A stretch of DNA of 64,000 nucleotides, taken from assembly GCA_021324735.1 (NCBI GenBank), contig JAJPIO010000001.1, forward strand, positions 1-64,000. Direction: 5' to 3'. The notes beneath the pieces were generated by a model. The model was given only the letters and a program-made list of their open reading frames with translations. It was not told the DNA's origin and did not search any database. The stretch comes from Bacteroidota bacterium (GTDB lineage Bacteria > Bacteroidota > Ignavibacteria > Palsa-1295). Shown here in pieces: positions 1-64,000 of the stretch. The stretch's first letter is position 1; each line of letters opens with the position of its first letter. The position numbers were made by a program, and so were the translations under genes.

Positions 1-1979
1 GTTTGGCTGGCCGCCGTGGCGTTGGTCTTCCAGCCCTGACCGGTCAGTCGCAACCGTGGTGAGAATTGCTGTGCACCAGCGGCGGCGGCGGTGGTGTTCG
101 TAAGTGCAACCGCATCCGTTGATGTCGTACCGATCGCGTTTTTTTGATGAGTGTGCGTACCGGTCCATGTTGGGCTGATCGTTTGATCTAACGCCGGTGC
201 GGCATCTGAACGCATGGCGGTCGTGGCGGTGCCATTAACAGCCGTGAGACCGACGCTCGCTGTGGGGTTTGCAAAACCACTCAGCGAACCTGGCAGATCA
301 CTGGCCTGAATCGCCGATGACGTAAAGTTTGTACCATCGCTGCGAAGATAATTGCCTGCCGTACCAGCCGTCGCAGGATAGGTTGCAGTGGACCAGGTCG
401 GTGCGGCGCTTGCTCCCGAACGAAGGATCTGCCCTGCCGTGGCCGTGCCAGAAAGGATAGCACCCGCACTTCCCGTACTATAAAAAATACCACCGTTCGA
501 AGCCGTGAGCGAGGCTCCGGTACCACCATTCGTTAACGTCAACGGGCTGCCCAGCGACAGGCTTGCCAACGTTCCGGCCCCACTCGACGAGAGCCGTTGC
601 GTACCGTTCTGATCCAACTCCATACCGCTCGCCAGATTCATCTGCGTCGCGTTGATCGTTAGACGGGTCGCCGGAGTGTTATCCGTGTTCGATGAACTCC
701 CTTGTCCCGACGGAGTCTGAAAAATAATGTTACTGCTCCCCGTACCTTCCGAGATTCCACTCGATAGCGTTAAGTCGCCGCCCGCTAAGTTATTCGTGCT
801 CGCACCCGATAGCGGAGCTCCGGCTTGAACCGTCAGGCCCTGACCGGACGTTGAGTTACCCGTATTACGGTTCAACGTCATCGTCCGCGACGCCGTACCA
901 TCGAAGGTCAGGGCCGTCGGATACTGGATCGCTCCTGTCAGGCCCGTCAATGATGTGATGTTCCCTTGAACTGCGGAGGGAAGCGTTTGACTCAGCGAGG
1001 GAATGCTCGAGCCGTTCGTGACTAAGACACTATTGGCCGCCGATGACGTCGCCTGGATCGGAGACGATCCATTGCCATACAAAATGCCGTTTTGAGTGAA
1101 ACTCGTCGAACCCGTGCCCCCACTCGTCACGTCCATTGTACCGCCAGCGAACTCCAGATCCCAGCCGTTGGTAGCATCATCCCATTCCAATTCCGCTGTC
1201 GACCCTGTTGGTATCGTGGCATCAACTCCGGTCCCCGTAAATATCTGATTACCTGCCGAACTTCCACTGTTCTGGTTTGCAAGTGTCAGTCTTTGTCCGG
1301 TCAGGTTTCGAATGCGAAGCCGGCGACCTTCCGTCCCCCCCGAAAATCCTGTAATGGTCGAAGCACCGGCGGTACCGGTAAGACCGATATGCAATTCACT
1401 GGTAGAACCAGCACTCACATTATTGTTAGTACTGCTTCCATTGATCGTCGCGGTATCATGACGAATAGCGAAAGTACCGTTGAGATCGAGCGTTGCATTT
1501 GGTGAGGTTTGTCCAATTCCTATCTTGCCCGCAAGCAGAGTACCACTGATATTTATATTTCCCGTTTGCTGAGTGCCTGGTGTAGTCGATTGAAGTTGGA
1601 CTCCAGTGCCAGAAGATAGTAGTGTAGCATCTGCATCGGGAAGAGTATATGTATGAGCGCTCGTGGGCCCGGTAAAGGTAACATACTGACTTCCGGTACC
1701 GCCATGAGCGCCAGTTAGAATATTGATCCAGGAAAGCGAACCGGTACCATCATTTAGCAACAATCCAACCGCATTAGCGCCTGGCAGCGTCAAGGAATAT
1801 CCGTTGGAGAGTGATGGGGCTTGAAGTACCAGCGTATGTGTGACATCCGTACTGCCTCCAAGCAACACGAGAGAACGGGCGTTCTGATTGAAGAACGTCT
1901 GCGCATTACTGACCGGCACAGAGAATGAGCATAAGGCCAGCGTAACAAGCAAAATTCGAATTTTTATATACGTTCTCAT
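1..1979 (-). CDS. Secreted tail-fibre-like repetitive protein, C-terminus cut by window edge
   Basis: The minus-strand frame is open from an ATG at 1977-1979 to the left edge (about 659 codons, no stop), so the C-terminus is missing. The N-terminus MRTYIKIRILLVTLALCSFS is a clear signal peptide ending near VSNAQT. The rest is Gly/Ser/Thr/Ala/Asn-rich and low in charge, with phrases such as GGTGSxxFTxNGILYGNG and TNTTAAAAGAQQFSPRLRLT that I recognise from phage tail-fibre-like and surface-fibre proteins of Bacteroidota. An internal segment (about 1140-1420) has the same pattern as the C-terminal domain of the next two genes: EGRRLRIRNLTG, SSAGNQIF, TAELEWDDATNGWDL. Extracellular beta-rich stalk is the likely form; role unknown. 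Secretion is inferred from the signal peptide only. No phage structural genes are near, so a chromosomal surface protein is preferred over a prophage remnant. Confidence 0.75.
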   Translation of the reverse strand, partial: MRTYIKIRILLVTLALCSFSVPVSNAQTFFNQNARSLVLLGGSTDVTHTLVLQAPSLSNGYSLTLPGANAVGLLLNDGTGSLSWINILTGAHGGTGSQYVTFTGPTSAHTYTLPDADATLLSSGTGVQLQSTTPGTQQTGNINISGTLLAGKIGIGQTSPNATLDLNGTFAIRHDTATINGSSTNNNVSAGSTSELHIGLTGTAGASTITGFSGGTEGRRLRIRNLTGQRLTLANQNSGSSAGNQIFTGTGVDATIPTGSTAELEWDDATNGWDLEFAGGTMDVTSGGTGSTSFTQNGILYGNGSSPIQATSSAANSVLVTNGSSIPSLSQTLPSAVQGNITSLTGLTGAIQYPTALTFDGTASRTMTLNRNTGNSTSGQGLTVQAGAPLSGASTNNLAGGDLTLSSGISEGTGSSNIIFQTPSGQGSSSNTDNTPATRLTINATQMNLASGMELDQNGTQRLSSSGAGTLASLSLGSPLTLTNGGTGASLTASNGGIFYSTGSAGAILSGTATAGQILRSGASAAPTWSTATYPATAGTAGNYLRSDGTNFTSSAIQASDLPGSLSGFANPTASVGLTAVNGTATTAMRSDAAPALDQTISPTWTGTHTHQKNAIGTTSTDAVALTNTTAAAAGAQQFSPRLRLTGQGWKTNATAASQ

Positions 1980-2208
1980 CAGAGTATAGGTCGACACATC
2001 ACACAGTTTTCATTGCAGAATGAATAGCAGGAATACGTCCCGAAGCACGCATCATACTATTCCCCGCATGTGAGGCGACGATTGTTTCTTTCTATCTTCT
2101 TATATCCGCAACAAAATCAATATATAGTTCGCAACTAAATCAGTTGTAACGCGAATAAACGCAACATTACAACAAGATCAGACGACGACTAAAAACGATC
2201 TCCATTTT

Positions 2209-2243
2209 AGGGAAGAGGCGACAAAGGAATTAACCTCTTCCCT
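2209..2243. repeat. 10-bp perfect inverted repeat between fibre-like genes
   Basis: AGGGAAGAGG (2209-2218) and CCTCTTCCCT (2234-2243) pair perfectly around a 15-nt loop, 10 bp past the stop of the 2254-3588 gene. The position suits a transcription terminator for the leftward transcript, but no T-run follows on that strand, so it could instead protect the mRNA 3' end. The rest of 1980-2253 shows no gene. Confidence 0.5.
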
Positions 2244-2253
2244 ATCGACGCAT

Positions 2254-3588
2254 TTATTGCGCAGAGATCATCCTCCAACGATGGTTGGTTGATGTACCAT
2301 CGTAGATGAACGTCGCAGTGCCACCCGGCGCCATAATGATATCCGAGTTACCCGGCAGATTGAAACGATTGGCTGCCGTGGAGCTCGAACCGTCGTCATG
2401 CTGGATCGTAATATTGCCAGCACTATTCGCGTTGACGAGCACGATCATTCGGCCATCCGCACCACCAGTAATACCGGTAATGGTCGCGTTTGCGCTCGAA
2501 GCGGTCGTGATCATAAAATACGTGTTAGTGGCACCGAGATTCCAGTCATTAGTGGTACCAGACGAGAGCGCGGTTGGCGCGTTCGAAGAGTATGCGGTTC
2601 CAGTGAAAGTTTGACCGCCCGTCCACGAATTAGCATGTGCGGTGTTAATATCAGCGTTGATATTCGCACCAAGTGTATTGCCGGTACCGGTGACCGTGAT
2701 GCTGGACCCGGTAGATGTCAGGCTTCCAGTCGTCGCGGAAATTGTGATCGCTCCAGAATGAGAAGAGTTATCACCATTGACCTGAATTGGGGCGGTACCG
2801 GTCGCTGAGGTTACGCCAACCGACGAAAGCGTCGTCCATGTCGCATTACCGCTGGCGTCCGAGGTCAGGACCGCACCGGCGGCTTGATTACCATCAATAT
2901 ATTGGAGTCCCTTTGCTGCACCGGTATTAACGACGACCTTTCCCGTCCAGGTGTTCGAATGGGTCAGATCGAGACCGAGCGCATGCGTACCGACCGTAAG
3001 GGTGGCATCGTAATTCAATACGTCGGCGTTGAGCGATTTCGTAGACGTCGAAGCATTGACCGAGCTAACGAGGTTTGCTGCCTGTGTAGCATCCGCCGGA
3101 AGCAACTGGTCACCCGTCCAAGTATTACCGTGAGAGAGATCGATATCTAACGCATGGGATGCCACTTTAAGCGTACTGCCATAATTAAGCACATCCGCAT
3201 TCATCGACTTGGCTGTTGCCGGTGCATTTAAGGCAGCGACAATGTCATTACCGGCGGTAACGGTAGCTGCGATCGCGTTGCTGCCCGCAGAACCGGTCAC
3301 GTCACCAGCCAGGGTAATTCCGGAAGCTGGGTTGGTCCAGGAAAGTGTACCAGACCCATTAGTTGTCAGCACCCAGCCATTGCCGCCATCGCCCGTAGGC
3401 AAGGTCCAGGAATGTGCGCCCGTAATGCTTCCGGCAGTGATCGTAAATAGGTTCGAAGGATCGGTACCTCCGCTTGGAAGCACGATCTTCGTTGCCCAAT
3501 CAGGTTTGTATGTTTGGGACTGTGCGCTCGTGGCACCTAACGCCACAGCCAGGATTGTCACAAACAGGATCGATATTCTTGCATTCAT
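2254..3588 (-). CDS. Secreted fibre-like protein with conserved C-terminal domain
   Basis: 444 residues from the ATG at 3586-3588, chosen because it begins a textbook signal peptide (MNARISILFVTILAVALGAT, cleavage near SAQSQ). The longer frame up to 3642 would overlap the upstream gene and has no signal at its start. The body contains repeated units of about 55 residues (TSTKSLNADVLNYDATLTVG, SHANSWTGGQTF), then a C-terminal domain from about residue 350: GADGRMIVLVNANSAG, TAANRFNLPGNSDIIM, ATFIYDGTSTNHRWRM. That domain is nearly the same as the C-terminus of the upstream neighbour and resembles an internal segment of the downstream one. Repetitive stalk plus globular tip is the likely form. 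Cotranscription with the upstream gene (29-bp gap) is likely. Function unknown. Confidence 0.72.
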   Translation of the reverse strand: MNARISILFVTILAVALGATSAQSQTYKPDWATKIVLPSGGTDPSNLFTITAGSITGAHSWTLPTGDGGNGWVLTTNGSGTLSWTNPASGITLAGDVTGSAGSNAIAATVTAGNDIVAALNAPATAKSMNADVLNYGSTLKVASHALDIDLSHGNTWTGDQLLPADATQAANLVSSVNASTSTKSLNADVLNYDATLTVGTHALGLDLTHSNTWTGKVVVNTGAAKGLQYIDGNQAAGAVLTSDASGNATWTTLSSVGVTSATGTAPIQVNGDNSSHSGAITISATTGSLTSTGSSITVTGTGNTLGANINADINTAHANSWTGGQTFTGTAYSSNAPTALSSGTTNDWNLGATNTYFMITTASSANATITGITGGADGRMIVLVNANSAGNITIQHDDGSSSTAANRFNLPGNSDIIMAPGGTATFIYDGTSTNHRWRMISAQ

Positions 3589-3617
3589 TTTATGTAGGGA
3601 TGAGATGGTTAAAAAAA

Positions 3618-4475
3618 TTAGTTGGTCGACATCAACTCCCAATCGTTCAGCGTGCCGTCATAGATGAAGGTCGCTGTACCTTGTTTACCGAGAATGATAT
3701 CATTGCCCCCGGGCAGATCGAATCGATTGCCGGAGGATGAATTGCTACTTTGATTTTTGATCACGATGGCATCGGTGCTCGTATTGACAAGCGTAATAAC
3801 CCTGCCATCGGAAATTCCAGAATTGCTGAGACCCGTCAGGTCTACCGAGCCTCCCGTTCCATTCGATAAGCGAATGTAGGTCCCGTTCGAGGCGACCGAA
3901 TAGTTATTCGTTGGATTGGACGAAAGAGCACCCGGAGTATTCGTATTGTTAGTGATCGTACCGCCAGCGTTCACCCAGGCCGGCACCCCACCTGAAACCC
4001 CTAATATCTGGCTCGAGGAACCGACAGGTAATCGCGAGAGCGCGCTGGTCGACGAAGCATAGAGAAGATCACCGACAGTGTAACTACCGAATCCAGTCCC
4101 ACCCGATGTTGCCGGAACAGGCGAAGAAAAAGTGAACGTCCCGGTGATGTCTACATTTCCATGGATCGTAGCACCACCATTGATCGTGGCGCCTCCGTTT
4201 ATGGTCATTCCACCATCGATCGTCTGTCCACCGGCCAGGTTGCTGATGATCAGATTCGCATTATTGGCACCGCTTGGTATATAAACAATTTGATTGCCGG
4301 AGAGCGGACGCGTTTTTATGATCGACCAAATGCCGTTACCGTCATCGATATAAAGTTTATCCTGGCGAACCTGTGAAGACGCAACGAGTGGGACGATCAA
4401 AACGAGAAGGGCAATTAAAAACGGCGTCGACCAGATGCGAACGCGAGCAGTCTCTTCCGAGGAGCGTCGGCTCAT
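3618..4475 (-). CDS. Secreted fibre-like protein with hexapeptide-like repeats
   Basis: First gene of the leftward fibre trio. I chose the ATG at 4473-4475 (MSRRSSEETARVRIWSTPFL, then a hydrophobic stretch ending VASSQ); another ATG at 4490 is in frame and equally possible. After the signal comes a segment with short repeats TINGGATINGGATIHGNVDI, like a left-handed beta-helix or trimeric stalk, then GGTGFGSYTVGDLLYASS, a phrase common in fibre proteins, and a C-terminal domain with SDGRVITLVNTSTDAIVI, SSGNRFDLPGGNDIIL and ATFIYDGTLNDWELMS. The last about 95 residues match the C-terminus of the next gene, so the two are paralogues. Probably a surface or secreted structural protein; its partner is unknown. 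Confidence 0.72.
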   Translation of the reverse strand: MSRRSSEETARVRIWSTPFLIALLVLIVPLVASSQVRQDKLYIDDGNGIWSIIKTRPLSGNQIVYIPSGANNANLIISNLAGGQTIDGGMTINGGATINGGATIHGNVDITGTFTFSSPVPATSGGTGFGSYTVGDLLYASSTSALSRLPVGSSSQILGVSGGVPAWVNAGGTITNNTNTPGALSSNPTNNYSVASNGTYIRLSNGTGGSVDLTGLSNSGISDGRVITLVNTSTDAIVIKNQSSNSSSGNRFDLPGGNDIILGKQGTATFIYDGTLNDWELMSTN

Positions 4476-4960
4476 CGAAGCAATTCCCATACAGGACGCG
4501 CTGACGTCCTTAATTGCTGAAAAAGTCCACTCGTTGTACATTTCGATCGTATCCTGCAGTCATCAATCATCGGGATCTTCGTCCATGAGAATGGCCGATA
4601 ATACTAAGACCATGCTGACGCGAAGAGAGCATAGCCATAGCAGAACCCTTCATGCGGTCCATGAACCGCATGAGTTCTTATTGATAAAAGCAGGCGTTTA
4701 TTCGCAACCAAACGCCATGATGCGCATCAAATCAAAAAAAATACGCATCATTCACTGACTTCGACACCGCTCGAGGATACCCAACCAATGGCCCCTGAGA
4801 GCAATGTATTAGTCGTTGCCTTAAGTAAAAAAGAGTAAGCGAACAATGGAAACTGTATGGGGCCGGTTTCCAATTCAACGGGCAAGACACTAGTTTTCTA
4901 TCTTCGGTTCCGATAGAAATTCATGATAGAAAACTATGGAATTCAGACCAGTCCACCCAT
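4476..4960. other. Intergenic region without a supported gene
   Basis: 485 bases between the fibre trio and the PAS kinase. It should hold the promoter for the leftward fibre genes, but no clear TAnnTTTG box could be fixed. A hairpin lies at 4891-4936 (listed separately). Short frames here look random. Confidence 0.5.
4891..4936 (-). terminator. Long hairpin downstream of the PAS kinase gene
   Basis: TAGTTTTCTATC (4891-4902) and GATAGAAAACTA (4925-4936) are perfect 12-bp inverted repeats. A third partial arm GATAGAAA (4912-4919) can pair with the same left arm, giving two mutually exclusive hairpins. It lies 25 bases past the stop of the kinase gene. A T-run is lacking, so Rho-independent termination is uncertain. 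Confidence 0.45.
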
Positions 4961-7900
4961 TTATTGCGCGACCAGGTATTGCTGCGCAATTTCTACGATC
5001 TGCGAGCGCGTAAAGGGTTTGGCGATATAATCGGTGCAGCCAGCTTCGAGAGCCATTTTGCGATCTGCTTGCATAGCATATGCAGTGATCGCGATTATCG
5101 GAACATTGCGAAAGGACTTATGCTGTCGAAGTTCTATTGTAAGATCCAGACCAGTGGTGAACTCACCAAGATTAATATCCATAAAGATCAGGTCCGGTAC
5201 AAGTTCTTTAAAAAGACCTCGCGCATCCGCAATGCTTCGAGCATGGAGCACATCGTACTTCTGCCCAAGTATAGCGGTCACCAGCTTTACCGTCTCTAAA
5301 GAATCTTCAACCAGGACGATCTTCTTCTTCGGTTTCTCGTCGGCTTTTGAAACGGGAACATCACCAATTGGAAGACGAACGATAAATGTACTTCCAACAT
5401 GACGAGCACTACGAACCTCTATGGAGCCACCCATTGCTTCAGTAAGCCGGCTACTAATAGTGAGCCCCAATCCTGTGCCTTCGTGGCTTCTGTGATATCC
5501 GGTTGATTCCTGTTTGAACTCTTCGAAGATCAGCGGCAGATTCTCCGGGGCGATCCCAAAACCAGTATCTTCTACCGTAATAGTAAAATGCTCGCCAACC
5601 GGCGTCCTACCCGATGAGTAGGATGAGAAGCCCGGTACTAAAGGTATTGGGGTTTCTCGTTCGAAGGGTCCTTCGACCTTCACCTGGACAGAGCCCGTAT
5701 CGGTAAACTTTATCGCATTACCGATCAGATTGGTGACGACATGGTCCAACTGTTTTGCATCGACGAACCCTTCGAAGGAAGATTCTGACGGAGTGAACGT
5801 TAGTTTGATCTGTTTTTGCGAAGCAAGTGGCTCGAGCAGGGAACAGATGCGGCGGATCTCACTATTGATCGGGGTGACTACCGGCGAAAGTTTAATACTG
5901 CGGGATTCGACTTGCGCAAGATCGAGAATTCCATTGATCGTTACAAGCAGCCGCTTCGCGCTGGACTCGATCACGGCAGTATGTTCCGCAAGCTCCGGAT
6001 CTTTGATCCGCTCATGCAATAGTTCGGAAAAGCCGAGAATGGCCGTCATGGGCGTCCGTATCTCATGACTCATATTTGCCAGGAAGCTCGACTTCAGCCG
6101 CGTCATTTCTTCGGCTTTTTCTTTCGCCAGAATAGCAAGATTGCGTTCCTGCTCTAATTGGGCTTCCATTCGCTTTCGAGGCGTAATATCCTGTAAGCTT
6201 CCGACTATTCTCACAGCTGCACCTGAGGCGTTACGCTGAATGATTCCTCGATCCCACACGTAGACATAATGGCCATCTCGATGCTGCATTCGAAACTCTG
6301 TTTCATACAGAGTCTTGTCCCCATTGATCGCAGACCAAATGGTATCTCGAACTCGCTCCCGGTCTTCAGCATGAATTTCGGAATCGGCAAAACTTTCCAG
6401 GTGATACCACTTCGCACTTTCGACCGTCGTTTTTTCTTGACTATAGCCCAGCATTTCAAAGAACCCATTGGCTACAACCGAGTGAGTACATAAGTCCCAA
6501 TCGTAGATCACGGACGTGACAGCCTTAGAAGCGAGTACAAATCGCTCGTTCGCTTGCTCGATAGCAAGTTTGTCTTGGATTTGGGCGGTCACATCCTGGG
6601 TACTTCCAATAATTCGTATGATATTACCCTCTTTGTCCCGTACGATCCTTCCCCGCTCCCACACGGATATATAGTGGCCATCCTTGTGGAGCATCCGATA
6701 CTCCGCCTCATAAAGACGTTGATCAGGACGAATAACAGTACCCTTTACGCGTTCGACATCCTCCGGATGAATTCGGCTGTGCCACCACTCAATGGTTCCT
6801 ATTTCCGGGTTTTCGTTTTGGTCAAAACCTAATAAGAGTTTGAGTCCCGATGATCGCTGGGAACGGCCGGTCGTAACGTCGAGATCATAAATAACGGATG
6901 TTACCGCCTCCGAAGCAAGCTGGAATCGCTCGTTCGCTAACTGAAGCTCCTTCTTGATGCGAATCTCTTCGGTAACGTCCTGGGTGCTTCCAACAACGCG
7001 TATTGCCTTGCCGGTGGGATCCCGCTGAATAATACCACGGTCCCAAACATACACGTAGTGGCCATCGCGATGCTGCATGCGAAATTCTACTTCATAGGCA
7101 GCTTTATCCTGTATGGCATCCCACACGATCTGGGAAACGAATGGCAGATCGTCGGGATGAATTTTTTGCGACCACCATTCTGCCCGCTGAATTTCGGGTG
7201 ATTGTACTGGATCGAATCCGAGGAGATCGATCATGCCGGGAGAGACGATACACTCATCCGTCAGTAAATTCCAATCGTAAATAACGGAAGTAACGGCTTG
7301 CGATGCTAAGCGATACCGTTCATTCGCTTCTTCGATCTCCTGTTTTGCCCGTACTTCTGCGGTAATATCCTGCGTGCTTCCAATCAGTCGCACGATCTTG
7401 CCGATAGGGTCACGAGAGATGCGGCAACGATCCCATACATGAATATAGTGGCCATCTCGGTGTAGCACCCTGTACTGAGCTTCACAGATCTGTTGATCGG
7501 CAGGAATATTTTCGATCGCGCTGTTGGCCCGATCGAGGTCATCTGGATGAATACGCTGTTGCCACCATTCAAGAGTACTGATCTCAGGACTCTCTTTGGG
7601 ATCAAATCCCAAGAGTGTTTTTAGGCCAGATGAACGCTCGCAGTATCCTGTCTCAAAATCAAGATCATATATAAGGGAAGTAATGGCTTCGGATGCAAGC
7701 CGATACCGTTCGTTCGATTTTTGCAGCTCGTTCTTGGAGAGGACCAGTTCTGTAACATCTTGTGTGCTGCCGACAATACGTATTGCAGTACCTGATTCAT
7801 CTCGAGCTACGACTCCGCGATCCCATACGTAAATGTAGCGACCGTCTTTATGCTGCATCCGGTACTCGGCTTCGTAAGAACGTTCGGAGTGCAGCACTTT

Positions 7901-9640
7901 ATCGAGCAGCGCACGAACATTCCCCGCATCATCGGGATGAATTCGAGTGAACCACCAATCGATCGAATCGACCCCATTTTCTTGCGGCTCAAAGCCCAGC
8001 AAGTTCAATAATCCTCGCGTGCGGTCGGAGTGTCCGGTCTTCAGATCGACATCATAGATCACGGAGGCTACCGCTTCTGACGCCAACCGATACCGATCGT
8101 TAGCGATCTGCAATTCGCGCTCGACCTCCATGCGTCGCGTCACATCCTCTAATAGAGAAAATCGTGCAACCTCATTGTTGTATTTTACAAGATGATGGAA
8201 GATCTGGACATAAATGGGTTCGCCATTCTTTTTCTTATGACGAACAATAATAGAAACTTCATTTCCCGTATTCTGTATTTGCTGTATCGATTCCTCATAG
8301 AATTCCTGATGGTCCTCCGGCAATCGAATATCTAACAGATTGAGATCGGCAAACTCCTCTTTGGTGAAACCATATAGTTCACAGGCGGCACGATTGACCT
8401 GAAGGAACTTGAACGTCTCCGTAGAGAAGATCCACATGGGCAACGGACTCTCTTCAAACAGTTTTCGGTACTGCGCTTCCGATTCGGCGAGGGCTTTTTG
8501 AATCTTCTCCTGTTCCGTTATTTCATAGGAAATCGAAAGGCGGCCCGTATCTTGTCCGTTCTCTTTTAAGGAATAAATGGAGGTGGATAATACACGCTCG
8601 GTGCCGTCCGTACTTTTTAATCGGAATAACCCTTTCCACTTCCCTGTCTCGGCGAGAGCCGAGTCGATCGCTTCGTAGGACTCTTCGGGCTTCCATTCCG
8701 GCATTATATCTCGCCCAATCGTTCCGATTACATCTTTGGCATAAATTCCGAATTGGCGTTCTGCAGCCGGATTCCAATACGTGACTTTTCCTTCTTTATC
8801 CGTGGCAAGAATAATATCTCCGGTCTGCGAAAGAATATTCGCCTGGAATTGGATCTGATCGAGAATTCGGCGCTCTGTTGTAACATTCCTGCCAAAGACA
8901 GAAATAGCAACAACCCGATCTCCATCAAAAACCGGATTTAAAGTGAATTGAATTATTTCATCGCCGTATGGTGAAATATATCGGCGCTCTTCGGAGACGC
9001 GTTCTCCTCGGAATGCCCGCTCATACATAGGATTCCAAAACGCTTGTTCTTCTGAAGGGACCACATCGTTAAGGCGCATGCCTACTTCCAGATCGACCTT
9101 AAAGATCGTACGGAATATGTCTCGAAGAACGGAATTGAACGTGATCAACCGCCCTTCGGTATCGACCGAGCATATAGCATCATTCGAGTGGTCGAGGACG
9201 GTCTTAAAATTAGTTCTGGAACCGTCCAACTCCACCGTCTTTTGTTGTAGATCTGTATAATCGACAGCACTCCAGACAAAAGCTTTGACATCGGGATTCG
9301 TTAACTCGTTCTTGATCGCACATTTTGCAGAGCGGCTACTACCATCTGCATGTAAAAGTCGAACGTCCTGATAGTGTGTATCGCAGCACGGTAATAACGT
9401 TAATTGGGTCTGAAGACCGATCCAATCATCCTTGTGAATGATTGTAGAAAGATTCTTACCAATAAGAGATTCAGGATCTCGTCCTAAAACAGTTTTAAAG
9501 GCAGGACTGATATATGTAAAACAATTATCAGCATTGGTGAGAAAATGAAGACCCTGAGCAGTTTCTAACAAGCTTTGGTACGCTCGTTCACTGATGCTTG
9601 ACTCCACTACTTTTTCGGCTCGCTTCGGGGCTTTGCTCAT
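4961..9640 (-). CDS. Hybrid sensor histidine kinase with nine PAS domains and a receiver
   Basis: 1559 residues with no transmembrane segment, so probably a cytoplasmic sensor. Order: four divergent PAS domains (about 18-135, 140-255, 262-380, 388-505), then five tandem PAS/PAC repeats of about 130 residues (about 514-1180) built on NERYRLASEAVTSVIYD, EWWxxRIHPDD, YRMxHxDGHYxYVWDRG and IRIVGSTQDVT. Then come HisKA with the H-box FLANMSHEIRTPMTAILGFS, HATPase_c with N-box NLIGNAIKF, G1 DTGFGIAP and G2 GTGLGL, and a C-terminal receiver (about 1438-1559) with phospho-acceptor Asp1488 (MDINLG) and Lys in AKPF. The kinase should autophosphorylate on the H-box His and pass phosphate to its own receiver. 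Output partner and signal are unknown. The gene stands alone, and the near-identical repeats suggest recent internal duplication. Confidence 0.93.
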   Translation of the reverse strand: MSKAPKRAEKVVESSISERAYQSLLETAQGLHFLTNADNCFTYISPAFKTVLGRDPESLIGKNLSTIIHKDDWIGLQTQLTLLPCCDTHYQDVRLLHADGSSRSAKCAIKNELTNPDVKAFVWSAVDYTDLQQKTVELDGSRTNFKTVLDHSNDAICSVDTEGRLITFNSVLRDIFRTIFKVDLEVGMRLNDVVPSEEQAFWNPMYERAFRGERVSEERRYISPYGDEIIQFTLNPVFDGDRVVAISVFGRNVTTERRILDQIQFQANILSQTGDIILATDKEGKVTYWNPAAERQFGIYAKDVIGTIGRDIMPEWKPEESYEAIDSALAETGKWKGLFRLKSTDGTERVLSTSIYSLKENGQDTGRLSISYEITEQEKIQKALAESEAQYRKLFEESPLPMWIFSTETFKFLQVNRAACELYGFTKEEFADLNLLDIRLPEDHQEFYEESIQQIQNTGNEVSIIVRHKKKNGEPIYVQIFHHLVKYNNEVARFSLLEDVTRRMEVERELQIANDRYRLASEAVASVIYDVDLKTGHSDRTRGLLNLLGFEPQENGVDSIDWWFTRIHPDDAGNVRALLDKVLHSERSYEAEYRMQHKDGRYIYVWDRGVVARDESGTAIRIVGSTQDVTELVLSKNELQKSNERYRLASEAITSLIYDLDFETGYCERSSGLKTLLGFDPKESPEISTLEWWQQRIHPDDLDRANSAIENIPADQQICEAQYRVLHRDGHYIHVWDRCRISRDPIGKIVRLIGSTQDITAEVRAKQEIEEANERYRLASQAVTSVIYDWNLLTDECIVSPGMIDLLGFDPVQSPEIQRAEWWSQKIHPDDLPFVSQIVWDAIQDKAAYEVEFRMQHRDGHYVYVWDRGIIQRDPTGKAIRVVGSTQDVTEEIRIKKELQLANERFQLASEAVTSVIYDLDVTTGRSQRSSGLKLLLGFDQNENPEIGTIEWWHSRIHPEDVERVKGTVIRPDQRLYEAEYRMLHKDGHYISVWERGRIVRDKEGNIIRIIGSTQDVTAQIQDKLAIEQANERFVLASKAVTSVIYDWDLCTHSVVANGFFEMLGYSQEKTTVESAKWYHLESFADSEIHAEDRERVRDTIWSAINGDKTLYETEFRMQHRDGHYVYVWDRGIIQRNASGAAVRIVGSLQDITPRKRMEAQLEQERNLAILAKEKAEEMTRLKSSFLANMSHEIRTPMTAILGFSELLHERIKDPELAEHTAVIESSAKRLLVTINGILDLAQVESRSIKLSPVVTPINSEIRRICSLLEPLASQKQIKLTFTPSESSFEGFVDAKQLDHVVTNLIGNAIKFTDTGSVQVKVEGPFERETPIPLVPGFSSYSSGRTPVGEHFTITVEDTGFGIAPENLPLIFEEFKQESTGYHRSHEGTGLGLTISSRLTEAMGGSIEVRSARHVGSTFIVRLPIGDVPVSKADEKPKKKIVLVEDSLETVKLVTAILGQKYDVLHARSIADARGLFKELVPDLIFMDINLGEFTTGLDLTIELRQHKSFRNVPIIAITAYAMQADRKMALEAGCTDYIAKPFTRSQIVEIAQQYLVAQ

Positions 9641-9862
9641 GCAGTACGTTAGTGAAACAGTTAGGCTGCACGGTATATACTTATACCTGCAAATTCATTC
9701 ACAATCCAGAGCGACTCGCGCATGTGGGGGCACGAGAAAGCAAAGAACAGCCGATTGAGTCAGAAATCAGATCTTGGGCAGTATTCCATCCCGACCAGCA
9801 TCTAATCCCTTTGCCTGATACGTGGAACAAGGTTTTCTATAATCCAGAAGTTCCGAAGCAAA

Positions 9863-10333
9863 TCAAGACGTCACATTACTCGCTAAATGGCTGCTTTTAG
9901 GCTGTTTTGCTAAAGAATCTTTCTCCAACTTGGCCTTTGCTTCAATGCGGCATCCGCTTCGCGATAGCATCGAGCTTACACTGCAATATACCGAATGCGA
10001 TAATTCCAGCGCATGATCCAACTCACTTTGGTTTGCATCGGGGCTCACCACATGAATTACCATTTCGATCCTGGTAAATACTTTGGGTGGCATATCGGCC
10101 CGCTCCGCATTCAGATCGACCCAAAAATCGGTAACCGTCTTGCGCCGTTTTTGAAGGATAGGAATAATATCCATAGCCGTGCAGGCCGCCAATGCTTCGA
10201 GGACGGTTTCCATGGGGCTGGCTGCAGAATCCAAGCCGCCACCTTTTTTCGATGTGTCGAACACCGTTTCATGTCCCTTTTCATTCGTACCGATAAACCG
10301 CAGAGCGGAATCCCACTTCAAAGTTGCTTTCAT
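9863..10333 (-). CDS. OsmC-family peroxidase-like protein
   Basis: 156 residues from the ATG at 10331-10333. This start gives MKATLKWDSALRFIG, the usual first strand of OsmC/YhfA-type proteins; upstream in-frame ATGs at 10363 and 10402 would add an unusual N-terminus. The two conserved cysteines of the family are present: Cys51 in LAACTAMDI and Cys117 in SVYCSVSSML. These act as peroxidatic and resolving thiols in OsmC/Ohr proteins, which reduce organic peroxides in the cytoplasm. The C-terminal about 20 residues are polar and may be a tail. Neighbours are a PAS kinase and hflX, with no operon evident. The exact subgroup (OsmC, Ohr or YhfA) was not resolved; PMETVLEALAACTAMDI favours the YhfA-like group. 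Confidence 0.85.
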   Translation of the reverse strand: MKATLKWDSALRFIGTNEKGHETVFDTSKKGGGLDSAASPMETVLEALAACTAMDIIPILQKRRKTVTDFWVDLNAERADMPPKVFTRIEMVIHVVSPDANQSELDHALELSHSVYCSVSSMLSRSGCRIEAKAKLEKDSLAKQPKSSHLASNVTS

Positions 10334-10444
10334 ACGTTCTATAAATCTATCAAATATGCTCATTATGGCGATCATATCTTCATGATCGCCTTCTCTGCGC
10401 ATTCGATGAGTGGTCGTGACGGACGACTAAAAGGTCAGAAGTTT

Positions 10445-11788
10445 TTAAGCAGCGGTGGCCAGGAGGCGCTCAACCCGCTCCTTGTTACGTATATGAACAC
10501 GCAACCTCAGCCGAACGTGCGTTTCCGAAAACACTCGTTCACGGACTTCCCCTAATTCATGCAGGCGCGATGCGATATCATAATGTGCCATCGGAATTTC
10601 GACCGTGATCTCGAAGGAGGTTTCCGTGATCACTTTTTCGATCTCATTCTTTAAATGCTCGACACCGATCCCTCGCGCAGCAGATATAAAAACAGCATGG
10701 GGATACCGAGCTCGTAATTCCGAAATAAGATATTTCCGATCTTCCGGCAGTGCGTCGAGCTTATTGAAGACCATGATCGTCGGCTTTAAATGCGCGCCTA
10801 ATTCGTGCAGCGTTTCCCCGACCACCACGATCTGCTCCTCGAACTGAGGATTGGAAATATCGACTACATGCAGCAATACATCGGCTTCATCCACTTCCGA
10901 AAGTGTCGTACGGAACGATGCGATAAGCTTCGGAGGAAGTTTACGGATAAATCCTACCGTGTCGGTCATGAGCGCACGACGGCCATGAGCAAATTCAACC
11001 GCGCGTGTTGTAGCGTCGAGCGTTGCAAACAACCGGTTCTCGACAAAGACATCCGATTCTCCTATGGCCAGTGTATTCAGCAGCGACGACTTACCAACGT
11101 TCGTATAGCCGACCAATGCAACGCGTGTCAGCTCGTCATTGCGTCCGCTTCGACGTGTATGTTGCTGCCGCTCGATCTCACCTAACTTTTCCTTTAAATG
11201 GGAGATACGAGTTTTGACTAACCGGCGATCTGTTTCGATCTGGGTTTCGCCAGGACCTTTGGTGCCGATACCACCATGCTGTTTCGATAAGTGCGTCCAG
11301 GCACGAGTAAGGCGCGGGAGTAAATATTCAAGCTGTGCGAGCTCGATCTGTGTCTTTGCTTCGCGAGTACGCGCCCGGCTTGCGAAAATGTCTAAAATTA
11401 AACTTGGCCGATCGAGGATCTTTACATTGATCTCTCGCTCTAAATTTCTGATCTGGACCGGAGATAACTCATCATCGAAAATCACGAGCTGAAGCTCAAG
11501 CATTTCGACATGCTTTTTCAGCTCTTCGACTTTTCCTTTTCCGAGATAGAGTGCGACGTCGGGAGTAGGACGCTCCTGCGTCATGCGATAGAGGACATCG
11601 GCGCCTGCCGTGTCGGCAAGAAGGGCGAGCTCATTTAAATGCTCTAATGCTTCCTGCCTGGTTTCTTCATCGTTCGCGCGAATAAGGGTTACAATAGCTG
11701 CCCGCTCTCGCGCTTTATGGGTTTCGAAATACTTAAAACTTTCTCGCAATAGTGTTTTCTTTCTGTTTCGTAACGCCCTGTAAACCAC
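10445..11788 (-). CDS. hflX: GTPase HflX
   Basis: 447 residues from a GTG start. The N-terminal HflX domain (about 30-190) holds the glycine-rich HGGIGTKGPGETQIETDRR signature. The Ras-like G domain follows: G1 GYTNVGKSS (227-235), G3 DTVGF, G4 NKLD, G5 ISAARG. HflX is a ribosome-associated GTPase that binds the 50S subunit and splits stalled or stressed ribosomes; all GTP-binding motifs are intact here. The length is normal. The gene lies 25 bases downstream of a short-chain dehydrogenase on the same strand, so the two may be cotranscribed, and 42 bases before the OsmC-side region. Identification is firm. Confidence 0.96.
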   Translation of the reverse strand: MVYRALRNRKKTLLRESFKYFETHKARERAAIVTLIRANDEETRQEALEHLNELALLADTAGADVLYRMTQERPTPDVALYLGKGKVEELKKHVEMLELQLVIFDDELSPVQIRNLEREINVKILDRPSLILDIFASRARTREAKTQIELAQLEYLLPRLTRAWTHLSKQHGGIGTKGPGETQIETDRRLVKTRISHLKEKLGEIERQQHTRRSGRNDELTRVALVGYTNVGKSSLLNTLAIGESDVFVENRLFATLDATTRAVEFAHGRRALMTDTVGFIRKLPPKLIASFRTTLSEVDEADVLLHVVDISNPQFEEQIVVVGETLHELGAHLKPTIMVFNKLDALPEDRKYLISELRARYPHAVFISAARGIGVEHLKNEIEKVITETSFEITVEIPMAHYDIASRLHELGEVRERVFSETHVRLRLRVHIRNKERVERLLATAA

Positions 11789-11813
11789 CCCTCACTTCGC
11801 GTTACTTATTTCA

Positions 11814-12581
11814 CTACTCGGTACCGTCAATTACCGTTCCATCAGCGTGATACGCCAACCCAGAGATAAGGTTGCGATCGTTAATAACCTTATAAACTGT
11901 ACCGGCAATTTCCTCTGGCTCAATGAGCCTTCCTTCATAGTTCATCATCGCATAGATACCTTCTGCTTCGATAAGCGTCTTGCCCGATCGGTCCGCTAAC
12001 GCTTGCATTGCTTTCGTGAGAATCTGTGTACGTGTAAAGCCGGGACAGATTGTGCTGAATTTTACTTCACTCGATTTGAATTCTGCTGCGAGAGCACGCA
12101 TAAGTCCGAGCAGTGCATGTTTGGAGGCTGTATAAGCAGCCGTATATCGAAATCCGGCGAGCGCTGCAGTGGAAGCGATCGATATAACATGACCGCCCTC
12201 CTTCAACATCCCCGGCAGGAAGGCCCGTGTGATATAGAATGCACCGTCCGTATTCACAGCGAACGTCTCACGCCACATCTCGTCCGTAGTATCCTGCAAC
12301 TTCGCCGTAGGAGCAAGACCGGCATTATTAACGAGTATTCGCACAGCGCCCAAATCGCTTTCGACATCCTCCTTAAGAAGATTCACTTCCGCAGAATCGC
12401 TGATGTCGCATGGGGTTGCATAAGCTTTTCCCCCACGCTCCACGATCTCGTTTCGGAGCTCACTGATCTCGTTATGGGACCGTGCAACGAGCACCACCGG
12501 GTGACCAGCATACGCAAGCCGTAGCGCAATAGCTCGTCCTATGCCACGACCAGCGCCTGTAATAAGAGCTAAGTTCTCCAT
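11814..12581 (-). CDS. Short-chain dehydrogenase/reductase
   Basis: 255 residues from the ATG at 12579-12581 (MENLALITGAGRGIGRAIAL). Classical SDR layout: cofactor motif TGAGRGIG near residue 8, Asp in CDIS, the structural NNAG motif, and the catalytic Ser (SIASTAALAG), Tyr and Lys (YTASKH). Arg and Ser after strand beta2 (VARSHNE) suggest NADPH preference. Such enzymes reduce a keto group; 3-oxoacyl-ACP reductase and sepiapterin reductase are both possible, and the sequence alone does not decide. A PTPS-type synthase and GTP cyclohydrolase I lie 4 kb away, which keeps the pterin option open. It lies 27 bases after the glycosylasparaginase on the same strand and 25 bases before hflX. Confidence 0.9.
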   Translation of the reverse strand: MENLALITGAGRGIGRAIALRLAYAGHPVVLVARSHNEISELRNEIVERGGKAYATPCDISDSAEVNLLKEDVESDLGAVRILVNNAGLAPTAKLQDTTDEMWRETFAVNTDGAFYITRAFLPGMLKEGGHVISIASTAALAGFRYTAAYTASKHALLGLMRALAAEFKSSEVKFSTICPGFTRTQILTKAMQALADRSGKTLIEAEGIYAMMNYEGRLIEPEEIAGTVYKVINDRNLISGLAYHADGTVIDGTE

Positions 12582-12608
12582 CAATTATTATAATTGGTGC
12601 ATAACTAA

Positions 12609-13604
12609 TTATAACTGCTGCACAACATCTCGAACGATCGCAGTCTCTGCGTCATATAACGTATTTGCACGCGTGTCACTCGCTGCTGCATACTGGAAAC
12701 CAGACCGAAGGCCGCGGGCCGCCCACGCGCCGTCTGCACGAATGACCATTAACCCAACTTGCATATCGTCTTTCAAATGTCTATCTGTTCGTATGCGATC
12801 AAGGGCGTGCTCCAGCGCATCAATTGGCTCGATCCCCTGCCGTATCGATTCAACGACATGAAAAGCCGAACATGCTCGCATCATAAGCTCGCCCGTACCT
12901 GTAGCAACTGCGGCGGCGTATTTACCGTCGACGTAAAGCCCGGCCCCGATGATCGGAGAATCGCCAACACGGCCATGTAATTTGAATGCGAGTCCACTCG
13001 TCGTGCACGCCCCGGCGAGGCGGCCACGATCATCCATAGCGATGATACCTATAGTATCATGCGACTCCATTCCGCTTTGCCGCGCGGCTAAAGAGTTACG
13101 ATCCACAACAGCTTCTTTTCCCTCTTCGTCTACTTTCACGAACACATACTCATGTTCACCTTCCTGCGCTCGACGAAGACGGACGTGAAGTTTATCCGGC
13201 TGCTTACGCCATTCCTCCCAAAGCGCTTTTGCCTTCGCTGTTATTAATTCGCTTTTCGGAAATCCCTCACGCTCGGCGAAAAGCTCTGCGCCATCGCCTG
13301 CCAACATAATGTGCGGCGTTTTTTCCATCACTCGGCGAGCAATGGAAGCGACGTGTTCGTAATTACGCACGAATGCAACAGCCCCGCAATTGCCCTCGTG
13401 ATCCATGATCGAAGCATCGAGCGTGACGAAGCCTTCGGTGTCCGGGATACCCCCACGCCCAACGGACATGCATGTAAGATCGGACTCGCAATATTTCGCA
13501 CCGTCCTCAACAGCGTCGAGCGCGCTTTTGCCCTTACTTAAAGATTCGAATGTGACTCGATTGGGTTCGAAGCCATGCTTCCAGGTAGAGAGCGATAGGA
13601 TCAT
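12609..13604 (-). CDS. N4-(beta-N-acetylglucosaminyl)-L-asparaginase (glycosylasparaginase)
   Basis: 331 residues. The Ntn-hydrolase nucleophile motif SHDTIGIIAM places the catalytic Thr at 184, where autocleavage between Asp183 and Thr184 should give alpha and beta chains. Downstream signatures FKLHGRVGDSPIIGAG and ATGTGELMMR match glycosylasparaginase rather than plant-type isoaspartyl peptidase. The enzyme cleaves the GlcNAc-Asn bond of glyco-asparagine. No signal peptide is seen (MILSLSTWKHGFEPNRVTFE), unlike many homologues, so it is probably cytoplasmic and may act on imported glycopeptides or as a general aspartamide hydrolase. It heads a leftward run with the SDR and hflX, and diverges from the Fur-type regulator, with 119 bases between the two starts. 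Confidence 0.9.
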   Translation of the reverse strand: MILSLSTWKHGFEPNRVTFESLSKGKSALDAVEDGAKYCESDLTCMSVGRGGIPDTEGFVTLDASIMDHEGNCGAVAFVRNYEHVASIARRVMEKTPHIMLAGDGAELFAEREGFPKSELITAKAKALWEEWRKQPDKLHVRLRRAQEGEHEYVFVKVDEEGKEAVVDRNSLAARQSGMESHDTIGIIAMDDRGRLAGACTTSGLAFKLHGRVGDSPIIGAGLYVDGKYAAAVATGTGELMMRACSAFHVVESIRQGIEPIDALEHALDRIRTDRHLKDDMQVGLMVIRADGAWAARGLRSGFQYAAASDTRANTLYDAETAIVRDVVQQL

Positions 13605-13714
13605 ATATTAGAAAATACTCCAACTTTAAAACTAAAAAGGATAGCATGTAGTGCTTTGAATAGCGTGTGCTTCGTTTAGCGAATGGGAATCTCTCGCTTT
13701 ATCCCGTAGTTCTC

Positions 13715-13737
13715 TTATCAGTAATGATTCCTAATAA
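13715..13737. promoter_or_regulatory. Candidate PerR/Fur operator overlapping the regulator start codon
   Basis: TTATCAGTAAT (13715-13725) and ATTCCTAATAA (13727-13737) form an imperfect dyad with 9 of 11 pairs matching around a central G. AT-rich inverted repeats with TTAT...ATAA ends are typical of PerR and Fur boxes. It includes the ATG at 13724-13726, so binding would block both initiation and elongation, consistent with autoregulation. Inference only. Confidence 0.42.
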
Positions 13738-14137
13738 GCCCGACCATTCAAAATCGCAGCGTCTTACTCAGCAACGCTCGGCCGTGTTGCACGCGGTTGA
13801 AATGGTGCGAACGCATCCTTCGGCCGAAGAGGTATTTCACCTCGTTCGTAAAGAGCTGCCAAATATTTCATTGGCAACGGTTTACAGGAATTTGCACCTG
13901 CTGGCCGAGGAAGGCAAGATCCGGGAGGTGCAATTTGAAGGGGATGTTTTGCGTTATGATGGCATCACCGGCCCACACGAGCATTTCTATTGCCGCAGCT
14001 GCCGCACCGTGTGGGATATCGATCGCAGCCTTTCCCCCCAAGCGATCCACGATGTTGAGCGTTCGATGAAAGCCTCCGTGGAAAGTTATAATCTCGATTT
14101 TTATGGTCTTTGCAGCGTCTGTCGTCGCAAAGCCTAA
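13724..14137 (+). CDS. Fur-family regulator, PerR-like
   Basis: 137 residues from the ATG at 13724; the frame upstream (to 13667) lacks family similarity. An N-terminal winged helix (LTQQRSAVLHAVEM, then ISLATVYRNLHLLAEEGKI, the DNA recognition region) is followed by a dimerisation domain with HEHFYCRSC and a second CSVC pair, which together make the structural zinc site (CxxC twice). PHEHFYCRSC contains His ligands for the regulatory metal. The direct neighbour is a rubrerythrin, the classic PerR target, so a peroxide-sensing role is more likely than iron uptake control. Fe2+- or Mn2+-loaded PerR represses until H2O2 oxidises its His ligands. A dyad overlapping its own start suggests autoregulation. 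Confidence 0.9.
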   Translation: MIPNKPDHSKSQRLTQQRSAVLHAVEMVRTHPSAEEVFHLVRKELPNISLATVYRNLHLLAEEGKIREVQFEGDVLRYDGITGPHEHFYCRSCRTVWDIDRSLSPQAIHDVERSMKASVESYNLDFYGLCSVCRRKA

Positions 14138-14174
14138 GAGGACTGTTTTTTTACACTCTACTCATCAAAGTATT

Positions 14175-14597
14175 ATGGCAAATCTAAAATCATCCAAGAC
14201 CCTGGAGAATTTGAAGGAAGGCTTTGCAGGCGAGTCGCAGGCAAACCGTCGTTACTTGTATTTTGCGCGTCAGGCCGATATCGAGGGCTACCCGGACGTC
14301 GCCGGTGTTTTCCGCGATACGGCTGAAGGCGAGACCGGCCATGCTTTCGGACATCTCGAATATATGGCAGAAGTCGGTGATCCGGCAACCGGACTTCCGA
14401 TCGGCGACACGACGACGAACCTGCAGGCCGCGATCGCTGGCGAGACCTATGAGTACACCGAAATGTACCCCGGCTTTGCGAAGACCGCTCGCGAAGAAGG
14501 CTTCGACGAGATCGCCGAGTGGTTCGAGACGCTTGCCCGCGCCGAAAAATCACACGCCGGCCGCTTCCAGAAAGCAAGCGATAGTATTACGGCATAA
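14175..14597 (+). CDS. rbr: Rubrerythrin (ferritin-like diiron protein without rubredoxin domain)
   Basis: 140 residues from the ATG at 14175 ([13 protein letters not shown]). The four-helix bundle shows the diiron ligands: E in [12 protein letters not shown], ExxH in [11 protein letters not shown] in [10 protein letters not shown], and ExxH in [11 protein letters not shown]. Rubrerythrins reduce hydrogen peroxide to water in the cytoplasm. The usual C-terminal rubredoxin domain with two CxxC pairs is absent, so electrons must come from another protein; the Fe-S oxidoreductase encoded next is an obvious candidate. The gene starts 37 bases after the PerR-like regulator and is likely cotranscribed with it. 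Confidence 0.93.
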
Positions 14598-14669
14598 GTG
14601 CCTTTGGTATAGGGTAAGGGGTCTTCGACATTTCGTTGACCCTTTGCCCATTACTTTATCCTTCTCCCG

Positions 14670-16067
14670 ATGACCTTCGATATTCACGACCCTCTCTACT
14701 GGGATGCTGCCGATCTCCAGAAGGAGTTTACTCGCATTCTCGATGTGTGCAATGGCTGCCGCTTATGCGACGGCCTTTGTCCCCCGTTCGTCGATCTCTT
14801 CGATCGCATTGATGAAGAGGATGACAAACTTACCACGGCCGGGCATGGAAAAGAGAATCCGGTTCTGCAACTGAAGAAGGCAGACTACGATCACACCGTC
14901 GACTATTGCTATCAGTGCAAGCTCTGTTATCCGAAGTGCCCATACACTCCGCCGCATGAGTACATGCTTGATTTCCCGCGTCTACTATTACGCGCGGATG
15001 CGATCAAATCGAAAGAGCAACCCAAATCCTTAAAACATAAACTGCGCGATGAGATCATCGGAGATAACGATCGCGCCGGTGCACTCGCTGGCATCGCGCC
15101 AGGCCTTGCAAATTTTGGGGCACATAATAAACTCGGTCGCGCAGCAATGGAAGCGCTTACCGGCATCGACCGGCGCAAGAAGCTTCCGAATTATGCCAAG
15201 GAGACATTTCATAAGTGGTGGCACAACAGGACCCCCTCCTTAAGAAGGAAGGAGCAGGAGGTGGTTTTAGCCAATCCCGAAAACTCCGCCCCCCAACCCC
15301 CTCCTCTTTCAGAGGAGGGGGAGCGCACGGCTTCCGAAAAAGTCGCGCTCTTCTATACCTGCATGCTCGATCAGAACAAGCCGTGGATCGGCAAGCAGTA
15401 TGTGGAAATTTTGGAGAAGTTTGGCATTGAGGTCGCGGTGCCGGAACAGGAATGCTGCGGGATGCCGGAATTGGGAGCGCAGAAATTTGATAAGCTGACT
15501 AAAGCCGTCGACGCAAATATTGCTCGGCTTTTACCGTGGGTGGACAAAGGGTACAAGATCATTACGATGAGCCCGAGCTGTTCGATGATGCTGCGGCTCG
15601 AGTACGATCATTATGCAACAAATAAGCAGGACGCGAAACGCGTAATGGCGGCGGTGCTAGATCCGTGCGAGTATCTGATGAGGCTCCATCGCGAAAAGAA
15701 GATCAAGCTGGAGTTTACCACGTCAGTTGCCGAGAAGATAACCTATCATGTACCGTGTCATCTTCGAGTACAGAACATCGGGTTCAACTCACGGGACCTT
15801 ATGAAGATGATCCCCGGCGTTACGGTCACAATGGTACAGCAATGCTCAGGACACGATGGGGCGTGGTCCGCAAAGAAGGAATATTACGAAATATCCCTGG
15901 ACGTTGGTAAGAAGCTTTTCAAGGCTATCGATAAGGACAAACCCACCATCGTCGCAGGCGATTGTACTCTCGCGCATCTTCATATCGAAGAAGGCACTGG
16001 CGAGCATGCCCTTCACCCGATCGAGATAGTATATAAAGCGCTCGGATTAAACAATATTACGAAGTAG
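14670..16067 (+). CDS. Fe-S oxidoreductase, heterodisulfide-reductase/GlpC-like
   Basis: 465 residues. Two N-terminal 4Fe-4S clusters: Cys27/30/33/37 in CNGCRLCDGLCP and Cys80/83/86/90 in CYQCKLCYPKCP. C-terminally there are CCG-type repeats (EQECCGMPELG, a second QQCSGHDGAW) as in HdrB, GlpC and GlcF. Such proteins pass electrons between soluble carriers, thiols or quinones. Placed between a rubredoxin-less rubrerythrin and a DUF3501 protein, it could supply the rubrerythrin with electrons (inference). Odd point: residues about 188-218 are encoded by a GC-rich hairpin repeat (15231-15323) that was inserted in frame. The stop overlaps the next start (TAGTG). Confidence 0.9.
   Translation: MTFDIHDPLYWDAADLQKEFTRILDVCNGCRLCDGLCPPFVDLFDRIDEEDDKLTTAGHGKENPVLQLKKADYDHTVDYCYQCKLCYPKCPYTPPHEYMLDFPRLLLRADAIKSKEQPKSLKHKLRDEIIGDNDRAGALAGIAPGLANFGAHNKLGRAAMEALTGIDRRKKLPNYAKETFHKWWHNRTPSLRRKEQEVVLANPENSAPQPPPLSEEGERTASEKVALFYTCMLDQNKPWIGKQYVEILEKFGIEVAVPEQECCGMPELGAQKFDKLTKAVDANIARLLPWVDKGYKIITMSPSCSMMLRLEYDHYATNKQDAKRVMAAVLDPCEYLMRLHREKKIKLEFTTSVAEKITYHVPCHLRVQNIGFNSRDLMKMIPGVTVTMVQQCSGHDGAWSAKKEYYEISLDVGKKLFKAIDKDKPTIVAGDCTLAHLHIEEGTGEHALHPIEIVYKALGLNNITK
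15231..15323. repeat. BIME/REP-like palindromic element inside a coding sequence
   Basis: 93 bases, exactly 31 codons. Each end is a small hairpin (left ACCCCCTCCTTAAGAAGG; right CCCCCTCCTCTTTCAGAGG) and the two halves are roughly inverted copies joined through GGTTTT...AAAACTCC. Translation gives low-complexity TPSLRRKEQEVV and APQPPPLSEEGER, unlike the rest of the enzyme. The length keeps the frame open. Confidence 0.7.
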
Positions 16068-16645
16068 TGAAAATAGAATTGTCAGACATACTGAATATTG
16101 CGGAATACGAAAAGGCACGCCCCGAGTACCGCAAGCGAGTGATGGAGCTAAAGAAGCACCGGCGGATCGCTGTCGGGCCGCTCATGACGTTCGTCTTTGA
16201 GAATCGGGACACGGTGCTGTTTCAGATCCAGGAAATGATGCGCACCGAACGGCTGGTGCACGATGAGCATATTCAGCACGAGATCGATGTCTATAGCCAT
16301 CTGCTTCCTACCGAGGATGAGCTTTCCGCTACATTACTCATCGAGATAACAGAAAAGGACAAGATCAAGCCTGTTCTTGACTCGTTGGTCGGCCTGACGA
16401 ACGATTCGGTGTTTTTTGTTATCGGCGAAAAGGAGATCCCCGCGAGCTTCGATGAAGAGCAATCTGAAGAAGGGCGGATATCGGCCGTACAATATATTCG
16501 GTGGAAATTCGACGACCAGGATATCGAGCGAATGCGCTTTGGTGAGGCAGACATCAGCATTATGATACGACATCCGAATTATCATCATTTCACTCGGCTA
16601 ACGGACGAACAGCGCGAGTCGATCGTAAAAGATTTTAGTGAGTAA
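16067..16645 (+). CDS. DUF3501 family protein
   Basis: 192 residues, GTG start at 16067 overlapping the upstream stop by one base, so translation is coupled. The N-terminus (LSDILNIAEYEKARPEYRKR) and the block RRIAVGPLMTFVFENRDTVL match DUF3501. No catalytic motif or membrane segment is visible, and the protein is acidic and soluble. The family is often encoded beside rubrerythrin and CCG-domain Fe-S oxidoreductases, as here. It probably takes part in the same redox or peroxide detoxification unit, possibly as an accessory subunit of the oxidoreductase. The molecular function is unknown. Confidence 0.85.
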   Translation: MKIELSDILNIAEYEKARPEYRKRVMELKKHRRIAVGPLMTFVFENRDTVLFQIQEMMRTERLVHDEHIQHEIDVYSHLLPTEDELSATLLIEITEKDKIKPVLDSLVGLTNDSVFFVIGEKEIPASFDEEQSEEGRISAVQYIRWKFDDQDIERMRFGEADISIMIRHPNYHHFTRLTDEQRESIVKDFSE

Positions 16646-16691
16646 CTAAGTAATTAGCGGCAACCCAAAAGGTATTTGGATTTAGTGTCGG

Positions 16692-16699
16692 TACTTTTG
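16692..16699 (+). promoter_or_regulatory. Candidate -7 promoter element for the pterin operon
   Basis: TACTTTTG matches the Bacteroidota TAnnTTTG -7 box and lies 52 bases before the start at 16752. No well-spaced -33 TTG was found (a TTTG at 16675 is too close), so the call rests on the -7 box and position. Confidence 0.38.
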
Positions 16700-16751
16700 T
16701 AACCTTAATCCGCCGGGATCATCTAATTTGTAATTCAGCTTCAGGAATCCA

Positions 16752-17234
16752 ATGGTCTACGTCACTCGGAAGGCGCATTTTTCAGCAGCACATCGGCTGT
16801 ATAATCCAAAATTCAGCGAGGAGAAAAATGAGGCCGTGTTCGATAAATGCAACAACCCGCGCGGGCATGGACATAATTATACCATAGAAGTGACCGTGGC
16901 AGGACAGCCGGACCCCGAGACCGGTTACGTTATCGATCTAAAAAAGCTTAGCGCGATCATTGAGGAGGTCATTCTGAGTAAGGTCGATCATAAACACCTG
17001 AATTTCGATGTACCGGAATTTACCGGCATCATTCCGACAGCAGAAAACATCGCCGTCATGTTCTGGAGGCTACTCGAGCCGCATATTACTGAAGGTCGCC
17101 TGCATAAGATCCGTGTAGCAGAGAGCGATAACAATTATGCAGAATATTTAGGCGAGCCGGTCGAGCTGCCCCATCTATATGCCGCTGCTGGAGAAGCACG
17201 CCAATCCAACACGGACCAACCGTTTTTTCACTAA
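16752..17234 (+). CDS. 6-pyruvoyl/6-carboxy-tetrahydropterin synthase
   Basis: 160 residues. The zinc ligands of the PTPS fold are His14 (FSAAHR), His39 and His41 (RGHGHNY), and the catalytic Cys33 sits in CNNPRGHGH. The Cys-x5-His-Gly-His spacing is that of 6-pyruvoyltetrahydropterin synthase (PTPS-II); QueD normally has Cys-x3-His. The substrate is 7,8-dihydroneopterin triphosphate made by the next gene, GTP cyclohydrolase I. The product could feed tetrahydrobiopterin or the queuosine pathway. No queC, queE or queF is in the window. Cytoplasmic, first gene of a two-gene operon with a 5-base gap. Confidence 0.88.
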
Positions 17235-17239
17235 CTGAT

Positions 17240-17923
17240 ATGACGCCCATTACCACACTACCCGAGCGCACGCTCGATGTTGAAGAAGTTGCGCCCAAAC
17301 AACGCGACGATCTGCTCTCCTCTCCCTGCACGTTAGGTCCTGCGGAGGACGAACCGAATTCCAATCCGGAAATTCGCGAAGCCACCCGGATATTATTGAA
17401 GGAGATCGGCGAAGATCCCGAACGGGTAGGACTGTGGCGAACGCCGCATCGTGTTGCCAGGGCCTGGGAATACCTTACGAGCGGTTATACGACCAATATC
17501 GAAAAAGTATTGAATGGCGCCGTCTTTGAAGAGCGCTATGATGAGATGGTCGTTGTAAAGGATATCGACTTTTTCTCGATGTGTGAGCATCACCTGCTTC
17601 CGTTCTATGGCCGCGCGCACATCGCCTATGTACCGAACGGCAAGATCGTTGGCCTTTCAAAGATACCTCGTATCGTAGAAGTGTTCGCTCGCCGACTACA
17701 AGTCCAGGAACGCATGACGCGAGAGATCGCGGATGCGATCAATAAATATCTTGAACCGCAAGGCGTCGCCGTCGTGTGCGAAGCACATCACCTTTGTATG
17801 ATGATGCGAGGCGTTGAAAAGCAAAATTCGGTTACGACCACTAGCGCAATGCTCGGTTCTTTCCGTGAGCCGAAAACTCGGACCGAATTTATGACACTAA
17901 TTACCAGTCGTCTCTCGGGATAA
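17240..17923 (+). CDS. folE: GTP cyclohydrolase I
   Basis: 227 residues. Catalyses GTP to 7,8-dihydroneopterin triphosphate plus formate, the first step of folate, biopterin and (via QueD) queuosine synthesis. Conserved [20 protein letters not shown] carries zinc ligands Cys115 and His118, with the third ligand Cys186 in [30 protein letters not shown] and [11 protein letters not shown] complete the active site. The first about 45 residues are a variable acidic extension, and the start is placed 5 bases after the PTPS stop. Identification is firm; type IA (zinc-dependent) because all three ligands are present. Confidence 0.96.
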
Positions 17924-18020
17924 CACAGAACATCGGGACTTTCTCGCTTTGCTCTGCTGTTGCTTCAGCGGTTGCGAACTATTGCGACTTCGTTGCGATA
18001 TAATCATTGATCCCTGCTCC

Positions 18021-18566
18021 ATGCTCACGCGCAAGGACGCGCTTCGATTAATTAAGTCCATTGCCGATTTCGCGAATGCCCCTCTGGATATTCGTGAAGA
18101 AGAGGACGCGACCGTTATCGAAGTCCGCCTGAAACCGGAAGCCGCTCAACAGATCCCATCTTTAGCAGAAAGTACACCTCGACGCTATCGTGTGCTGCAT
18201 ATCGAAGACACGGATCGGTTAGCTGATCTGGTATACTATTATTTGCGTACGCAGTATGACGTCGATACGGCACAGACCGGAGAAGAAGGGCTGGAGCGTG
18301 CACTCAAACAGGACTACGATTACATCCTGATGGACCTACGGCTTGGCGATGGGATGGACGGATATCAACTAACAGAGTTATTGCGCGGAATAGAACGGTA
18401 CGCGACCACACCGATCATCGCTCTATCGGCTTACAGTTCGCGCCGGGATGTTGAAAAATGTATCGAGGTAGGATGCAGTGCCTTCATATCGAAGCCCTTC
18501 TTAAAGGACGACCTCCTCAAGCTCATGAGGCAACTGGAGGCTAAGATACCAAATCGAAATCCGTAA
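18021..18566 (+). CDS. Single-domain response regulator with N-terminal extension
   Basis: 181 residues from the ATG at 18021. Residues 1-52 form a small unassigned domain (MLTRKDALRLIKSIADFANA). Residues about 55-178 are a CheY-like receiver: acidic pocket IEDTD, phospho-acceptor Asp105 in LMDLRLGDGMDG, Thr/Ser at LSAYS and Lys in ISKPF. No DNA-binding or enzyme output domain follows, so it signals by protein contact, perhaps as a phosphorelay intermediate. No kinase is adjacent; the multi-PAS kinase at 4961-9640 is the only histidine kinase in the window and already carries its own receiver. Partner unknown. Confidence 0.88.
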   Translation: MLTRKDALRLIKSIADFANAPLDIREEEDATVIEVRLKPEAAQQIPSLAESTPRRYRVLHIEDTDRLADLVYYYLRTQYDVDTAQTGEEGLERALKQDYDYILMDLRLGDGMDGYQLTELLRGIERYATTPIIALSAYSSRRDVEKCIEVGCSAFISKPFLKDDLLKLMRQLEAKIPNRNP

Positions 18567-18581
18567 AGAATCGAAATCAAT

Positions 18582-18588
18582 AAAAAAA
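18582..18588 (-). terminator. T-run ending the SRP RNA gene
   Basis: Seven A on the plus strand (seven U in the minus-strand transcript) directly follow the closing stem of the 4.5S RNA. The long SRP stem itself serves as the terminator hairpin. Confidence 0.7.
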
Positions 18589-18689
18589 GGGACCAAGCTG
18601 ACCACGTCACCCGTGGACCTCGCTGAGAGCTGCTTCCTTCCGGACCTGACTCGGTTGGGCGCGTCCGCGCTGCGTGGGACTCGGTCCCC
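18589..18689 (-). ncRNA. ffs: 4.5S signal recognition particle RNA (small bacterial type)
   Basis: Read on the minus strand, 18689-18589 gives a 101-nt rod that starts GGGGACCGAG and ends CTTGGTCCC, so its ends pair. The centre carries CAGGTCCGGAAGGAAGCAGC, the universal SRP RNA apical tetraloop and Ffh-binding region seen in E. coli 4.5S RNA. It binds Ffh to target nascent membrane proteins to FtsY and the translocon. It has no Alu domain, as usual for Gram-negative bacteria. It lies between two plus-strand genes and is transcribed toward the response regulator. Confidence 0.95.
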
Positions 18690-18801
18690 TTTAAACTTTC
18701 GACTGCCGCTATGAACGGCGCGTGACTAACGGGCTCCCTGCAAACGAGGTTCCAGATATCCGCTGAATCCCTACACCACTTATCCGGGTTAACGATTGCA
18801 G

Positions 18802-19164
18802 ATGAGTAAACGCACCACCCGATCGGCTCCGGCCCGAGTAGCATCGAAAGCAGTACCAACCCGCCGCACGCTCGTACTGCTCGAAACCGGCTTAGTGCTG
18901 GGCCTGATCGAAGGGATCATGTCGGAAGCCATTACACACCTCGATTTCTCGCCCTATATTAAAGCGCTTTTTCTTATGATCGGCGTCATTGGTGCCTTTG
19001 CCTTTGCGATCCGCGTTCTCGAACCAATCATTCGCGGCTCTTTAAAGGTCATCTCGAAAGTCGATTCCGGCAGCGGAGTACTTGTGCGCATTGGTCTGCA
19101 CCTTGTAATACTCTTTATCATCTTTGCAGGATACGTGCGTATCTTCTTTCCAACCATGAAATGA
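18802..19164 (+). CDS. Small integral membrane protein, unknown
   Basis: 120 residues from the ATG at 18802. A basic N-terminus (SKRTTRSAPARVASKAVPTR) precedes three likely membrane helices: LVLLETGLVLGLIEGI, KALFLMIGVIGAFAFAI and GLHLVILFIIFAGYVRIFF. No family recognised. The stop overlaps the start of arfB (ATGA at 19161-19164), so the two are translationally coupled. The basic tail suggests a cytoplasmic N-terminus. Confidence 0.75.
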   Translation: MSKRTTRSAPARVASKAVPTRRTLVLLETGLVLGLIEGIMSEAITHLDFSPYIKALFLMIGVIGAFAFAIRVLEPIIRGSLKVISKVDSGSGVLVRIGLHLVILFIIFAGYVRIFFPTMK

Positions 19165-19604
19165 GTATGGCCGAGGATAATACACTTCGTATAAACGGTC
19201 GGTTATCGATCCCTTTTTCGGAGATCGATATTTCGTTTATTCGCTCGAGTGGTCCCGGCGGCCAGCACGTTAATAAAGCATCGACCCAGGCAGAGCTTAC
19301 ATTCGACGTCGCACATGCTCCTTCTCTTTCCGATGCCGACCGGAATTGGCTGCTCAGCCGGCTTGGCTCGAAACTCGATTCTGCCGGTGTATTGCGAATT
19401 ACTGCGCAGGAATTTCGGAGTCAACTTAGGAACAAGCAATCTGCACTCGATAAATTTCAGAGCCTTTTAGCGCAAGCTCTGGAGCGTCCCAAGCCTCGCA
19501 AAAAAACAAAACCTACCAAATCATCTGTAGAAACGCGGTTGAAACGGAAAAAACAAGCCAGCGAAAAGAAGCGATTAAGGGGTAGAATCAGCGATATTGG
19601 CTAA
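19161..19604 (+). CDS. arfB: Peptidyl-tRNA hydrolase ArfB (YaeJ/ICT1 family)
   Basis: 147 residues. The release-factor catalytic loop SSGPGGQHVNKAST contains the GGQ motif near residue 33. There are no codon-recognition domains, and the C-terminus is a long basic tail (PRKKTKPTKSSVETRLKRKK), the hallmark of ArfB, which slides into the empty mRNA channel of ribosomes stalled on non-stop mRNA and hydrolyses the peptidyl-tRNA. The length is normal for the family. Coupled to the upstream membrane protein by a 4-base overlap. Confidence 0.94.
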   Translation: MSMAEDNTLRINGRLSIPFSEIDISFIRSSGPGGQHVNKASTQAELTFDVAHAPSLSDADRNWLLSRLGSKLDSAGVLRITAQEFRSQLRNKQSALDKFQSLLAQALERPKPRKKTKPTKSSVETRLKRKKQASEKKRLRGRISDIG

Positions 19605-19651
19605 ATATTATTTTGAAGCAAGTTTTCAGTATACTTAGAGCTAAAGTATGC

Positions 19652-19659
19652 TATATTTG
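19652..19659 (+). promoter_or_regulatory. Candidate -7 promoter element for the T9SS cargo gene
   Basis: TATATTTG matches TAnnTTTG and lies 53 bases before the ATG at 19713 in the 108-base gap after arfB. A possible -33 region is TTTTC at 19623-19627. Position and motif fit; spacing is loose. Confidence 0.35.
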
Positions 19660-19712
19660 TCTGATTAATCCTCGTTCTTAATTTTAGAGCGTAGCTTCTA
19701 AGTGAGTGTCTT

Positions 19713-21920
19713 ATGAGAAAAAGAATCATTGTTACTTCTCTCTTTCTATTTGCAGTCCTCATTATTTCAGATAAAAGTCTGGGGCAGGGGGTGTCTACGA
19801 TAAATGCCTTTATTGGTGCAGACGTAAGCACAGACGGGTACGGGCTGATAAGCTTCTATATTCCGACCTCACCCAAGACACGGTTGTCGTTCGATCAGAA
19901 GTCCTATTTAACGGTACAGGTTAATGGGAAATTTTATACTAATAATACCTTATTACCTCTCACTGGACAAAACCCACCATATCCAACGGCCCCATCAGGA
20001 TACTTACGGAATGGTCGCACTCAGAAGATCCGGGACACGATCCGCACTACATGGTCAGATATTAATAGTGTCGATATAATTCAGGATGTCTATCCTGTTC
20101 TATTTCCAATAACCGGCTCGGGACAGATTGTATACAGGTTGAGCGCAGTAAACCACACCGATTCTAGTGTATCCGTGCAGGGTCAGTATATGCTTGATCT
20201 TGAATCAAACACTACAGATAATCCCAACATCGCAACATCGGCAGGTTATATAAAGACCAATTTACAGCCGAGCGGCAAAGGATGGGCACAATTCCCTAAC
20301 AATAGCTTTAATAGAGTACCCTCTTTTTACGCCACCTTCGAAAAAGGACTTTGTACCCCGCAATTTCCGGGAGTCATCGGGGTCGGGTATACTAATGATT
20401 CTGTTGCTCCTGAACCAATGGATCTAATAGCGCCGTCGATGATGGCCGTTATAGATTGGCCAACAATTGTGCAATCGTTTACCTGGGGAGTTCCATCTCC
20501 ATCACAGACTGCAAGCCTCAACATGGGAGACGACGCGTTGTTAATGCAGTGGCCCTCTTTCAACATCGACACTGGCAAAACTCTTAAGATCGGTGCTGGC
20601 AGTTATGGGACTGGCGTGTGCATGGCAACGGGTAACGTAGCAGCTATGGTGTTCCATCCCGAACGGATTAGATGGACTCAAGATCGGAAGTATAAACCAA
20701 ACCCTTTTAAGATCGAGACCCTGATACTCAATCCCAGTAGTTCGAACACGATCAGCTCGGCGATAGCGATGCAACAGGTATCGGGCCCGCTTCATGTTAT
20801 TGCCCCCCAATTACATGATTCAGCTAGCATGTCATCTTCTACGATTCAAACATGCGATCTTGTGGAAACTTCGTGGATTGATTCAGTAGACAACAGCCTG
20901 ATCAATTGCGCCACGGATTCGGTCTACTCGATCAATATCAGTATCGGTGGATCAGGCGTAAGCTCTCCGTTCTTTACAGCGCCTACATCCGGTAATACTC
21001 TTTCTTGTCCGATCGCCATCGATTGCCAGAAGGTCGATCTGAAGCCCCCGCTCTTTACCAGGCACATTGCGGGAGGCGTTGCGAAGGCATGCGACGGGAC
21101 ATATCCAATTTATACATGGATCGTTTCCGACAGCAGCAGCTTAGATGCGGGACTTCATAGCATCACTAACACGCCAGACTCCAACCTACAAATAACGATC
21201 GTACCGAGCATCTTTACCGATTGTCCTAAAACGGCAGAGATAACAGTAATTCAAAAGGATACAACAAAGAGCGCTAAAACGTACTTTGTTTACACGGATT
21301 GCTATGGCAATTCCACAATAGATACCGTCTCTTTCTCAGCTTGTCTGAAGCAAGCACCAAAGGATACGTTGCCACCGCTGATCCAATTCTTCCACCTTAC
21401 GAACGTAGATACATGTACCTGTTTTAAGATCTGGGCCTTTGAGAATCGTCCGATCGACAAGGGATTGGATACCCTCGAGGTTTCAACACTTAATAATGTA
21501 ACGATCAATAGTATTAAGGCATACGATACTACGTATATATACGGAGCGAAGAGTGCTATTATAGACGGTCGAGCAATCGATCCACAAGCATCGTATAGCC
21601 TTTGTGTTTCTGCCATTGACATTGCAGGCAATCGAACGGATACTTGTTTCTCTTTTGCTGCTTCAGGCGTAACACCGAATCAGAATGAACACGTAGTGTT
21701 GTCTGTTTTTCCGAATCCAACCGATGGAATGACAACCCTTTCGTTGGATGGAGCGCCATCCGCCAACGTCCAGATCTTCGACGTTCTTGGTCGCGAGATC
21801 GAGCACTTCAAGCTGAATGGCAGTTACCAGTGGCATACTGACGAATTACCGGCTGCCACCTATATTGTTCGGGCCACCATCGGAGATAATGTGATCAGCA
21901 AACGAGTAGTAAAGAAATAG
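19713..21920 (+). CDS. Secreted protein with T9SS C-terminal sorting domain
   Basis: 735 residues with a signal peptide (MRKRIIVTSLFLFAVLIISD, cleavage after KSLGQG). The large central part (about 25-640) is beta-rich and Cys-containing and shows no family I recognise; it contains paired Cys and phrases such as CYGNSTIDTV and FAENRPIDKGLDTLE-like strands. Residues about 660-735 form a type A por secretion sorting domain: VLSVFPNPTDGMTTLSL, VQIFDVLGREI, LPAATYIVRA and terminal SKRVVKK. Such proteins cross the outer membrane by the type IX system and are released or anchored after C-terminal cleavage. Monocistronic, followed by a strong terminator shared with the convergent neighbour. Confidence 0.85.
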   Translation: MRKRIIVTSLFLFAVLIISDKSLGQGVSTINAFIGADVSTDGYGLISFYIPTSPKTRLSFDQKSYLTVQVNGKFYTNNTLLPLTGQNPPYPTAPSGYLRNGRTQKIRDTIRTTWSDINSVDIIQDVYPVLFPITGSGQIVYRLSAVNHTDSSVSVQGQYMLDLESNTTDNPNIATSAGYIKTNLQPSGKGWAQFPNNSFNRVPSFYATFEKGLCTPQFPGVIGVGYTNDSVAPEPMDLIAPSMMAVIDWPTIVQSFTWGVPSPSQTASLNMGDDALLMQWPSFNIDTGKTLKIGAGSYGTGVCMATGNVAAMVFHPERIRWTQDRKYKPNPFKIETLILNPSSSNTISSAIAMQQVSGPLHVIAPQLHDSASMSSSTIQTCDLVETSWIDSVDNSLINCATDSVYSINISIGGSGVSSPFFTAPTSGNTLSCPIAIDCQKVDLKPPLFTRHIAGGVAKACDGTYPIYTWIVSDSSSLDAGLHSITNTPDSNLQITIVPSIFTDCPKTAEITVIQKDTTKSAKTYFVYTDCYGNSTIDTVSFSACLKQAPKDTLPPLIQFFHLTNVDTCTCFKIWAFENRPIDKGLDTLEVSTLNNVTINSIKAYDTTYIYGAKSAIIDGRAIDPQASYSLCVSAIDIAGNRTDTCFSFAASGVTPNQNEHVVLSVFPNPTDGMTTLSLDGAPSANVQIFDVLGREIEHFKLNGSYQWHTDELPAATYIVRATIGDNVISKRVVKK

Positions 21921-21941
21921 TATAGACAGGACAAAAATCAA

Positions 21942-21970
21942 ACGGGGCGCTTCGTGCGCCCCGTTTTTTT
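21942..21970. terminator. Bidirectional Rho-independent terminator
   Basis: ACGGGGCGC and GCGCCCCGT form a perfect 9-bp stem with a 5-base loop, followed by TTTTTTT on the plus strand; the other strand has TTTGATTTTTG. It serves the converging genes ending at 21920 and 21986. Confidence 0.88.
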
Positions 21971-21985
21971 GTTGCCGTGAAATCT

Positions 21986-23539
21986 TTATTTCATCACCTG
22001 CATTACTCGCTCCACCGATTTATTTCCTGCCCATATTCGATAGACATACACACCATCGCTTAAGCCTTGGATGTTGAACGAGGCAGTGTGTTCACCGGCA
22101 TCCAATACACTATTCACCAAGCTCAAAACCTCGACTCCAAGCATGTTATACACTTTAAGCGAGACATTCGCACGCTCCGCAAGAGAATAAGTAATCGTCG
22201 TGCCATTTGCACACGGATTCGGATAATTTTGTTCAAGACGAAGCTGTGGCTCGCTATTAGAAGCAACATCCGCCTCGCTGGGTGTAAAGCTCCAGGCATC
22301 GCTGAAGGGACCCCAGCCAACTTCGTTCTTTGCTTTTACACGCCAATAGTACGTTCTATCTCTATTGGCGATCGTATCGCGACGCATAGCATTTAGTTTG
22401 ACCGCCGTGCTCGTTGTATCTATATAGGAGTTTATAAAGCTTTCGTTATCAGCGAACTCGTACCAGTAGCCTGTTATGTTTGGACATACTTTCGTCCAAC
22501 GGCAAATGACGGTATCTTTTACGATCGTCGCACCGTTCGTGGGATATGTCAGTGCTGGCTTTTGTGGTAACGGTTTATACTCTGTGATACCGCCCTCCGT
22601 ACCACACCATATATGACCGCCGGCATCCGCAGCGATCGCGTTCACGATATCATTCGGTAAATACCCGTCGGCTCGCGTCATCATCGTCCACGATGTTCCA
22701 TCGTACATTGCCACACCACTATCGGTTGCCACCCATACATGACTGCAGGCATCGATGGCTATCCCATTGACGTGGTTATCCCTTAAGGGCGAATTATCTT
22801 TCGAAAACGTAATCGCCCCGGCGAGATTTATCCTGGCTACACCGCTCTCCTGCATTCCAGTCCAGATATTTCCACTACCATCGATCTTCATGGTCGAAAC
22901 AGATCCTGATGGGAATGACGAGATGGTGTCAACGTTGAAAAATTTTGCACGTGTTGAATTACCGGCAGGATATTCCACAATTCCACGGGCTCCATCGAAC
23001 GACATCCAGATATTTTGATATTTATCTACGGTTAGAGTAGCGATGCTATTTGCAGGCATCGCAGGAACATCCGGTTTGGTGTAAACCGCCCAATCAAGTT
23101 CGTCGCTGACGCGATTGAGTCCTTCCTGCGTGCCGATCCACACATACTCATTGTCAGCCACCAGATGCTTTGCCGGCACATCGGCTAAGCCGGAGTTCGC
23201 TGGCGTAAACGTCATCCACACGCTGCCATTGTAGGCGGTGACGCCCGTCCCATGAGCGACCCACAGCGCCCCGAGGCCATACGTCAGATCGAATATCTCG
23301 TTCGATGGGACGCGGGAGTCATTATAGTAAGAGGTCCATGCCGTACCATTAAATTGATCGAGACCTTTTGCTGTGCCAAGCCACATATTATTTGTGGCAT
23401 CGAACCCGATCGTTGTGATCGTATCGGACGCGAGGCCGGAATTCCCATGAGTATAGGTAGTCCATGTACCATTCTGAGCGCGGATCAATGACGTGCTGAC
23501 ACACGACACAAGGACCGCGAGAAAAAGAATTCGCTTCAT
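21986..23539 (-). CDS. T9SS cargo with beta-propeller repeats and a fibronectin-like domain
   Basis: 517 residues with a signal peptide (MKRILFLAVLVSCVSTSLIR). Residues about 22-330 hold some seven propeller blades of the two-component-regulator type (TITTIGFDATNNMWLGTAKG, IWCGTEGGITEY). A fibronectin type III-like domain follows (about 335-425; YYWRVKAKNEVGWGPFSDAW). Residues about 435-517 are a type A T9SS sorting domain (LEQNYPNPCANGTTITYSL, SDGVYVYRIWAG). Extracellular or surface-anchored; ligand unknown. Convergent with the previous T9SS gene and sharing its terminator. Confidence 0.88.
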   Translation of the reverse strand: MKRILFLAVLVSCVSTSLIRAQNGTWTTYTHGNSGLASDTITTIGFDATNNMWLGTAKGLDQFNGTAWTSYYNDSRVPSNEIFDLTYGLGALWVAHGTGVTAYNGSVWMTFTPANSGLADVPAKHLVADNEYVWIGTQEGLNRVSDELDWAVYTKPDVPAMPANSIATLTVDKYQNIWMSFDGARGIVEYPAGNSTRAKFFNVDTISSFPSGSVSTMKIDGSGNIWTGMQESGVARINLAGAITFSKDNSPLRDNHVNGIAIDACSHVWVATDSGVAMYDGTSWTMMTRADGYLPNDIVNAIAADAGGHIWCGTEGGITEYKPLPQKPALTYPTNGATIVKDTVICRWTKVCPNITGYWYEFADNESFINSYIDTTSTAVKLNAMRRDTIANRDRTYYWRVKAKNEVGWGPFSDAWSFTPSEADVASNSEPQLRLEQNYPNPCANGTTITYSLAERANVSLKVYNMLGVEVLSLVNSVLDAGEHTASFNIQGLSDGVYVYRIWAGNKSVERVMQVMK

Positions 23540-23873
23540 TGGTTTGAGCAGGATGTGTTTGAACAGGATGTATGTGGTCCTCGGGATGATAGCAAGTCGC
23601 CTATGGAACTGTGGCCCTAACTGCTACGGGGCTATGACGGAACAGCCTGCGCTAATTTCAGAGATAAAAAAAACCTTACTTCCCTGAGGACATTTTTTAG
23701 GAATGCGATTTATGTGCCGAGGAGCATTCTTTGAGAATTATTGGCATACGAGACGACCGTGCGATCCTCTCGTCGTTAGAATCTTTATCGAACATGCGAA
23801 ATATTTGACTTCCGCATAAAACAAAAAAGGGACGCATTCTTCATGCGTCCCTTTCTATTAAATTGAGTTCTGT
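23540..23873. other. Intergenic region, no gene seen
   Basis: 334 bases between the start of the propeller protein and the end of the sigma factor gene, both on the minus strand. It should contain the propeller gene promoter, and it ends with the sigma factor terminator at 23826-23854. No supported frame or further structure. Confidence 0.5.
23826..23854 (-). terminator. Rho-independent terminator of the sigma factor gene
   Basis: AAAGGGACGCAT and ATGCGTCCCTTT form a perfect 12-bp stem with loop TCTTC. On the minus strand it is followed by TTTGTTTT, 20 bases after the stop codon. Confidence 0.85.
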
Positions 23874-24572
23874 TTAGTGATGACCGTTGATCGGATGTCC
23901 GGTCTCAATCGGCATGCCGCTCTCTTTGCCGATGAGCGGTCCACCCTCTTCGCCTAAGAGCGAAGCTGTCGTCTTGCGATGGCGCTCTTCATCGACGTTA
24001 TAGCCGCGAACGCGCGCATACTCGATAAGCTTATTGCGAAGCAACTTACGACCGCGGTGTAAGCGCGAACGTACGGTACCGATCGGGCAATCGACAAACT
24101 CGGCAATCTCTTCGTAGGTGAAGCCTTCGATATCGCAAAGGATCACAACGGTACGAAAATCTTCCGGCAACGACTCGACGGCGCGCGTCAGATCGTCATC
24201 CAACAGATTGCGATACAAGCGCGCTTCCATATCGTTCGGATCGGTGTACTCCGAGCGGATGGTGTTGTAGAAATTCTGGATGTCTTCGTAATCGACTTTA
24301 TCCGGCTCCTTCGACTCCTTACGATAAATATTGATGTAGGAGTTCTTCATGATACGGAAGAGCCAGGCCTTACAATTGGTACCGGGTTCAAATTTATCCC
24401 AGAACCGGTAGGCCTTCATGTAGGTCTCCTGAAGGAGATCATTGGCGTCGTCGGGGTCGCCAGTCATACGAAGAGCGAAATTATAGAGCGCGTTGATATG
24501 CGGCATCGCCTCGCGTTCAAAGTCGCGGTGCCGGTCCCTAATACCCTTCTCGTCTAATTCACTGAGCGTCAT
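23874..24572 (-). CDS. ECF-type RNA polymerase sigma factor
   Basis: 232 residues. Region 2 (about 18-90): ALYNFALRMTGDPDDANDLL, then QETYMKAYRFWDKFEPGTN, the -10 recognition and core-binding part. Region 4 (about 135-195): AVESLPEDFRTVVILCDIEG, the helix-turn-helix EIAEFVDCPIGTVRSRLHRG. The C-terminal about 35 residues (EERHRKTTASLLGEEGG and on, ending in His) are an extra tail not usual in ECF factors. No anti-sigma gene is adjacent, so control is by another route. The 150-base leader has a good TAnnTTTG promoter. Confidence 0.93.
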   Translation of the reverse strand: MTLSELDEKGIRDRHRDFEREAMPHINALYNFALRMTGDPDDANDLLQETYMKAYRFWDKFEPGTNCKAWLFRIMKNSYINIYRKESKEPDKVDYEDIQNFYNTIRSEYTDPNDMEARLYRNLLDDDLTRAVESLPEDFRTVVILCDIEGFTYEEIAEFVDCPIGTVRSRLHRGRKLLRNKLIEYARVRGYNVDEERHRKTTASLLGEEGGPLIGKESGMPIETGHPINGHH

Positions 24573-25129
24573 TCTATTCCCTTATTCGCCTGATGCCGAT
24601 CGGTAGTTTGCCCTTTGATCCTCCGTAGGGAGTGTCCAAACGTGGGATTTTTTCCCGAAACCAGCACTGTTGTAAATACTCTCTATGTCCTGATCCTCTG
24701 GTCTACCCAAAAATCAGCCTGCAAAAGTACGACATTTTTTAGTCGCTTGCAAGATTCTTGCTAATTTTTCATCCCGTTAAATCGAAAGGTTCCGGGCACT
24801 TACCTGAATTCCTTGCGATTCGAGAGGCGGTCTGGAAAATGCGGGCAGACCCTACGCCAAAACTTTACCTATAATACCTTTCTTAACCTAATATTAAGGA
24901 GGTTATCCCCATATTCGCAAAAGTCGAGGCTAAGTTTCACTTCACGCTGTGGAACACTCCTGCACCACTCTTGACACAACAAAATAGCCATTATGAAGAA
25001 GAATTAAGGGGCACATCGGTAAGACTTCGGCATGAAATTCGGCATCTCAATTCATTATGCGTCAGCCCGCGAAACTCCTGTCTAAGGATTCGTATTATAT
25101 GTTGCAACAATTAATTTTAGGGGTTACTT
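24573..25129. other. Intergenic region with divergent promoters
   Basis: 557 bases between the divergent ECF sigma gene and doxX-like gene. It holds the minus-strand promoter at 24722-24752 and must hold the doxX promoter, for which no convincing box was fixed. No supported coding frame and no RNA motif I recognise. Confidence 0.5.
24722..24752 (-). promoter_or_regulatory. Bacteroidota-type promoter for the ECF sigma gene
   Basis: On the minus strand, TTG (24752-24750), a 20-base spacer, then TACTTTTG (24729-24722) followed by C. This matches the -33/-7 pattern TTG...TAnnTTTG in motif and spacing. The transcript leader would be about 145 bases. Confidence 0.55.
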
Positions 25130-25633
25130 ATGAAAGTTTTCGTAAAGACGCATGAAAGTTTGATCGATACAGCGCTGCTGCTCTTGCGCTTGGCACTCGG
25201 AGTGGTCTTCTTCGCACACGGCGCACAAAAGGTGCTGGGCCTTTTTGGCGGTAAAGGACTTGGTACCACCGTCTCCATGATGAGCGGTACGTTTGGTCCG
25301 GTCCTTCCCTATCTTACGGCGTTCACCGAATTCCTCGGCGGCATCTTTATGATCTTTGGACTCCTAACCCGCTTTTGGGGTATTGGCCTCACTATTAATA
25401 TGCTCGTCGCGGTGATTGCCGTGCATGCTAAAAATGGGTTCTTCGCACCCACAGGATTCGAGTTTCCGCTGAGCCTTCTCTTCATAGCACTCGCGATCAC
25501 GATCGCCGGTCCCGGCCGCTTTAGCCTGGACCATGCATTTTTTGCTTCAAACACAACAGCGACGAAACGCTCCGAGCGATTCGCTGTACCAGCAGGCTCC
25601 GTGCAATTCAAGCCACACGCGAAGAGCGCGTGA
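25130..25633 (+). CDS. DoxX family membrane protein
   Basis: 167 residues with four predicted membrane helices: LLLLRLALGVVFFAHGAQKV, YLTAFTEFLGGIFMIFGLLT, WGIGLTINMLVAVIAVHA and PLSLLFIALAITIAGPGRF. The sequence AHGAQKVLGLFGG and the terminal GPGRFSLDH are typical of the DoxX/DoxD/MauE-like group of inner-membrane proteins linked to redox stress. The C-terminal about 35 residues are basic and cytoplasmic. Monocistronic with its own terminator at 25679-25702. Exact activity unknown. Confidence 0.88.
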   Translation: MKVFVKTHESLIDTALLLLRLALGVVFFAHGAQKVLGLFGGKGLGTTVSMMSGTFGPVLPYLTAFTEFLGGIFMIFGLLTRFWGIGLTINMLVAVIAVHAKNGFFAPTGFEFPLSLLFIALAITIAGPGRFSLDHAFFASNTTATKRSERFAVPAGSVQFKPHAKSA

Positions 25634-25678
25634 ATCAGGACCCCTGCACCTAGGCTTGAGAAGATTTGGGATAAAGGA

Positions 25679-25702
25679 GAGGGCTAAGATATTAGCCCTT
25701 TT
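25679..25702 (+). terminator. Rho-independent terminator after doxX
   Basis: GGGCTAA (25681-25687) and TTAGCCC (25692-25698) with loop GATA, followed by TTTTCC. It separates doxX from the toxin-antitoxin pair. Confidence 0.75.
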
Positions 25703-25761
25703 CCATTATAAAGCAGGGTCCCAAATGAAACCGCACTTTATGGTTACCCGTTTTTTTTATT

Positions 25762-26052
25762 ATGAACTTGGCTGCACGCGTTGCCTCACATCGCAATGAG
25801 ATTCTCGCCCTTGCCACAAAGCATGGGGCGAAGAATATACGTGTGTTTGGTTCGGTAGCACGGGGCGAAGCAACCGATACAAGCGATCTCGATCTATTGG
25901 TTTCGGTCGGACCAAAGTGCACTCCTTTTTTCCCAGGCGGTCTTATCGCGGATCTTCAAGATCTACTTGCCTGTAATATTGACGTTGTTACTGAGAATGC
26001 TTTGCATAAGCTCATTCGAGATCAAATTCTTGCAGAAGCAAAGCCTCTATGA
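25762..26052 (+). CDS. mntA: MntA-type nucleotidyltransferase antitoxin
   Basis: 96 residues. Minimal nucleotidyltransferase (DNA polymerase beta superfamily) with GS-x10-DxD: GSVARGEATDTSDLDLL, Ser31, Asp42 and Asp44, and a third acidic residue in NIDVVTENAL. MntA antitoxins AMPylate a tyrosine near the HEPN active site of HepT and so silence the RNase. The stop overlaps the HepT start by 4 bases (26049-26052), the usual arrangement, so this is a complete type VII toxin-antitoxin pair. Confidence 0.92.
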   Translation: MNLAARVASHRNEILALATKHGAKNIRVFGSVARGEATDTSDLDLLVSVGPKCTPFFPGGLIADLQDLLACNIDVVTENALHKLIRDQILAEAKPL

Positions 26053-26381
26053 ACCGGGATAAGCTCTATCTCGCCCACATCCTTGAGTGTATTGAAAAGA
26101 TCGAGCGGTTTACTCTCGATGGTAAAGAGGCATTTGTAAAGGATGAGAAAACACAAGATGCTGTCCTTCGTAATCTCCATACGTTGGCGGAATCTTCGAC
26201 CAGAATCTCAAAGCCGTTGATTGAAAAAAATTCGCACATCCCGTGGCGAGAAATGAGCGGCTTTCGAAACGTTGTAGTGCATGATTATCTGGGACTTGAT
26301 CTTGACCAGGTCTGGGACATTATTGTTTTAGATTTACCCTCCCTCAAGCACAATATTCATACGATCCTTGAGGAGCTATAG
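26049..26381 (+). CDS. hepT: HepT-type HEPN RNase toxin
   Basis: 110 residues, all-helical DUF86/HepT family. The RNase motif R-x4-H-x-Y is present: Arg73, His78, Tyr80 in FRNVVVHDYLG; Tyr80 is the expected AMPylation target. It forms dimers that cleave RNA when not modified by the partner. Translation is coupled to mntA. Length normal. Confidence 0.92.
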   Translation: MNRDKLYLAHILECIEKIERFTLDGKEAFVKDEKTQDAVLRNLHTLAESSTRISKPLIEKNSHIPWREMSGFRNVVVHDYLGLDLDQVWDIIVLDLPSLKHNIHTILEEL

Positions 26382-26389
26382 ACAAAGCA

Positions 26390-27100
26390 TCAATATCCCC
26401 TCGTCTCTAACATCACTGCAATTCCATCATGGTCTCCGGTCGTGGTGTCCGGCCGATCGATCAGAACGTTGCCTGAATTGATGAAGCCGGTCCGATGAAA
26501 GATCGTGTTTGCATCTAATCGTTGCGCGATCGCATCGCGGGACTGATTGAATGAGACGTACTGGTGCTTGATCTTATCGAATGGCGCGACCTTCTCTCGG
26601 CTGAATGCACCGATCCAAAGATATCCGCCATTATAAGCGGACGGCCCGAAGATGCGTCCATGATTATTATCGAACTCGAACGGGCCGTCAGCGAACGTAG
26701 ATGGTTTGCCATCGCCTAATTGCTCGTAACGCTTGCCGCTGATGAGGCCGTAATAGTCATTACTATGACCGATCCTTGCTGGAAATCCGGCCTGCACAAG
26801 AGCCGAGAGAAGGCGACCTTTTGCATCGGTACCCGACTTTGCATTACGATCATACAGGATAATATTGATCGGTTCGCGAAGGTGTTTACCCTGATACATC
26901 TCGTCCAGCCAATGTGCTGGCGTGCCGTCCGAATCCATCATCCATGGGCCGATGGAGGGTACCTTAGTAGCTGCGACTGTATCAACAGCAGCAGCATGTG
27001 CCGAGTCGAAGTTAGATGCCGGTTGAGTATGCGTACCACAACCTATGCTGATCAAGAGTAAAATGCCTGCGGTAATAGCACGTTTAAGAAAGAGTGTCAT
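26390..27100 (-). CDS. Putative lipoprotein, unknown family
   Basis: 236 residues. The N-terminus KRAITAGILLLISIGCGTHT is a signal peptide with a lipobox-like SIGC, so probably a lipoprotein (Cys21). The mature part has repeated aromatic and Asp/Gly motifs (GHSNDYYGLISGKRYEQLGD, GGYLWIGAFSREKVAPF, SFNQSRDAIAQRLDA). I do not recognise a named family. Envelope location is supported; function is not. It converges with hepT, 8 bases between stops. Confidence 0.75.
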   Translation of the reverse strand: MTLFLKRAITAGILLLISIGCGTHTQPASNFDSAHAAAVDTVAATKVPSIGPWMMDSDGTPAHWLDEMYQGKHLREPINIILYDRNAKSGTDAKGRLLSALVQAGFPARIGHSNDYYGLISGKRYEQLGDGKPSTFADGPFEFDNNHGRIFGPSAYNGGYLWIGAFSREKVAPFDKIKHQYVSFNQSRDAIAQRLDANTIFHRTGFINSGNVLIDRPDTTTGDHDGIAVMLETRGY

Positions 27101-27168
27101 AAACAGCGCAGATTAGTGAGTAAGGAGGATCACTACTTAGAGCACAAACTTACGAAAAGTTTAGCACT

Positions 27169-27201
27169 AGTGTACTGTCGATCTCCGATCGACAGTACAC
27201 T
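27169..27201. terminator. 14-bp perfect inverted repeat, terminator-like
   Basis: AGTGTACTGTCGAT (27169-27182) and ATCGACAGTACACT (27188-27201) flank loop CTCCG; TTTATT follows on the plus strand. It lies between two minus-strand genes, downstream of the DUF4921 gene and upstream of the lipoprotein, so it may end the former transcript or act as an operator for the latter. The rest of 27101-27377 shows no gene. Confidence 0.6.
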
Positions 27202-27377
27202 TTTATTCGGAATACCGTCGTGGGTGCCCATTTATTCACCCATAGAGTTTTCGACAACATGACAAGATGAAGGCTTACATGCAAACGCAATGGGCGGGCA
27301 AACTAGGCTTTAACGAGATTGGAGAAAAATGAATATTAAACGCACACGACCAATTTGAAAAGCAATCCAAAGCGAGA

Positions 27378-28700
27378 TTACTCTAAATAATATCTCAATG
27401 GGTTCGGCTGGATCTCGCACTCTTCCGCGATGCGGATAGAGCGGGCGATCTTGCCTTCGTCTCGGAGACGGTAGAGGTTCGGCACGACGCGGTCGCGGAC
27501 TTCCAGCGGGGCAATGGGATTGATATAGATCGACGTACCGCCTTCAAATCCCGCCGCCGTATTGACTCGCCACTTTATCAGCACATGCCACGGCATGCGA
27601 TAGACGGCGTCGATCGGGGTGTAGTACCACTCTTCGTTAGAGGAGATCTGGGATCCGCTGGCGGCATGGCAGGCATGAATGAGATCGCTCATACCACGTA
27701 TCTCTTCCTCGGAATGCTCGTATGGCCGCGAAAAATAGCTCTTTGAAAATATTTCGATCGTCGGATGTCGATGACCGATACCCGCGTAGGCAATGGCATG
27801 CTCGTTCTCGGCAAAGATGAGATTGTGCATACCGGCTAAGTTAGCGCCGAGTTCGTTAAAGATGTTGGGGTCCTGCCGCAGCATATCGACTTGATGTCGG
27901 ATCGAGGCGCCCCAGTCGTCGATACCAACGAGTTGCTTGTGCAGGTGATCGAAACTGGCGCCCGCCGGTGCAAGCCAGTTTTGAAAGACCGAGATGTACC
28001 GAACATACCGGTTCGCTGCGAAGATGTCGGACATCGCATCGATAGTGAAGCGAGTATACTGGAAGTGCTCTTCGGGCGTCATATCACCACTCGAGAACAG
28101 CTCGGAAGCATCTCTGGCACCTTCGCGAAAGTGCGGCTCGGCAATGATAAGCTCGTGGCTGCCTCCAAAAAATGCATCGGCCATCGCGAAGAGCGTATCT
28201 TCGGGAATGGAGCGGATACCTTGTTCCGGCATTCCGGTCGAGCGCAATTTGTAAGCAAGAATGTCTTTCACGTGCTTACGTCCGACCTCATCGTTAAGGT
28301 ACATTTCCTTCCACGATTTATTGGCTGGCGAGAGAAAGTAATTGTAATTCTTTTTCCAGTAATCGATGGTAACGATCTCGAAAAGATTGGGTACTCGGCG
28401 GAAGACCCATGGGGTGCCTTTCATCTCGCTGGGCCGCAGGTGATCGATGCGCTGAAACGAACCATCGTCGTTCAGCATAAGGCGGGATTTTTCGGGAGGG
28501 GTTTCAAAAATACGGTCGAAGCAGAAGGCGCAACAAGCGGTGAAATCCTGGGCGCTGAGCTTTTGGACGGGCTTCGCATGGCCATTGGCCAGCGGTTTCG
28601 CGGCACGGCCGATCACGCTCCAGACCTCGTTGTCTGTGAACGGGTTGATCTGCTTGATGGTCCCATCGGCCATCAGCGTGTAGTATTTCGAGTATTGCAC
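27378..28700 (-). CDS. DUF4921 family protein, GalT/HIT-like
   Basis: 440 residues from a GTG at 28698-28700; an ATG at 28673 (MADGTIKQINPFTDNEVWSV) is a good alternative. The GTIKQINPFTxxEVW start, CCAFCFDR zinc-like pair, RRVPNLFEIVT, and the central SFDHLHKQLVG match the DUF4921 group, which resembles galactose-1-phosphate uridylyltransferase of the HIT superfamily. The HLH in place of HPHGQ suggests that the GalT His nucleophile site is altered, so a uridylyl transfer is not assured. Cytoplasmic, monocistronic. Substrate unknown. Confidence 0.75.
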   Translation of the reverse strand: MQYSKYYTLMADGTIKQINPFTDNEVWSVIGRAAKPLANGHAKPVQKLSAQDFTACCAFCFDRIFETPPEKSRLMLNDDGSFQRIDHLRPSEMKGTPWVFRRVPNLFEIVTIDYWKKNYNYFLSPANKSWKEMYLNDEVGRKHVKDILAYKLRSTGMPEQGIRSIPEDTLFAMADAFFGGSHELIIAEPHFREGARDASELFSSGDMTPEEHFQYTRFTIDAMSDIFAANRYVRYISVFQNWLAPAGASFDHLHKQLVGIDDWGASIRHQVDMLRQDPNIFNELGANLAGMHNLIFAENEHAIAYAGIGHRHPTIEIFSKSYFSRPYEHSEEEIRGMSDLIHACHAASGSQISSNEEWYYTPIDAVYRMPWHVLIKWRVNTAAGFEGGTSIYINPIAPLEVRDRVVPNLYRLRDEGKIARSIRIAEECEIQPNPLRYYLE

Positions 28701-28922
28701 GTTCTGCTTTCTTACAGCTTTGAGGGCCCAAAGCCCTCATTCTATCGCCTCAAACTATTGCTTCGCAGGCGCCGTCATTTTGTTACGGCTCCCGGTCGGC
28801 AAAGACGAGAAAACAACGGGAAACCGTTTTTCTCTGGCATGTGCTTTGGAATAGTACAACGATAAAAACGAAAAAATAGCATTGCGGTCTCCCACAAGGC
28901 TAAGGAATGATGGAGGATTAAT

Positions 28923-29315
28923 ATGAGAAATAATGGCAGGATGGATAACAATGAGCGGTACCAAACCCGCAAGAGTTCACCGATCGTACCCTTCGCGCTG
29001 GGCGCGATGATCGGTGCGGTAGTTGGAGCGGCAGTAGCGCTTCTGTATGCACCGGTCGAGGGTTCGGAGTTGCGTCGCGGCATGAGCGATAAGCTCGAGG
29101 ACATCGTCGATGGCGCTAAGGAAATTTTGAAAAATGCCAAGTCTTCTGCGGAAAAGATGTTCTCGGAAGGAATGAGCAGCGAAGAAGAGGAAGACGATAC
29201 TCGATCGAAGCGGACTCGCGAGCGTGCCGATGATATCATCGAAAATGCTGATCGTGCCATCGCCGATGCCCGCCGCCGCTCACGACGACACGAAGAAGAC
29301 GAGGACGAGGAATAG
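28923..29315 (+). CDS. YtxH-domain protein
   Basis: 130 residues. A single hydrophobic segment near the N-terminus (IVPFALGAMIGAVVGAAVAL) ends in LYAPVEGSELRRGMSDK, the YtxH signature (YAPxxGxxxR). The rest is a charged helical region, GAKEILKNAKSSAEKMF, with an acidic stretch and a basic, Arg-rich end. YtxH proteins are small membrane-anchored stress proteins of unknown mechanism. The next gene, also anchored and coiled-coil, may be a partner. Confidence 0.88.
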   Translation: MRNNGRMDNNERYQTRKSSPIVPFALGAMIGAVVGAAVALLYAPVEGSELRRGMSDKLEDIVDGAKEILKNAKSSAEKMFSEGMSSEEEEDDTRSKRTRERADDIIENADRAIADARRRSRRHEEDEDEE

Positions 29316-29368
29316 CGGCGTAGTTTTCATAACTTCGCCCTGTTACCTTTTGCTCTCAGAACATGTTT

Positions 29369-29396
29369 AATGGATGATTCTTCGGAGTCATCCATT
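29369..29396 (+). repeat. Hairpin with UUCG tetraloop between YtxH and DUF948-like genes
   Basis: AATGGATGATTC, loop TTCG, GAGTCATCCATT: a 12-bp stem (one G-U) closed by the extra-stable C(UUCG)G loop. No T-run follows, so it is more likely an mRNA processing or stability element than a full terminator. It lies 18 bases before the ATG at 29414. Confidence 0.55.
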
Positions 29397-29413
29397 CACA
29401 AATTCGGACGCCT

Positions 29414-29887
29414 ATGGAAGCTATTCTTTATATCACGGGCGGTATTGCTCTTTTAGCTCTCGCCTGGCTTTTCATCTCCATCGCACGGGCCGTCAGCGGT
29501 ATTTCTCCGTTGCTCACTGAAGTCCGTAACGATATTCATACGGTCGTCGCGGATGTCGACGACCTCAAAGCGCAGATACTTCCGATCCTGAATAACGTCA
29601 ATGGTATAACGTCGAACGTGAGTTCGATCACGGCCGGCGTTCAGAACCAGATGATCACGGTGCACGAAACGATCGACGATGCACTCGATGTCATTCGTGG
29701 TACGCTCGACGATGTCGAACGGCTAAAGAATGACGTCGTTGCGACGGTCGAGGGTCCGGTCTCGCTGGTCCGCGAAACGACGGGCGGAGTTGTTGGCACT
29801 GCAGCCAAAGTCATCAATGTGGTCTGGAAGCTCGTTGGCGTTGCGCGGAGGAATGGAGTGGGGAAAGTGAAGCGAGAAGAAGGTTAA
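29414..29887 (+). CDS. Membrane-anchored coiled-coil protein, DUF948-like
   Basis: 157 residues. One N-terminal membrane helix ([20 protein letters not shown]) then heptad-rich amphipathic helices ([40 protein letters not shown]), as in DUF948/YtxG proteins often encoded beside YtxH. It could form a membrane-tethered stress complex with the upstream YtxH protein; the two genes are 98 bases apart on the same strand. It converges with trmD, overlapping by 4 bases (29884-29887). No enzymatic motif. Confidence 0.75.
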
Positions 29888-30555
29888 AGTAAATCTGGTC
29901 TTCGCTCGTTCGTCCTTCTCAGGGCTTCTTCGTGACGATAGATATCGATCTTTTTGTGATCGCCGCTGAGAAGAATATCGGGGACTTTCATTCCTTCGAA
30001 CTCGGCCGGACGCGTATAGACCGGTCCTTCCAATAATCCATTCTGGAAAGAATCCATCAGGGCGCTCTCGGCATCGTGCAAGGCGCCGGGAATGAGCCGC
30101 ACGATCGCATCGACGAGGACGCAGGCAGGAAGTTCTCCGCCGGTCAATACGTAATCGCCGATCGATATTTCCCTGGTGATCCACCGCTCGCGAACCCGCT
30201 CATCGACGCCCTTATAATGTCCGCACAGGATGATGATATTGTTCTTGAGTGAGAGTTCGTTAGCGATCGGCTGTGAGAACAGCTCACCGTCCGGCGTCAT
30301 AAAGATTCGCTCGTCGTATTCGCGCTCGGAGGTGAGTTTTCGAAATAATGCGAAGAGCGGCTCCGGCTTTAGCACCATTCCCGCACCGCCGCCGAACGGC
30401 TCGTCATCGATCTGATGGTAGCTGCCGAGACCATACTCGCGAAGATCGTGAAGGACGACCTCCACCACCCCTTTTTCACGAGCACGTTTGATAATACTCT
30501 CCGAAAGTGGACTTTCGAGCAACTGTGGGACCGCCGATATAATATCTATTCGCAT
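29884..30555 (-). CDS. trmD: tRNA (guanine-N1)-methyltransferase TrmD
   Basis: 223 residues. Trefoil-knot SPOUT enzyme that makes m1G37 using SAM. Signatures: [63 protein letters not shown]. The catalytic Asp is in RIDIIS...; the knot with YVLTGGE is intact. The usual rpsP-rimM-trmD-rplS operon is absent: here trmD stands alone, divergent from lpxC. Convergent with the coiled-coil gene by a 4-base overlap of stops. Confidence 0.97.
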
Positions 30556-30650
30556 TGTTTCGAATGGAGAACGGAGAGTGATGAATGGTGAGTTCTGGGC
30601 CCGATCCGGGCTTTATCACCCATCATTCTTTACTCATCACTATAATTACG

Positions 30651-30658
30651 TATTTTTG
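30651..30658 (+). promoter_or_regulatory. Candidate -7 promoter element for lpxC-fabZ
   Basis: TATTTTTG fits TAnnTTTG and is followed by CA, 42 bases before the ATG at 30701. Upstream lies a GC hairpin (GCCCG-ATC-CGGGC near 30600) and short inverted GTGATGA/TCATCAC repeats. No clear -33 box. Confidence 0.42.
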
Positions 30659-30700
30659 CATACACTATTAATGCCGCAAGGTCGTCACTAATACTAATTC

Positions 30701-32119
30701 ATGCGCGCAGTACAACGCACCGTATCCAATATATCGAAATTTGAAGGCGTAGGCCTTCATACCGGCAATTCGAGTTCGATCGAATTCCATCCCGCCCCCG
30801 AAGATTATGGAATCCGCTTCGTCCGCAAGGATATAAGCGGCGCCAACGAGGTACCGGCGGTGGTCGATTTTGTGACCGATATTTCCCGAGGGACGACGCT
30901 TTCAAATAATGGCGCCAGTGTCCACACGGTGGAGCATGTGCTCGCCGCCGTCGTCGGCCTGGAGATCGATAACGTCCGCATCGAGCTTACAGCGAATGAG
31001 CCACCTATTGGAGATGGTAGTTCTGAGCCGTATGTGGAGGCATTGCTTCGCGCCGGTTTCCAGGACCAGAAAGCCGCCCGAAAATACCTGGTCGTCGATG
31101 AGACCGTCTCGTACCGCAATGAAGAAAAAGGCGTAGAAATGGTGGCGCTTCCGCTGCCGAACGACTACCGGGTGACCGTGATGGTCGACTATAATAATCC
31201 TGCACTCGGCAGTCAGCATACAGGCTTATTCTCGCTCGAAAAAGAATTTGTAAGTGAATTTGCAAAAGCTCGCACGTTCTGCTTTTTGCACGAAGTAGAG
31301 ATGCTGCGCCAACAAGGACTCATTCAGGGGGGCAATCTCGATAATGCGATCGTTATTGTCGATCGCGATCTGGACGACAAGTCCATTCATAGCCTCGCAC
31401 AAAAGTTAGGCATTAGTGATAGCGTTATTCTTGGTACGAACGGAATCCTGAACAATAAGACGCTCCGTTACAAGAACGAACCAGCGCGCCACAAACTACT
31501 CGATCTTATTGGCGACCTTGCGCTGGTTGGCGCACCGTTACAAGCTCAGATATTGGCGGCCCGACCGGGCCATGCGTCCAATGTGGAGTTTGCCCGGAAG
31601 CTCAGAAAGCTCAACGAAAAAAAATCGTTGGTGCAAAAATACAATCCTTCCGCCAGTCGTGGCTTCTTGTTCGATATCACAGCGATCGAACGTATTATGC
31701 CGCATCGCTATCCGATGTTGCTTGTCGATCGCATCATCGATATGGACCTTACCGAAGGCGCCGAGCGGATCCAAGGCCTTAAGAATGTAACTTATAACGA
31801 GCCATTTTTTACCGGTCATTTTCCGGGCAAACCTGTTATGCCGGGCGTGCTCATATTAGAAGCAATGGCTCAGGCAGGCGGCATGCTGCTCCTTAATGGA
31901 GTCGAGGATGCCGACAAGAAGCTCATCTTCTTTATGGCGATCGATAAAGCAAAGTTTCGCAAACCGGTCGTTCCGGGCGATCAGATGATCTTCGATCTTA
32001 AAATGATCCGTAAACGGGGTAAAACATTTGTAATGTCTGGCGAAGCCAAAGTAGACGGTCAACTTGTTGCGGAAGCCGAATTTATGGCCGCGATCGTAGA
32101 ACGCGAACCGGCTGCGTAA
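30701..32119 (+). CDS. lpxC-fabZ: Bifunctional LpxC-FabZ
   Basis: 472 residues, fusion of UDP-3-O-acyl-GlcNAc deacetylase and 3-hydroxyacyl-ACP dehydratase. The LpxC part (1-about 305) has zinc ligands His79 (HTVEHVLAA), His264 and Asp268 (HKLLDLIGDLAL). The FabZ part (about 325-472) has HRYPMLLVD, active His373 (FFTGHFPGKPVMPG) and Glu387 (LEAMAQ). LpxC commits lipid A synthesis, FabZ serves fatty-acid elongation; fusing them ties the two pools that compete for 3-hydroxyacyl-ACP. The fusion is typical of Bacteroidota/Chlorobi. The next gene lpxA continues the pathway 16 bases on. Confidence 0.97.
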   Translation: MRAVQRTVSNISKFEGVGLHTGNSSSIEFHPAPEDYGIRFVRKDISGANEVPAVVDFVTDISRGTTLSNNGASVHTVEHVLAAVVGLEIDNVRIELTANEPPIGDGSSEPYVEALLRAGFQDQKAARKYLVVDETVSYRNEEKGVEMVALPLPNDYRVTVMVDYNNPALGSQHTGLFSLEKEFVSEFAKARTFCFLHEVEMLRQQGLIQGGNLDNAIVIVDRDLDDKSIHSLAQKLGISDSVILGTNGILNNKTLRYKNEPARHKLLDLIGDLALVGAPLQAQILAARPGHASNVEFARKLRKLNEKKSLVQKYNPSASRGFLFDITAIERIMPHRYPMLLVDRIIDMDLTEGAERIQGLKNVTYNEPFFTGHFPGKPVMPGVLILEAMAQAGGMLLLNGVEDADKKLIFFMAIDKAKFRKPVVPGDQMIFDLKMIRKRGKTFVMSGEAKVDGQLVAEAEFMAAIVEREPAA

Positions 32120-32135
32120 GCGGTTTTATAACGTA

Positions 32136-32951
32136 ATGTCAATTTCTATTCACCCTACCGCCATTGTCGATCCCAAAGCGGAGTTAGCCGACGATGTCGA
32201 AATTGGTCCGTATGCGATCGTTGAAGGCGATGTCCAGATCGGTCGTGGCTCGAAGATTCACCATCATGCATTTGTTGGCACCGGCGCTCGCATTGGCGAA
32301 CGATGCGTGATCCATCATGCCGCCGTCGTTTCGAATGTACCGCAGGATCTGAAATTCAAAGGCACGGAAAAAACGTACGTCGAGATCGGTGATGATACCG
32401 TCATCCGTGAATTTGCGACCGTACATCGTGGCACGATCCATACGTCCGACACCAATGCCGGCACCATGGATGGCGTCACCCGTGTCGGAGCTGGATGCCT
32501 TATCATGGCCTATTCTCACGTCGCTCATGATTGCCTGATCGGTGAAGGTGTTATCCTCTCGAACGCAACCCAGTTAGCCGGTCATGTCACCATTGGCAAA
32601 TGGACTAATCTGGGGGGCGGCTGCCTCGTCCATCAATTCTGCCTTATTGGTATGCTCTGTATGGTTGGTGGCGGAGCCGAAGTGCGCAAGGATGTGCCGC
32701 CATATTCACTCGTTGGAAGCGGAGATGCCAAGTTTAGCGGTATCAACCGTATCGGTTTGCAACGCCGTGGTAAATCGCCCGAGACCATACAAACGATAAA
32801 GTCCGCCTACTTCACACTTTATAACTCCGGCAAGAACGTATCGGACGCTGTGAAGGCTATTTCGAACGGTCCGGATGCACAACTTCCTGAGATCCAGGAG
32901 ATATTAAACTTCATCTCTCTTTCGAAGCGCGGTATTATCGGCGCTGCGTAA
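32136..32951 (+). CDS. lpxA: UDP-N-acetylglucosamine acyltransferase LpxA
   Basis: 271 residues. Left-handed beta-helix of hexapeptide repeats (VEIGPYAIVEGDVQIGRGSK) followed by a helical C-terminus (SPETIQTIKSAYFTLYNSGK). The catalytic His lies in MAYSHVAHDCLIG. It transfers 3-hydroxyacyl from ACP to UDP-GlcNAc, the first step of lipid A synthesis; its product is the substrate of LpxC next door. Operon with lpxC-fabZ, terminator at 33034-33064. Confidence 0.96.
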   Translation: MSISIHPTAIVDPKAELADDVEIGPYAIVEGDVQIGRGSKIHHHAFVGTGARIGERCVIHHAAVVSNVPQDLKFKGTEKTYVEIGDDTVIREFATVHRGTIHTSDTNAGTMDGVTRVGAGCLIMAYSHVAHDCLIGEGVILSNATQLAGHVTIGKWTNLGGGCLVHQFCLIGMLCMVGGGAEVRKDVPPYSLVGSGDAKFSGINRIGLQRRGKSPETIQTIKSAYFTLYNSGKNVSDAVKAISNGPDAQLPEIQEILNFISLSKRGIIGAA

Positions 32952-33033
32952 GTTTACCTTTTTTAGCGGCGCGGATTCCTGTATAGGAGTTCGCGCCGTT
33001 CTATTTTAGTCATTCGTTTTCGAATTAGAAATA

Positions 33034-33064
33034 AAAAGCCCTCGCAAGAACTGCGAGGGCTTTT
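33034..33064. terminator. Bidirectional Rho-independent terminator
   Basis: AAAAGCCCTCGCA and TGCGAGGGCTTTT form a 13-bp stem with loop AGAAC; T-runs follow on both strands. It ends lpxA transcripts and, on the other strand, the large T9SS gene. Confidence 0.88.
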
Positions 33065-33085
33065 GAGGTTAAGCTTTTCTAAAGC

Positions 33086-36000
33086 TTACTTGCTCACCGT
33101 GATCTTGATCATCGAAGCGTTCTCGCCCGAGATCAGCTTGCAGATGTAAGTGCCTGCAGCGACTACGTTGCCGCCTTCGTCCTTACCATCCCAGTAAGCG
33201 GTATGTGAACCAACATCTACGCTGCCATTGACGATCGTCTTTACGACTTCACCGAGCTGATTATAGATAACCATCGTGCTCGGGCCAGCGACCGGCACCG
33301 TGTAGTTAAACTGGGTGCGCGAGCCGTTATCCGGCGTGAATGGGTTCGGGTAGTTCTGGTCGAGTGAGAAGTTCTTCGGCGCATCGATCGAAACCTGAAC
33401 GGTATTCGATACATGCTGTGCACCGTTGACATCCATCTGGATCAGGCGATACGAATACGTGCCCGGCGTTACGTTGCGGTCAATGTATCCATAGCCCTTC
33501 TCATTGGACGAAGTCTTCTCTTCACCGGCGCCGACGAAGCCTACCTTCGAGTATTGATCGTCTGCGATCGCCATGTTCTTACGCTCGATGTAGAAGCCGG
33601 CATTATCGACTTCCTTCGAGGTCGCCCATGTGAGCACTGCTGCACCGTTCTGCTGCTCGCCATTCAAGTAGAGCAAGTTGACCGGTAATAGCACGCTCTG
33701 GCTGACGATCGGACGGATCATCGGAGTATAGCTACCCGCCTTGATCATGTAGGCCGAATTCGGATTCGTAGCCCATGCGAGCGGGAGGCCAGCCAACGCG
33801 TTCGTTGGCCACCAGCCTACGTTCGGAGTCCATGGAGCCCAGGAACCGCTACCGGCTGTAACTTCGACTGCCCATACGCAACTGATGTCACCAGTGTTCG
33901 TCTCGGTGGACTTCCACTGCGTACCATATTTGCTGCTATAGATCGGGTCGATGTGTGGTGTGATCAACTGCGGATCCCACTGACGGATAAGACCGCCGCC
34001 ACGAGATACGTCACCACCCATCATCATATTGTTCAAGCTGAGCTGGCTTACGCTCATCCAGTAAATGCCCTTGTTCGAACCGGCATCAGCACCACCCGTA
34101 AGGATGATCGGATGCGGGAAGTAATATGGCCAGAACTGGTTGAAGTATCCACCACCGCGCTGAGCCTGCATCGTCGCCTGGACGCCTTCCTGAAGCACGG
34201 TGTCTCCCGGCGTACAGGTGGACGGATCGCCATACATGACTGACAGGCGAATATAATCCGGCGACTGGTTAGCGTTCGCGAAGTAGACTCGCACGCCGTA
34301 TAGAGTATCCTTCGTGGCAAGCTTGAACTTCATTGCGAAGCTACCGTCGTTGCCATTGAAGCCAATACCCTGACCAACGAGCTGAACAATGCCCGGCCAA
34401 TCGTTACCGGAGTTCGGACCCGGGGTGAGACCCGCATGGTCATACGCAAACTCCTGGATCGCGCCGTCCACTGTTTCGACGTTAAGGTCGAACTTCGTGT
34501 ACGTGCCATTGTCACCATCGTAGGAATCATAACCTGGCTGATCGAGCCACGCATGGACCGTGTATGTTGCACCACCGCCCTGCGTCGTATTCTGGGCGTT
34601 CCAGTTCGGCATCTGAAGGACAGAGTCCGTACCACCGAGCAACGAGTTAACGGTTACCGTCTGCCAGTAGACCGTGTTGCCGCTTGGATCGAGGATCTGA
34701 ACCTTGATCGGGAATGCGATCGACACGTTCGTCGACAAATTCGCGACCTTTACATAGACCGGCAAGCTGACAGCCTGCGAAGCCGGGATCTTCGAGTACG
34801 GATTTACGACACGTACCCACATGACTTCGATTTCCGGCTTGAGCGGTACGAGTACCGTCGGATTATCGACATACCATGGATCGGCGTCATCGTTCGGCGG
34901 CGGAATAAAGGCCGCATCGTACTTCGCTTTCAGGCGGAGACGGAAGCGGAAGTCTGCCGTAAAGTAATTCGCAAGATTGATGGTCCTCGGCTGAAGCTCA
35001 TCAACGTTAATGGTACCGGTCGTCGGCGTAAGTGACATGAAGAACTTCTTGAATTCGAAGTCATGTCCACCGTCGATACCAGTAATGTAATTCCATCCGC
35101 CGGCTGCCGGGTTACAACCAGGCTCGGTCGGCTTCTTGAATTCCAGCACGAGCGAATCACCAGGACGCATAACCTGAAGGTTAAGCGCGTTTAGTACGGT
35201 GTGTTCCGGTCCGAGCATTACGTCACCGTCAAAGAGCCACGGATAACCACCGGGGATCTTACCGGCACGCTGATAATCGAACGACAGATTCGCTTTCGTC
35301 TTGCCTTGTAAGTTGATCGGGAAGCTGAGCAGCGTATCACCGACGTTTGATCCATTGTAGGTATTACCGTTAATATCGGTACGGTCGAACTGGATCGCGG
35401 GCGAATGGAAACCATCCGGACCGAAGCCAGCACCATTGAGGTCGCGCGGCGGCGGCGGATCCCACGTAGCATCTTCACCTTCGACGACCTGAGCACCGAT
35501 CGAGATCCAGAGGGTCTGATCCGGAATGTCAGCAGAGACCGTCTTGCTGTAGTTGTTCGATGGGTCGCGGAACGGTACGGCTGTGCGGCGTACACCAAAC
35601 ACGGTCGTACAGACCGTATCATCGAACGGCCAGCGGTCACCGATATTCACATCAGCGGTATCGTACGTCGTCGCAATAGCGCAGGCGTTGAAGGTACCGA
35701 GCTGGCTGAGAATGTTCGGGTTCGTTGCATACGGAGCGAACGCCGTATCCTTGGACTGACCCGGAAGCATACCGAGCAGTGATACAACGCGGCTATAGAC
35801 CGCAATACCCGTTACTACGTTACGGATCGCGAAGCGGACCTTGAAGGTCTGCGTCATCGAGTCTACGTTCTTGAACGTAGCACGCGGTGTGATCGACGTT
35901 CCAAGACAAATTTCATAGTTACGCGGTGGGTAGGTTACACCAATAGCGCGAACGATATTGTGCCAGCGCTTGAACTTGATCGCCCACTGCTTGGACTGTG

Positions 36001-36940
36001 ACCACTCCTTATTGCAGCTACGGCAGGTCGCGTTCACAGCATCCCACTTCGAGGAACCGCGCTTACCATACAGTACGGAGGTTGCCTGCGTACCGTTTTC
36101 GTTCGTAAGACCGATCGCTGAATTGCCTTCAAATTCGGAGTATGCGAGGATCGGCGGGAATCCGTTGATGGATCCGGAGAAGCCACCGTAGTTAACCTGG
36201 ATACTGGAATCCGTATTTGCAAGAACGATCTGAAACTTCTTACAGAAGAGCTTATCAGCACCTGGAGCGGACCATCCATACGGAGCGAACGTATTGTTGC
36301 CACCCGGCTTCAGGCGGAAGCCATAGTAGTTTACGTAGAACGTATCGAGGGAAGTCGAGGTACGGAAATATACGATCGAGGTATCGTGCGGACCGCCATG
36401 ACGCATATCGAGGTCAGCCCAGAGAGCTGCGACGATCGCGTGCGGAGCAGAAGCAAAGCTCGACTTTAAGTCGACGTTATTGCCACGGCTGTATGCTGGC
36501 GGGTTACCGGCTGTCGCTTCCGCATAGGGGCGGAATCCGATAAAGCCGTTCGACGAAATGTATACGCTGTCGTAATTGCCATTGTAGAAGTTCCACTGAT
36601 GGCCTAAGCGCATGTAGATCGGCCCAGCCATACAGTCATTGACCGTGTCCATGAGCGACGGAGTCGTCGTGCGTGGATCGAAAAAGAACTGTCCGGGTGC
36701 GCCATACTGCTGTGGGCCGGTCCATAACTGCGTCCATTCGGTGCGGTTATAGGTCGTGTCCAGGAAGAAGTATTGAGGACGCCATGGTGTAGGAGCGTTA
36801 TCGTCCGAATCGACGACATAATAGCCGGTCGATAAGGCGTTCGGCTCACCACGACGGTCCTTCGTCTGCGCATTCATCGTGCTCACGAACGCGAGCAGCG
36901 AAAGGCATACGAGAAGCGACACGTAGTAAACACGTCTCAT
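33086..36940 (-). CDS. Large T9SS-sorted surface protein
   Basis: 1284 residues with a signal peptide (MRRVYYVSLLVCLSLLAFVS). The body is beta-rich and Gly/Asn/Trp-rich (GPIYMRLGHQWNFYNGNYDS, VYISSNGFIGFRPY), with C-terminal beta-sandwich parts (VNLLYLNGEQQNGAAVLTWA) ahead of a type A sorting domain: FSLDQNYPNPFTPDNG, GSHTAYWDGKDEGGNVVAAG, KLISGENASMIKI. It should be exported by T9SS. Codon choice is strongly C/G-ending at third positions, which fits high expression. A structured leader lies upstream at 37026-37078. Function unknown, plausibly an abundant surface protein. Terminator at 33034-33064. Confidence 0.86.
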   Translation of the reverse strand: MRRVYYVSLLVCLSLLAFVSTMNAQTKDRRGEPNALSTGYYVVDSDDNAPTPWRPQYFFLDTTYNRTEWTQLWTGPQQYGAPGQFFFDPRTTTPSLMDTVNDCMAGPIYMRLGHQWNFYNGNYDSVYISSNGFIGFRPYAEATAGNPPAYSRGNNVDLKSSFASAPHAIVAALWADLDMRHGGPHDTSIVYFRTSTSLDTFYVNYYGFRLKPGGNNTFAPYGWSAPGADKLFCKKFQIVLANTDSSIQVNYGGFSGSINGFPPILAYSEFEGNSAIGLTNENGTQATSVLYGKRGSSKWDAVNATCRSCNKEWSQSKQWAIKFKRWHNIVRAIGVTYPPRNYEICLGTSITPRATFKNVDSMTQTFKVRFAIRNVVTGIAVYSRVVSLLGMLPGQSKDTAFAPYATNPNILSQLGTFNACAIATTYDTADVNIGDRWPFDDTVCTTVFGVRRTAVPFRDPSNNYSKTVSADIPDQTLWISIGAQVVEGEDATWDPPPPRDLNGAGFGPDGFHSPAIQFDRTDINGNTYNGSNVGDTLLSFPINLQGKTKANLSFDYQRAGKIPGGYPWLFDGDVMLGPEHTVLNALNLQVMRPGDSLVLEFKKPTEPGCNPAAGGWNYITGIDGGHDFEFKKFFMSLTPTTGTINVDELQPRTINLANYFTADFRFRLRLKAKYDAAFIPPPNDDADPWYVDNPTVLVPLKPEIEVMWVRVVNPYSKIPASQAVSLPVYVKVANLSTNVSIAFPIKVQILDPSGNTVYWQTVTVNSLLGGTDSVLQMPNWNAQNTTQGGGATYTVHAWLDQPGYDSYDGDNGTYTKFDLNVETVDGAIQEFAYDHAGLTPGPNSGNDWPGIVQLVGQGIGFNGNDGSFAMKFKLATKDTLYGVRVYFANANQSPDYIRLSVMYGDPSTCTPGDTVLQEGVQATMQAQRGGGYFNQFWPYYFPHPIILTGGADAGSNKGIYWMSVSQLSLNNMMMGGDVSRGGGLIRQWDPQLITPHIDPIYSSKYGTQWKSTETNTGDISCVWAVEVTAGSGSWAPWTPNVGWWPTNALAGLPLAWATNPNSAYMIKAGSYTPMIRPIVSQSVLLPVNLLYLNGEQQNGAAVLTWATSKEVDNAGFYIERKNMAIADDQYSKVGFVGAGEEKTSSNEKGYGYIDRNVTPGTYSYRLIQMDVNGAQHVSNTVQVSIDAPKNFSLDQNYPNPFTPDNGSRTQFNYTVPVAGPSTMVIYNQLGEVVKTIVNGSVDVGSHTAYWDGKDEGGNVVAAGTYICKLISGENASMIKITVSK

Positions 36941-37025
36941 CTTATGTATTAGATTAAGTGATTAGTTAGAACGAATTGTAAAAAATCAGAAACAACTCTA
37001 AAAATCGCCCGAGGTCCTTATCACG

Positions 37026-37078
37026 GTCCGCCGTGCACTTCGGCAGACATAGCACGGCCGAAGCCGCGCTTTCGTGCT
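37026..37078 (-). promoter_or_regulatory. Structured 5' leader of the large T9SS gene
   Basis: Two adjacent hairpins in the minus-strand leader, 86-138 bases before the start codon: GTCTGCCG/CGGCGGAC (7 of 8 Watson-Crick plus one G-U, loop 7) and AGCAC/GTGCT with an inner GGC-TTCG-GCC stem. I do not recognise a known riboswitch class. Confidence 0.35.
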
Positions 37079-37215
37079 CCCCGGAGGTAAGTCCGTTAAT
37101 CTGATGACTATAAAGATAATACATCAAATGGTGAGGAATCGCGAAATGTGTCACTAAGACAAGCCTAATGTACCTGATTCCTCGTGATTAGAAGACCAAT
37201 GAAACACTAAAAGGT

Positions 37216-37266
37216 AACCGCCGTAGTAGCCAGATTTTTAAATTTTCTGGTCTAAAAACGGCGGTT
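37216..37266 (-). terminator. Compound hairpin after the Rieske/haem cluster
   Basis: The outer stem AACCGCCGT/ACGGCGGTT (37216-37224 and 37258-37266) encloses CCAGA/TCTGG (37230-37234 and 37246-37250). It follows the last gene of the leftward cluster by 70 bases. The plus strand has TTTC then ATTTTT after it, so it may also stop rightward transcription. Confidence 0.5.
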
Positions 37267-37336
37267 TTTCAATTTTTAATTAAATTTTTTCCTGTAGCTC
37301 CCGTATACCCTTAATTCCAGTTTGAAATTTACAGAA

Positions 37337-38290
37337 TTATTGGCAGTCCGGAGCGCCTTCGTTGATCCACTGCCCAATCGTCAGTATTTGGCCGGGCGTA
37401 AGGGTCGGCTGCGGGGGGGGCGGCATGCGGTTGTTCATATCGAGCTGCGTGATAGCGGTGTAAAGCCTGCTGGCCCGGGCATCTCCCTTTCGAACGCTTG
37501 CGACCGTTCCGGCATACGTGTTATAATTATATCCGCCCTTGTGCGATGCGGCATCATGGCAATTGCTCATACCGCAGCTTCCGGAAAGCACCGCCTGAAT
37601 ATCACGCGAATAACATTTGAAGGAATCGGATGACATCAATAAGAGGATCCGTGCCTGCGAATAATTGCTCTCATCATTAGCAGCGACAGCGCGTACGACA
37701 GCGAAGGTGCTATCGTGATCGAGCGTCGCTGGCGCCGTGTACAGCCCACCGGCTGTGATCGAGCCGGGACCAGATATTAGTTGCCATTGAACGTTCGGCA
37801 CCGAGCTTTCGGAGGTAACGGTATCGAGTGCAAATTGCTGCGTCTCGCCTGTCAGCATCGTGACCGATCGAGGGCTTGCGCTGAATCCGGTATCCACCGG
37901 ATAGGCAATAGTCACGACACATTCGACGTAGCGTGAAGGATCTTCATCCGATGTAGCTCGCACTCGCACGGTTGTCGGAAAAACAGTAAGGGCGGTGTCG
38001 GCAATAAATGTCGCGCTAAGACCATTCGAAATGATCTTTCCACTTGTACTGCCGACGACACTCCATGATACTGTACCTGCCTGCTTATAGCCGGTGATCG
38101 TTGCCGTAAGATTTAGTTTACCACCGGTATCGACCGTAGCCGCAATAGGCGAAACATGGACCGTAACCAGACTAACATCCGGATTTCCGGAGAATGTGAA
38201 TTGGCATCCGGCTTCGCGAATGCCAAACAGCGCTATCGCCACCGGAATAAGAAGTGGCAGCAAGCGGGATTTACGTGAGAGCTTTTGCAT
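37337..38290 (-). CDS. Envelope protein with Ig-like domains and a c-type haem (CX4CH)
   Basis: 317 residues. The signal sequence ends in GIREAGCQ, with a Cys at 29 that may carry lipid although Glu at -3 is unusual. Two bacterial Ig-like repeats follow (about 40-215; SVVGSTSGKIISNGLSATFI, GPGSITAGGLYTAPATL). The last 90 residues resemble the planctomycete-type cytochrome domain, with haem motif Cys239-x4-Cys244-His245 (CGMSNCH), possible axial Met289 (RMPPPP) and closing IGQWINEGAPDC. CX4CH instead of CxxCH is rare. It is a paralogue of 44122-45372. Last gene of the leftward cluster with a haem barrel and a Rieske protein, so an electron-transfer role at the cell surface is inferred. Confidence 0.8.
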   Translation of the reverse strand: MQKLSRKSRLLPLLIPVAIALFGIREAGCQFTFSGNPDVSLVTVHVSPIAATVDTGGKLNLTATITGYKQAGTVSWSVVGSTSGKIISNGLSATFIADTALTVFPTTVRVRATSDEDPSRYVECVVTIAYPVDTGFSASPRSVTMLTGETQQFALDTVTSESSVPNVQWQLISGPGSITAGGLYTAPATLDHDSTFAVVRAVAANDESNYSQARILLLMSSDSFKCYSRDIQAVLSGSCGMSNCHDAASHKGGYNYNTYAGTVASVRKGDARASRLYTAITQLDMNNRMPPPPQPTLTPGQILTIGQWINEGAPDCQ

Positions 38291-38320
38291 AGTGACGTTG
38301 ACAGACGATTAGCTGACTGA

Positions 38321-39601
38321 TTAATAGAAGAGATGGATCTGACCGGTCCATTGGCCGGTATAGGTGCCATTGCCGTTGAATGGATTTGTTTGCAGCACAC
38401 GGTATTCCGGCCGGATCTCGATATACGGCCATGGGAAGAACTCGAGGCCAAAGACGAACCCATGCGCGAACGCCAGATCCACGCCGGGATAGACCTCGGT
38501 CTGCCCGTAGTCGTATCGCCACTCGAGCGCGAGCCATTGCATAAGCTCCATACTGCCAAGCACTGTGAAGTTGCGAATGATACGGTCGTCCGCATTTTTC
38601 GAGTACATCCCCTCCACATACAAGCTTGCTTTATCAGCAAGACCAATACCGGCAAAAGCATTGATCATCTTGAATGACCCATTCACGAGGATCGAAGCAC
38701 CGGCTTCGCCATTCAGCCCTTGATCCAACAATTGCGGCCAGACCATCGCACGTGCGGAAAATGTCGGATGACCGAAATCGAACGGACCGGATGGCGCCGG
38801 GATCGTCGCCTCGATCTTCGAGAGATTCGATGCATTGAAGATACCGGCATTGATCGTAAGCCATCGTATGCCCTCGTAGGTCGCTTCTGCGCCCCACTCA
38901 TTGTAATAAGGTGGAATGAGTGCAATTCCCTTGATCGCCGCTTCCTCACGAACAAACTCCGTATGGTCGTCCTGACGAATGCCGATGGAAGGCTGTATCA
39001 TACCAACTCGGATCGAAGGCATGGTGACCGAAGGCTGATATTGAATGGCCGCATCGAAGTCCGTTTCACCGGCATAAAGCGCGCTGGTCGTGCCGAACAG
39101 ATCGTTCATTTGGCTCTGGACCGCTCGCACATAAATGCTTGCAAAATTGATATCGGTGTAAGCCGAAAGTTCTTTGGTTGGCATGATGGCAAGAGATCCG
39201 GAGAGTTGCATGGGAATCAGCAACTCCTGATGCGTCTTCGATTCGCGAACGAGTTGGAATCGCGCATCGCCACCGGGAATGACGAGCCCATTGAACATGG
39301 TGTTCGTTGGCAAATTGCCGGACGTATCTTCGCCGTGCCACTTGAAAATCCCGACCTCATTCATTGTCTCCCACCCCAGCTGTGTGCGTATTCCACTTCC
39401 CTGCGGGTCGAAGTGGCATGCCGAACAACGCGTACCCGTAAGAAGAGAAAAGCGCGGGATAGCGTTAGCCGGAGAAGTCCATACGAAGGCGAGCGCCAGC
39501 ACTACTAATAACAGGACCGGAACCCCGGTGTATTGGAGATAAGATCGCGATACTCTCGCTGTATTATGAGATGGCATCGATCGTGAAGGTAAAATCGTCA
39601 T
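38321..39601 (-). CDS. Outer-membrane barrel-like protein with N-terminal haem c
   Basis: 426 residues. A hydrophobic signal (VPVLLLVVLALAFVWTSPAN) is followed at once by a canonical haem motif, Cys59-x2-Cys62-His63 in TGTRCSACHFDPQGSG. The rest (about 85-426) is a series of amphipathic strands rich in Tyr, Gly and Asp, ending in TGQWTGQIHLFY with terminal aromatic residues as in outer-membrane barrels. So one protein appears to join a haem to a barrel. It sits between a Rieske lipoprotein and an Ig/haem protein on the same strand, 30-42 bases apart, which suggests an operon moving electrons across or at the outer membrane. The topology is inferred. Confidence 0.75.
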   Translation of the reverse strand: MTILPSRSMPSHNTARVSRSYLQYTGVPVLLLVVLALAFVWTSPANAIPRFSLLTGTRCSACHFDPQGSGIRTQLGWETMNEVGIFKWHGEDTSGNLPTNTMFNGLVIPGGDARFQLVRESKTHQELLIPMQLSGSLAIMPTKELSAYTDINFASIYVRAVQSQMNDLFGTTSALYAGETDFDAAIQYQPSVTMPSIRVGMIQPSIGIRQDDHTEFVREEAAIKGIALIPPYYNEWGAEATYEGIRWLTINAGIFNASNLSKIEATIPAPSGPFDFGHPTFSARAMVWPQLLDQGLNGEAGASILVNGSFKMINAFAGIGLADKASLYVEGMYSKNADDRIIRNFTVLGSMELMQWLALEWRYDYGQTEVYPGVDLAFAHGFVFGLEFFPWPYIEIRPEYRVLQTNPFNGNGTYTGQWTGQIHLFY

Positions 39602-39643
39602 AGTAAAAAAGTGATAGAAAGCGTGCGGCTCTAAAGCATCCAG

Positions 39644-40114
39644 CTACGTTAACTTAATATGAAGGACTTGGGAAGCCTGATCGTAGATGGCATCGTATGG
39701 TGTAAGCGGTGCCGTTGCCGGTCCTTGCACGACAGATCCATCCAGCGCGAAGAGAGAGCCGTGGCAACTGCAATGAATATCCCGATTGGAGTCAAGTCTT
39801 GTATCGACCGGGCAGCTTGCATGCGTACACCGTTGTGAGAATGCATGATACACTCCGTTCGCCAACGTGATGACCACGCCCATACCATCGGGCCCGGTAA
39901 CGCCCGGCGCTACTTTATAGGGATTCGCCGGTGTCACGTCCGAAACAAGTACCGCTACCCGCCCGTCCGGTCCCACAGGATTACTATTCGACTGCGGCTC
40001 AAGCGGCGCTGAGGTCGGCATGCAGCTATTGAGTACCGGCAGAACTGCATATCCCAAAGCGGCTGACCCGGCGGCTTTGCTTAAGCCAAGTAAAAATTCT
40101 CTTCGTGTTTTCAT
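39644..40114 (-). CDS. Rieske [2Fe-2S] protein, Tat signal and lipobox-like Cys
   Basis: 156 residues. Twin-arginine signal TRREFLLGLSKAAG and LNSC at 28-31, so probably exported folded by Tat and lipidated. The cluster site is complete: Cys96-x-His98 (CTHASC) and Cys115-x2-His118 (CSCHGS), with Cys101 and Cys117 as the disulfide typical of high-potential Rieske proteins. The C-terminus GSVVQGPATAPLTPYDAIYD is typical. No cytochrome b gene is nearby. It is a paralogue of 45388-45855. Probably a periplasmic one-electron carrier for the neighbouring haem proteins. Confidence 0.92.
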   Translation of the reverse strand: MKTRREFLLGLSKAAGSAALGYAVLPVLNSCMPTSAPLEPQSNSNPVGPDGRVAVLVSDVTPANPYKVAPGVTGPDGMGVVITLANGVYHAFSQRCTHASCPVDTRLDSNRDIHCSCHGSLFALDGSVVQGPATAPLTPYDAIYDQASQVLHIKLT

Positions 40115-40184
40115 TACTGGTGTGAAAAGTGTAATGCACCGCCGCGTGGTCTATCACAGCAATACGGTAACCGTGATACAAAAT

Positions 40185-40970
40185 TCATGCGGCAAACGAC
40201 GGAATGATAGAAGTTATTGCGCCTAATTTTAGTCCGGCATCGCCACCATTGGACGTAATGACCTGAATGGCCCGAACGACAAAATAAATGGAAAGCACGA
40301 TCATAGCAATACCAAAGTATCGCGTGACTTTTTTCGTCCGCTTTTTCGAAACACTCTTATGCGCACGATATGTCGTCGTCGCCAGCAGAAATAAGTACGA
40401 TCCAATGCCCAGGACACCGGCAAGTACGAACATTGCTCGAATGCCTAAGCCAAACTCATGTATAAGTCCGACATCCTTTAAGATACGTGCAGCTAGCAGC
40501 CACCAGGCGATCATCATCGGGTTGGTGAAGGCAAGCGAAAACCCCGCCACGTATGCAGTCCTGGATTTTTTCAAATACTCTGGTTGCGTTCGAAGGCGCC
40601 GCCTCTTTTTCGACCGTGATTCGACCGGCACATCCAGCACATTTACGGTAAGTGGCGGCTCCGCCTCTTCCTCAGCGCTCTCCCGAAGCGACGCAATGCC
40701 GAGTATCATAGTGAGTACGGCATTGATGAGCCAGAAGATCGCTTCGACCTCCGGATTCTGGAAAAATGTGCCTAACCCGAACATAGCGATCGAGCCATAC
40801 ACAAGATCGGACGAGATCGAACCGAGCGCTACCGCAAAGGCCGACCGTAAAAATCCGGCGAGCGAGCGCCGCGCGATCTCGATCTGCGTCGCCCCGACCG
40901 GTATCGCGGCGAGAAACCCGAGAATATAGACACACAGGAAAAGTAAAACGGTACTAAGTAGTGTAGACAC
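40185..40970 (-). CDS. LysE/RhtB-type exporter
   Basis: 261 residues, GTG start. Six likely membrane helices (LLFLCVYILGFLAAIPVGAT, FWLINAVLTMILGIASL, AFTNPMMIAWWLLAARIL, FVLAGVLGIGSYLFLLATT, GIAMIVLSIYFVVRAIQVI). The start GFLAAIPVGATQIEIARRSL and the FTNPMMIAWW block are LysE-family hallmarks. Members export amino acids or small metabolites by proton exchange. A long basic cytoplasmic loop (RSKKRRRLRTQPEYLKKSRT) lies between helices 3 and 4. Its start overlaps the end of the glycosyltransferase by 17 bases. Substrate unknown. Confidence 0.88.
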   Translation of the reverse strand: MSTLLSTVLLFLCVYILGFLAAIPVGATQIEIARRSLAGFLRSAFAVALGSISSDLVYGSIAMFGLGTFFQNPEVEAIFWLINAVLTMILGIASLRESAEEEAEPPLTVNVLDVPVESRSKKRRRLRTQPEYLKKSRTAYVAGFSLAFTNPMMIAWWLLAARILKDVGLIHEFGLGIRAMFVLAGVLGIGSYLFLLATTTYRAHKSVSKKRTKKVTRYFGIAMIVLSIYFVVRAIQVITSNGGDAGLKLGAITSIIPSFAA

Positions 40971-42375
40971 GTTCAGGAATAGTGATAGAAAGAAGATCGG
41001 AGGACGGGATCACGTCGCTTTCGTGGCCGGCACGAAGGCGGTCTGTAGACTGAAAGTAGGAGGAGATATACATAAGAACCCTATCTACCGGCAGCCGATC
41101 GAAGCACCGCACCTGACTACACGACTTGCCAAACTTATTAATACAAGAAATATTCCGGCAGGGTACTGGTGCTGTAAACGAGCGACTGGGGGCCGATTGG
41201 TTCGACGGGGTATGTTCTGATGCTGACGAATCATAACCATACATCCGGGAGTCGGTCGCGCCGTAGATCGCTATGACGGCCGTTCTGTTCCGTAATGATG
41301 AGCCATCCAACGACCGCGCCTTCCAGCACGAAGCAATGTGCAATGGACCGGTATCGCTGGAAATGAACATATCACTCAAGTCGATCATCGCCGTATAAAC
41401 CGGTAGCGGAACGTGTGGAATGAGTACAAATTTATGCTTCCATTCCGGCGCGATCTTCGAAAGGAGCCTCTCTTCTATTCCTTTGCTCGTGTAGGCTTTA
41501 CCAATGAGAACTTTTGAAACTTCCGGCATGCGTGCGATCGATCGCAATAATTGCGACTGGACATCGAACGGCATTTGCCCATACGCCGACGTTGCATCCG
41601 GATTGAACATTACGACGCCAGAGTCAGAAACGATCTGATTGTCTGCAAAAAAATTTTCTGCCGCTGAAACCGATTCCCTATCCAGATAGACCATATTTGC
41701 ATTCAAGTCTATCGTCCGCTCTTTCTCTATATACTCACCGCCGGAATGTTTTGCTGCGTTGAGAAAGGAGTCAAAGAATTGGCGGGATAAATACGAAACG
41801 TGGCGCTCCCCTCCTCGCTTCCATGCTCTCGTTACGTAAGCTGCAAAGGGAACATAGATCTGAAATGCACGAAGGCGTGAAAGGCGGTACGTAAGCGTCT
41901 TCTGAGGTATGAATGGCGACAGATTGAATATCAGCGAAGACGACTCCCGCTCGATCACATTTTTAAGCTCCTGGAGGTCTACCGCTGTCGGCATTCCACG
42001 TTGTCCCTGAATGATATTGTGCACCGTTACATTCGGCATTGCGGCAATGAGTTCACCACCCGTTCGATTACAGGCGTAGTGAATCTCTGCATTCGGGAAA
42101 TGCGACTGAAGTACTCGCATGCACTGAGCCCAGAGCACGGTGTCGCCGATGCAAATATCAACAATGAGCAGTATCTTCGATATTGAATACTCAGATCGAA
42201 TCTTAGCCAAACGCCATTGGCGCTGATACTTCCACCACACCAAGCGAAAAATGAATTCGCTGCCGAGCAGCCCTATAAAGGTACGTTGAAAGAACCGAGG
42301 TATAACGACCGGAAACCGGTCCGTAAGACGGTCCAAAAGATAGAGGCCAATTTTTGAGGCTCCTGTATTAGTCAT
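40954..42375 (-). CDS. Glycosyltransferase family 9 (heptosyltransferase-like)
   Basis: 473 residues from the ATG at 42373-42375 (MTNTGASKIGLYLLDRLTDR). An upstream extension to 42603 would run into the neighbouring gene and is rejected. Two Rossmann halves: N-terminal SKILLIVDICIGDTVLWAQ and C-terminal ISSDTGPLHIASC, the GT9 donor-binding signature; FNPDATSAYGQMP is the linker motif of ADP-heptose transferases. Such enzymes add sugars to lipopolysaccharide core at the inner membrane. The C-terminal region is Cys-rich (CRNISCINKFGKSC), like other GT9 proteins. It lies within the redox cluster, overlapping the LysE-type gene. Confidence 0.86.
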   Translation of the reverse strand: MTNTGASKIGLYLLDRLTDRFPVVIPRFFQRTFIGLLGSEFIFRLVWWKYQRQWRLAKIRSEYSISKILLIVDICIGDTVLWAQCMRVLQSHFPNAEIHYACNRTGGELIAAMPNVTVHNIIQGQRGMPTAVDLQELKNVIERESSSLIFNLSPFIPQKTLTYRLSRLRAFQIYVPFAAYVTRAWKRGGERHVSYLSRQFFDSFLNAAKHSGGEYIEKERTIDLNANMVYLDRESVSAAENFFADNQIVSDSGVVMFNPDATSAYGQMPFDVQSQLLRSIARMPEVSKVLIGKAYTSKGIEERLLSKIAPEWKHKFVLIPHVPLPVYTAMIDLSDMFISSDTGPLHIASCWKARSLDGSSLRNRTAVIAIYGATDSRMYGYDSSASEHTPSNQSAPSRSFTAPVPCRNISCINKFGKSCSQVRCFDRLPVDRVLMYISSYFQSTDRLRAGHESDVIPSSDLLSITIPERVYTT

Positions 42376-42430
42376 GTCGTTCTCTCCGGCGAAGAGGTAC
42401 CGGTAAAAAAGGCAATACTGACGGCCAGGA

Positions 42431-43420
42431 TTACGGCGTAACCATAAGTCCGATCGATACTCCTGAGGTGATGGTGCTTTGACCGTAATAGCCCACGAAG
42501 GCCCCTGCGGTCGTTTGGAGATGGGAAGCGATCGTATACGAGATCGATCCTTCCGTTGCAATACCGAACAGACGCGCGACGGAAGGCGCCTGAACGTTGC
42601 CACTTGCGGCGGCTACCGAAGTGACCGAAGAAGTAAAATAGCTGGGTCCGGCACCAAGCCGGATCTCAAAATCAGAAACGAATAATCGTGCGCCGATCGA
42701 TGCATACAGCTCTTCGTCGTTTCTCTTCCATGGAATGGTGGATGCGTCCGGATGATGCGCCGCAAAATCCTGAATGTCATGCGTGCCGCGCGTCGAGCGG
42801 AAGCCGACGGCGTAGTATCGCCAATCGTCGTTTATTCCTACGGATACGTTCTCGACCAGCATACGGAGGTGATCGAAATACGCACCGGCGGATGCAGTGG
42901 CAAACAGCGTAACATTCGGGTTGATCGGCGCCAGAGACTCACCTGCTCTCAGTGATCTATAATTTTGTGACTGCGCCGCAGCTACTGCGGGGGCCTCCTT
43001 TACCATGGCCACTGGCAAAAGTCCAGGCTCCTTTCCAGCCAGATTAAAAATGTGCACTGCAGTCCCCGTTGTCATATAAGTCCGCCCGCCAACGTGTGGC
43101 ATGGACGAAGCTAGTACTGGCATCGAGGGTTGTAGCCGCTGTGCAACCGCGAACGTTCGAAGATGCTTCTCACTCGTGATCACAGGCGCACGAAGCGTTG
43201 TGTATGCAACCGCTGCGATCGAGCCAAGAGCAAGAAACTCCGTTAGCAGATGGCGCAAAAGGATCTTAGCGGTGATCTTTGGTTCGGCCTCAATTACAAA
43301 CGCCTTTAGGCGCTCGATCGAAACTGGCGACGTGAGATTACGAGCCGGCTGAAAAAGATCGGGCTCATGCGACGCTATGAAGCGTGTGTTCTTGGGCTTA
43401 GCGAGTGTCCAGAATTTCAT
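42431..43420 (-). CDS. Putative anti-sigma-like membrane protein with beta-rich C-terminus
   Basis: 329 residues. The start overlaps the sigma factor stop by 4 bases (43417-43420), the arrangement expected for an anti-sigma factor. The first about 55 residues are soluble with basic helices, then one modest hydrophobic segment (LALGSIAAVAYTTL, about 62-77). The outer part (about 180-329) has alternating strands with SYFTSSVTSVAAASG and ends QSTITSGVSIGLMVTP, resembling small beta-barrels of the OmpA/OprG kind. A cytoplasmic regulator joined to a periplasmic or outer-membrane-like domain is inferred. No standard anti-sigma motif (HxxxCxxC) is present. Confidence 0.65.
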   Translation of the reverse strand: MKFWTLAKPKNTRFIASHEPDLFQPARNLTSPVSIERLKAFVIEAEPKITAKILLRHLLTEFLALGSIAAVAYTTLRAPVITSEKHLRTFAVAQRLQPSMPVLASSMPHVGGRTYMTTGTAVHIFNLAGKEPGLLPVAMVKEAPAVAAAQSQNYRSLRAGESLAPINPNVTLFATASAGAYFDHLRMLVENVSVGINDDWRYYAVGFRSTRGTHDIQDFAAHHPDASTIPWKRNDEELYASIGARLFVSDFEIRLGAGPSYFTSSVTSVAAASGNVQAPSVARLFGIATEGSISYTIASHLQTTAGAFVGYYGQSTITSGVSIGLMVTP

Positions 43421-43983
43421 AGCTGTTGAAGTTGAACATTCACAAGCTCTAACCGCCTCAGGACGAGCGGAATGACATGCTCTTGTTCACTCGGCTCTTC
43501 GACAAGCAAGTGCCGTAAGCGCTTACGCGCGCGAACAAGACGAGATTTTACACCGGAGACCGTACCGCCCTGCATCTCCTGGATTTCTTTAATGGAAAGA
43601 CCCGAAAGCTCGAAGAGTACGATGGCCTCCCGCTCGGCGTGCGGCAACCGACCAAGAGCATCGATCAGCAGACTTAGGTCGTGCGACGATTCCGTTGTGT
43701 TTTCGTACACAACCTCGCTTGCCAGTTCGAGTGGCACAAAAAGCCGCCTTCGCCACCGTTTACGCCGCTGGATCCGTATCGCGATCGTCGATAAGAATTT
43801 TCGGAATGCCTGCGTATCGCGGAGAGCGGGAAAACTGTGGTGCGCTGCAAGGACGGTCTCACTCATCAGGTCGAGAGCATCGTCGTAACTCTCGGTCAGC
43901 ATGCGGCAGAGGCGCCAGGCGTGATGGCGCTCTCTATCGACCAAGGTCCAAAATTCGTTATACCGATCTTCCACGCTTGGCAA
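43417..43983 (-). CDS. ECF-type sigma factor in the redox cluster
   Basis: 188 residues; the first codon is TTG (43981-43983), with GTG three codons on as alternative. Region 2 (LTESYDDALDLMSETVLAAH) and region 4 (LIDALGRLPHAEREAIVLFE, IKEIQEMQGGTVSGVKSRLV) are present. It is coupled to the membrane protein 42431-43420 that may hold it inactive. It likely controls part of the surrounding cluster; a promoter was not identified. Confidence 0.9.
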   Translation of the reverse strand: MPSVEDRYNEFWTLVDRERHHAWRLCRMLTESYDDALDLMSETVLAAHHSFPALRDTQAFRKFLSTIAIRIQRRKRWRRRLFVPLELASEVVYENTTESSHDLSLLIDALGRLPHAEREAIVLFELSGLSIKEIQEMQGGTVSGVKSRLVRARKRLRHLLVEEPSEQEHVIPLVLRRLELVNVQLQQL

Positions 43984-44121
43984 CGGACCTCCCTTTGAGG
44001 CGGGTTATAAATAAGGTGACAGCAACCGGAGAAAAGTTGTCGTCTTCCGCAAAAAGAATACCGCGATCAGAAGCAATCGTGCGATGATACGTCATCATCG
44101 CACGCGAGAAAAGCTCTACCG

Positions 44122-45372
44122 TTAGTCGTTGGGTGCTCCGCGGTTGACCCAGGCTCGGATCTTTGCGACGGTACAAGAATCGAGCGCAGGACCTGTCTGC
44201 GGCATACGAGGATATGGAGAAATGTTACTGATCGTACCCACAAGCTGCCCATTGGCGGCAACGGCTTGTACACCAGAATAAGTTGAAAGATCGATGCCTC
44301 CCGATGAAGGAACACTCGGCCCTGAGTGACAGCCAAGACAGTAATTCTGTATTGCCCCTTTGACAAAACTCGAGTAGTGAATATTCGTCGTATCACATCC
44401 TGCCGTCCCTTGGTCGCACGTTGTATTCTTCGCACCGTCATTGATCCAGCGTGCAATAAGTGCGATCTGATCAGGGCTAAGCGGCGGACGCGACTTGGGC
44501 ATTCTGTCCTCACCGGTACCAGTGATCGAAGTATACAACCGGCTTTGTGAGGCACTACCTGCACGAACGTAGCGCATAATTCTGGAATAGGTCGTCAGGT
44601 CCTCGGCGTCACCATTACTGCCGGCACTATGACATCCACTCATCGTACAATTACTTGTAATGATAGGTAGTATAAGCGATTGAAAGCACGGAGTTGTATC
44701 TGCCGGTGGCATGATCGTGATCGTTGCCTGTGCCCATACGCTGGTATCAGCTTGCGCTGTCGCTTGAACGATAGCAGTAGCACTTGAGCCGACCGAAGCT
44801 GGCGCGACATAAAGGCCTTGTGCCGAAAGTGTACCCGGACCGCTTACAAGTTTCCAGGATATATTGGTGTTTGCGGTATTAGATACCGTTGCTTGAAACT
44901 GCTGGCTTTGTCCTGGCTGAAGCGTAACCGAAAATGGAGTGAGTACGATGCTCACCTTGATATTTGTATCGATCGGACCACTGGATGTAATGGTGATCGT
45001 GCAATAACCTGAACGCGAAGTATCTTCTTTCGATTGTGCCCGGACGATAACAATAGTTGGGCTTGCTTTCAGATGCGCTGGACTGATGTAAGTTGCACTG
45101 TTACCTGTCGCTACCAGCGTACCGGTTGTGTCCGACATGGACCATATAACTGTGCTGTCACTCTTCCAGCCGCTTACCGTCGCTTTCAATTGAACGGCGG
45201 TACTCGTCGCCATCGAATCGGTGAGTGGCGAAATGCTTACGCTAATGCCGCCGGTGATCCCGTTACCACCTTTGGGTGGCAATACGGTATAATCGCACGC
45301 AGCTTCGCGAAGCACAAATAGCACTGCGAATACAGCGACCACTACTTTCCAAAATATCCGATGAAACTTCAT
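44122..45372 (-). CDS. Envelope protein with Ig-like domains and two c-type haem modules
   Basis: 416 residues. The signal ends in LREAACDY, again Cys (26) after REA as in its paralogue 37337-38290. Two Ig-like domains (about 43-220), then two planctomycete-type cytochrome modules. The first has Cys242-x4-Cys247-His248 (CTMSGCH) with Met291 (DRMPKSRPP); the second a standard Cys345-x2-Cys348-His349 (YCLGCHSG) with Met390 (PRMPQTG) and closing IRAWVNRGAPND. Each module ends in a W-I/V-N-x-GA motif. A di-haem surface electron carrier is inferred. It follows a Rieske gene by 15 bases, so the two form an operon. Confidence 0.82.
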   Translation of the reverse strand: MKFHRIFWKVVVAVFAVLFVLREAACDYTVLPPKGGNGITGGISVSISPLTDSMATSTAVQLKATVSGWKSDSTVIWSMSDTTGTLVATGNSATYISPAHLKASPTIVIVRAQSKEDTSRSGYCTITITSSGPIDTNIKVSIVLTPFSVTLQPGQSQQFQATVSNTANTNISWKLVSGPGTLSAQGLYVAPASVGSSATAIVQATAQADTSVWAQATITIMPPADTTPCFQSLILPIITSNCTMSGCHSAGSNGDAEDLTTYSRIMRYVRAGSASQSRLYTSITGTGEDRMPKSRPPLSPDQIALIARWINDGAKNTTCDQGTAGCDTTNIHYSSFVKGAIQNYCLGCHSGPSVPSSGGIDLSTYSGVQAVAANGQLVGTISNISPYPRMPQTGPALDSCTVAKIRAWVNRGAPND

Positions 45373-45387
45373 ATCACTCTCACATTC

Positions 45388-45855
45388 TCAGACTAACTTA
45401 ATACGAAGCTGCTTGTTGGCAGCATCGTAGACGCCATCATATTGGTGCAAATTTGCGGTTGCGGGACCTTGCACCACTTTCCCGGAAAGATCATATTGCG
45501 ATCCATGACAGGCGCATGGGATCACACCGTTCGAAGCTTTTGAATTGATCTCACACGCGGCATGCGTGCATAGCATCGACATCGCGTAGTAGCTCGTTCC
45601 TCCGGTAAAAGTCACCATCACCGGCATTCCATCCGGACCCGTAAGACCGGGCGCCATTTTTGCCGGATTAGAACTGGTCAGGTCCGAAACGTCGATACCA
45701 ATACGACCATCGGGTCCGGGCGGAGGCGGCGTAACCGAGTTCGACGCCGCACTCGGGAATGAGGTCGGTTCGCAGGCCTCCAGAACGGCAAGGCCAGCCA
45801 TACCGCCAATGGCGATCTTACCCGTCCAAGCCAAAAATTCACGCCGCGTGGTCAT
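45388..45855 (-). CDS. Rieske [2Fe-2S] protein, second copy
   Basis: 155 residues. Tat signal TRREFLAWTGK with Cys28 in VLEAC. Cluster ligands Cys96/His98 (CTHAAC) and Cys114/His117 (CACHGSQ); the disulfide pair Cys101/Cys116 is present. Close paralogue of 39644-40114, sharing PAKMAPGLTGPDGMPV-like and VVQGPATA blocks. First gene of the leftward cluster, directly before the di-haem Ig protein. The electron partner is likely that protein. Confidence 0.92.
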   Translation of the reverse strand: MTTRREFLAWTGKIAIGGMAGLAVLEACEPTSFPSAASNSVTPPPPGPDGRIGIDVSDLTSSNPAKMAPGLTGPDGMPVMVTFTGGTSYYAMSMLCTHAACEINSKASNGVIPCACHGSQYDLSGKVVQGPATANLHQYDGVYDAANKQLRIKLV

Positions 45856-45909
45856 TTGTTAAAAAATTTGAGAAAGGATAGACCCTTATAGAGAACCCCG
45901 TTTCTATTA

Positions 45910-45934
45910 AAATATCACGGAAGCAATGATATTT
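45910..45934. promoter_or_regulatory. Candidate operator between the Rieske cluster and the Cus operon
   Basis: AAATATCA (45910-45917) and TGATATTT (45927-45934) are perfect 8-bp arms with 9 bases between. They lie in the 200-base divergent region, 55 bases before the Rieske start. A dimeric regulator could bind there; none is identified. Confidence 0.35.
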
Positions 45935-46055
45935 CATGAATAACAAACACTTATGTAACGTTATTCTGCTCCGATAACTGCCCAATTTTGCTGCTATACG
46001 CCAGGTGGTAAAGCATGGGGAAACTATTAAGCCAAAAATCGTTTAATACCGATTG

Positions 46056-46430
46056 GTGAAGAAACTTCTTGCCATAGTCTTAGCGATCGCGATGCTCGTC
46101 TCGTCGTCCGGCGTGACGATAGCAAGCGTTGTGTGTAAACGTCAGGCGACGACCACGTCGAACATGTGCACGCACTGTCGTAAAGCGTCATCGGGCATTT
46201 CCTTAACCTCCAAATCCTGCTGCGTTAAGATCAATAAGTTTCTTTCTGTAAAATCCGAGTTCGCTAAGCCGGTCCAACATACTGTTGTACTTCCTCATCA
46301 AGTGCTTCCGGTCATTGCAATCATTTGTGCACCGATCGCGACAGTACCTACAACCTTCGGATCACACTCCCCGACTTCTCCTCCATCCTCATTGGAGAAG
46401 TGCGCCCTTACCTCGATCTTCCGCATCTAA
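46056..46430 (+). CDS. Small secreted Cys-rich protein upstream of Cus genes
   Basis: 124 residues from GTG 46056 (a TTG at 46053 is alternative). Signal peptide VKKLLAIVLAIAMLVSSSGV, then a Cys-rich part (VVCKRQ, MCTHCRK, KSCCVKI) and a Pro/Ser tail (SHSPTSPPSS). This layout recalls the HYC_CC_PP family of Bacteroidota, small proteins found beside metal-efflux genes, although its first motif is altered. It may bind copper in the periplasm. First gene of the rightward efflux operon. Confidence 0.65.
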   Translation: MKKLLAIVLAIAMLVSSSGVTIASVVCKRQATTTSNMCTHCRKASSGISLTSKSCCVKINKFLSVKSEFAKPVQHTVVLPHQVLPVIAIICAPIATVPTTFGSHSPTSPPSSLEKCALTSIFRI

Positions 46431-46457
46431 AATAGACTCATACTAATTACGTAGCAC

Positions 46458-46500
46458 CGATTTGCGTCGGATGCTATCGGCTATTTGCAGCCGCAAATCG
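46458..46500. repeat. Inverted repeat before the TolC-like gene
   Basis: CGATTTGCG (46458-46466) and CGCAAATCG (46492-46500) are perfect 9-bp arms, 48 bases before the ATG at 46549. It could be an operator or a weak attenuator hairpin within the efflux operon. Confidence 0.4.
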
Positions 46501-46548
46501 CTAACTAATTATTAGGATGACTTGGCCATCCAAAGAATATGAGTTCGA

Positions 46549-47910
46549 ATGATAAGACTTAAGATTGCTATTGTAATTGCACTTGCCAGCGTCGCAAGCA
46601 GAAATTCCGTTGCCCAGACAGCAGCAGATTCCGACATATCCGACCTTTACCAAATGCTGGGTTCGGTCGGTGTGCACCCCATGGTTCAGGTTGAGCGTGC
46701 AAACATCGAGGCCGCACGGCATCGCATCGCAATGAAATCCTCGCTGATGAATCCGATGCTCATGCTCGGCATCGAGAATCTACCCACCAATAATTTTAGC
46801 TTTTCCGAAGAGCCGATGACGGCGAAAATGATCGGCATCAGCCAGTCATTCCCGTTTCCGGGCAAGCTTAGGATCGAGGGCGAAATAGCGGCGGTCGATA
46901 CTATAACCGCTTCAACTGCAATGAGCGAACAGGAGAATACGCTCGCCCGAGATATAAAACTCGCCTACTTCGACATTTACCACCTCGAGCGTTCGATCGC
47001 TACCAATGAATTTCACGTGCACTCGCTGGAAGAATTGCTTATAGCAGAGCGCTCGAAGCTTACAACGGGATCGGCAACACAATCGGAGATCTTAAATCTC
47101 GAACTCGAAAAAGCAGATATTCAAACGCAGATCGTTGATGATCAGATGACGCTCGCAATGCGAAAGGCTGACCTGGAACGAGCACTCGGAAAAGCGCCAA
47201 CGAACCTACAGATGCCAACTCAAATGGCATTGCCACGATTAGCCTATGGCATCACTGACCTCGATAGCATTGCGTCCCATGCTCGACCCAAACTTGCAGG
47301 ATTGAGGGCACAAGCTGATCAGCAAGTGCTTCAGTCCGAACGCTCGCGACTAAATAAGTACCCCGATTTTGATCTTTCCCTACAATATATGCAGCGCGAC
47401 GCCCTCTTAGCAACGTCGCCTATGAATCCGAGCAATAGCCCTTCGGCGGCACAGCTCGGCATCATGCCAATGCCGATGGCGCAATCGGACATGGTCTCGG
47501 CAACGCTGAGCATCGAGTTGCCGATCAATTATGGCGATCAGCGTGAAGAAGCATCGTCTGAAGCTAATGCTATGCGAACGATGAAGTTGGCAGAAGAGCG
47601 CGCAACGGCGCTCGACATTCACGCCGATCTAAAAACAAATCTCGCCAAATTACAAGGACTGCGACGGGAGTATGCCATACTTCAAGACACCATATATCCG
47701 GTGGTACAAATGAGCTTAAAGACGAGTCAAGCCAATTACACGTACGGTAAGGCAACGATCGAGCAAGTACTTCGGGACGAATTGAATCTGCTTCACCGCG
47801 AACACGATCGGTACCGGCTCGAGGCAGAATATAACAAGACACTCGCCGAGATCGAATACCTCACCGGACAAAACCTCGTGCAATATTCAAGTATCAATGA
47901 CTGGAAGTGA
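46549..47910 (+). CDS. cusC: TolC-family outer-membrane efflux protein (CusC-like)
   Basis: 453 residues with a signal peptide (MIRLKIAIVIALASVASRNS). Two coiled-coil repeats of the outer-membrane efflux channel fold: ARHRIAMKSSLMNPMLMLGI and the long helix LLIAERSKLTTGSATQSEIL; SFPFPGKLRIEGEI and YTYGKATIEQVLRDELNLL are typical of heavy-metal (CusC/CzcC) members. Met-rich segments (PMPMAQSDM, SPMNPSNSP) may help metal passage. The channel spans the outer membrane and docks with CusB and CusA encoded next. Confidence 0.92.
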   Translation: MIRLKIAIVIALASVASRNSVAQTAADSDISDLYQMLGSVGVHPMVQVERANIEAARHRIAMKSSLMNPMLMLGIENLPTNNFSFSEEPMTAKMIGISQSFPFPGKLRIEGEIAAVDTITASTAMSEQENTLARDIKLAYFDIYHLERSIATNEFHVHSLEELLIAERSKLTTGSATQSEILNLELEKADIQTQIVDDQMTLAMRKADLERALGKAPTNLQMPTQMALPRLAYGITDLDSIASHARPKLAGLRAQADQQVLQSERSRLNKYPDFDLSLQYMQRDALLATSPMNPSNSPSAAQLGIMPMPMAQSDMVSATLSIELPINYGDQREEASSEANAMRTMKLAEERATALDIHADLKTNLAKLQGLRREYAILQDTIYPVVQMSLKTSQANYTYGKATIEQVLRDELNLLHREHDRYRLEAEYNKTLAEIEYLTGQNLVQYSSINDWK

Positions 47911-47913
47911 CGC

Positions 47914-49359
47914 ATGGAAACTACAACAACCACCTCGACAAACTCACGCTCAAAGAACTATTGGTTCGTTGGAGTGCTCGCTATTGTAATAGTGATCGCA
48001 GCGCTTCTACTTATTCTAAAGCCGTGGTCTCCACATAAGATCACAACGAAGACCACCATTGTAACTTCGATGACGATGACGCCGGCAGACTCGGTCGCCA
48101 TGGTCATGCTGTCGAATCCCACGATCGTGCGGTCGGGAATCGCCACTATACCAGTCGAAACGCGAGAGTTCTCGAGCGAGGTCACAGCGGTCGGCTCGAT
48201 CGCCATTCCGGAACCTGCTCAGCATACGATCGCTGCGCGCGCTCGAGGCCGTATCGAACACATGTTCGTTGCTGCGAGTGGAGCGTATGTTAAAGCAGGC
48301 CAACCGCTCTTCGAATTTTACTCGCCTGATATTCTCAATGCCGAACGAGAATACCTGATCGCTGTAAGCGGTGAGAAGGGACAAACGATGGCTGGCATGC
48401 AAGGGATGTCCGAGCATACTCGCCAGCATTTGGGTCTCGTAAGGGCTGGGAAGGAGCGATTAAAACTTTTAGGACTAACGGACGATCAGATCCGCCGCAT
48501 CGAGGATGATGGCACCGTTGCAAATACGATATTGATGCTCGCTCCAGCGAACGGCCTTGTCATTCAAAAGCTAGGACAAGAAGGCGCATACGTTGACGAA
48601 GGCACCAGCATTTATCAGCTTGCTGACCTATCGACCGTATGGGCTGAGATCCAAGTACCGGAGTCGGCCATTCGCTTTATTCGCGATGGAGAGTCGATCA
48701 GCATTACCTCTCCAGCCTATCCCACCGATCGGTTTACCGGCCGAGTGATCTTTGTTTCGCCGGTAGAAGACGCGGCTTCTAAGACTATTCGCGTTCGTGT
48801 TGCCCTTTCAAATGCATCGGGCAAATTGCGGCCTCAAATGACATTTAATGCTTCAATACCGATTGCGGGCGGGCGGTCCTTAGCAATTCCTGCCAGCGCG
48901 GTTATTCGAACTGGTCAAGGCGATTTCGTATGGGTGCATGATGGCGGCGACAATTTCACTTCTCATTCAGTAACGCTTGGAGCACTATCATCAGACAATT
49001 ATTATCAGATCCTCTCCGGTCTCGATGCTGGCGATGAGGTTGCCGCTCAAGGGGCCTTCTTAGTCGATGCAGAGTATCAGTTCACGAAAAATAATCCGAT
49101 GGCCGGTATGAATATGGGCGAGACCGGAAATAAGAATTCCGGTGAAGGCACCGGCACTGTCCGAGCGATCGATCCGGCCAAACAGACCATCACTCTCGAT
49201 CATGGTAATGTGCCGGGCGTCATGCCCGCTATGACAATGGCTTATAAGGCAAACGATCCTGCATTTCTAAAGCAAGTACAGATCAACGATGCTGTCCGCT
49301 TTACCCTCACACGGATGCCGAATGGAAATTTTGATATCACTGCAATCCAGAAACAGTAG
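47914..49359 (+). CDS. cusB: CusB-like adaptor with fused CusF-like domain
   Basis: 481 residues. N-terminal membrane anchor (YWFVGVLAIVIVIAALLLIL), then the RND adaptor parts: lipoyl/barrel-sandwich (RARGRIEHMFVAASGAYVKA), a helical hairpin, beta-barrel (AIRFIRDGESISITSPAYP). The C-terminal 75 residues are a CusF-type metal-binding domain with HGNVPGVMPAMTMAYKA (His, Met, Met-x-Met ligands). It links CusA to CusC and delivers copper or silver. The gene starts 3 bases after cusC. Confidence 0.93.
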   Translation: METTTTTSTNSRSKNYWFVGVLAIVIVIAALLLILKPWSPHKITTKTTIVTSMTMTPADSVAMVMLSNPTIVRSGIATIPVETREFSSEVTAVGSIAIPEPAQHTIAARARGRIEHMFVAASGAYVKAGQPLFEFYSPDILNAEREYLIAVSGEKGQTMAGMQGMSEHTRQHLGLVRAGKERLKLLGLTDDQIRRIEDDGTVANTILMLAPANGLVIQKLGQEGAYVDEGTSIYQLADLSTVWAEIQVPESAIRFIRDGESISITSPAYPTDRFTGRVIFVSPVEDAASKTIRVRVALSNASGKLRPQMTFNASIPIAGGRSLAIPASAVIRTGQGDFVWVHDGGDNFTSHSVTLGALSSDNYYQILSGLDAGDEVAAQGAFLVDAEYQFTKNNPMAGMNMGETGNKNSGEGTGTVRAIDPAKQTITLDHGNVPGVMPAMTMAYKANDPAFLKQVQINDAVRFTLTRMPNGNFDITAIQKQ

Positions 49360-49391
49360 CAACTTAATTTCATAATCAACTCCCTATACAT

Positions 49392-49733
49392 ATGAAAACA
49401 GCCTCAGTAATACTCCTTACGCTCCTTCTTATCGGAGCATCCGCTGCAATAACTTTCGGTACAACGAATAGTCATTCTATCGTAACTCCTAATAGATCCA
49501 GAAAGGGACGTGGCCTCATTAAAGGGATCGACACATCGGCCAAGGTGCTCGATATATCGCATAATACTATTCCACACATCATGATGGCGATGCGAATGAG
49601 ATATCCGATAGCCAAAGCATCGATGCTTAACGGACTTGCAGTTGGCGACTCGGTAATTTTTACGCTGTCCTCTAAAGATGGTAATTATCTCGTCACGCGG
49701 ATATCCAAAATAGAGAAGCTGCCTCGTAAATGA
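49392..49733 (+). CDS. cusF: CusF-like periplasmic metal chaperone
   Basis: 113 residues with a signal peptide (MKTASVILLTLLLIGASAAI). The core matches the CusF domain of the previous protein: GLIKGIDTSAKVLDISHN, then IMMAMRMRYPI with the His and Met-x-Met ligands; the Trp that covers the metal in CusF is Met here, as in the CusB fusion. Periplasmic Cu(I)/Ag(I) carrier that hands metal to the pump. Confidence 0.88.
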   Translation: MKTASVILLTLLLIGASAAITFGTTNSHSIVTPNRSRKGRGLIKGIDTSAKVLDISHNTIPHIMMAMRMRYPIAKASMLNGLAVGDSVIFTLSSKDGNYLVTRISKIEKLPRK

Positions 49734-49767
49734 TGCTCCATTTCGACTTCGCGCAAAAGAGTAAAGC

Positions 49768-49790
49768 ACCCGCTTCAAACGGAAGCGGGT
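49768..49790 (+). repeat. Hairpin between cusF and cusA
   Basis: ACCCGCTTC (49768-49776) and GAAGCGGGT (49782-49790), 9-bp perfect stem, loop AAACG, no T-run. It may adjust expression of cusA relative to the upstream genes. Confidence 0.5.
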
Positions 49791-49842
49791 TATGCCACTC
49801 ATTTTGCCTCCCGTTCACAGGCTTTTTAAAATCCACCCAACG

Positions 49843-52800
49843 ATGATCGAACGTATAGTAACCTGGAGCGCAAGCCATCGCATTATTGTCCTTGGACTGT
49901 TCGTCTTGATCTCAGTCCTTGGTGCCTGGGCGATCGCAACAACTCCGCTCGATGCGATTCCGGATCTCTCGGAGAATCAGGTCATCGTTTTTTCCCAATA
50001 CATGGGGCAATCGCCACAGATCGTGGAAGACCAGGTGACGTTTCCACTTGTCACCGCTTTGCAAGGACTGCCGCAAGTCAAAGCGGTTCGCGCAACTTCG
50101 ATGTTCGGCATGAGCTTCGTCTATGTGATCTTCGAAGATAATGTCGACATCTATTGGGCACGCTCTCGAGTGCTCGAAAAGCTGGCAACCGTTCAAGGCA
50201 CACTTCCCGCCGGTTCTACTACGCAATTGGGGCCCGACGGCACCGGCGTAGGACATGTCTTCTGGTATACCGTTGAAGGTAACGGCTACGATCTCGGTAC
50301 ACTTCGCAGCATTCAGGATTGGTTTATCAAACCACAATTGCAATCCGTCGAAGGTGTAGCAGAAGACGCATCGGTCGGAGGTTATGTGCGCGAATATCAG
50401 ATCAATCTCGATCCGCACAAGCTGCAGCTATACGGCATTACAAACGCCGACATTACCACTGCTGTAATGCGTTCGAATAACGCCGTGGGTGGCCGCATTG
50501 TTGAAATAAATGGCAAAGAGAATTTCGTACGCGGACAAGGTTACTTTACTTCGCCGGAGGAATTCCGATCTATTTCACTCACATCACAAAATGGCGTCGT
50601 AATCCATCTTGGCGATGTGGCCGACGTAACGATCGGCCCGCTTCCCCGTCGCGGCTCGCTCGATAAGAACGGTGAAGGTGAAGTAACTGGCGGCATTATT
50701 GTCATGCGCACAGGCGAAAATGCCAAGCATGTGATCGACCGAGTAAAAGAACGCATTGCTGAGATCGCGCCGGGCCTGCCAAAGGGCGTAACGATCCAAC
50801 CAGCGTACGACCGTTCTGAACTTATCGAAGCATCGGTTGCGAACCTTGAACACACGCTTATCGAAGAAGCGATCATTGTTACGATCGTCATACTCCTTTT
50901 CCTATTTCACCTGCCGAGTGCACTTCGTATTGTTATCGAGATTCCGGTCTCGGTGCTTATCGCATTTATTCTCATGCGCTTGTTCGGTATTACATCGAAC
51001 ATTATGTCGCTCGGAGGAATAGCGATCGGTATCGGTGTATTGGTCGATGCATCGATCGTGCTCTTAGAGAATGCACATCGGCACCTCTCGGAAGCACAAC
51101 ATCGCAAGGAAACGGAAGGGATCGAGTACGACTACAAAGCAGTAGTCGTACGCAGTGCACAACAAGTTGCCCGCCCGATCTTCTTTTCGATCCTGATCAT
51201 CGTCGTAAGCTTTCTTCCGGTCTTCTTACTGACGGGCGAGGAAGGAAAGCTCTTCCATCCACTCGCCTTTACAAAGACGTTTTCGCTCATGGCAAGCGCG
51301 CTCGTCTCTATTACACTGGTGCCTGTACTCATGACACTGCTCATGAAAGGTAAGATGCGACCGGAAGAGAAGAATCCGGTCTCGCGATTCTTTCAAACGC
51401 TGTATCTGCCGATCTTACGGTGGGCCTTGCATCATCGCAAAACCGCGATCGCAATCAATGCTCTCGCACTCCTCATTGCGATACCGATCGTTTTGAATCT
51501 CGGTACCGAATTTATGCCGCCTCTGGATGAGGGCAGTCTGCTCTTCATGCCGCTGCTCGTGCCGAGTGTTTCGATGCCGGAGGCAACTCGCATTCTCGAA
51601 GCGCAGGATGCCATCATCAAGCACTATCCGGAAGTCGAGCAAGTGTTGGGCAAGGTAGGTAAAGCCGAGACGGCAACGGATCCGGCCCCGCAATCGATGA
51701 TCGAAACGATCATTCTGCTCAAGCCACGCGATAAGTGGCGGCCTGGTATCACGAAGGATAAGATCATTACCGATCTTAGCCGTGAACTTCAAATGCCAGG
51801 CGTCGCACTCGGATGGACGCAACCGATCATCAATCGCATTAACATGCTCTCGACCGGCGTGCGCACCGATCTTGGAATTAAATTTTTCGGCGATAATCTC
51901 GATACGCTCGAACGCCTCGCCATCGATGCTGAAAGTCTACTCAAAGGTGTACCAGGCGCTGCGGATGTCGCTGCAGAGCGAGTACAAGGCGGATCGTTTC
52001 TCGAAATAACGATGAGACCGGAAGCAGCGAACCTCTACGGAATAAGCCCGGCCTACATTAATAATATAATTGAGACGGCCGTTGGTGGTGAAAGCGCCGG
52101 CACTGTTGTCGATGGCCGCGCGCGTTTTCCTGTTACAGTCCGTTATGCGCCCGCGTATCGCCAATCGGTCGATGCGTTACGTGAGTTGCCGGTTCCGATA
52201 ACAATTCCACAGTTTCAAAATCAATTTATACCGAGTTCAACTTCGCTCGGTGCAAACGTGGCAACCAATTCTTCGAATGCAGAAGACGGTATGTCCGGCA
52301 TGGGTGCATCTTCACCGACTCCACCATCTTCGATGCCTACTGCAAAGCTCGCGACGTCACAAACGAACAGTACAAGCCTTCTTTCGCCGGCACTCATCAC
52401 GTCGATCCAATACGTGCCACTCGGTGCGCTTGCAACGGTCGAAATAAAAGATGGCCCGCCAATGATCTCGAGTGAGAATGCGCTCCTCAGATCGATCGTC
52501 TATCTTAACGTTCGCGGCCGCGATATGGGAAGCTTTGTCGGTGAAGCGAAATCGGTGTTAGCGAAGAACCTGCACATTCCCACCGGCTATACACTCTCCT
52601 GGAGCGGCCAATACGAACAGCAACAGCATGCGGCATCACAACTGCGTATCATGGTACCGCTCGTCTTTCTCATCATCTTCTTGTTACTTCTCTTCACATT
52701 ACGAGATGCGAAAGAAGCGGCAGTTGTGATGTTGAGTGTGCCATTCGCCTTGATCGGCGGAGTCTATCTTATCGCGCTGCTCGGGATGAATCTCTCGGTC

Positions 52801-53211
52801 GCGGTGTGGGTGGGATTCATCGCGCTCTATGGTGTCGCCACCGAAACGGGCGTCGTGATGGTCGTCTATCTACACGAAGCGCTCGACCGCAAATTGCGCG
52901 CAGCGAATGGCAAGCCGCTTACACGCGAAGATATTTTCGACGCAACGATCAACGGCGCCGCATTGCGACTTCGCCCCAAGCTAATGACCGTCGCCACTGC
53001 AATGCTCGGCCTTGTGCCAATTCTGTTCTCCAACGGCACCGGCTCCGACGTGATGAAACCCATCGCTGCACCGATGATCGGAGGCATGCTGACGAGCGCG
53101 ATCCACGTGCTTATCGTCACACCGATATTATTCTACCTGATGAAAGTGCGCTCGCTCAAGCGCGGCACCTTGCGCGAAAGCTCGATGGCTAAGTGGATGT
53201 CGGAAGGGTAA
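49843..53211 (+). CDS. cusA: Heavy-metal RND efflux pump CusA
   Basis: 1122 residues from the ATG at 49843 (MIERIVTWSASHRIIVLGLF). HME-RND family: 12 membrane helices, AIPDLSENQVIV near the first, the GGIAIGIGVLVDASIVLLEN helix and two porter domains with PVTVRYAPAYRQ. A CusA-like Met-rich periplasmic site is expected. Unusual point: after LPVPI a low-complexity insert (about residues 785-850; SSNAEDGMSGMGASSPTPPS) replaces the short linker before YVPLGALATVEIKDG. The pump drives Cu(I)/Ag(I) out with proton influx. Last gene of the operon. Confidence 0.95.
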   Translation: MIERIVTWSASHRIIVLGLFVLISVLGAWAIATTPLDAIPDLSENQVIVFSQYMGQSPQIVEDQVTFPLVTALQGLPQVKAVRATSMFGMSFVYVIFEDNVDIYWARSRVLEKLATVQGTLPAGSTTQLGPDGTGVGHVFWYTVEGNGYDLGTLRSIQDWFIKPQLQSVEGVAEDASVGGYVREYQINLDPHKLQLYGITNADITTAVMRSNNAVGGRIVEINGKENFVRGQGYFTSPEEFRSISLTSQNGVVIHLGDVADVTIGPLPRRGSLDKNGEGEVTGGIIVMRTGENAKHVIDRVKERIAEIAPGLPKGVTIQPAYDRSELIEASVANLEHTLIEEAIIVTIVILLFLFHLPSALRIVIEIPVSVLIAFILMRLFGITSNIMSLGGIAIGIGVLVDASIVLLENAHRHLSEAQHRKETEGIEYDYKAVVVRSAQQVARPIFFSILIIVVSFLPVFLLTGEEGKLFHPLAFTKTFSLMASALVSITLVPVLMTLLMKGKMRPEEKNPVSRFFQTLYLPILRWALHHRKTAIAINALALLIAIPIVLNLGTEFMPPLDEGSLLFMPLLVPSVSMPEATRILEAQDAIIKHYPEVEQVLGKVGKAETATDPAPQSMIETIILLKPRDKWRPGITKDKIITDLSRELQMPGVALGWTQPIINRINMLSTGVRTDLGIKFFGDNLDTLERLAIDAESLLKGVPGAADVAAERVQGGSFLEITMRPEAANLYGISPAYINNIIETAVGGESAGTVVDGRARFPVTVRYAPAYRQSVDALRELPVPITIPQFQNQFIPSSTSLGANVATNSSNAEDGMSGMGASSPTPPSSMPTAKLATSQTNSTSLLSPALITSIQYVPLGALATVEIKDGPPMISSENALLRSIVYLNVRGRDMGSFVGEAKSVLAKNLHIPTGYTLSWSGQYEQQQHAASQLRIMVPLVFLIIFLLLLFTLRDAKEAAVVMLSVPFALIGGVYLIALLGMNLSVAVWVGFIALYGVATETGVVMVVYLHEALDRKLRAANGKPLTREDIFDATINGAALRLRPKLMTVATAMLGLVPILFSNGTGSDVMKPIAAPMIGGMLTSAIHVLIVTPILFYLMKVRSLKRGTLRESSMAKWMSEG

Positions 53212-53253
53212 TAATTTCGTATTTTGCATACTTCAAGATAGGCACCTCCTCCT

Positions 53254-53790
53254 ATGCCGCGAAAGAAAAAAGATTCAGAAGAACTCTCTATCCACGAACT
53301 AATTCATGTTGTTAGAGGCAAGCGAGTTATACTCGATGTCGATCTTGCTCGAATCTACGGAGTACCTACGAAAGTGCTCCTTCAGCAGGTTCGACGAAAT
53401 CCGAGCAAGTTCCCTCCTGACTTCTTGTATAACCTTACAAATCAAGAGGTTACAAACTTGAAGTCACAAATTGTGACCTCAAGTTGGGGCGGAAGACGCA
53501 CGAATCCGATCGCTTTTACCGAGCATGGCGCGATCATGGCGGCAAGTGTGCTCCAAAGCGAAAAAGCAGTGGCAATGAGTATCTTCGTCGTTCGTGCATT
53601 TGTACGAATGCGAGAGTTGCTTGCCGAGACCCAGGATCTCGCACGCAAGCTCGACGAAGTGGAATCAAAATTATCGGCGAGGCTCGATGGCCATGAGGAG
53701 ATGTTCGAAGAGCTCTTCAACGATATTCGCAAACTTCTTTCGCCGCAAAAGAGCGAATCAAAGCGCATTGGTTTTGTGATTCAAACCTAG
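53254..53790 (+). CDS. ORF6N-domain protein
   Basis: 178 residues. The N-terminal ORF6N domain (about 10-100) has ILDVDLARIYGVPTKVLLQQ, RNPSKFPPDFLYNLT and AFTEHGAIMAASVLQSEKAV, the conserved pattern of this phage- and mobile-element-linked DNA-binding family. The C-terminus is a coiled coil (LAETQDLARKLDEVESKLSA). It probably binds DNA; the target is unknown. Such genes are often cargo of mobile DNA. 42 bases after cusA. Confidence 0.88.
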   Translation: MPRKKKDSEELSIHELIHVVRGKRVILDVDLARIYGVPTKVLLQQVRRNPSKFPPDFLYNLTNQEVTNLKSQIVTSSWGGRRTNPIAFTEHGAIMAASVLQSEKAVAMSIFVVRAFVRMRELLAETQDLARKLDEVESKLSARLDGHEEMFEELFNDIRKLLSPQKSESKRIGFVIQT

Positions 53791-54049
53791 GCTTTTTCTC
53801 CCACGATCTGCCCTCCCAATCCCTCCGGCAATTTTTCTCCCCTACCGCCGAAAATACTTTACTCCCGTGCGTGACAGCTCCGTGAAAACACGCACGCGGC
53901 GCGCGACAATCGCCACATTTGGCTTGGGGCACGGATATTCCCTCTCTTCCTGAACGTGGCGCATGAGCACGCGCTATCGGAGGCTACCGAGGTGTTGGCA
54001 ACGAATAGCACGAGGACACCCGCTCATGCGCCACCGTTCATCACTGGTT

Positions 54050-54883
54050 ATGAAGACTCGCTTCATTCTCTCACTCGTTTGCTCTATCGCTCTTTGCGCA
54101 ACCACACTCTCTTTGGTTGCGCTCGTGCCCAATATAGCGCCCGCGCAGGAAGCGCCCGAGCGGGAAACGCTTGCCACACGCGAACAGCGCGTCGATGCGG
54201 AGCTCGCTCTTTGGCGCGACTCGCTTCATCTCACCGAAGCGCAAGCCGCCCGCATTCGTGAGCTCATGCTGCAACAGGACGACGAAGCCACACGCGATCG
54301 AGCCGTGCTCGAAAGCTGGCTCGCCTCCCATCCCGACGCGACCGAGGAGCAGGAAGCCGCGCTCCAACAACGCTATGCTTCTCACATGCTCGCATACGAT
54401 CCGCTCTATGATGCGTACCTGGATCCGTGGCAACGTGATATCGTGATACGCATCGATCTCTATCACGAGCATCGAAGATTCCTGCGCGGGCTATGGTGGC
54501 GTTGGTGGTGGTGGCCCTGGAGGATTGGGCCTGTCTGGCCGCCGCATCATCATGGACCGCATTGGCCGCGACCGTATCCGCCACATCATCCACCGGCACC
54601 GCCGCCGATCCCGCCGCGACCTTCTCGTCCGCATGAACCGGGACCACGGACTATGCCGCCACCGCGGAGCAATCCTCCCGAGAGGAGCTATCCACCTCAG
54701 AGCAATCCGCAGCCGCAACGGCCGGAGCAGCAGCGCACACCTCCTCCTCCGAGGCAGCCGGCCGAGCGGACTCAACCACCACCACGGCAACAGCCGACTC
54801 AACAACCGCGCAACGAAGCGCCCCGGCAGCAGCCATCTTCGGGACAGCAACCGACCCAGCGTCCGCAACGACCGGGTCGGTAG
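54050..54883 (+). CDS. Secreted Trp/His/Pro-rich protein, Spy/CpxP-like N-terminal part
   Basis: 277 residues from the ATG at 54050, which starts a signal peptide (MKTRFILSLVCSIALCATTL). The folded part (about 40-140) has LTEAQAARIRELMLQQ-type helices like the Spy/CpxP repeat, which in other bacteria binds metal or misfolded proteins. Then comes a Trp/His-rich stretch (LWWRWWWWPWRIGPVWPP, HHHGPHWPRP) and a long Pro/Gln/Arg tail. His and Trp clusters could bind copper, in line with the Cus operon. No firm family; function inferred. Confidence 0.68.
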   Translation: MKTRFILSLVCSIALCATTLSLVALVPNIAPAQEAPERETLATREQRVDAELALWRDSLHLTEAQAARIRELMLQQDDEATRDRAVLESWLASHPDATEEQEAALQQRYASHMLAYDPLYDAYLDPWQRDIVIRIDLYHEHRRFLRGLWWRWWWWPWRIGPVWPPHHHGPHWPRPYPPHHPPAPPPIPPRPSRPHEPGPRTMPPPRSNPPERSYPPQSNPQPQRPEQQRTPPPPRQPAERTQPPPRQQPTQQPRNEAPRQQPSSGQQPTQRPQRPGR

Positions 54884-55111
54884 TGGATTGGGTAAAGGGT
54901 AGCGGGTCGATGCAGAGAGCGACTCGCGTCATTCTGAACGGAGCAAGAAATTCGGCTGGTCGAGCAGAATTCTAACGCTCTTCGAAGTATTTGACCATTA
55001 ACCCGGGAAGTAGTACTCGGCTCTTATCAGATTTGCATTCAGGCAATGGCGAGAATGCATAATTTCTGGAGAATAGCGGCAGGCACTATGACCTTAACGA
55101 ATGTCTTGATC

Positions 55112-55119
55112 TATTTTTG
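55112..55119 (+). promoter_or_regulatory. Candidate -7 promoter element of the restriction-modification genes
   Basis: TATTTTTG then CAGG, matching TAnnTTTG, 77 bases before the vsr start at 55196. Downstream ATTACC-aacaa-GGTAAT (55141-55157) is a perfect 6-bp dyad that could be an operator. Confidence 0.42.
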
Positions 55120-55140
55120 CAGGAGCAAAATTATTAGTAT

Positions 55141-55157
55141 ATTACCAACAAGGTAAT
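55141..55157. promoter_or_regulatory. Palindrome in the vsr leader
   Basis: ATTACC and GGTAAT separated by AACAA, 22 to 38 bases after the promoter box, so a bound repressor would block the restriction genes. No C-protein gene was found. Confidence 0.3.
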
Positions 55158-55195
55158 GGGCACCTATGCGAGAGTTTTGCTGGTTACGGCCATCA

Positions 55196-55603
55196 ATGGT
55201 CGATACTCTTTCCCCAGCGGAACGCAGCAAAAGGATGGGACTTGTCAAGAGCAAAGCCACCAAGCCAGAGATGAAACTAAGAAGGATAGTGAGTTCGATG
55301 GGCTACCGGTATCGACTCAACGTCACCAAGCTTCCGGGAAAGCCGGATCTTACATTTCACTCGAAAAATAAAGTTATTTTTTTACATGGGTGCTTTTGGC
55401 ACCGACATGAAGGCTGCAAGAACGCTAGGTGGCCGAAGTCAAAGCTTGATTTTTGGGTACCAAAGCTAGAAGCGAACGCAGTTCGCGATAAGGCCACCCT
55501 GCTAGAACTAAAGCGCCTGGGCTGGTCGAGTCTTGTAATTTGGGAATGTGAATTAGTGAGTACCGAACGTGTCGAAAAGAGAGTTAAAAAATTTCTCGGT
55601 TGA
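55196..55603 (+). CDS. vsr: Very short patch repair endonuclease Vsr
   Basis: 135 residues from the ATG at 55196 (MVDTLSPAERSKRMGLVKSK), the family start. The catalytic set is complete and falls at the same numbers as E. coli Vsr: Asp51 (GKPDLTF), His64 and His69 (HGCFWHRH), with zinc-binding Cys. Vsr nicks 5' of the T in T:G mismatches that arise when 5-methylcytosine is deaminated, so it protects the genome at the sites methylated by the next gene. It overlaps the methyltransferase start by 35 bases. Confidence 0.94.
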   Translation: MVDTLSPAERSKRMGLVKSKATKPEMKLRRIVSSMGYRYRLNVTKLPGKPDLTFHSKNKVIFLHGCFWHRHEGCKNARWPKSKLDFWVPKLEANAVRDKATLLELKRLGWSSLVIWECELVSTERVEKRVKKFLG

Positions 55604-56765
55604 GCGCCATTCGATAGAACTCTTCGCAGGTGCTGGAGGTCTATCGCTTGGGTTCTCTCATGCTGGGTTTAAGCCGAAGGCGGTTATCGAATGGGATAAG
55701 CACGCCTGCGATACATTACGCGTCAATCGTGACCGCAGTGTTCGAGATATGAAGGATTGGCTAATTCTTCAACGTGATGTACGCGAGATCGATTATTCCG
55801 AATATGCGGGCCGCATTGACTTAGTAAGTGGAGGACCACCATGTCAGCCCTTCTCGCTTGGGGGAAAGCACCGTGCATTTCTCGATCCAAGAGATATGTT
55901 TCCTGAAACGGTTCGGGCGATACGAGAAGTACGTCCAAGGGCTTTCGTGATCGAGAATGTAAGAGGACTTGCACGAACAGCGTTCACGAAATACCTCCAA
56001 TATATTTTGCTACAGTTAAGTTATCCTATGATCGAACGCCGTTCGAACGAGGAATGGCTTGGACATCTCACTCGACTTGAGAAAGCACTTACTGCTAGTA
56101 AGCGGACGGATTACAACGTAGTGTTTCGTGTCCTGAACGCCGCCGATTATGGCGTTCCTCAAAAACGCGAACGGATAATAATAGTCGGATTTAGACACGA
56201 TCTAGGTCTCGAGTGGGCTTTTCCAAATCCAACACATAGCGCCACAGCGCTTTGGCGAGAGCAGTGGATTACCGGGGAGTATTGGGAACGACATAAGGTT
56301 GCCAAACGTAGGCGGCCGCCTAAGCCGACACGAAAGGCAATGGAGTTAGAAGATGATGGAAAGCTACCCTGGAGAACAGTTCGCGACGCTATCGGTGACT
56401 TGCCGGAACCACGCCCCGAGGGATATGAGAGCATTTCGAATCACCTGTTAATACCGGGTGCTCGCAGCTATTCTGGCCACACTGGTAGCCCAATTGATCT
56501 TCCCGCTAAGGCGCTGAAGGCTGGTGATCATGGTGTACCCGGCGGAGAAAACATGCTGGTTGATGAGAGAGGAAGGATACGTTACTTTACTGTACGTGAA
56601 GCCGCTCGGCTGCAAATGTTTCCCGACGAGTACTTGTTTCATGGGTCTTGGAGTGAAATAATGCGGCAACTTGGAAATGCTGTGCCCGTAGGGCTAGCTC
56701 AGATTGTCGCTGAAAGCGTTAAGTCATGTCTTGATCCCTGGTATGCGCCAAGAGCAACCGTATAA
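55569..56765 (+). CDS. DNA cytosine-5 methyltransferase of a type II system
   Basis: 398 residues, GTG start inside vsr. All C5 motifs are present: I (ELFAGAGGLSLGF), IV with the catalytic Cys (SGGPPCQPFSLGG), VI (ENVRG), VIII (QKRERIIIVGF), X (RQLGNAVPVGLA). The variable target-recognition region is around KRRRPPKPTRKAMELE. By its link to an Eco29kI-type nuclease the target is probably CCGCGG, unless the recognition domain has changed. It protects host sites from the neighbouring nuclease. Confidence 0.93.
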   Translation: MSKRELKNFSVERHSIELFAGAGGLSLGFSHAGFKPKAVIEWDKHACDTLRVNRDRSVRDMKDWLILQRDVREIDYSEYAGRIDLVSGGPPCQPFSLGGKHRAFLDPRDMFPETVRAIREVRPRAFVIENVRGLARTAFTKYLQYILLQLSYPMIERRSNEEWLGHLTRLEKALTASKRTDYNVVFRVLNAADYGVPQKRERIIIVGFRHDLGLEWAFPNPTHSATALWREQWITGEYWERHKVAKRRRPPKPTRKAMELEDDGKLPWRTVRDAIGDLPEPRPEGYESISNHLLIPGARSYSGHTGSPIDLPAKALKAGDHGVPGGENMLVDERGRIRYFTVREAARLQMFPDEYLFHGSWSEIMRQLGNAVPVGLAQIVAESVKSCLDPWYAPRATV

Positions 56766-57342
56766 CCCCCTCGACAAACTTAATCTCGGCGAAAGTATTG
56801 CCGAGGCTCTGCTTACGCGTCCTGTAGAGAAGCTGCCACCGACAGAGATTTTTTCCGGGGCAGGCATCTATGCTCTCTATTATGAAGGGTACTTTCCCCT
56901 GTACGAGCGCATCAGTGAAAAGAATCGCAAAAATCAATATGGTGCGCCAATATATGTTGGAAAGGCTGTTCCAAAAGGGGCCAGAAAGGGTGGAATACTC
57001 GGACCCTATCTCGGTCGGGCGTTATATAAGCGTCTTGATGAGCATGCGGAGTCGATCCGGCAGACAACGAACCTAAGAGTTGATGACTTCTGCTGCCGAT
57101 ACTTGGTCGTTGAGGATATATGGATTCCGCTGGGAGAAACCTTGCTGATAGAGCAATTCTCACCTCTATGGAATCGCTATCTTGATGGGTTTGGTAATCA
57201 TGATCCCGGGAGTGGAAGATATGAAGGCCAGCGATCACTTTGGGATGTTATTCATCCGGGACGCAAATGGGCTGAAAAGCAAAAGCCCAACACCAAAACA
57301 CAAGAAGTGATTGAGACTGAATTGCGTAAACTTCTGCCTTGA
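56743..57342 (+). CDS. Eco29kI-family GIY-YIG restriction endonuclease
   Basis: 199 residues from the ATG at 56743, which overlaps the methyltransferase by 23 bases. GIY-YIG nuclease: Tyr43 (GIYALYYEG), Tyr71 (PIYVGKAVP), Arg97 and His101 (RLDEHAESI), Glu132 (LGETLLIEQ) and Asn144 (PLWNRY), spaced as Y49/Y76/R104/H108/E142/N154 in R.Eco29kI. It should cut CCGCGG-type sites after the companion methylase fails to protect them. Complete and probably active. Confidence 0.88.
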   Translation: MRQEQPYNPLDKLNLGESIAEALLTRPVEKLPPTEIFSGAGIYALYYEGYFPLYERISEKNRKNQYGAPIYVGKAVPKGARKGGILGPYLGRALYKRLDEHAESIRQTTNLRVDDFCCRYLVVEDIWIPLGETLLIEQFSPLWNRYLDGFGNHDPGSGRYEGQRSLWDVIHPGRKWAEKQKPNTKTQEVIETELRKLLP

Positions 57343-57354
57343 GTTCTCCTTGGT

Positions 57355-58005
57355 ATGAGGCGAAAACGAACAAACGTCTTACGACACGCTCCCCGCTACT
57401 CACTTTTTGCGACATCGTACAGTCCCCTATTCCTGCTAATGGTATTAAAGCAGGTCTCAGACAATTCCCAATACCTTCACTGGGGAGGAATATCAATTGC
57501 TTCCTTCGCAATTTGGCTTTCGCGGTTCGGGTTAAGCTCAATTCTTTTGTTTGTTGGCATCACTGGCGCAACCGGCCTCTTGATTTTTGTTTACAGGATG
57601 AAAAGAGCAACGAAGTCTAATGGTGTACTTGCCATAGTCGTTGACATAAGGAATAAGAATAGTGAAGCCATTAGCTACATTGGCACTTATATCATTCCAT
57701 TTCTCTTCCAAGACTACACTCAGCTCTATGACACTCTCTCCATAGGAATTCTCCTAATCGTTATTTACTTTATATATGTTAATTCCTCCCTGATACTAAT
57801 TAATCCTGTGTTAAATCTTCGATATTCTCTTTATGAGGTTGATTTTGATGATACATTAGCCAACCCGCCCGCTTCTCAGCCAAAGCTCAAATCAGGGACG
57901 GTTATCATTCGAGAACGTTTCCTCGAAGAGGGCGATAAAATTCTTCTTCGAAAAATTGGTCAAAAACTATATTTTGCTGTAAATGGAGAACAAGCTACCA
58001 CCTAG
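57355..58005 (+). CDS. kwaA: Kiwa defence protein KwaA
   Basis: 216 residues. Four hydrophobic segments (YSPLFLLMVLKQ, LSSILLFVGITGATGLLIFV, SYIGTYIIPFLF, LSIGILLIVIYFIYVNSSLI) and a C-terminal cytoplasmic part (RERFLEEGDKILLRKIGQKL). The membrane topology and its place directly before a KwaB gene identify KwaA, the membrane sensor of the Kiwa anti-phage system. The base composition is AT-rich compared with the flanks, in line with recent transfer. The stop overlaps the kwaB start by 23 bases. Confidence 0.8.
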   Translation: MRRKRTNVLRHAPRYSLFATSYSPLFLLMVLKQVSDNSQYLHWGGISIASFAIWLSRFGLSSILLFVGITGATGLLIFVYRMKRATKSNGVLAIVVDIRNKNSEAISYIGTYIIPFLFQDYTQLYDTLSIGILLIVIYFIYVNSSLILINPVLNLRYSLYEVDFDDTLANPPASQPKLKSGTVIIRERFLEEGDKILLRKIGQKLYFAVNGEQATT

Positions 58006-59026
58006 TCTTCTTGATTTCCTCACTGAACTTGATAGCAGTGAAACACATCATCTTCGCTTTTTTCTGATTACTCGGCAATTAAAGGAAGGTGTACCAAGTC
58101 ATCGAAAGATGCTTGACAAATACGAGTTCACCGCTCTTCAGGTCGAGATAGATACTGATCTTCAGCAGTATCTTCTCACTGTATTAAGGCGACAGCTACG
58201 AGGGGTGATCGAATCCACTGATGTTGAAGTGAAAGAATACGACGTCCTTGGAGACGAACTTCCGACTCTTTACACTTATGCCGCCACTTCCACTAACGCA
58301 TTCTGCAAGATACTGAATGTTCAGTTAGCCGCAGGGGTTGATGTGCCTCAAATTAAAAGCCTAGAAGAAGTAACTGGGAAGTTATGGGCTTATTGTATCG
58401 CTATTCAAAGTCCCACCACCCCAACGGCATACACCTTCCGCAAGCTTTTCTCAAACAAGGTTGTCGTTGAAGAGAGTGAGAATGCAACTGGTCTTCGCTC
58501 GTTCCTCGCGTATTTCGACACACGGAACACAAGGCTGGAAAGATTCGAAGGTCAAGCTATTACCCTTGACAAGCGAATTGATTGCCTCTACCTTGCAGAC
58601 CAATTTTTCGTATTTGAAAAGGCTAGGTTTGAGCAGATGGTTGGAATGGAAGAAGAGTTCAAAGCGAGTGCTGTCGGCATCATAGATGAGCTTAACGCAG
58701 ATGGTTATATTCAGGGCACTGACCTTTTAAGAGACGAAGTCGAACGGAGTAGCACCCTTATTAGGAAGCTTGCAAAGTTAGCACAACTTGAAGATTATCA
58801 CAAGCTTTCACCAGAGCGTATTAAGAAGATGGCCAATGTCGCGAAGCGGAATGGTATAGAGCTAAAAATTGTGGGTGGTCGTGTTCAGATCACCACCCTC
58901 GCAGATATCGATGTCGTGATTAAGCTGCTTATGGATAGTTTTTTGGAAAGCAAGCAGACCGGCAATCGGTACGAAGCTCGTGTGAAGACCCGTATTCAGA
59001 CTCCAACTCCAACCGAAGAAACATGA
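57983..59026 (+). CDS. kwaB: Kiwa defence protein KwaB (DUF4868)
   Basis: 347 residues, DUF4868 family. Diagnostic blocks: TAYTFRKLFSNKVVVEE, AYFDTRNTRLERFEGQAI and LDKRIDCLYLADQFFVFEKA. KwaB binds phage DNA and works with membrane-bound KwaA after phage attachment is sensed. The whole pair is intact. It overlaps kwaA and ends the defence island proper. Confidence 0.88.
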   Translation: MENKLPPSLLDFLTELDSSETHHLRFFLITRQLKEGVPSHRKMLDKYEFTALQVEIDTDLQQYLLTVLRRQLRGVIESTDVEVKEYDVLGDELPTLYTYAATSTNAFCKILNVQLAAGVDVPQIKSLEEVTGKLWAYCIAIQSPTTPTAYTFRKLFSNKVVVEESENATGLRSFLAYFDTRNTRLERFEGQAITLDKRIDCLYLADQFFVFEKARFEQMVGMEEEFKASAVGIIDELNADGYIQGTDLLRDEVERSSTLIRKLAKLAQLEDYHKLSPERIKKMANVAKRNGIELKIVGGRVQITTLADIDVVIKLLMDSFLESKQTGNRYEARVKTRIQTPTPTEET

Positions 59027-59453
59027 GTGTAAAGTGCGGCTTTTCTTTCCGGAGTTTTGTCCTGCTAACGTGATATATAAGGTTATGGACGCGTAACACA
59101 TTTATCTATCGCTGGCACTTAAATTAGTCTTGGGAAAAAGAGAACGTCCCGACAAGTATGGACTAGTGATTGCATTGAAGCTTGATTTGTTTTGAAAGTG
59201 GCCGATTGCGTAATGCCCCAATGTTCACCTCTTGTAGAGGAGTTTTGTTCAATTAGCCACAAACAAGCCGCTAATTTAAACGGCGGCCACGCAACTCCCA
59301 TCGACTGCAATTCGAAACGGCCATTACGACTACGGTTACACCTATAAAAATTTGGAGACTTTTGGGATCTGGCCTTTTCTCGATGTATATATTTGCGGTC
59401 CGGAGTTGTCGCTTATGAGATGGAACAGTCGTTTAATCTTTTGTCTAAATCCT
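59027..59453. other. Intergenic region with a zinc-ribbon gene fragment
   Basis: 427 bases between kwaB and the papain-like protease. It includes the fragment at 59277-59317 and otherwise random AT-rich DNA. No supported gene. Confidence 0.5.
59277..59317 (-). pseudogene. Duplicated 3' fragment of the zinc-ribbon gene
   Basis: The 41 bases match 60269-60309 in 35 positions, in the same orientation. On the minus strand both encode the C-terminal peptide SMGxAWPPF; here the frame continues past the lost stop into unrelated DNA. No other part of the zinc-ribbon gene is recognisable here. Confidence 0.6.
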
Positions 59454-60197
59454 ATGAAAACGCTCATGTCCCTAGTCCTTAGATCATCTTTTAACGAGAA
59501 TTTCTATCTTTACAGTTTACTTGTCTTATTGCTTGCAAATTTCGGCTGTGATCCGACACCCAAGCCGGTAAAGCAATATTCCTTGCCCATTCAGGAGCAA
59601 TATCAAGAAACACCAGAATGGTGTTGGGTTAGCGTTTGCCAAATGGTGCTTCAATTCAATCATGTTGGCACAGTTAATCCCGCTGGTGATTACCAGTGCG
59701 GCATCGTTGGTTGGTATTTTCAGAACACTGCCTGTTATTCGAACTGTTACCTTTGCCGTAATAATGCCGCCCAATCGCTCGACGATATATTGCGCGTCTA
59801 TAGTTATTATCCTGCGACAGCGAAAGCCTTGAACGGAGGAGTTGGTCCCAGCACGATTACATATAATGCCTACGAATCGTCTCTAGGCGACGATCAAATT
59901 ATGGCTCAAATCGATGCCGGCAGTCCTATCGAAGCTGGAATCAATCCCGATGGATACATTGTAGGCCCTACCGCACAGCATGCCACACTGATTATTGGTT
60001 ACATCAAATACGATGATGGCTCGCTTGATGTCATCGTAAATGATCCTTTCCCTTATCAGTTGACACCTTATCCAAATCCATACTTTGCGGCAGGAGGACA
60101 AACAAACGGAAACGGTCAATATCAAATAAATTCGAATAACTTTCGAGGGAGACTGTTATGGGAACAGACAGTGGATGCCTTTACAGCAGTCTACTAA
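59454..60197 (+). CDS. Secreted papain-like cysteine protease
   Basis: 247 residues from the ATG at 59454 (MKTLMSLVLRSSFNENFYLY), giving a signal sequence with LLLANFGC, possibly a lipoprotein. The papain-like fold is shown by the oxyanion Gln and catalytic Cys (QETPEWCWVSVCQMVL), catalytic His (QHATLIIGY) and Asn (VNDPFPYQL). Extra Cys pairs (TACYSNCYLCRN) may form disulfides. It resembles the C39/C70-like group of secreted peptidases. Lying between the defence island and repeats, it may be mobile cargo. Target unknown. Confidence 0.78.
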   Translation: MKTLMSLVLRSSFNENFYLYSLLVLLLANFGCDPTPKPVKQYSLPIQEQYQETPEWCWVSVCQMVLQFNHVGTVNPAGDYQCGIVGWYFQNTACYSNCYLCRNNAAQSLDDILRVYSYYPATAKALNGGVGPSTITYNAYESSLGDDQIMAQIDAGSPIEAGINPDGYIVGPTAQHATLIIGYIKYDDGSLDVIVNDPFPYQLTPYPNPYFAAGGQTNGNGQYQINSNNFRGRLLWEQTVDAFTAVY

Positions 60198-60263
60198 TCT
60201 TATTAAATCTTGTGTAACTTAGCGACAGGAATGCTCTCGTGTGGTTGAGAACGGCTGTCAGCC

Positions 60264-60512
60264 TCACCTAAACGGCGGCCACGCGATGCCCATCGACTTC
60301 AATCGGAAATAGGCGGTGTAGCCGCAGTTCGGGCACACGGTCTCGATCGTCGGCTGAGGATCTTTGGCATCCCAGAGGAATCCGGTAAATCGCTTCGGCG
60401 CGATCACTTGCTGTGGCTCGGCCCAATGCTCGGCACCGCACGCCGGGCAGGTACGCGTGATGTTCTTCACCTCCAGCCACTGGTTAAATTTGGTAACGAG
60501 TTCGTGCTCCAT
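60264..60512 (-). CDS. Small zinc-ribbon protein
   Basis: 82 residues with two CxxC knuckles (CPACGAEHW, CPNCGYTAYF) that should bind one zinc. The end FRLKSMGIAWPPFR is duplicated in the fragment at 59277-59317. Similar short proteins occur widely without assigned function; nucleic-acid binding is possible. Confidence 0.72.
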   Translation of the reverse strand: MEHELVTKFNQWLEVKNITRTCPACGAEHWAEPQQVIAPKRFTGFLWDAKDPQPTIETVCPNCGYTAYFRLKSMGIAWPPFR

Positions 60513-60520
60513 ACCGGGAC

Positions 60521-60553
60521 AATTACGAATGACGAATTACAAATTACGAATTA
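60521..60553. repeat. Left inverted repeat flanking the nucleotidyltransferase gene
   Basis: AATTACGAATGACGAATTAC and on, an AT-rich repeat whose inverse occurs at 60973-61006. It is of the type whose translation reads NYELQITNYE, seen dispersed in many FCB genomes. Confidence 0.6.
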
Positions 60554-60565
60554 TTCCAGAGGTCA

Positions 60566-60874
60566 TTATCGCGCGTAGATAGGTTGGGCATGTTGCTTCA
60601 CATCCTCACGGAAAGTTTTGTTGAGGAATCCAGCAGAATTCAGATCGACCGTCTTACCAAAAATGTCTTCTAACTTGCGTTGAAGATCTACAAACTTAAA
60701 GAGTCCGATCCGCGCCTGCGGTTCGAATTCAACAAGGAGGTCGAGATCGCTCTCAGGCTTGGCATCGCCGCGCAGGTACGATCCGAAGACAGCCAGCCGC
60801 TTCACGTGATACTCGCGGCAAAGCGCTTCGAGTTTGCGAGGGTCGTGCGGCAGCGATGAGAATGCTCCAAGCAT
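60566..60874 (-). CDS. MNT-type nucleotidyltransferase without HEPN partner
   Basis: 102 residues from the ATG at 60872-60874; the longer frame to 61009 begins inside the flanking repeat and is rejected. The GS-x10-DxD motif GSYLRGDAKPESDLDLL is complete, followed by FKFVDLQRKLEDIFGKTVDL. Such proteins are antitoxins of HEPN toxins, but no HEPN gene is adjacent; the next gene is a zinc ribbon. An orphan or a remnant of a toxin-antitoxin pair. It lies between inverted repeats. Confidence 0.82.
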   Translation of the reverse strand: MLGAFSSLPHDPRKLEALCREYHVKRLAVFGSYLRGDAKPESDLDLLVEFEPQARIGLFKFVDLQRKLEDIFGKTVDLNSAGFLNKTFREDVKQHAQPIYAR

Positions 60875-60972
60875 GCCGACATTTACATATTTTCGGAGAA
60901 AAATGTTTACCGCACGACGTTCGCGTACTCGCAATCTCCGATTGCAATCCCCTACCGCTTCCACGAAAGAAA

Positions 60973-61006
60973 ACTCGTAATTCGTAATTTGTAATTCGTA
61001 ATTGTC
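60973..61006. repeat. Right inverted repeat flanking the nucleotidyltransferase gene
   Basis: ACTCGTAATTCGTAATTTGT and on; the inverse of the left copy at 60521-60553, with which it can pair over about 30 bases including GGACAATTACGAAT ends. Confidence 0.6.
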
Positions 61007-61185
61007 CAACGTCCATATATTACAAATTTCCTAACTTCCGGGAACTCGGTTTGGGCGCCTGTTTTCTCTTGGCAATTAATGAATCGTAACAAAAAACAAA
61101 AACATAGAATTTTGATATTTCTTTCTATCTGACGTCATTTATGAAAACAAAACTCAATTCTCTCTAGCATTTTTACAAAACGGGC

Positions 61186-61210
61186 AAAAAAAGACCGGCT
61201 ACCGCCGGTC
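61186..61210 (-). terminator. Rho-independent terminator of the hibernation factor gene
   Basis: GACCGGC and GCCGGTC (61193-61210), loop TACC, followed on the minus strand by seven U. 26 bases after the stop at 61236. Confidence 0.82.
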
Positions 61211-61235
61211 CGTTTCATACTTCATATTTCATACT

Positions 61236-61604
61236 TCATATCTGCCCGGCTCCCGCGGCCCGGTCGGCCTGGTGTCGAATGAGGTTGCCGGGCTTGAGGT
61301 AGGTCTCCTTGTGGCGTTTGAGGAGCTTTTCGAGAACCTTCATCGCGGCATCGACGGCCTTGTGGGCCTCGGGGTCACGCTCCTTCACGGTGAGCGTATC
61401 GCCCGGGACCTTCACGATAGCCTCGAAGGTCTTCAGGTGTCCGTTCGACCCCTCCTGATCGACGATGAATTCGGCGCTAATGACGTATGGGCGGGTGTCA
61501 GCGCTCTCGTTGAACCGCTGGATGATGTGATCGAATTCGGTAGTGATGTACTTTTGAATGCGTTCGCTCGCCGCCTCGTGGCGGACTTGAATTCTGGTAG
61601 TCAT
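61236..61604 (-). CDS. hpf: Ribosome hibernation promoting factor (HPF/RaiA)
   Basis: 122 residues from the ATG at 61602-61604 (MTTRIQVRHEAASERIQKYI); the longer frame to 61763 is not conserved. Beta-alpha-beta-beta-beta-alpha fold with VISAEFIVDQEGSNGHLKTF and DPEAHKAVDAAMKVLEKLLK. Short form of HPF that binds the decoding site of resting ribosomes and promotes 100S dimers. It lacks the long C-terminal domain of HPF-long, but the last residues (HQADRAAGAGQI) are a short extra tail. Confidence 0.92.
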   Translation of the reverse strand: MTTRIQVRHEAASERIQKYITTEFDHIIQRFNESADTRPYVISAEFIVDQEGSNGHLKTFEAIVKVPGDTLTVKERDPEAHKAVDAAMKVLEKLLKRHKETYLKPGNLIRHQADRAAGAGQI

Positions 61605-61925
61605 AGTACTATAGGGAAAAAGGTCGGGGCAGCCGGGTTTTGCCCGCTCGCCGAGGAGCAGCGTCGTGAGGGATAGATGGTTAGCGGTGCGGTCGAAAGA
61701 GCGTCGCATCGCCGGCAATCCTCGAATCGTGGTCGATTCTTTTAAGCCCGAAATCCCGACCATAAAAATGGCAATTAGATGCTAAAGGCTTACGCTTCTA
61801 ATATACTGCCAAAGTCTGGAAAATGTAACACCTGAGATGAGATTTAATGATGGAAAATTACCGGTGGTTTGAGGGTAGAGGGTAAGGGGTAAAGCAATTT
61901 CAGACTTTACCCCTTACCCTTTCCC
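61605..61925. other. Intergenic region with an inverted repeat
   Basis: 321 bases. At its left end is the hpf leader; at its right is the hairpin 61880-61919. No supported gene. Confidence 0.5.
61880..61919 (-). terminator. Hairpin after the recombinase gene, GGGTAAGGGG repeat type
   Basis: GGGTAAGGGGTAAAG (61880-61894) and CTTTACCCCTTACCC (61905-61919), perfect 15-bp stem, 6 bases after the stop at 61926. No strong T-run. Similar GGGTAAGGGG tracts occur near 14611 and 54893, so it belongs to a dispersed repeat family. Confidence 0.55.
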
Positions 61926-62942
61926 CTACGGTTTTCCGGATCGCGGATGAGCTTGGTCGTAGACCTTCTTGAGGCGGTCGACGGTAAGGTGGGTGTATCG
62001 CTGGGTGGTCCGGAGCGATTCATGTCCGAGAATATCCTTGACGGCGCGGAGATCGGCGCCATGATCGAGCAAGTGAGTGGCTGCGGTGTGCCGCAGCATG
62101 TGGGGATGAGCTCGGGGGATATCGGGTACCTCCCCAAATGCTCGCTGGACGATGTGGTAGACCATGCGGGGAGTGAGTCGCTTACCGTTCTTGAGAAGGA
62201 AGAGAGCTGTGGGATCCTCCACCCCCTGGCCCCGCTCGGAAGAGTGAGTACGGGAAAGCTCGGCAAGGTAAAGCTTGATGGCCTCGGCGGCCTTAGTGCC
62301 GATCGGTACAATACGCTGTTTGGAGCCTTTACCCAATACGCGAACAGTGCGAGCCTTGAGGTCAAGCTCGGTGAGGTCGATCGAGCAAAGCTCGGAGCGA
62401 CGGAGTCCGCTGGAGTAGAGGAGTTCGATGACGGCGAGATCGCGTAGCTCTTCGAGACGGGTTCGAAGCCGCTTTGCTTTACCACTCCCCTGCTTCTCCA
62501 CGGCGGGAGTCGCGGGGTGGTTAGAGGTTGGCTGCTTCGAAAGTACTTCTGCCATCGCGCGTTCACTCGCGACGTTGGGCAGGCGCTTCTCGGCCTTCGG
62601 CGTTTTGAGAAGTCGTGCAGCATTGAACTCGAAGACACCCCGCTTGACGAGAAATTTGACGAACGATCGAACCGCCGCGAGTTTACGCCCGATGGAGCTA
62701 GCTTTGATGCGGTGGTTGGTAGCAGTCTGCTGTTGCGAAAGGATGGCGAGATATCGGCGGAGGACGTAGAGATCGTCGTGCGTGCCTTCGAGCACGAGAT
62801 GCTCCGATTTAAGAATGCGGTACAGGTCGACGAGATCTCCCTCGTAGGCTTCGATGGTCTTCGAACTGGCCTCACGTTCGTGCTCGAGATACTCGAGGAA
62901 CGAGCGCAGCAGACGAGGAAATTCAGCGTAAAAATCGACCAC
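61926..62942 (-). CDS. Tyrosine recombinase XerC/XerD
   Basis: 338 residues, GTG start. SAM-like N-terminal core-binding domain (about 10-130; LEYLEHEREASSKTIEAYEG) and a catalytic domain with the RKHRHY set: Arg in SGLRRSELCSI, Lys in LGKGSKQRIV, His-x2-Arg in HMLRHTAATH, His in LGHESLRTTQRYTHL and Tyr in RYTHL. It resolves chromosome dimers at dif with its partner; which of the pair it is cannot be told. An insert of about 30 residues (PTSNHPATPAVEKQGSGK) between domains is longer than usual. 112 bases after uppS on the same strand. Confidence 0.93.
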   Translation of the reverse strand: MVDFYAEFPRLLRSFLEYLEHEREASSKTIEAYEGDLVDLYRILKSEHLVLEGTHDDLYVLRRYLAILSQQQTATNHRIKASSIGRKLAAVRSFVKFLVKRGVFEFNAARLLKTPKAEKRLPNVASERAMAEVLSKQPTSNHPATPAVEKQGSGKAKRLRTRLEELRDLAVIELLYSSGLRRSELCSIDLTELDLKARTVRVLGKGSKQRIVPIGTKAAEAIKLYLAELSRTHSSERGQGVEDPTALFLLKNGKRLTPRMVYHIVQRAFGEVPDIPRAHPHMLRHTAATHLLDHGADLRAVKDILGHESLRTTQRYTHLTVDRLKKVYDQAHPRSGKP

Positions 62943-63054
62943 GATTTACCGGATCACAACGATTGTCAGGATTGATTCGCAGGATTTAGAAGGATTTAAG
63001 CGACGGAAGAATTCTGGAATTGAAGGTGAAGTTTACAAGGACCATATAAGCAAA

Positions 63055-63939
63055 TTACTTTTTGCCACCACGAGTGATCGCGGAGATCACTTTATCAACG
63101 TAGGACTTTTGCTCCGGTGGAAGCTCGATATCACTGGAAGTATGAGCATTTTTTAGCTGAGCGCCAGTGAGCCCGAAGCGGCGTTCGCGTTTTTGATACT
63201 CGCGAACAGCTTCGTAAAGATGCTCACGGCGGAAATCCGGCCAAAGCGTTTTTGTAATATGAAGCTCGCTATAGGCTAATTCCCAAAGGAGAAAATTTGA
63301 AAGTCGAAGTTCGCCGGAAGTGCGAATAAGCAGATCGGGATCGGGAAGATCGTTGGTTGTAAGTGCTTGATGGATCGTCTCTTCAGAAATATCTTCCGGA
63401 GAAATTTTTCCGCTACGGACCTCGAGTGCAATTGATTGCATCGCACGCACGAGATCCCATCGTCCGGAGTAGCTGAGAGCAAGCGTAAGAGTCAAGCCTT
63501 TATTATTAGCTGTTCGCTCGATCGCGCTTGAAAGCTCTTGTTGCACGAGCTTGGGAAGAAGTGAGGTCTGGCCAATTGTTTTTAGCCGGACACCATTCTG
63601 CAGCATCTCTTGCAACTCTTCTCGCAACATCTTAACGAGCAATCGGAAGAGCATTGAGACTTCGCGTTGTGGACGACGCCAGTTCTCGGTCGAAAACGCA
63701 TAGACGGTGAGGAAGTCGATACCAAGTTCTCGCGATGAGCGCGTCACATCGCGAAGACTTGCAATGCCGGCCTGATGTCCTGCCGCTCGAGGCAGACCGC
63801 GTTCTTCCGCCCACCGGCCGTTGCCATCCATGATGACGGCAATATGCTTCGGCAATTTGCCAAGCGAGCGTAATTCTTGCTGAACGCGCTTATCGTCTTC
63901 TGATTGTTGATACGGCTCGGGGCCTAAAAATTTTCTCAC
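63055..63939 (-). CDS. uppS: Isoprenyl transferase (undecaprenyl diphosphate synthase)
   Basis: 294 residues, GTG start. Cis-prenyltransferase signatures: HIAVIMDGNGRWAEERGLPR with the catalytic Asp, GHQAGIASLRDVTRSSRELG, YAFSTENWRRP and DLLIRTSGELRLSNFLLWEL. It makes C55 undecaprenyl diphosphate, carrier for peptidoglycan and O-antigen units. The N-terminal 25 and C-terminal 45 residues are longer than in E. coli UppS. Upstream gene lies outside the window. Confidence 0.96.
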   Translation of the reverse strand: MRKFLGPEPYQQSEDDKRVQQELRSLGKLPKHIAVIMDGNGRWAEERGLPRAAGHQAGIASLRDVTRSSRELGIDFLTVYAFSTENWRRPQREVSMLFRLLVKMLREELQEMLQNGVRLKTIGQTSLLPKLVQQELSSAIERTANNKGLTLTLALSYSGRWDLVRAMQSIALEVRSGKISPEDISEETIHQALTTNDLPDPDLLIRTSGELRLSNFLLWELAYSELHITKTLWPDFRREHLYEAVREYQKRERRFGLTGAQLKNAHTSSDIELPPEQKSYVDKVISAITRGGKK

Positions 63940-64000
63940 TATGACCGTTAATCAGGCAAGTGGCGCAATGGTTCACAGGTAAAAATCAGGGAGCGACACA

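Follow-up and report, generated by a model that had tools for sequence, protein, structure and literature searches.

The locus lies at positions 37337-45855 on the minus strand of the window (the whole 64,000-nucleotide stretch of DNA analysed here, from a soil bacterium) and consists of nine ORFs, every one of which is confirmed in the ORF list of the window. In order of transcription these encode Rieske 2, Ig-like cytochrome 2, an ECF sigma factor, an ECF-linked protein, a family 9 glycosyltransferase (GT9), a LysE-type exporter, Rieske 1, a haem barrel and Ig-like cytochrome 1. The features are given below in that order; the assignment to modules A and B follows from the comparison with related genomes discussed later.

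45388-45855, minus strand: Rieske 2 (module B); Pfam Rieske, E 1.4e-12; CTHAAC...CACHGSQY, with ligands at 45505-45570; RREF; orthologues at loci L175, L180 and L181
44122-45372, minus strand: Ig-like cytochrome 2 (module B); Pfam PSCyt1/Cytochrome_CBB3; two Ig-like domains; CX4CH at 44629-44649 and CXXCH at 44326-44340
44078-44104, minus strand: 12-pair hairpin between module B and the ECF gene, terminator-like with a weak T run, from a consensus scan only
43417-43983, minus strand: ECF sigma factor; Pfam Sigma70_r4_2, E 3.8e-13; opens the module A operon; syntenic in L174, L178 and L183
42431-43420, minus strand: ECF-paired protein (P42); 4-base overlap with the ECF gene; no Pfam match
40954-42375, minus strand: glycosyltransferase family 9 (Glyco_transf_9); Pfam E 2.2e-5; ORF open to 42603
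40185-40970, minus strand: LysE-type exporter; Pfam E 1.4e-18; syntenic in congeners
39644-40114, minus strand: Rieske 1 (module A); Pfam Rieske, E 8.5e-13; CTHASC...CSCHGSLF, with ligands at 39761-39829
38321-39601, minus strand: putative fused monohaem cytochrome-porin, Cyc2-like (module A); 16-strand barrel over residues 107-425 in the AlphaFold2 (AF2) model
39413-39463, minus strand: haem-attachment module AIPRFSLLTGTRCSACH, residues 47-63, between signal peptide and barrel
38963-38965, minus strand: codon of His213, in the beta5-beta6 loop; candidate distal haem ligand
37337-38290, minus strand: Ig-like cytochrome 1 (module A); Pfam PSCyt1, E 5.1e-7; CX4CH (CGMSNCH) at 37556-37576

Intergenic distances in the run range from -17 to 138 bases, leaving aside a 173-base overlap at the GT9 gene. 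We regard this overlap as spurious because the start of the GT9 ORF is placed too far upstream; the alignment with relatives opens at residue 77, and the true start is likely near 42375. Because the hairpin separates the second gene from the ECF gene, modules A and B may be separate transcription units, though the suggestion is weak; the consensus scan that gave the hairpin found 14 terminator-like sites against 9.5 expected. Module A may be under ECF control. The protein encoded at 42431-43420, whose orthologues (25-26% identical) adjoin the ECF gene in L174, L178 and L183, is possibly a membrane-bound regulator of the ECF factor. Pfam matches to ECF, LysE and Glyco_transf_9 bear out an earlier, sequence-only reading of this DNA, which had placed an ECF sigma factor, an exporter and a glycosyltransferase within the run. 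On the plus strand at 46053-53211, divergent from the run, lie CusC/CusB/CusF/CusA-like copper or silver efflux genes, with a CusF-like domain present twice, once fused to CusB and once free-standing.

The same reading had recognised two Rieske lipoproteins among the nine minus-strand genes, and the ORFs, the Pfam Rieske matches and the Tat signals with a lipobox-like Cys all agree with it. Both proteins belong to the Rieske domain family by their Pfam match and their intact CxH...CxxH ligands, and in both a Tat RR motif is followed by a lipobox-like Cys, which in the homologue alignment is conserved 20-30 residues past that motif. The cluster ligands are invariant across homologues; the disulphide Cys pair and the Ser/Tyr residues, which tune the potential of Rieske proteins, differ between lineages. 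The Rieske subunits of bc and b6f complexes and the small subunit of arsenite oxidase share with these proteins the Rieske fold, the CxH...CxxH ligands and a Tat signal, whereas the lipobox-like Cys and a run without a cytochrome b or arsenite oxidase gene set the window proteins apart. Indeed, both score far under the NCBIfam cut-offs for bc/b6f and arsenite oxidase Rieske subunits, and they do not belong to a cytochrome bc or b6f complex by gene content, as no cytochrome b gene accompanies either one. As had been claimed, the nine genes include no cytochrome b; one is present on another contig of the genome (L064). The 3.55-Mb genome encodes nine Rieske domains in all.

Two Ig-like proteins with planctomycete-type haem domains had also been described, and Pfam supports the PSCyt1 assignment; the haem motifs, however, need correction to one CX4CH in the 37337-38290 protein and to a CX4CH plus a CXXCH in the 44122-45372 protein. 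At the first haem of Ig-like cytochrome 2, residues C242, C247, H248 and M291 are invariant in 13 relatives. Its AF2 model contains two beta-sandwiches and helical domains (pLDDT 65), with the haem half at low confidence. PSCyt1 and LIC11213-type lipoprotein cytochromes likewise combine a CX4CH or CXXCH haem domain with a conserved Met, but in the window proteins two Ig-like domains precede it and the genes are linked to a Rieske protein and a haem porin. Orthologues of Ig-like cytochrome 1 come after the barrel in L174, L176, L178, L179, L182 and L183.

The barrel protein is the centre of the locus. It is 426 residues long, with CSACH at residues 59-63 and a C-terminal aromatic residue, and has no family in Pfam or NCBIfam; its profile has no significant match among PDB sequences. 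An AF2 model built from an alignment of 26 homologues has 16 strands (mean pLDDT 80.2), in line with the earlier description of a barrel carrying a CSACH motif, and the closest solved structures in fold searches are the 16-strand porins OprO/OprP, OmpU and PorB (Z about 22-25). By sequence and model, the gene product is exported, folds as a 16-strand porin and bears a covalent-haem motif right after the signal peptide; outer-membrane location and haem attachment are predicted. The conservation of the haem motif in homologues, on which the earlier reading depended, is complete: among 83 close homologues, CXXCH is kept in all 81 barrels that reach the N-terminus. His213 and Met131 (83/83 each) and His423, Arg72 and Gly76 (82/82 each) are equally constant, and all of these features also hold in 6/6 distant barrel paralogues. 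CXXCH and three further possible ligands are invariant down to 23% identity. In the AF2 strand order, His213 (in the motif DDH) falls between strands 5 and 6, the position of L3, which is the constriction loop of classical 16-strand porins. We take His213 to be the likely distal haem ligand.

The architecture of the barrel is that of Cyc2, which has been described as a signal peptide, a single N-terminal CXXCH and a 16-strand porin of at least 365 residues (PMC8406198). The window protein has a signal peptide, its CSACH near the N-terminus and 16 strands within 426 residues, and its haem module is collinear with that of Cyc2: A-x-P-x-F, then T-G, then C-x-x-C-H. However, Cyc2 is defined by AXPXFAR[Q/K][T/Y] before the CXXCH and PXL after it (Keffer et al. 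2021, PMC8406198). The first motif occurs in 0/83 homologues, the window barrel having AIPRFSLLT, and the second also in 0/83. We therefore rejected a canonical Cyc2 label, as 83/83 homologues fail both motif rules. A profile built from Cyc2-like proteins collected in plasmid records was searched, with a loose threshold, against all 3.55 Mb of the genome and matched only three places: two proteins on contig C19 (E 1e-11 and 5e-10) and the N-terminus of the window barrel (E 1.8e-4). In a search of the family it matched five more window-type barrels in relatives (E 3e-4 to 9e-4).

Profile-profile comparison gave a similar picture. An hhalign comparison of the barrel with Cyc2-like proteins reached E 1.6e-6, with the alignment restricted to the signal and haem motif; at full length nothing aligned beyond the haem module. 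Because the alignment stops there, homology of the barrel part to Cyc2 is unproven. Published Cyc2 lineages themselves show significant homology to one another only at the N-terminus (PMC5566968). In a control that set the N-terminal module against other CXXCH sites, an unrelated site outscored the Cyc2 profile, in a control set that retained barrel paralogues; our argument therefore leans on the profile match across the genome rather than on this control. The pattern AxPxF..TG..CxxCH occurs in 74/98 barrels and, at the loci of these barrels, in 0/46 further CXXCH sites. Neither fold search, run against libraries of solved structures only, listed a Cyc2 structure among its 50 matches shown, which carries no weight for or against. 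On the strength of the collinear motif, the profile matches and the fact that homology among Cyc2 lineages is likewise confined to the N-terminus, we call the haem module Cyc2-like; by its motifs the protein falls outside Cyc2 proper.

Cyc2 of Acidithiobacillus, Mariprofundus and Gallionellaceae and the window barrel thus have in common a signal peptide, one N-terminal CXXCH, a 16-strand porin of about 400 residues and the AxPxF...TG module. The window barrel differs in having no FAR[QK][TY] or PXL, and in having a GG-x-RN-x-LG motif past the haem, an invariant DDH(T) loop and a C-terminal His. The partners differ as well: barrels of the window type go with a Rieske lipoprotein, accompanied by YceI and a small membrane protein, and Cyc2 goes with Cyc1, rusticyanin or a HiPIP. 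For Cyc2PV-1, reduction by Fe(II) and a potential of about +208 mV are on record (PMC8406198). Pairing with an Fe-S carrier is nonetheless shared, since Cyc2 loci can include a HiPIP (PMC5566968). The two C19 proteins are canonical Cyc2, with AMPNFARKY...CSACHTVVPCL and AVPVFARKY...CFTCHTTPPLL, and their genes flank a cluster encoding a cytochrome b with fused cytochrome c, a Rieske protein and a cytochrome c (L064, G000:C19:48000-60000). The presence of this standard marker makes the bacterium a candidate iron oxidiser.

PioABC, MtoAB and MtrCAB also form trans-outer-membrane conduits, and in PioABC the barrel and cytochrome are joined by an Fe-S carrier, the HiPIP PioC. In these systems, however, a separate multihaem cytochrome is threaded through a larger barrel, of about 26 strands in porin-cytochrome complexes (PMC10654088), whereas the window protein would fuse one haem to a 16-strand barrel. 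With a single fused haem, 16 strands and no MtrA-type multihaem protein among the nine genes, the locus is not of the MtrAB/PioAB/MtoAB type. The earlier statement that no known porin-cytochrome gene is present therefore stands as regards MtrA-type genes, but it overlooked the barrel itself, which is of the Cyc2-type fused cytochrome-porin kind.

A barrel scan of 84,980 genomes yielded 80 loci, whose submitter names include Kapabacteria, Ignavibacteria, Bacteroidetes, Myxococcales, Deltaproteobacteria, Latescibacterota, Gemmatimonadota and others. Among the 68 of these with sufficient flank, 61 have a same-strand Rieske gene within 2.8 kb of the barrel, upstream in 26 and downstream in 35. This linkage of about 90% compares with about 1% expected by chance in a 3.5 Mb genome that has nine Rieske genes. 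Sequence comparison thus identifies barrel plus Rieske as the conserved core, in several phyla and in both gene orders. The pair of Rieske and Ig/PSCyt1 proteins predicted to be conserved was set aside as the unit: Rieske linkage is indeed conserved, but with the barrel, and the Ig-cytochrome is local to the window's own family and a few neighbours rather than universal among barrel loci. Elsewhere its place is occupied by a YceI protein and a membrane protein of about 100 residues, the usual companions of barrel and Rieske. The architectures found were barrel-small-YceI-Rieske (15), cytochrome-barrel-small-Rieske (15), Rieske-barrel-YceI-small (10) and Rieske-barrel-YceI (7); in this four-partner mapping the window's family has Rieske-barrel-Ig-cytochrome. 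YceI was identified by Pfam in seven representatives (E about 1e-20 to 1e-28), from which the YceI profile was built; one further neighbour tested (L181) was not YceI. In the window's own genome, the YceI and small-protein genes sit together on contig C8, away from the locus. No Rieske neighbour is found beside the barrel in a Latescibacterota clade or beside the distant CXXCH-bearing barrel paralogues.

Comparison within the genus clarifies why the window holds two Rieske genes and one barrel. Module A, with the order Rieske-barrel-Ig-cytochrome and one haem in the last, occurs in six congeners, and most copies follow ECF-P42-GT9-LysE or whichever part of it the contig holds. Module B, with the order Rieske-Ig-cytochrome-barrel and two haems in the cytochrome, occurs at a separate site in three genomes, and its barrel forms a well-supported clade within the genus. 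Rieske 2 and Ig-cytochrome 2 of the window match module B, and no second close barrel was found in the window's own genome. Because congeners carry both modules complete and the window genome has no second close barrel, our best reading is of two diverged three-gene modules, the window holding module A together with module B minus its barrel. The sequence-only reading was thus right about duplication and divergence; its two-gene unit becomes, in congeners, a three-gene one in two gene orders, the second copy in the window being without a barrel. Because ECF, LysE and GT9 are linked within the genus only and the Cus genes do not lie beside module A in congeners, we place all of these outside the conserved core, and a copper/Cus link as the core of the system was rejected on the latter ground.

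These results lead us to lean, with modest confidence, towards a model in which the locus encodes a Cyc2-like conduit that takes electrons across the outer membrane, with the Rieske lipoprotein as periplasmic carrier and flow probably inward; the model draws on sequence, structure prediction and analogy. The haem module would plug the barrel from the periplasmic side, with His213 as distal ligand. The model would have an electron enter at the barrel haem from a donor outside the cell, the analogy with Cyc2 pointing first to Fe(II), and pass to the cluster of the Rieske lipoprotein as periplasmic acceptor. In this lineage it might then reach the Ig-like one- or two-haem cytochrome, acting as a lineage-specific relay or a surface-presented partner, before moving to periplasmic carriers and on to the oxidases or to complex III or alternative complex III of the genome. 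The genome has two COX1 genes, whose flanking ORFs, by inspection, resemble an alternative complex III-oxidase set and a cbb3-type set. Module B, having no barrel of its own, may draw on the barrel of module A or on the two canonical Cyc2 proteins encoded on contig C19. A chain from a periplasmic Rieske carrier to haem at the outer surface had been proposed before, and the conserved set of Rieske, haem barrel and cytochrome fits it, while direction and substrate are inferred. Two points incline us to inward flow: the high potential of Rieske centres and the canonical Cyc2 encoded in the same genome. Counting against the model as a whole are the missing Cyc2 motifs, a barrel part that does not align with Cyc2, the Latescibacterota clade whose barrels have no Rieske neighbour, the separate site of the YceI and small-protein genes in the window's own genome, and the patchy occurrence of the Ig-cytochrome.

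Flow could instead be outward, with cell electrons passing through Rieske and Ig-cytochrome to the barrel haem and on to Fe(III), humics or a partner cell. Direction is not fixed by the cytochrome-porin type, and in one Ignavibacteria locus (L058) a six-haem lipoprotein with MtrC/MtrF domains (8344-9411; PF22113, E 7e-13) is encoded directly upstream of the barrel-Rieske pair; MtrC-like proteins serve outward electron transfer. At a second Ignavibacteria locus (L057, 4080-7525), multihaem lipoproteins of similar build, with five and six CXXCH, lie upstream of the barrel, the cytochrome unit being repeated. These neighbours provide independent support for extracellular electron transfer and count for the inward model too. 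Rieske centres are, however, generally high-potential and so ill suited to reducing typical Fe(III) minerals, the window's own genome is equipped for oxygen respiration, and it has no MtrC domain above the Pfam cut-off, so that we consider an outward conduit unlikely.

It is also rather improbable that the system is a redox sensor, detoxification or envelope-stress device, in which the haem porin would meet an oxidant, metal or lipid-soluble quinone, Rieske and YceI would recycle it and the ECF factor would signal. The ECF and exporter genes within the module A operon, the YceI partner and the divergently adjacent Cus-like cluster would all suit such a role, but the genus-only linkage of ECF, LysE and GT9, the absence of Cus genes beside module A in congeners, the MtrC-like neighbour and the Cyc2-type module favour electron transfer. 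An ordinary solute porin with structural or vestigial haem and an incidental Rieske neighbour, though it would explain the classical 16-strand fold, is very hard to reconcile with CXXCH and possible ligands that stay invariant down to 23% identity and with Rieske linkage so far above expectation.

Returning to the inward conduit, a broader proposal, which we regard as evenly balanced, is that these barrels constitute an unnamed, widespread monohaem cytochrome-porin family, distinct from but parallel to Cyc2. Its members would hold a bis-His haem by the porin L3 loop and each work with a Rieske lipoprotein of its own, sited in the outer membrane or the periplasm, together with YceI and a small membrane protein; they would serve extracellular electron uptake in Kapabacteria/Ignavibacteria, Myxococcota and other phyla. 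What is new is the partner set, the conserved signature and the taxa; a recognisable relative of Cyc2 among fused cytochrome-porins is not. We found no description of a Rieske-linked cytochrome-porin or Rieske/YceI system in the open-access literature, a scope that leaves out most subscription journals. Cyc2 serves as a marker gene for microbial iron oxidation. Screens of that kind would overlook another lineage of cytochrome-porins in which the Cyc2 motifs are missing, so electron-exchanging bacteria may be more numerous and more varied than is now assumed. The Rieske fold would also gain a new use if a Rieske lipoprotein regularly served an outer-membrane haem porin as its partner, and the co-occurrence of canonical Cyc2 and the window system within one genome makes a direct comparison possible.

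Several observations stand beside these results. L067 4911-6287 (G000:C3) and L068-L073 represent a second, distant CXXCH barrel family with the same invariant His and Met and with no Rieske gene nearby. In a Latescibacterota genome (L119, 5929-11630), three barrel copies share a common N-terminal segment and two are truncated, the result of recent duplication or an assembly artefact. Finally, the plus strand of the window at 53254-59026 encodes an ORF6N domain protein, a C5-cytosine DNA methylase and a KwaB-like (Kiwa defence) protein, a possible defence island.
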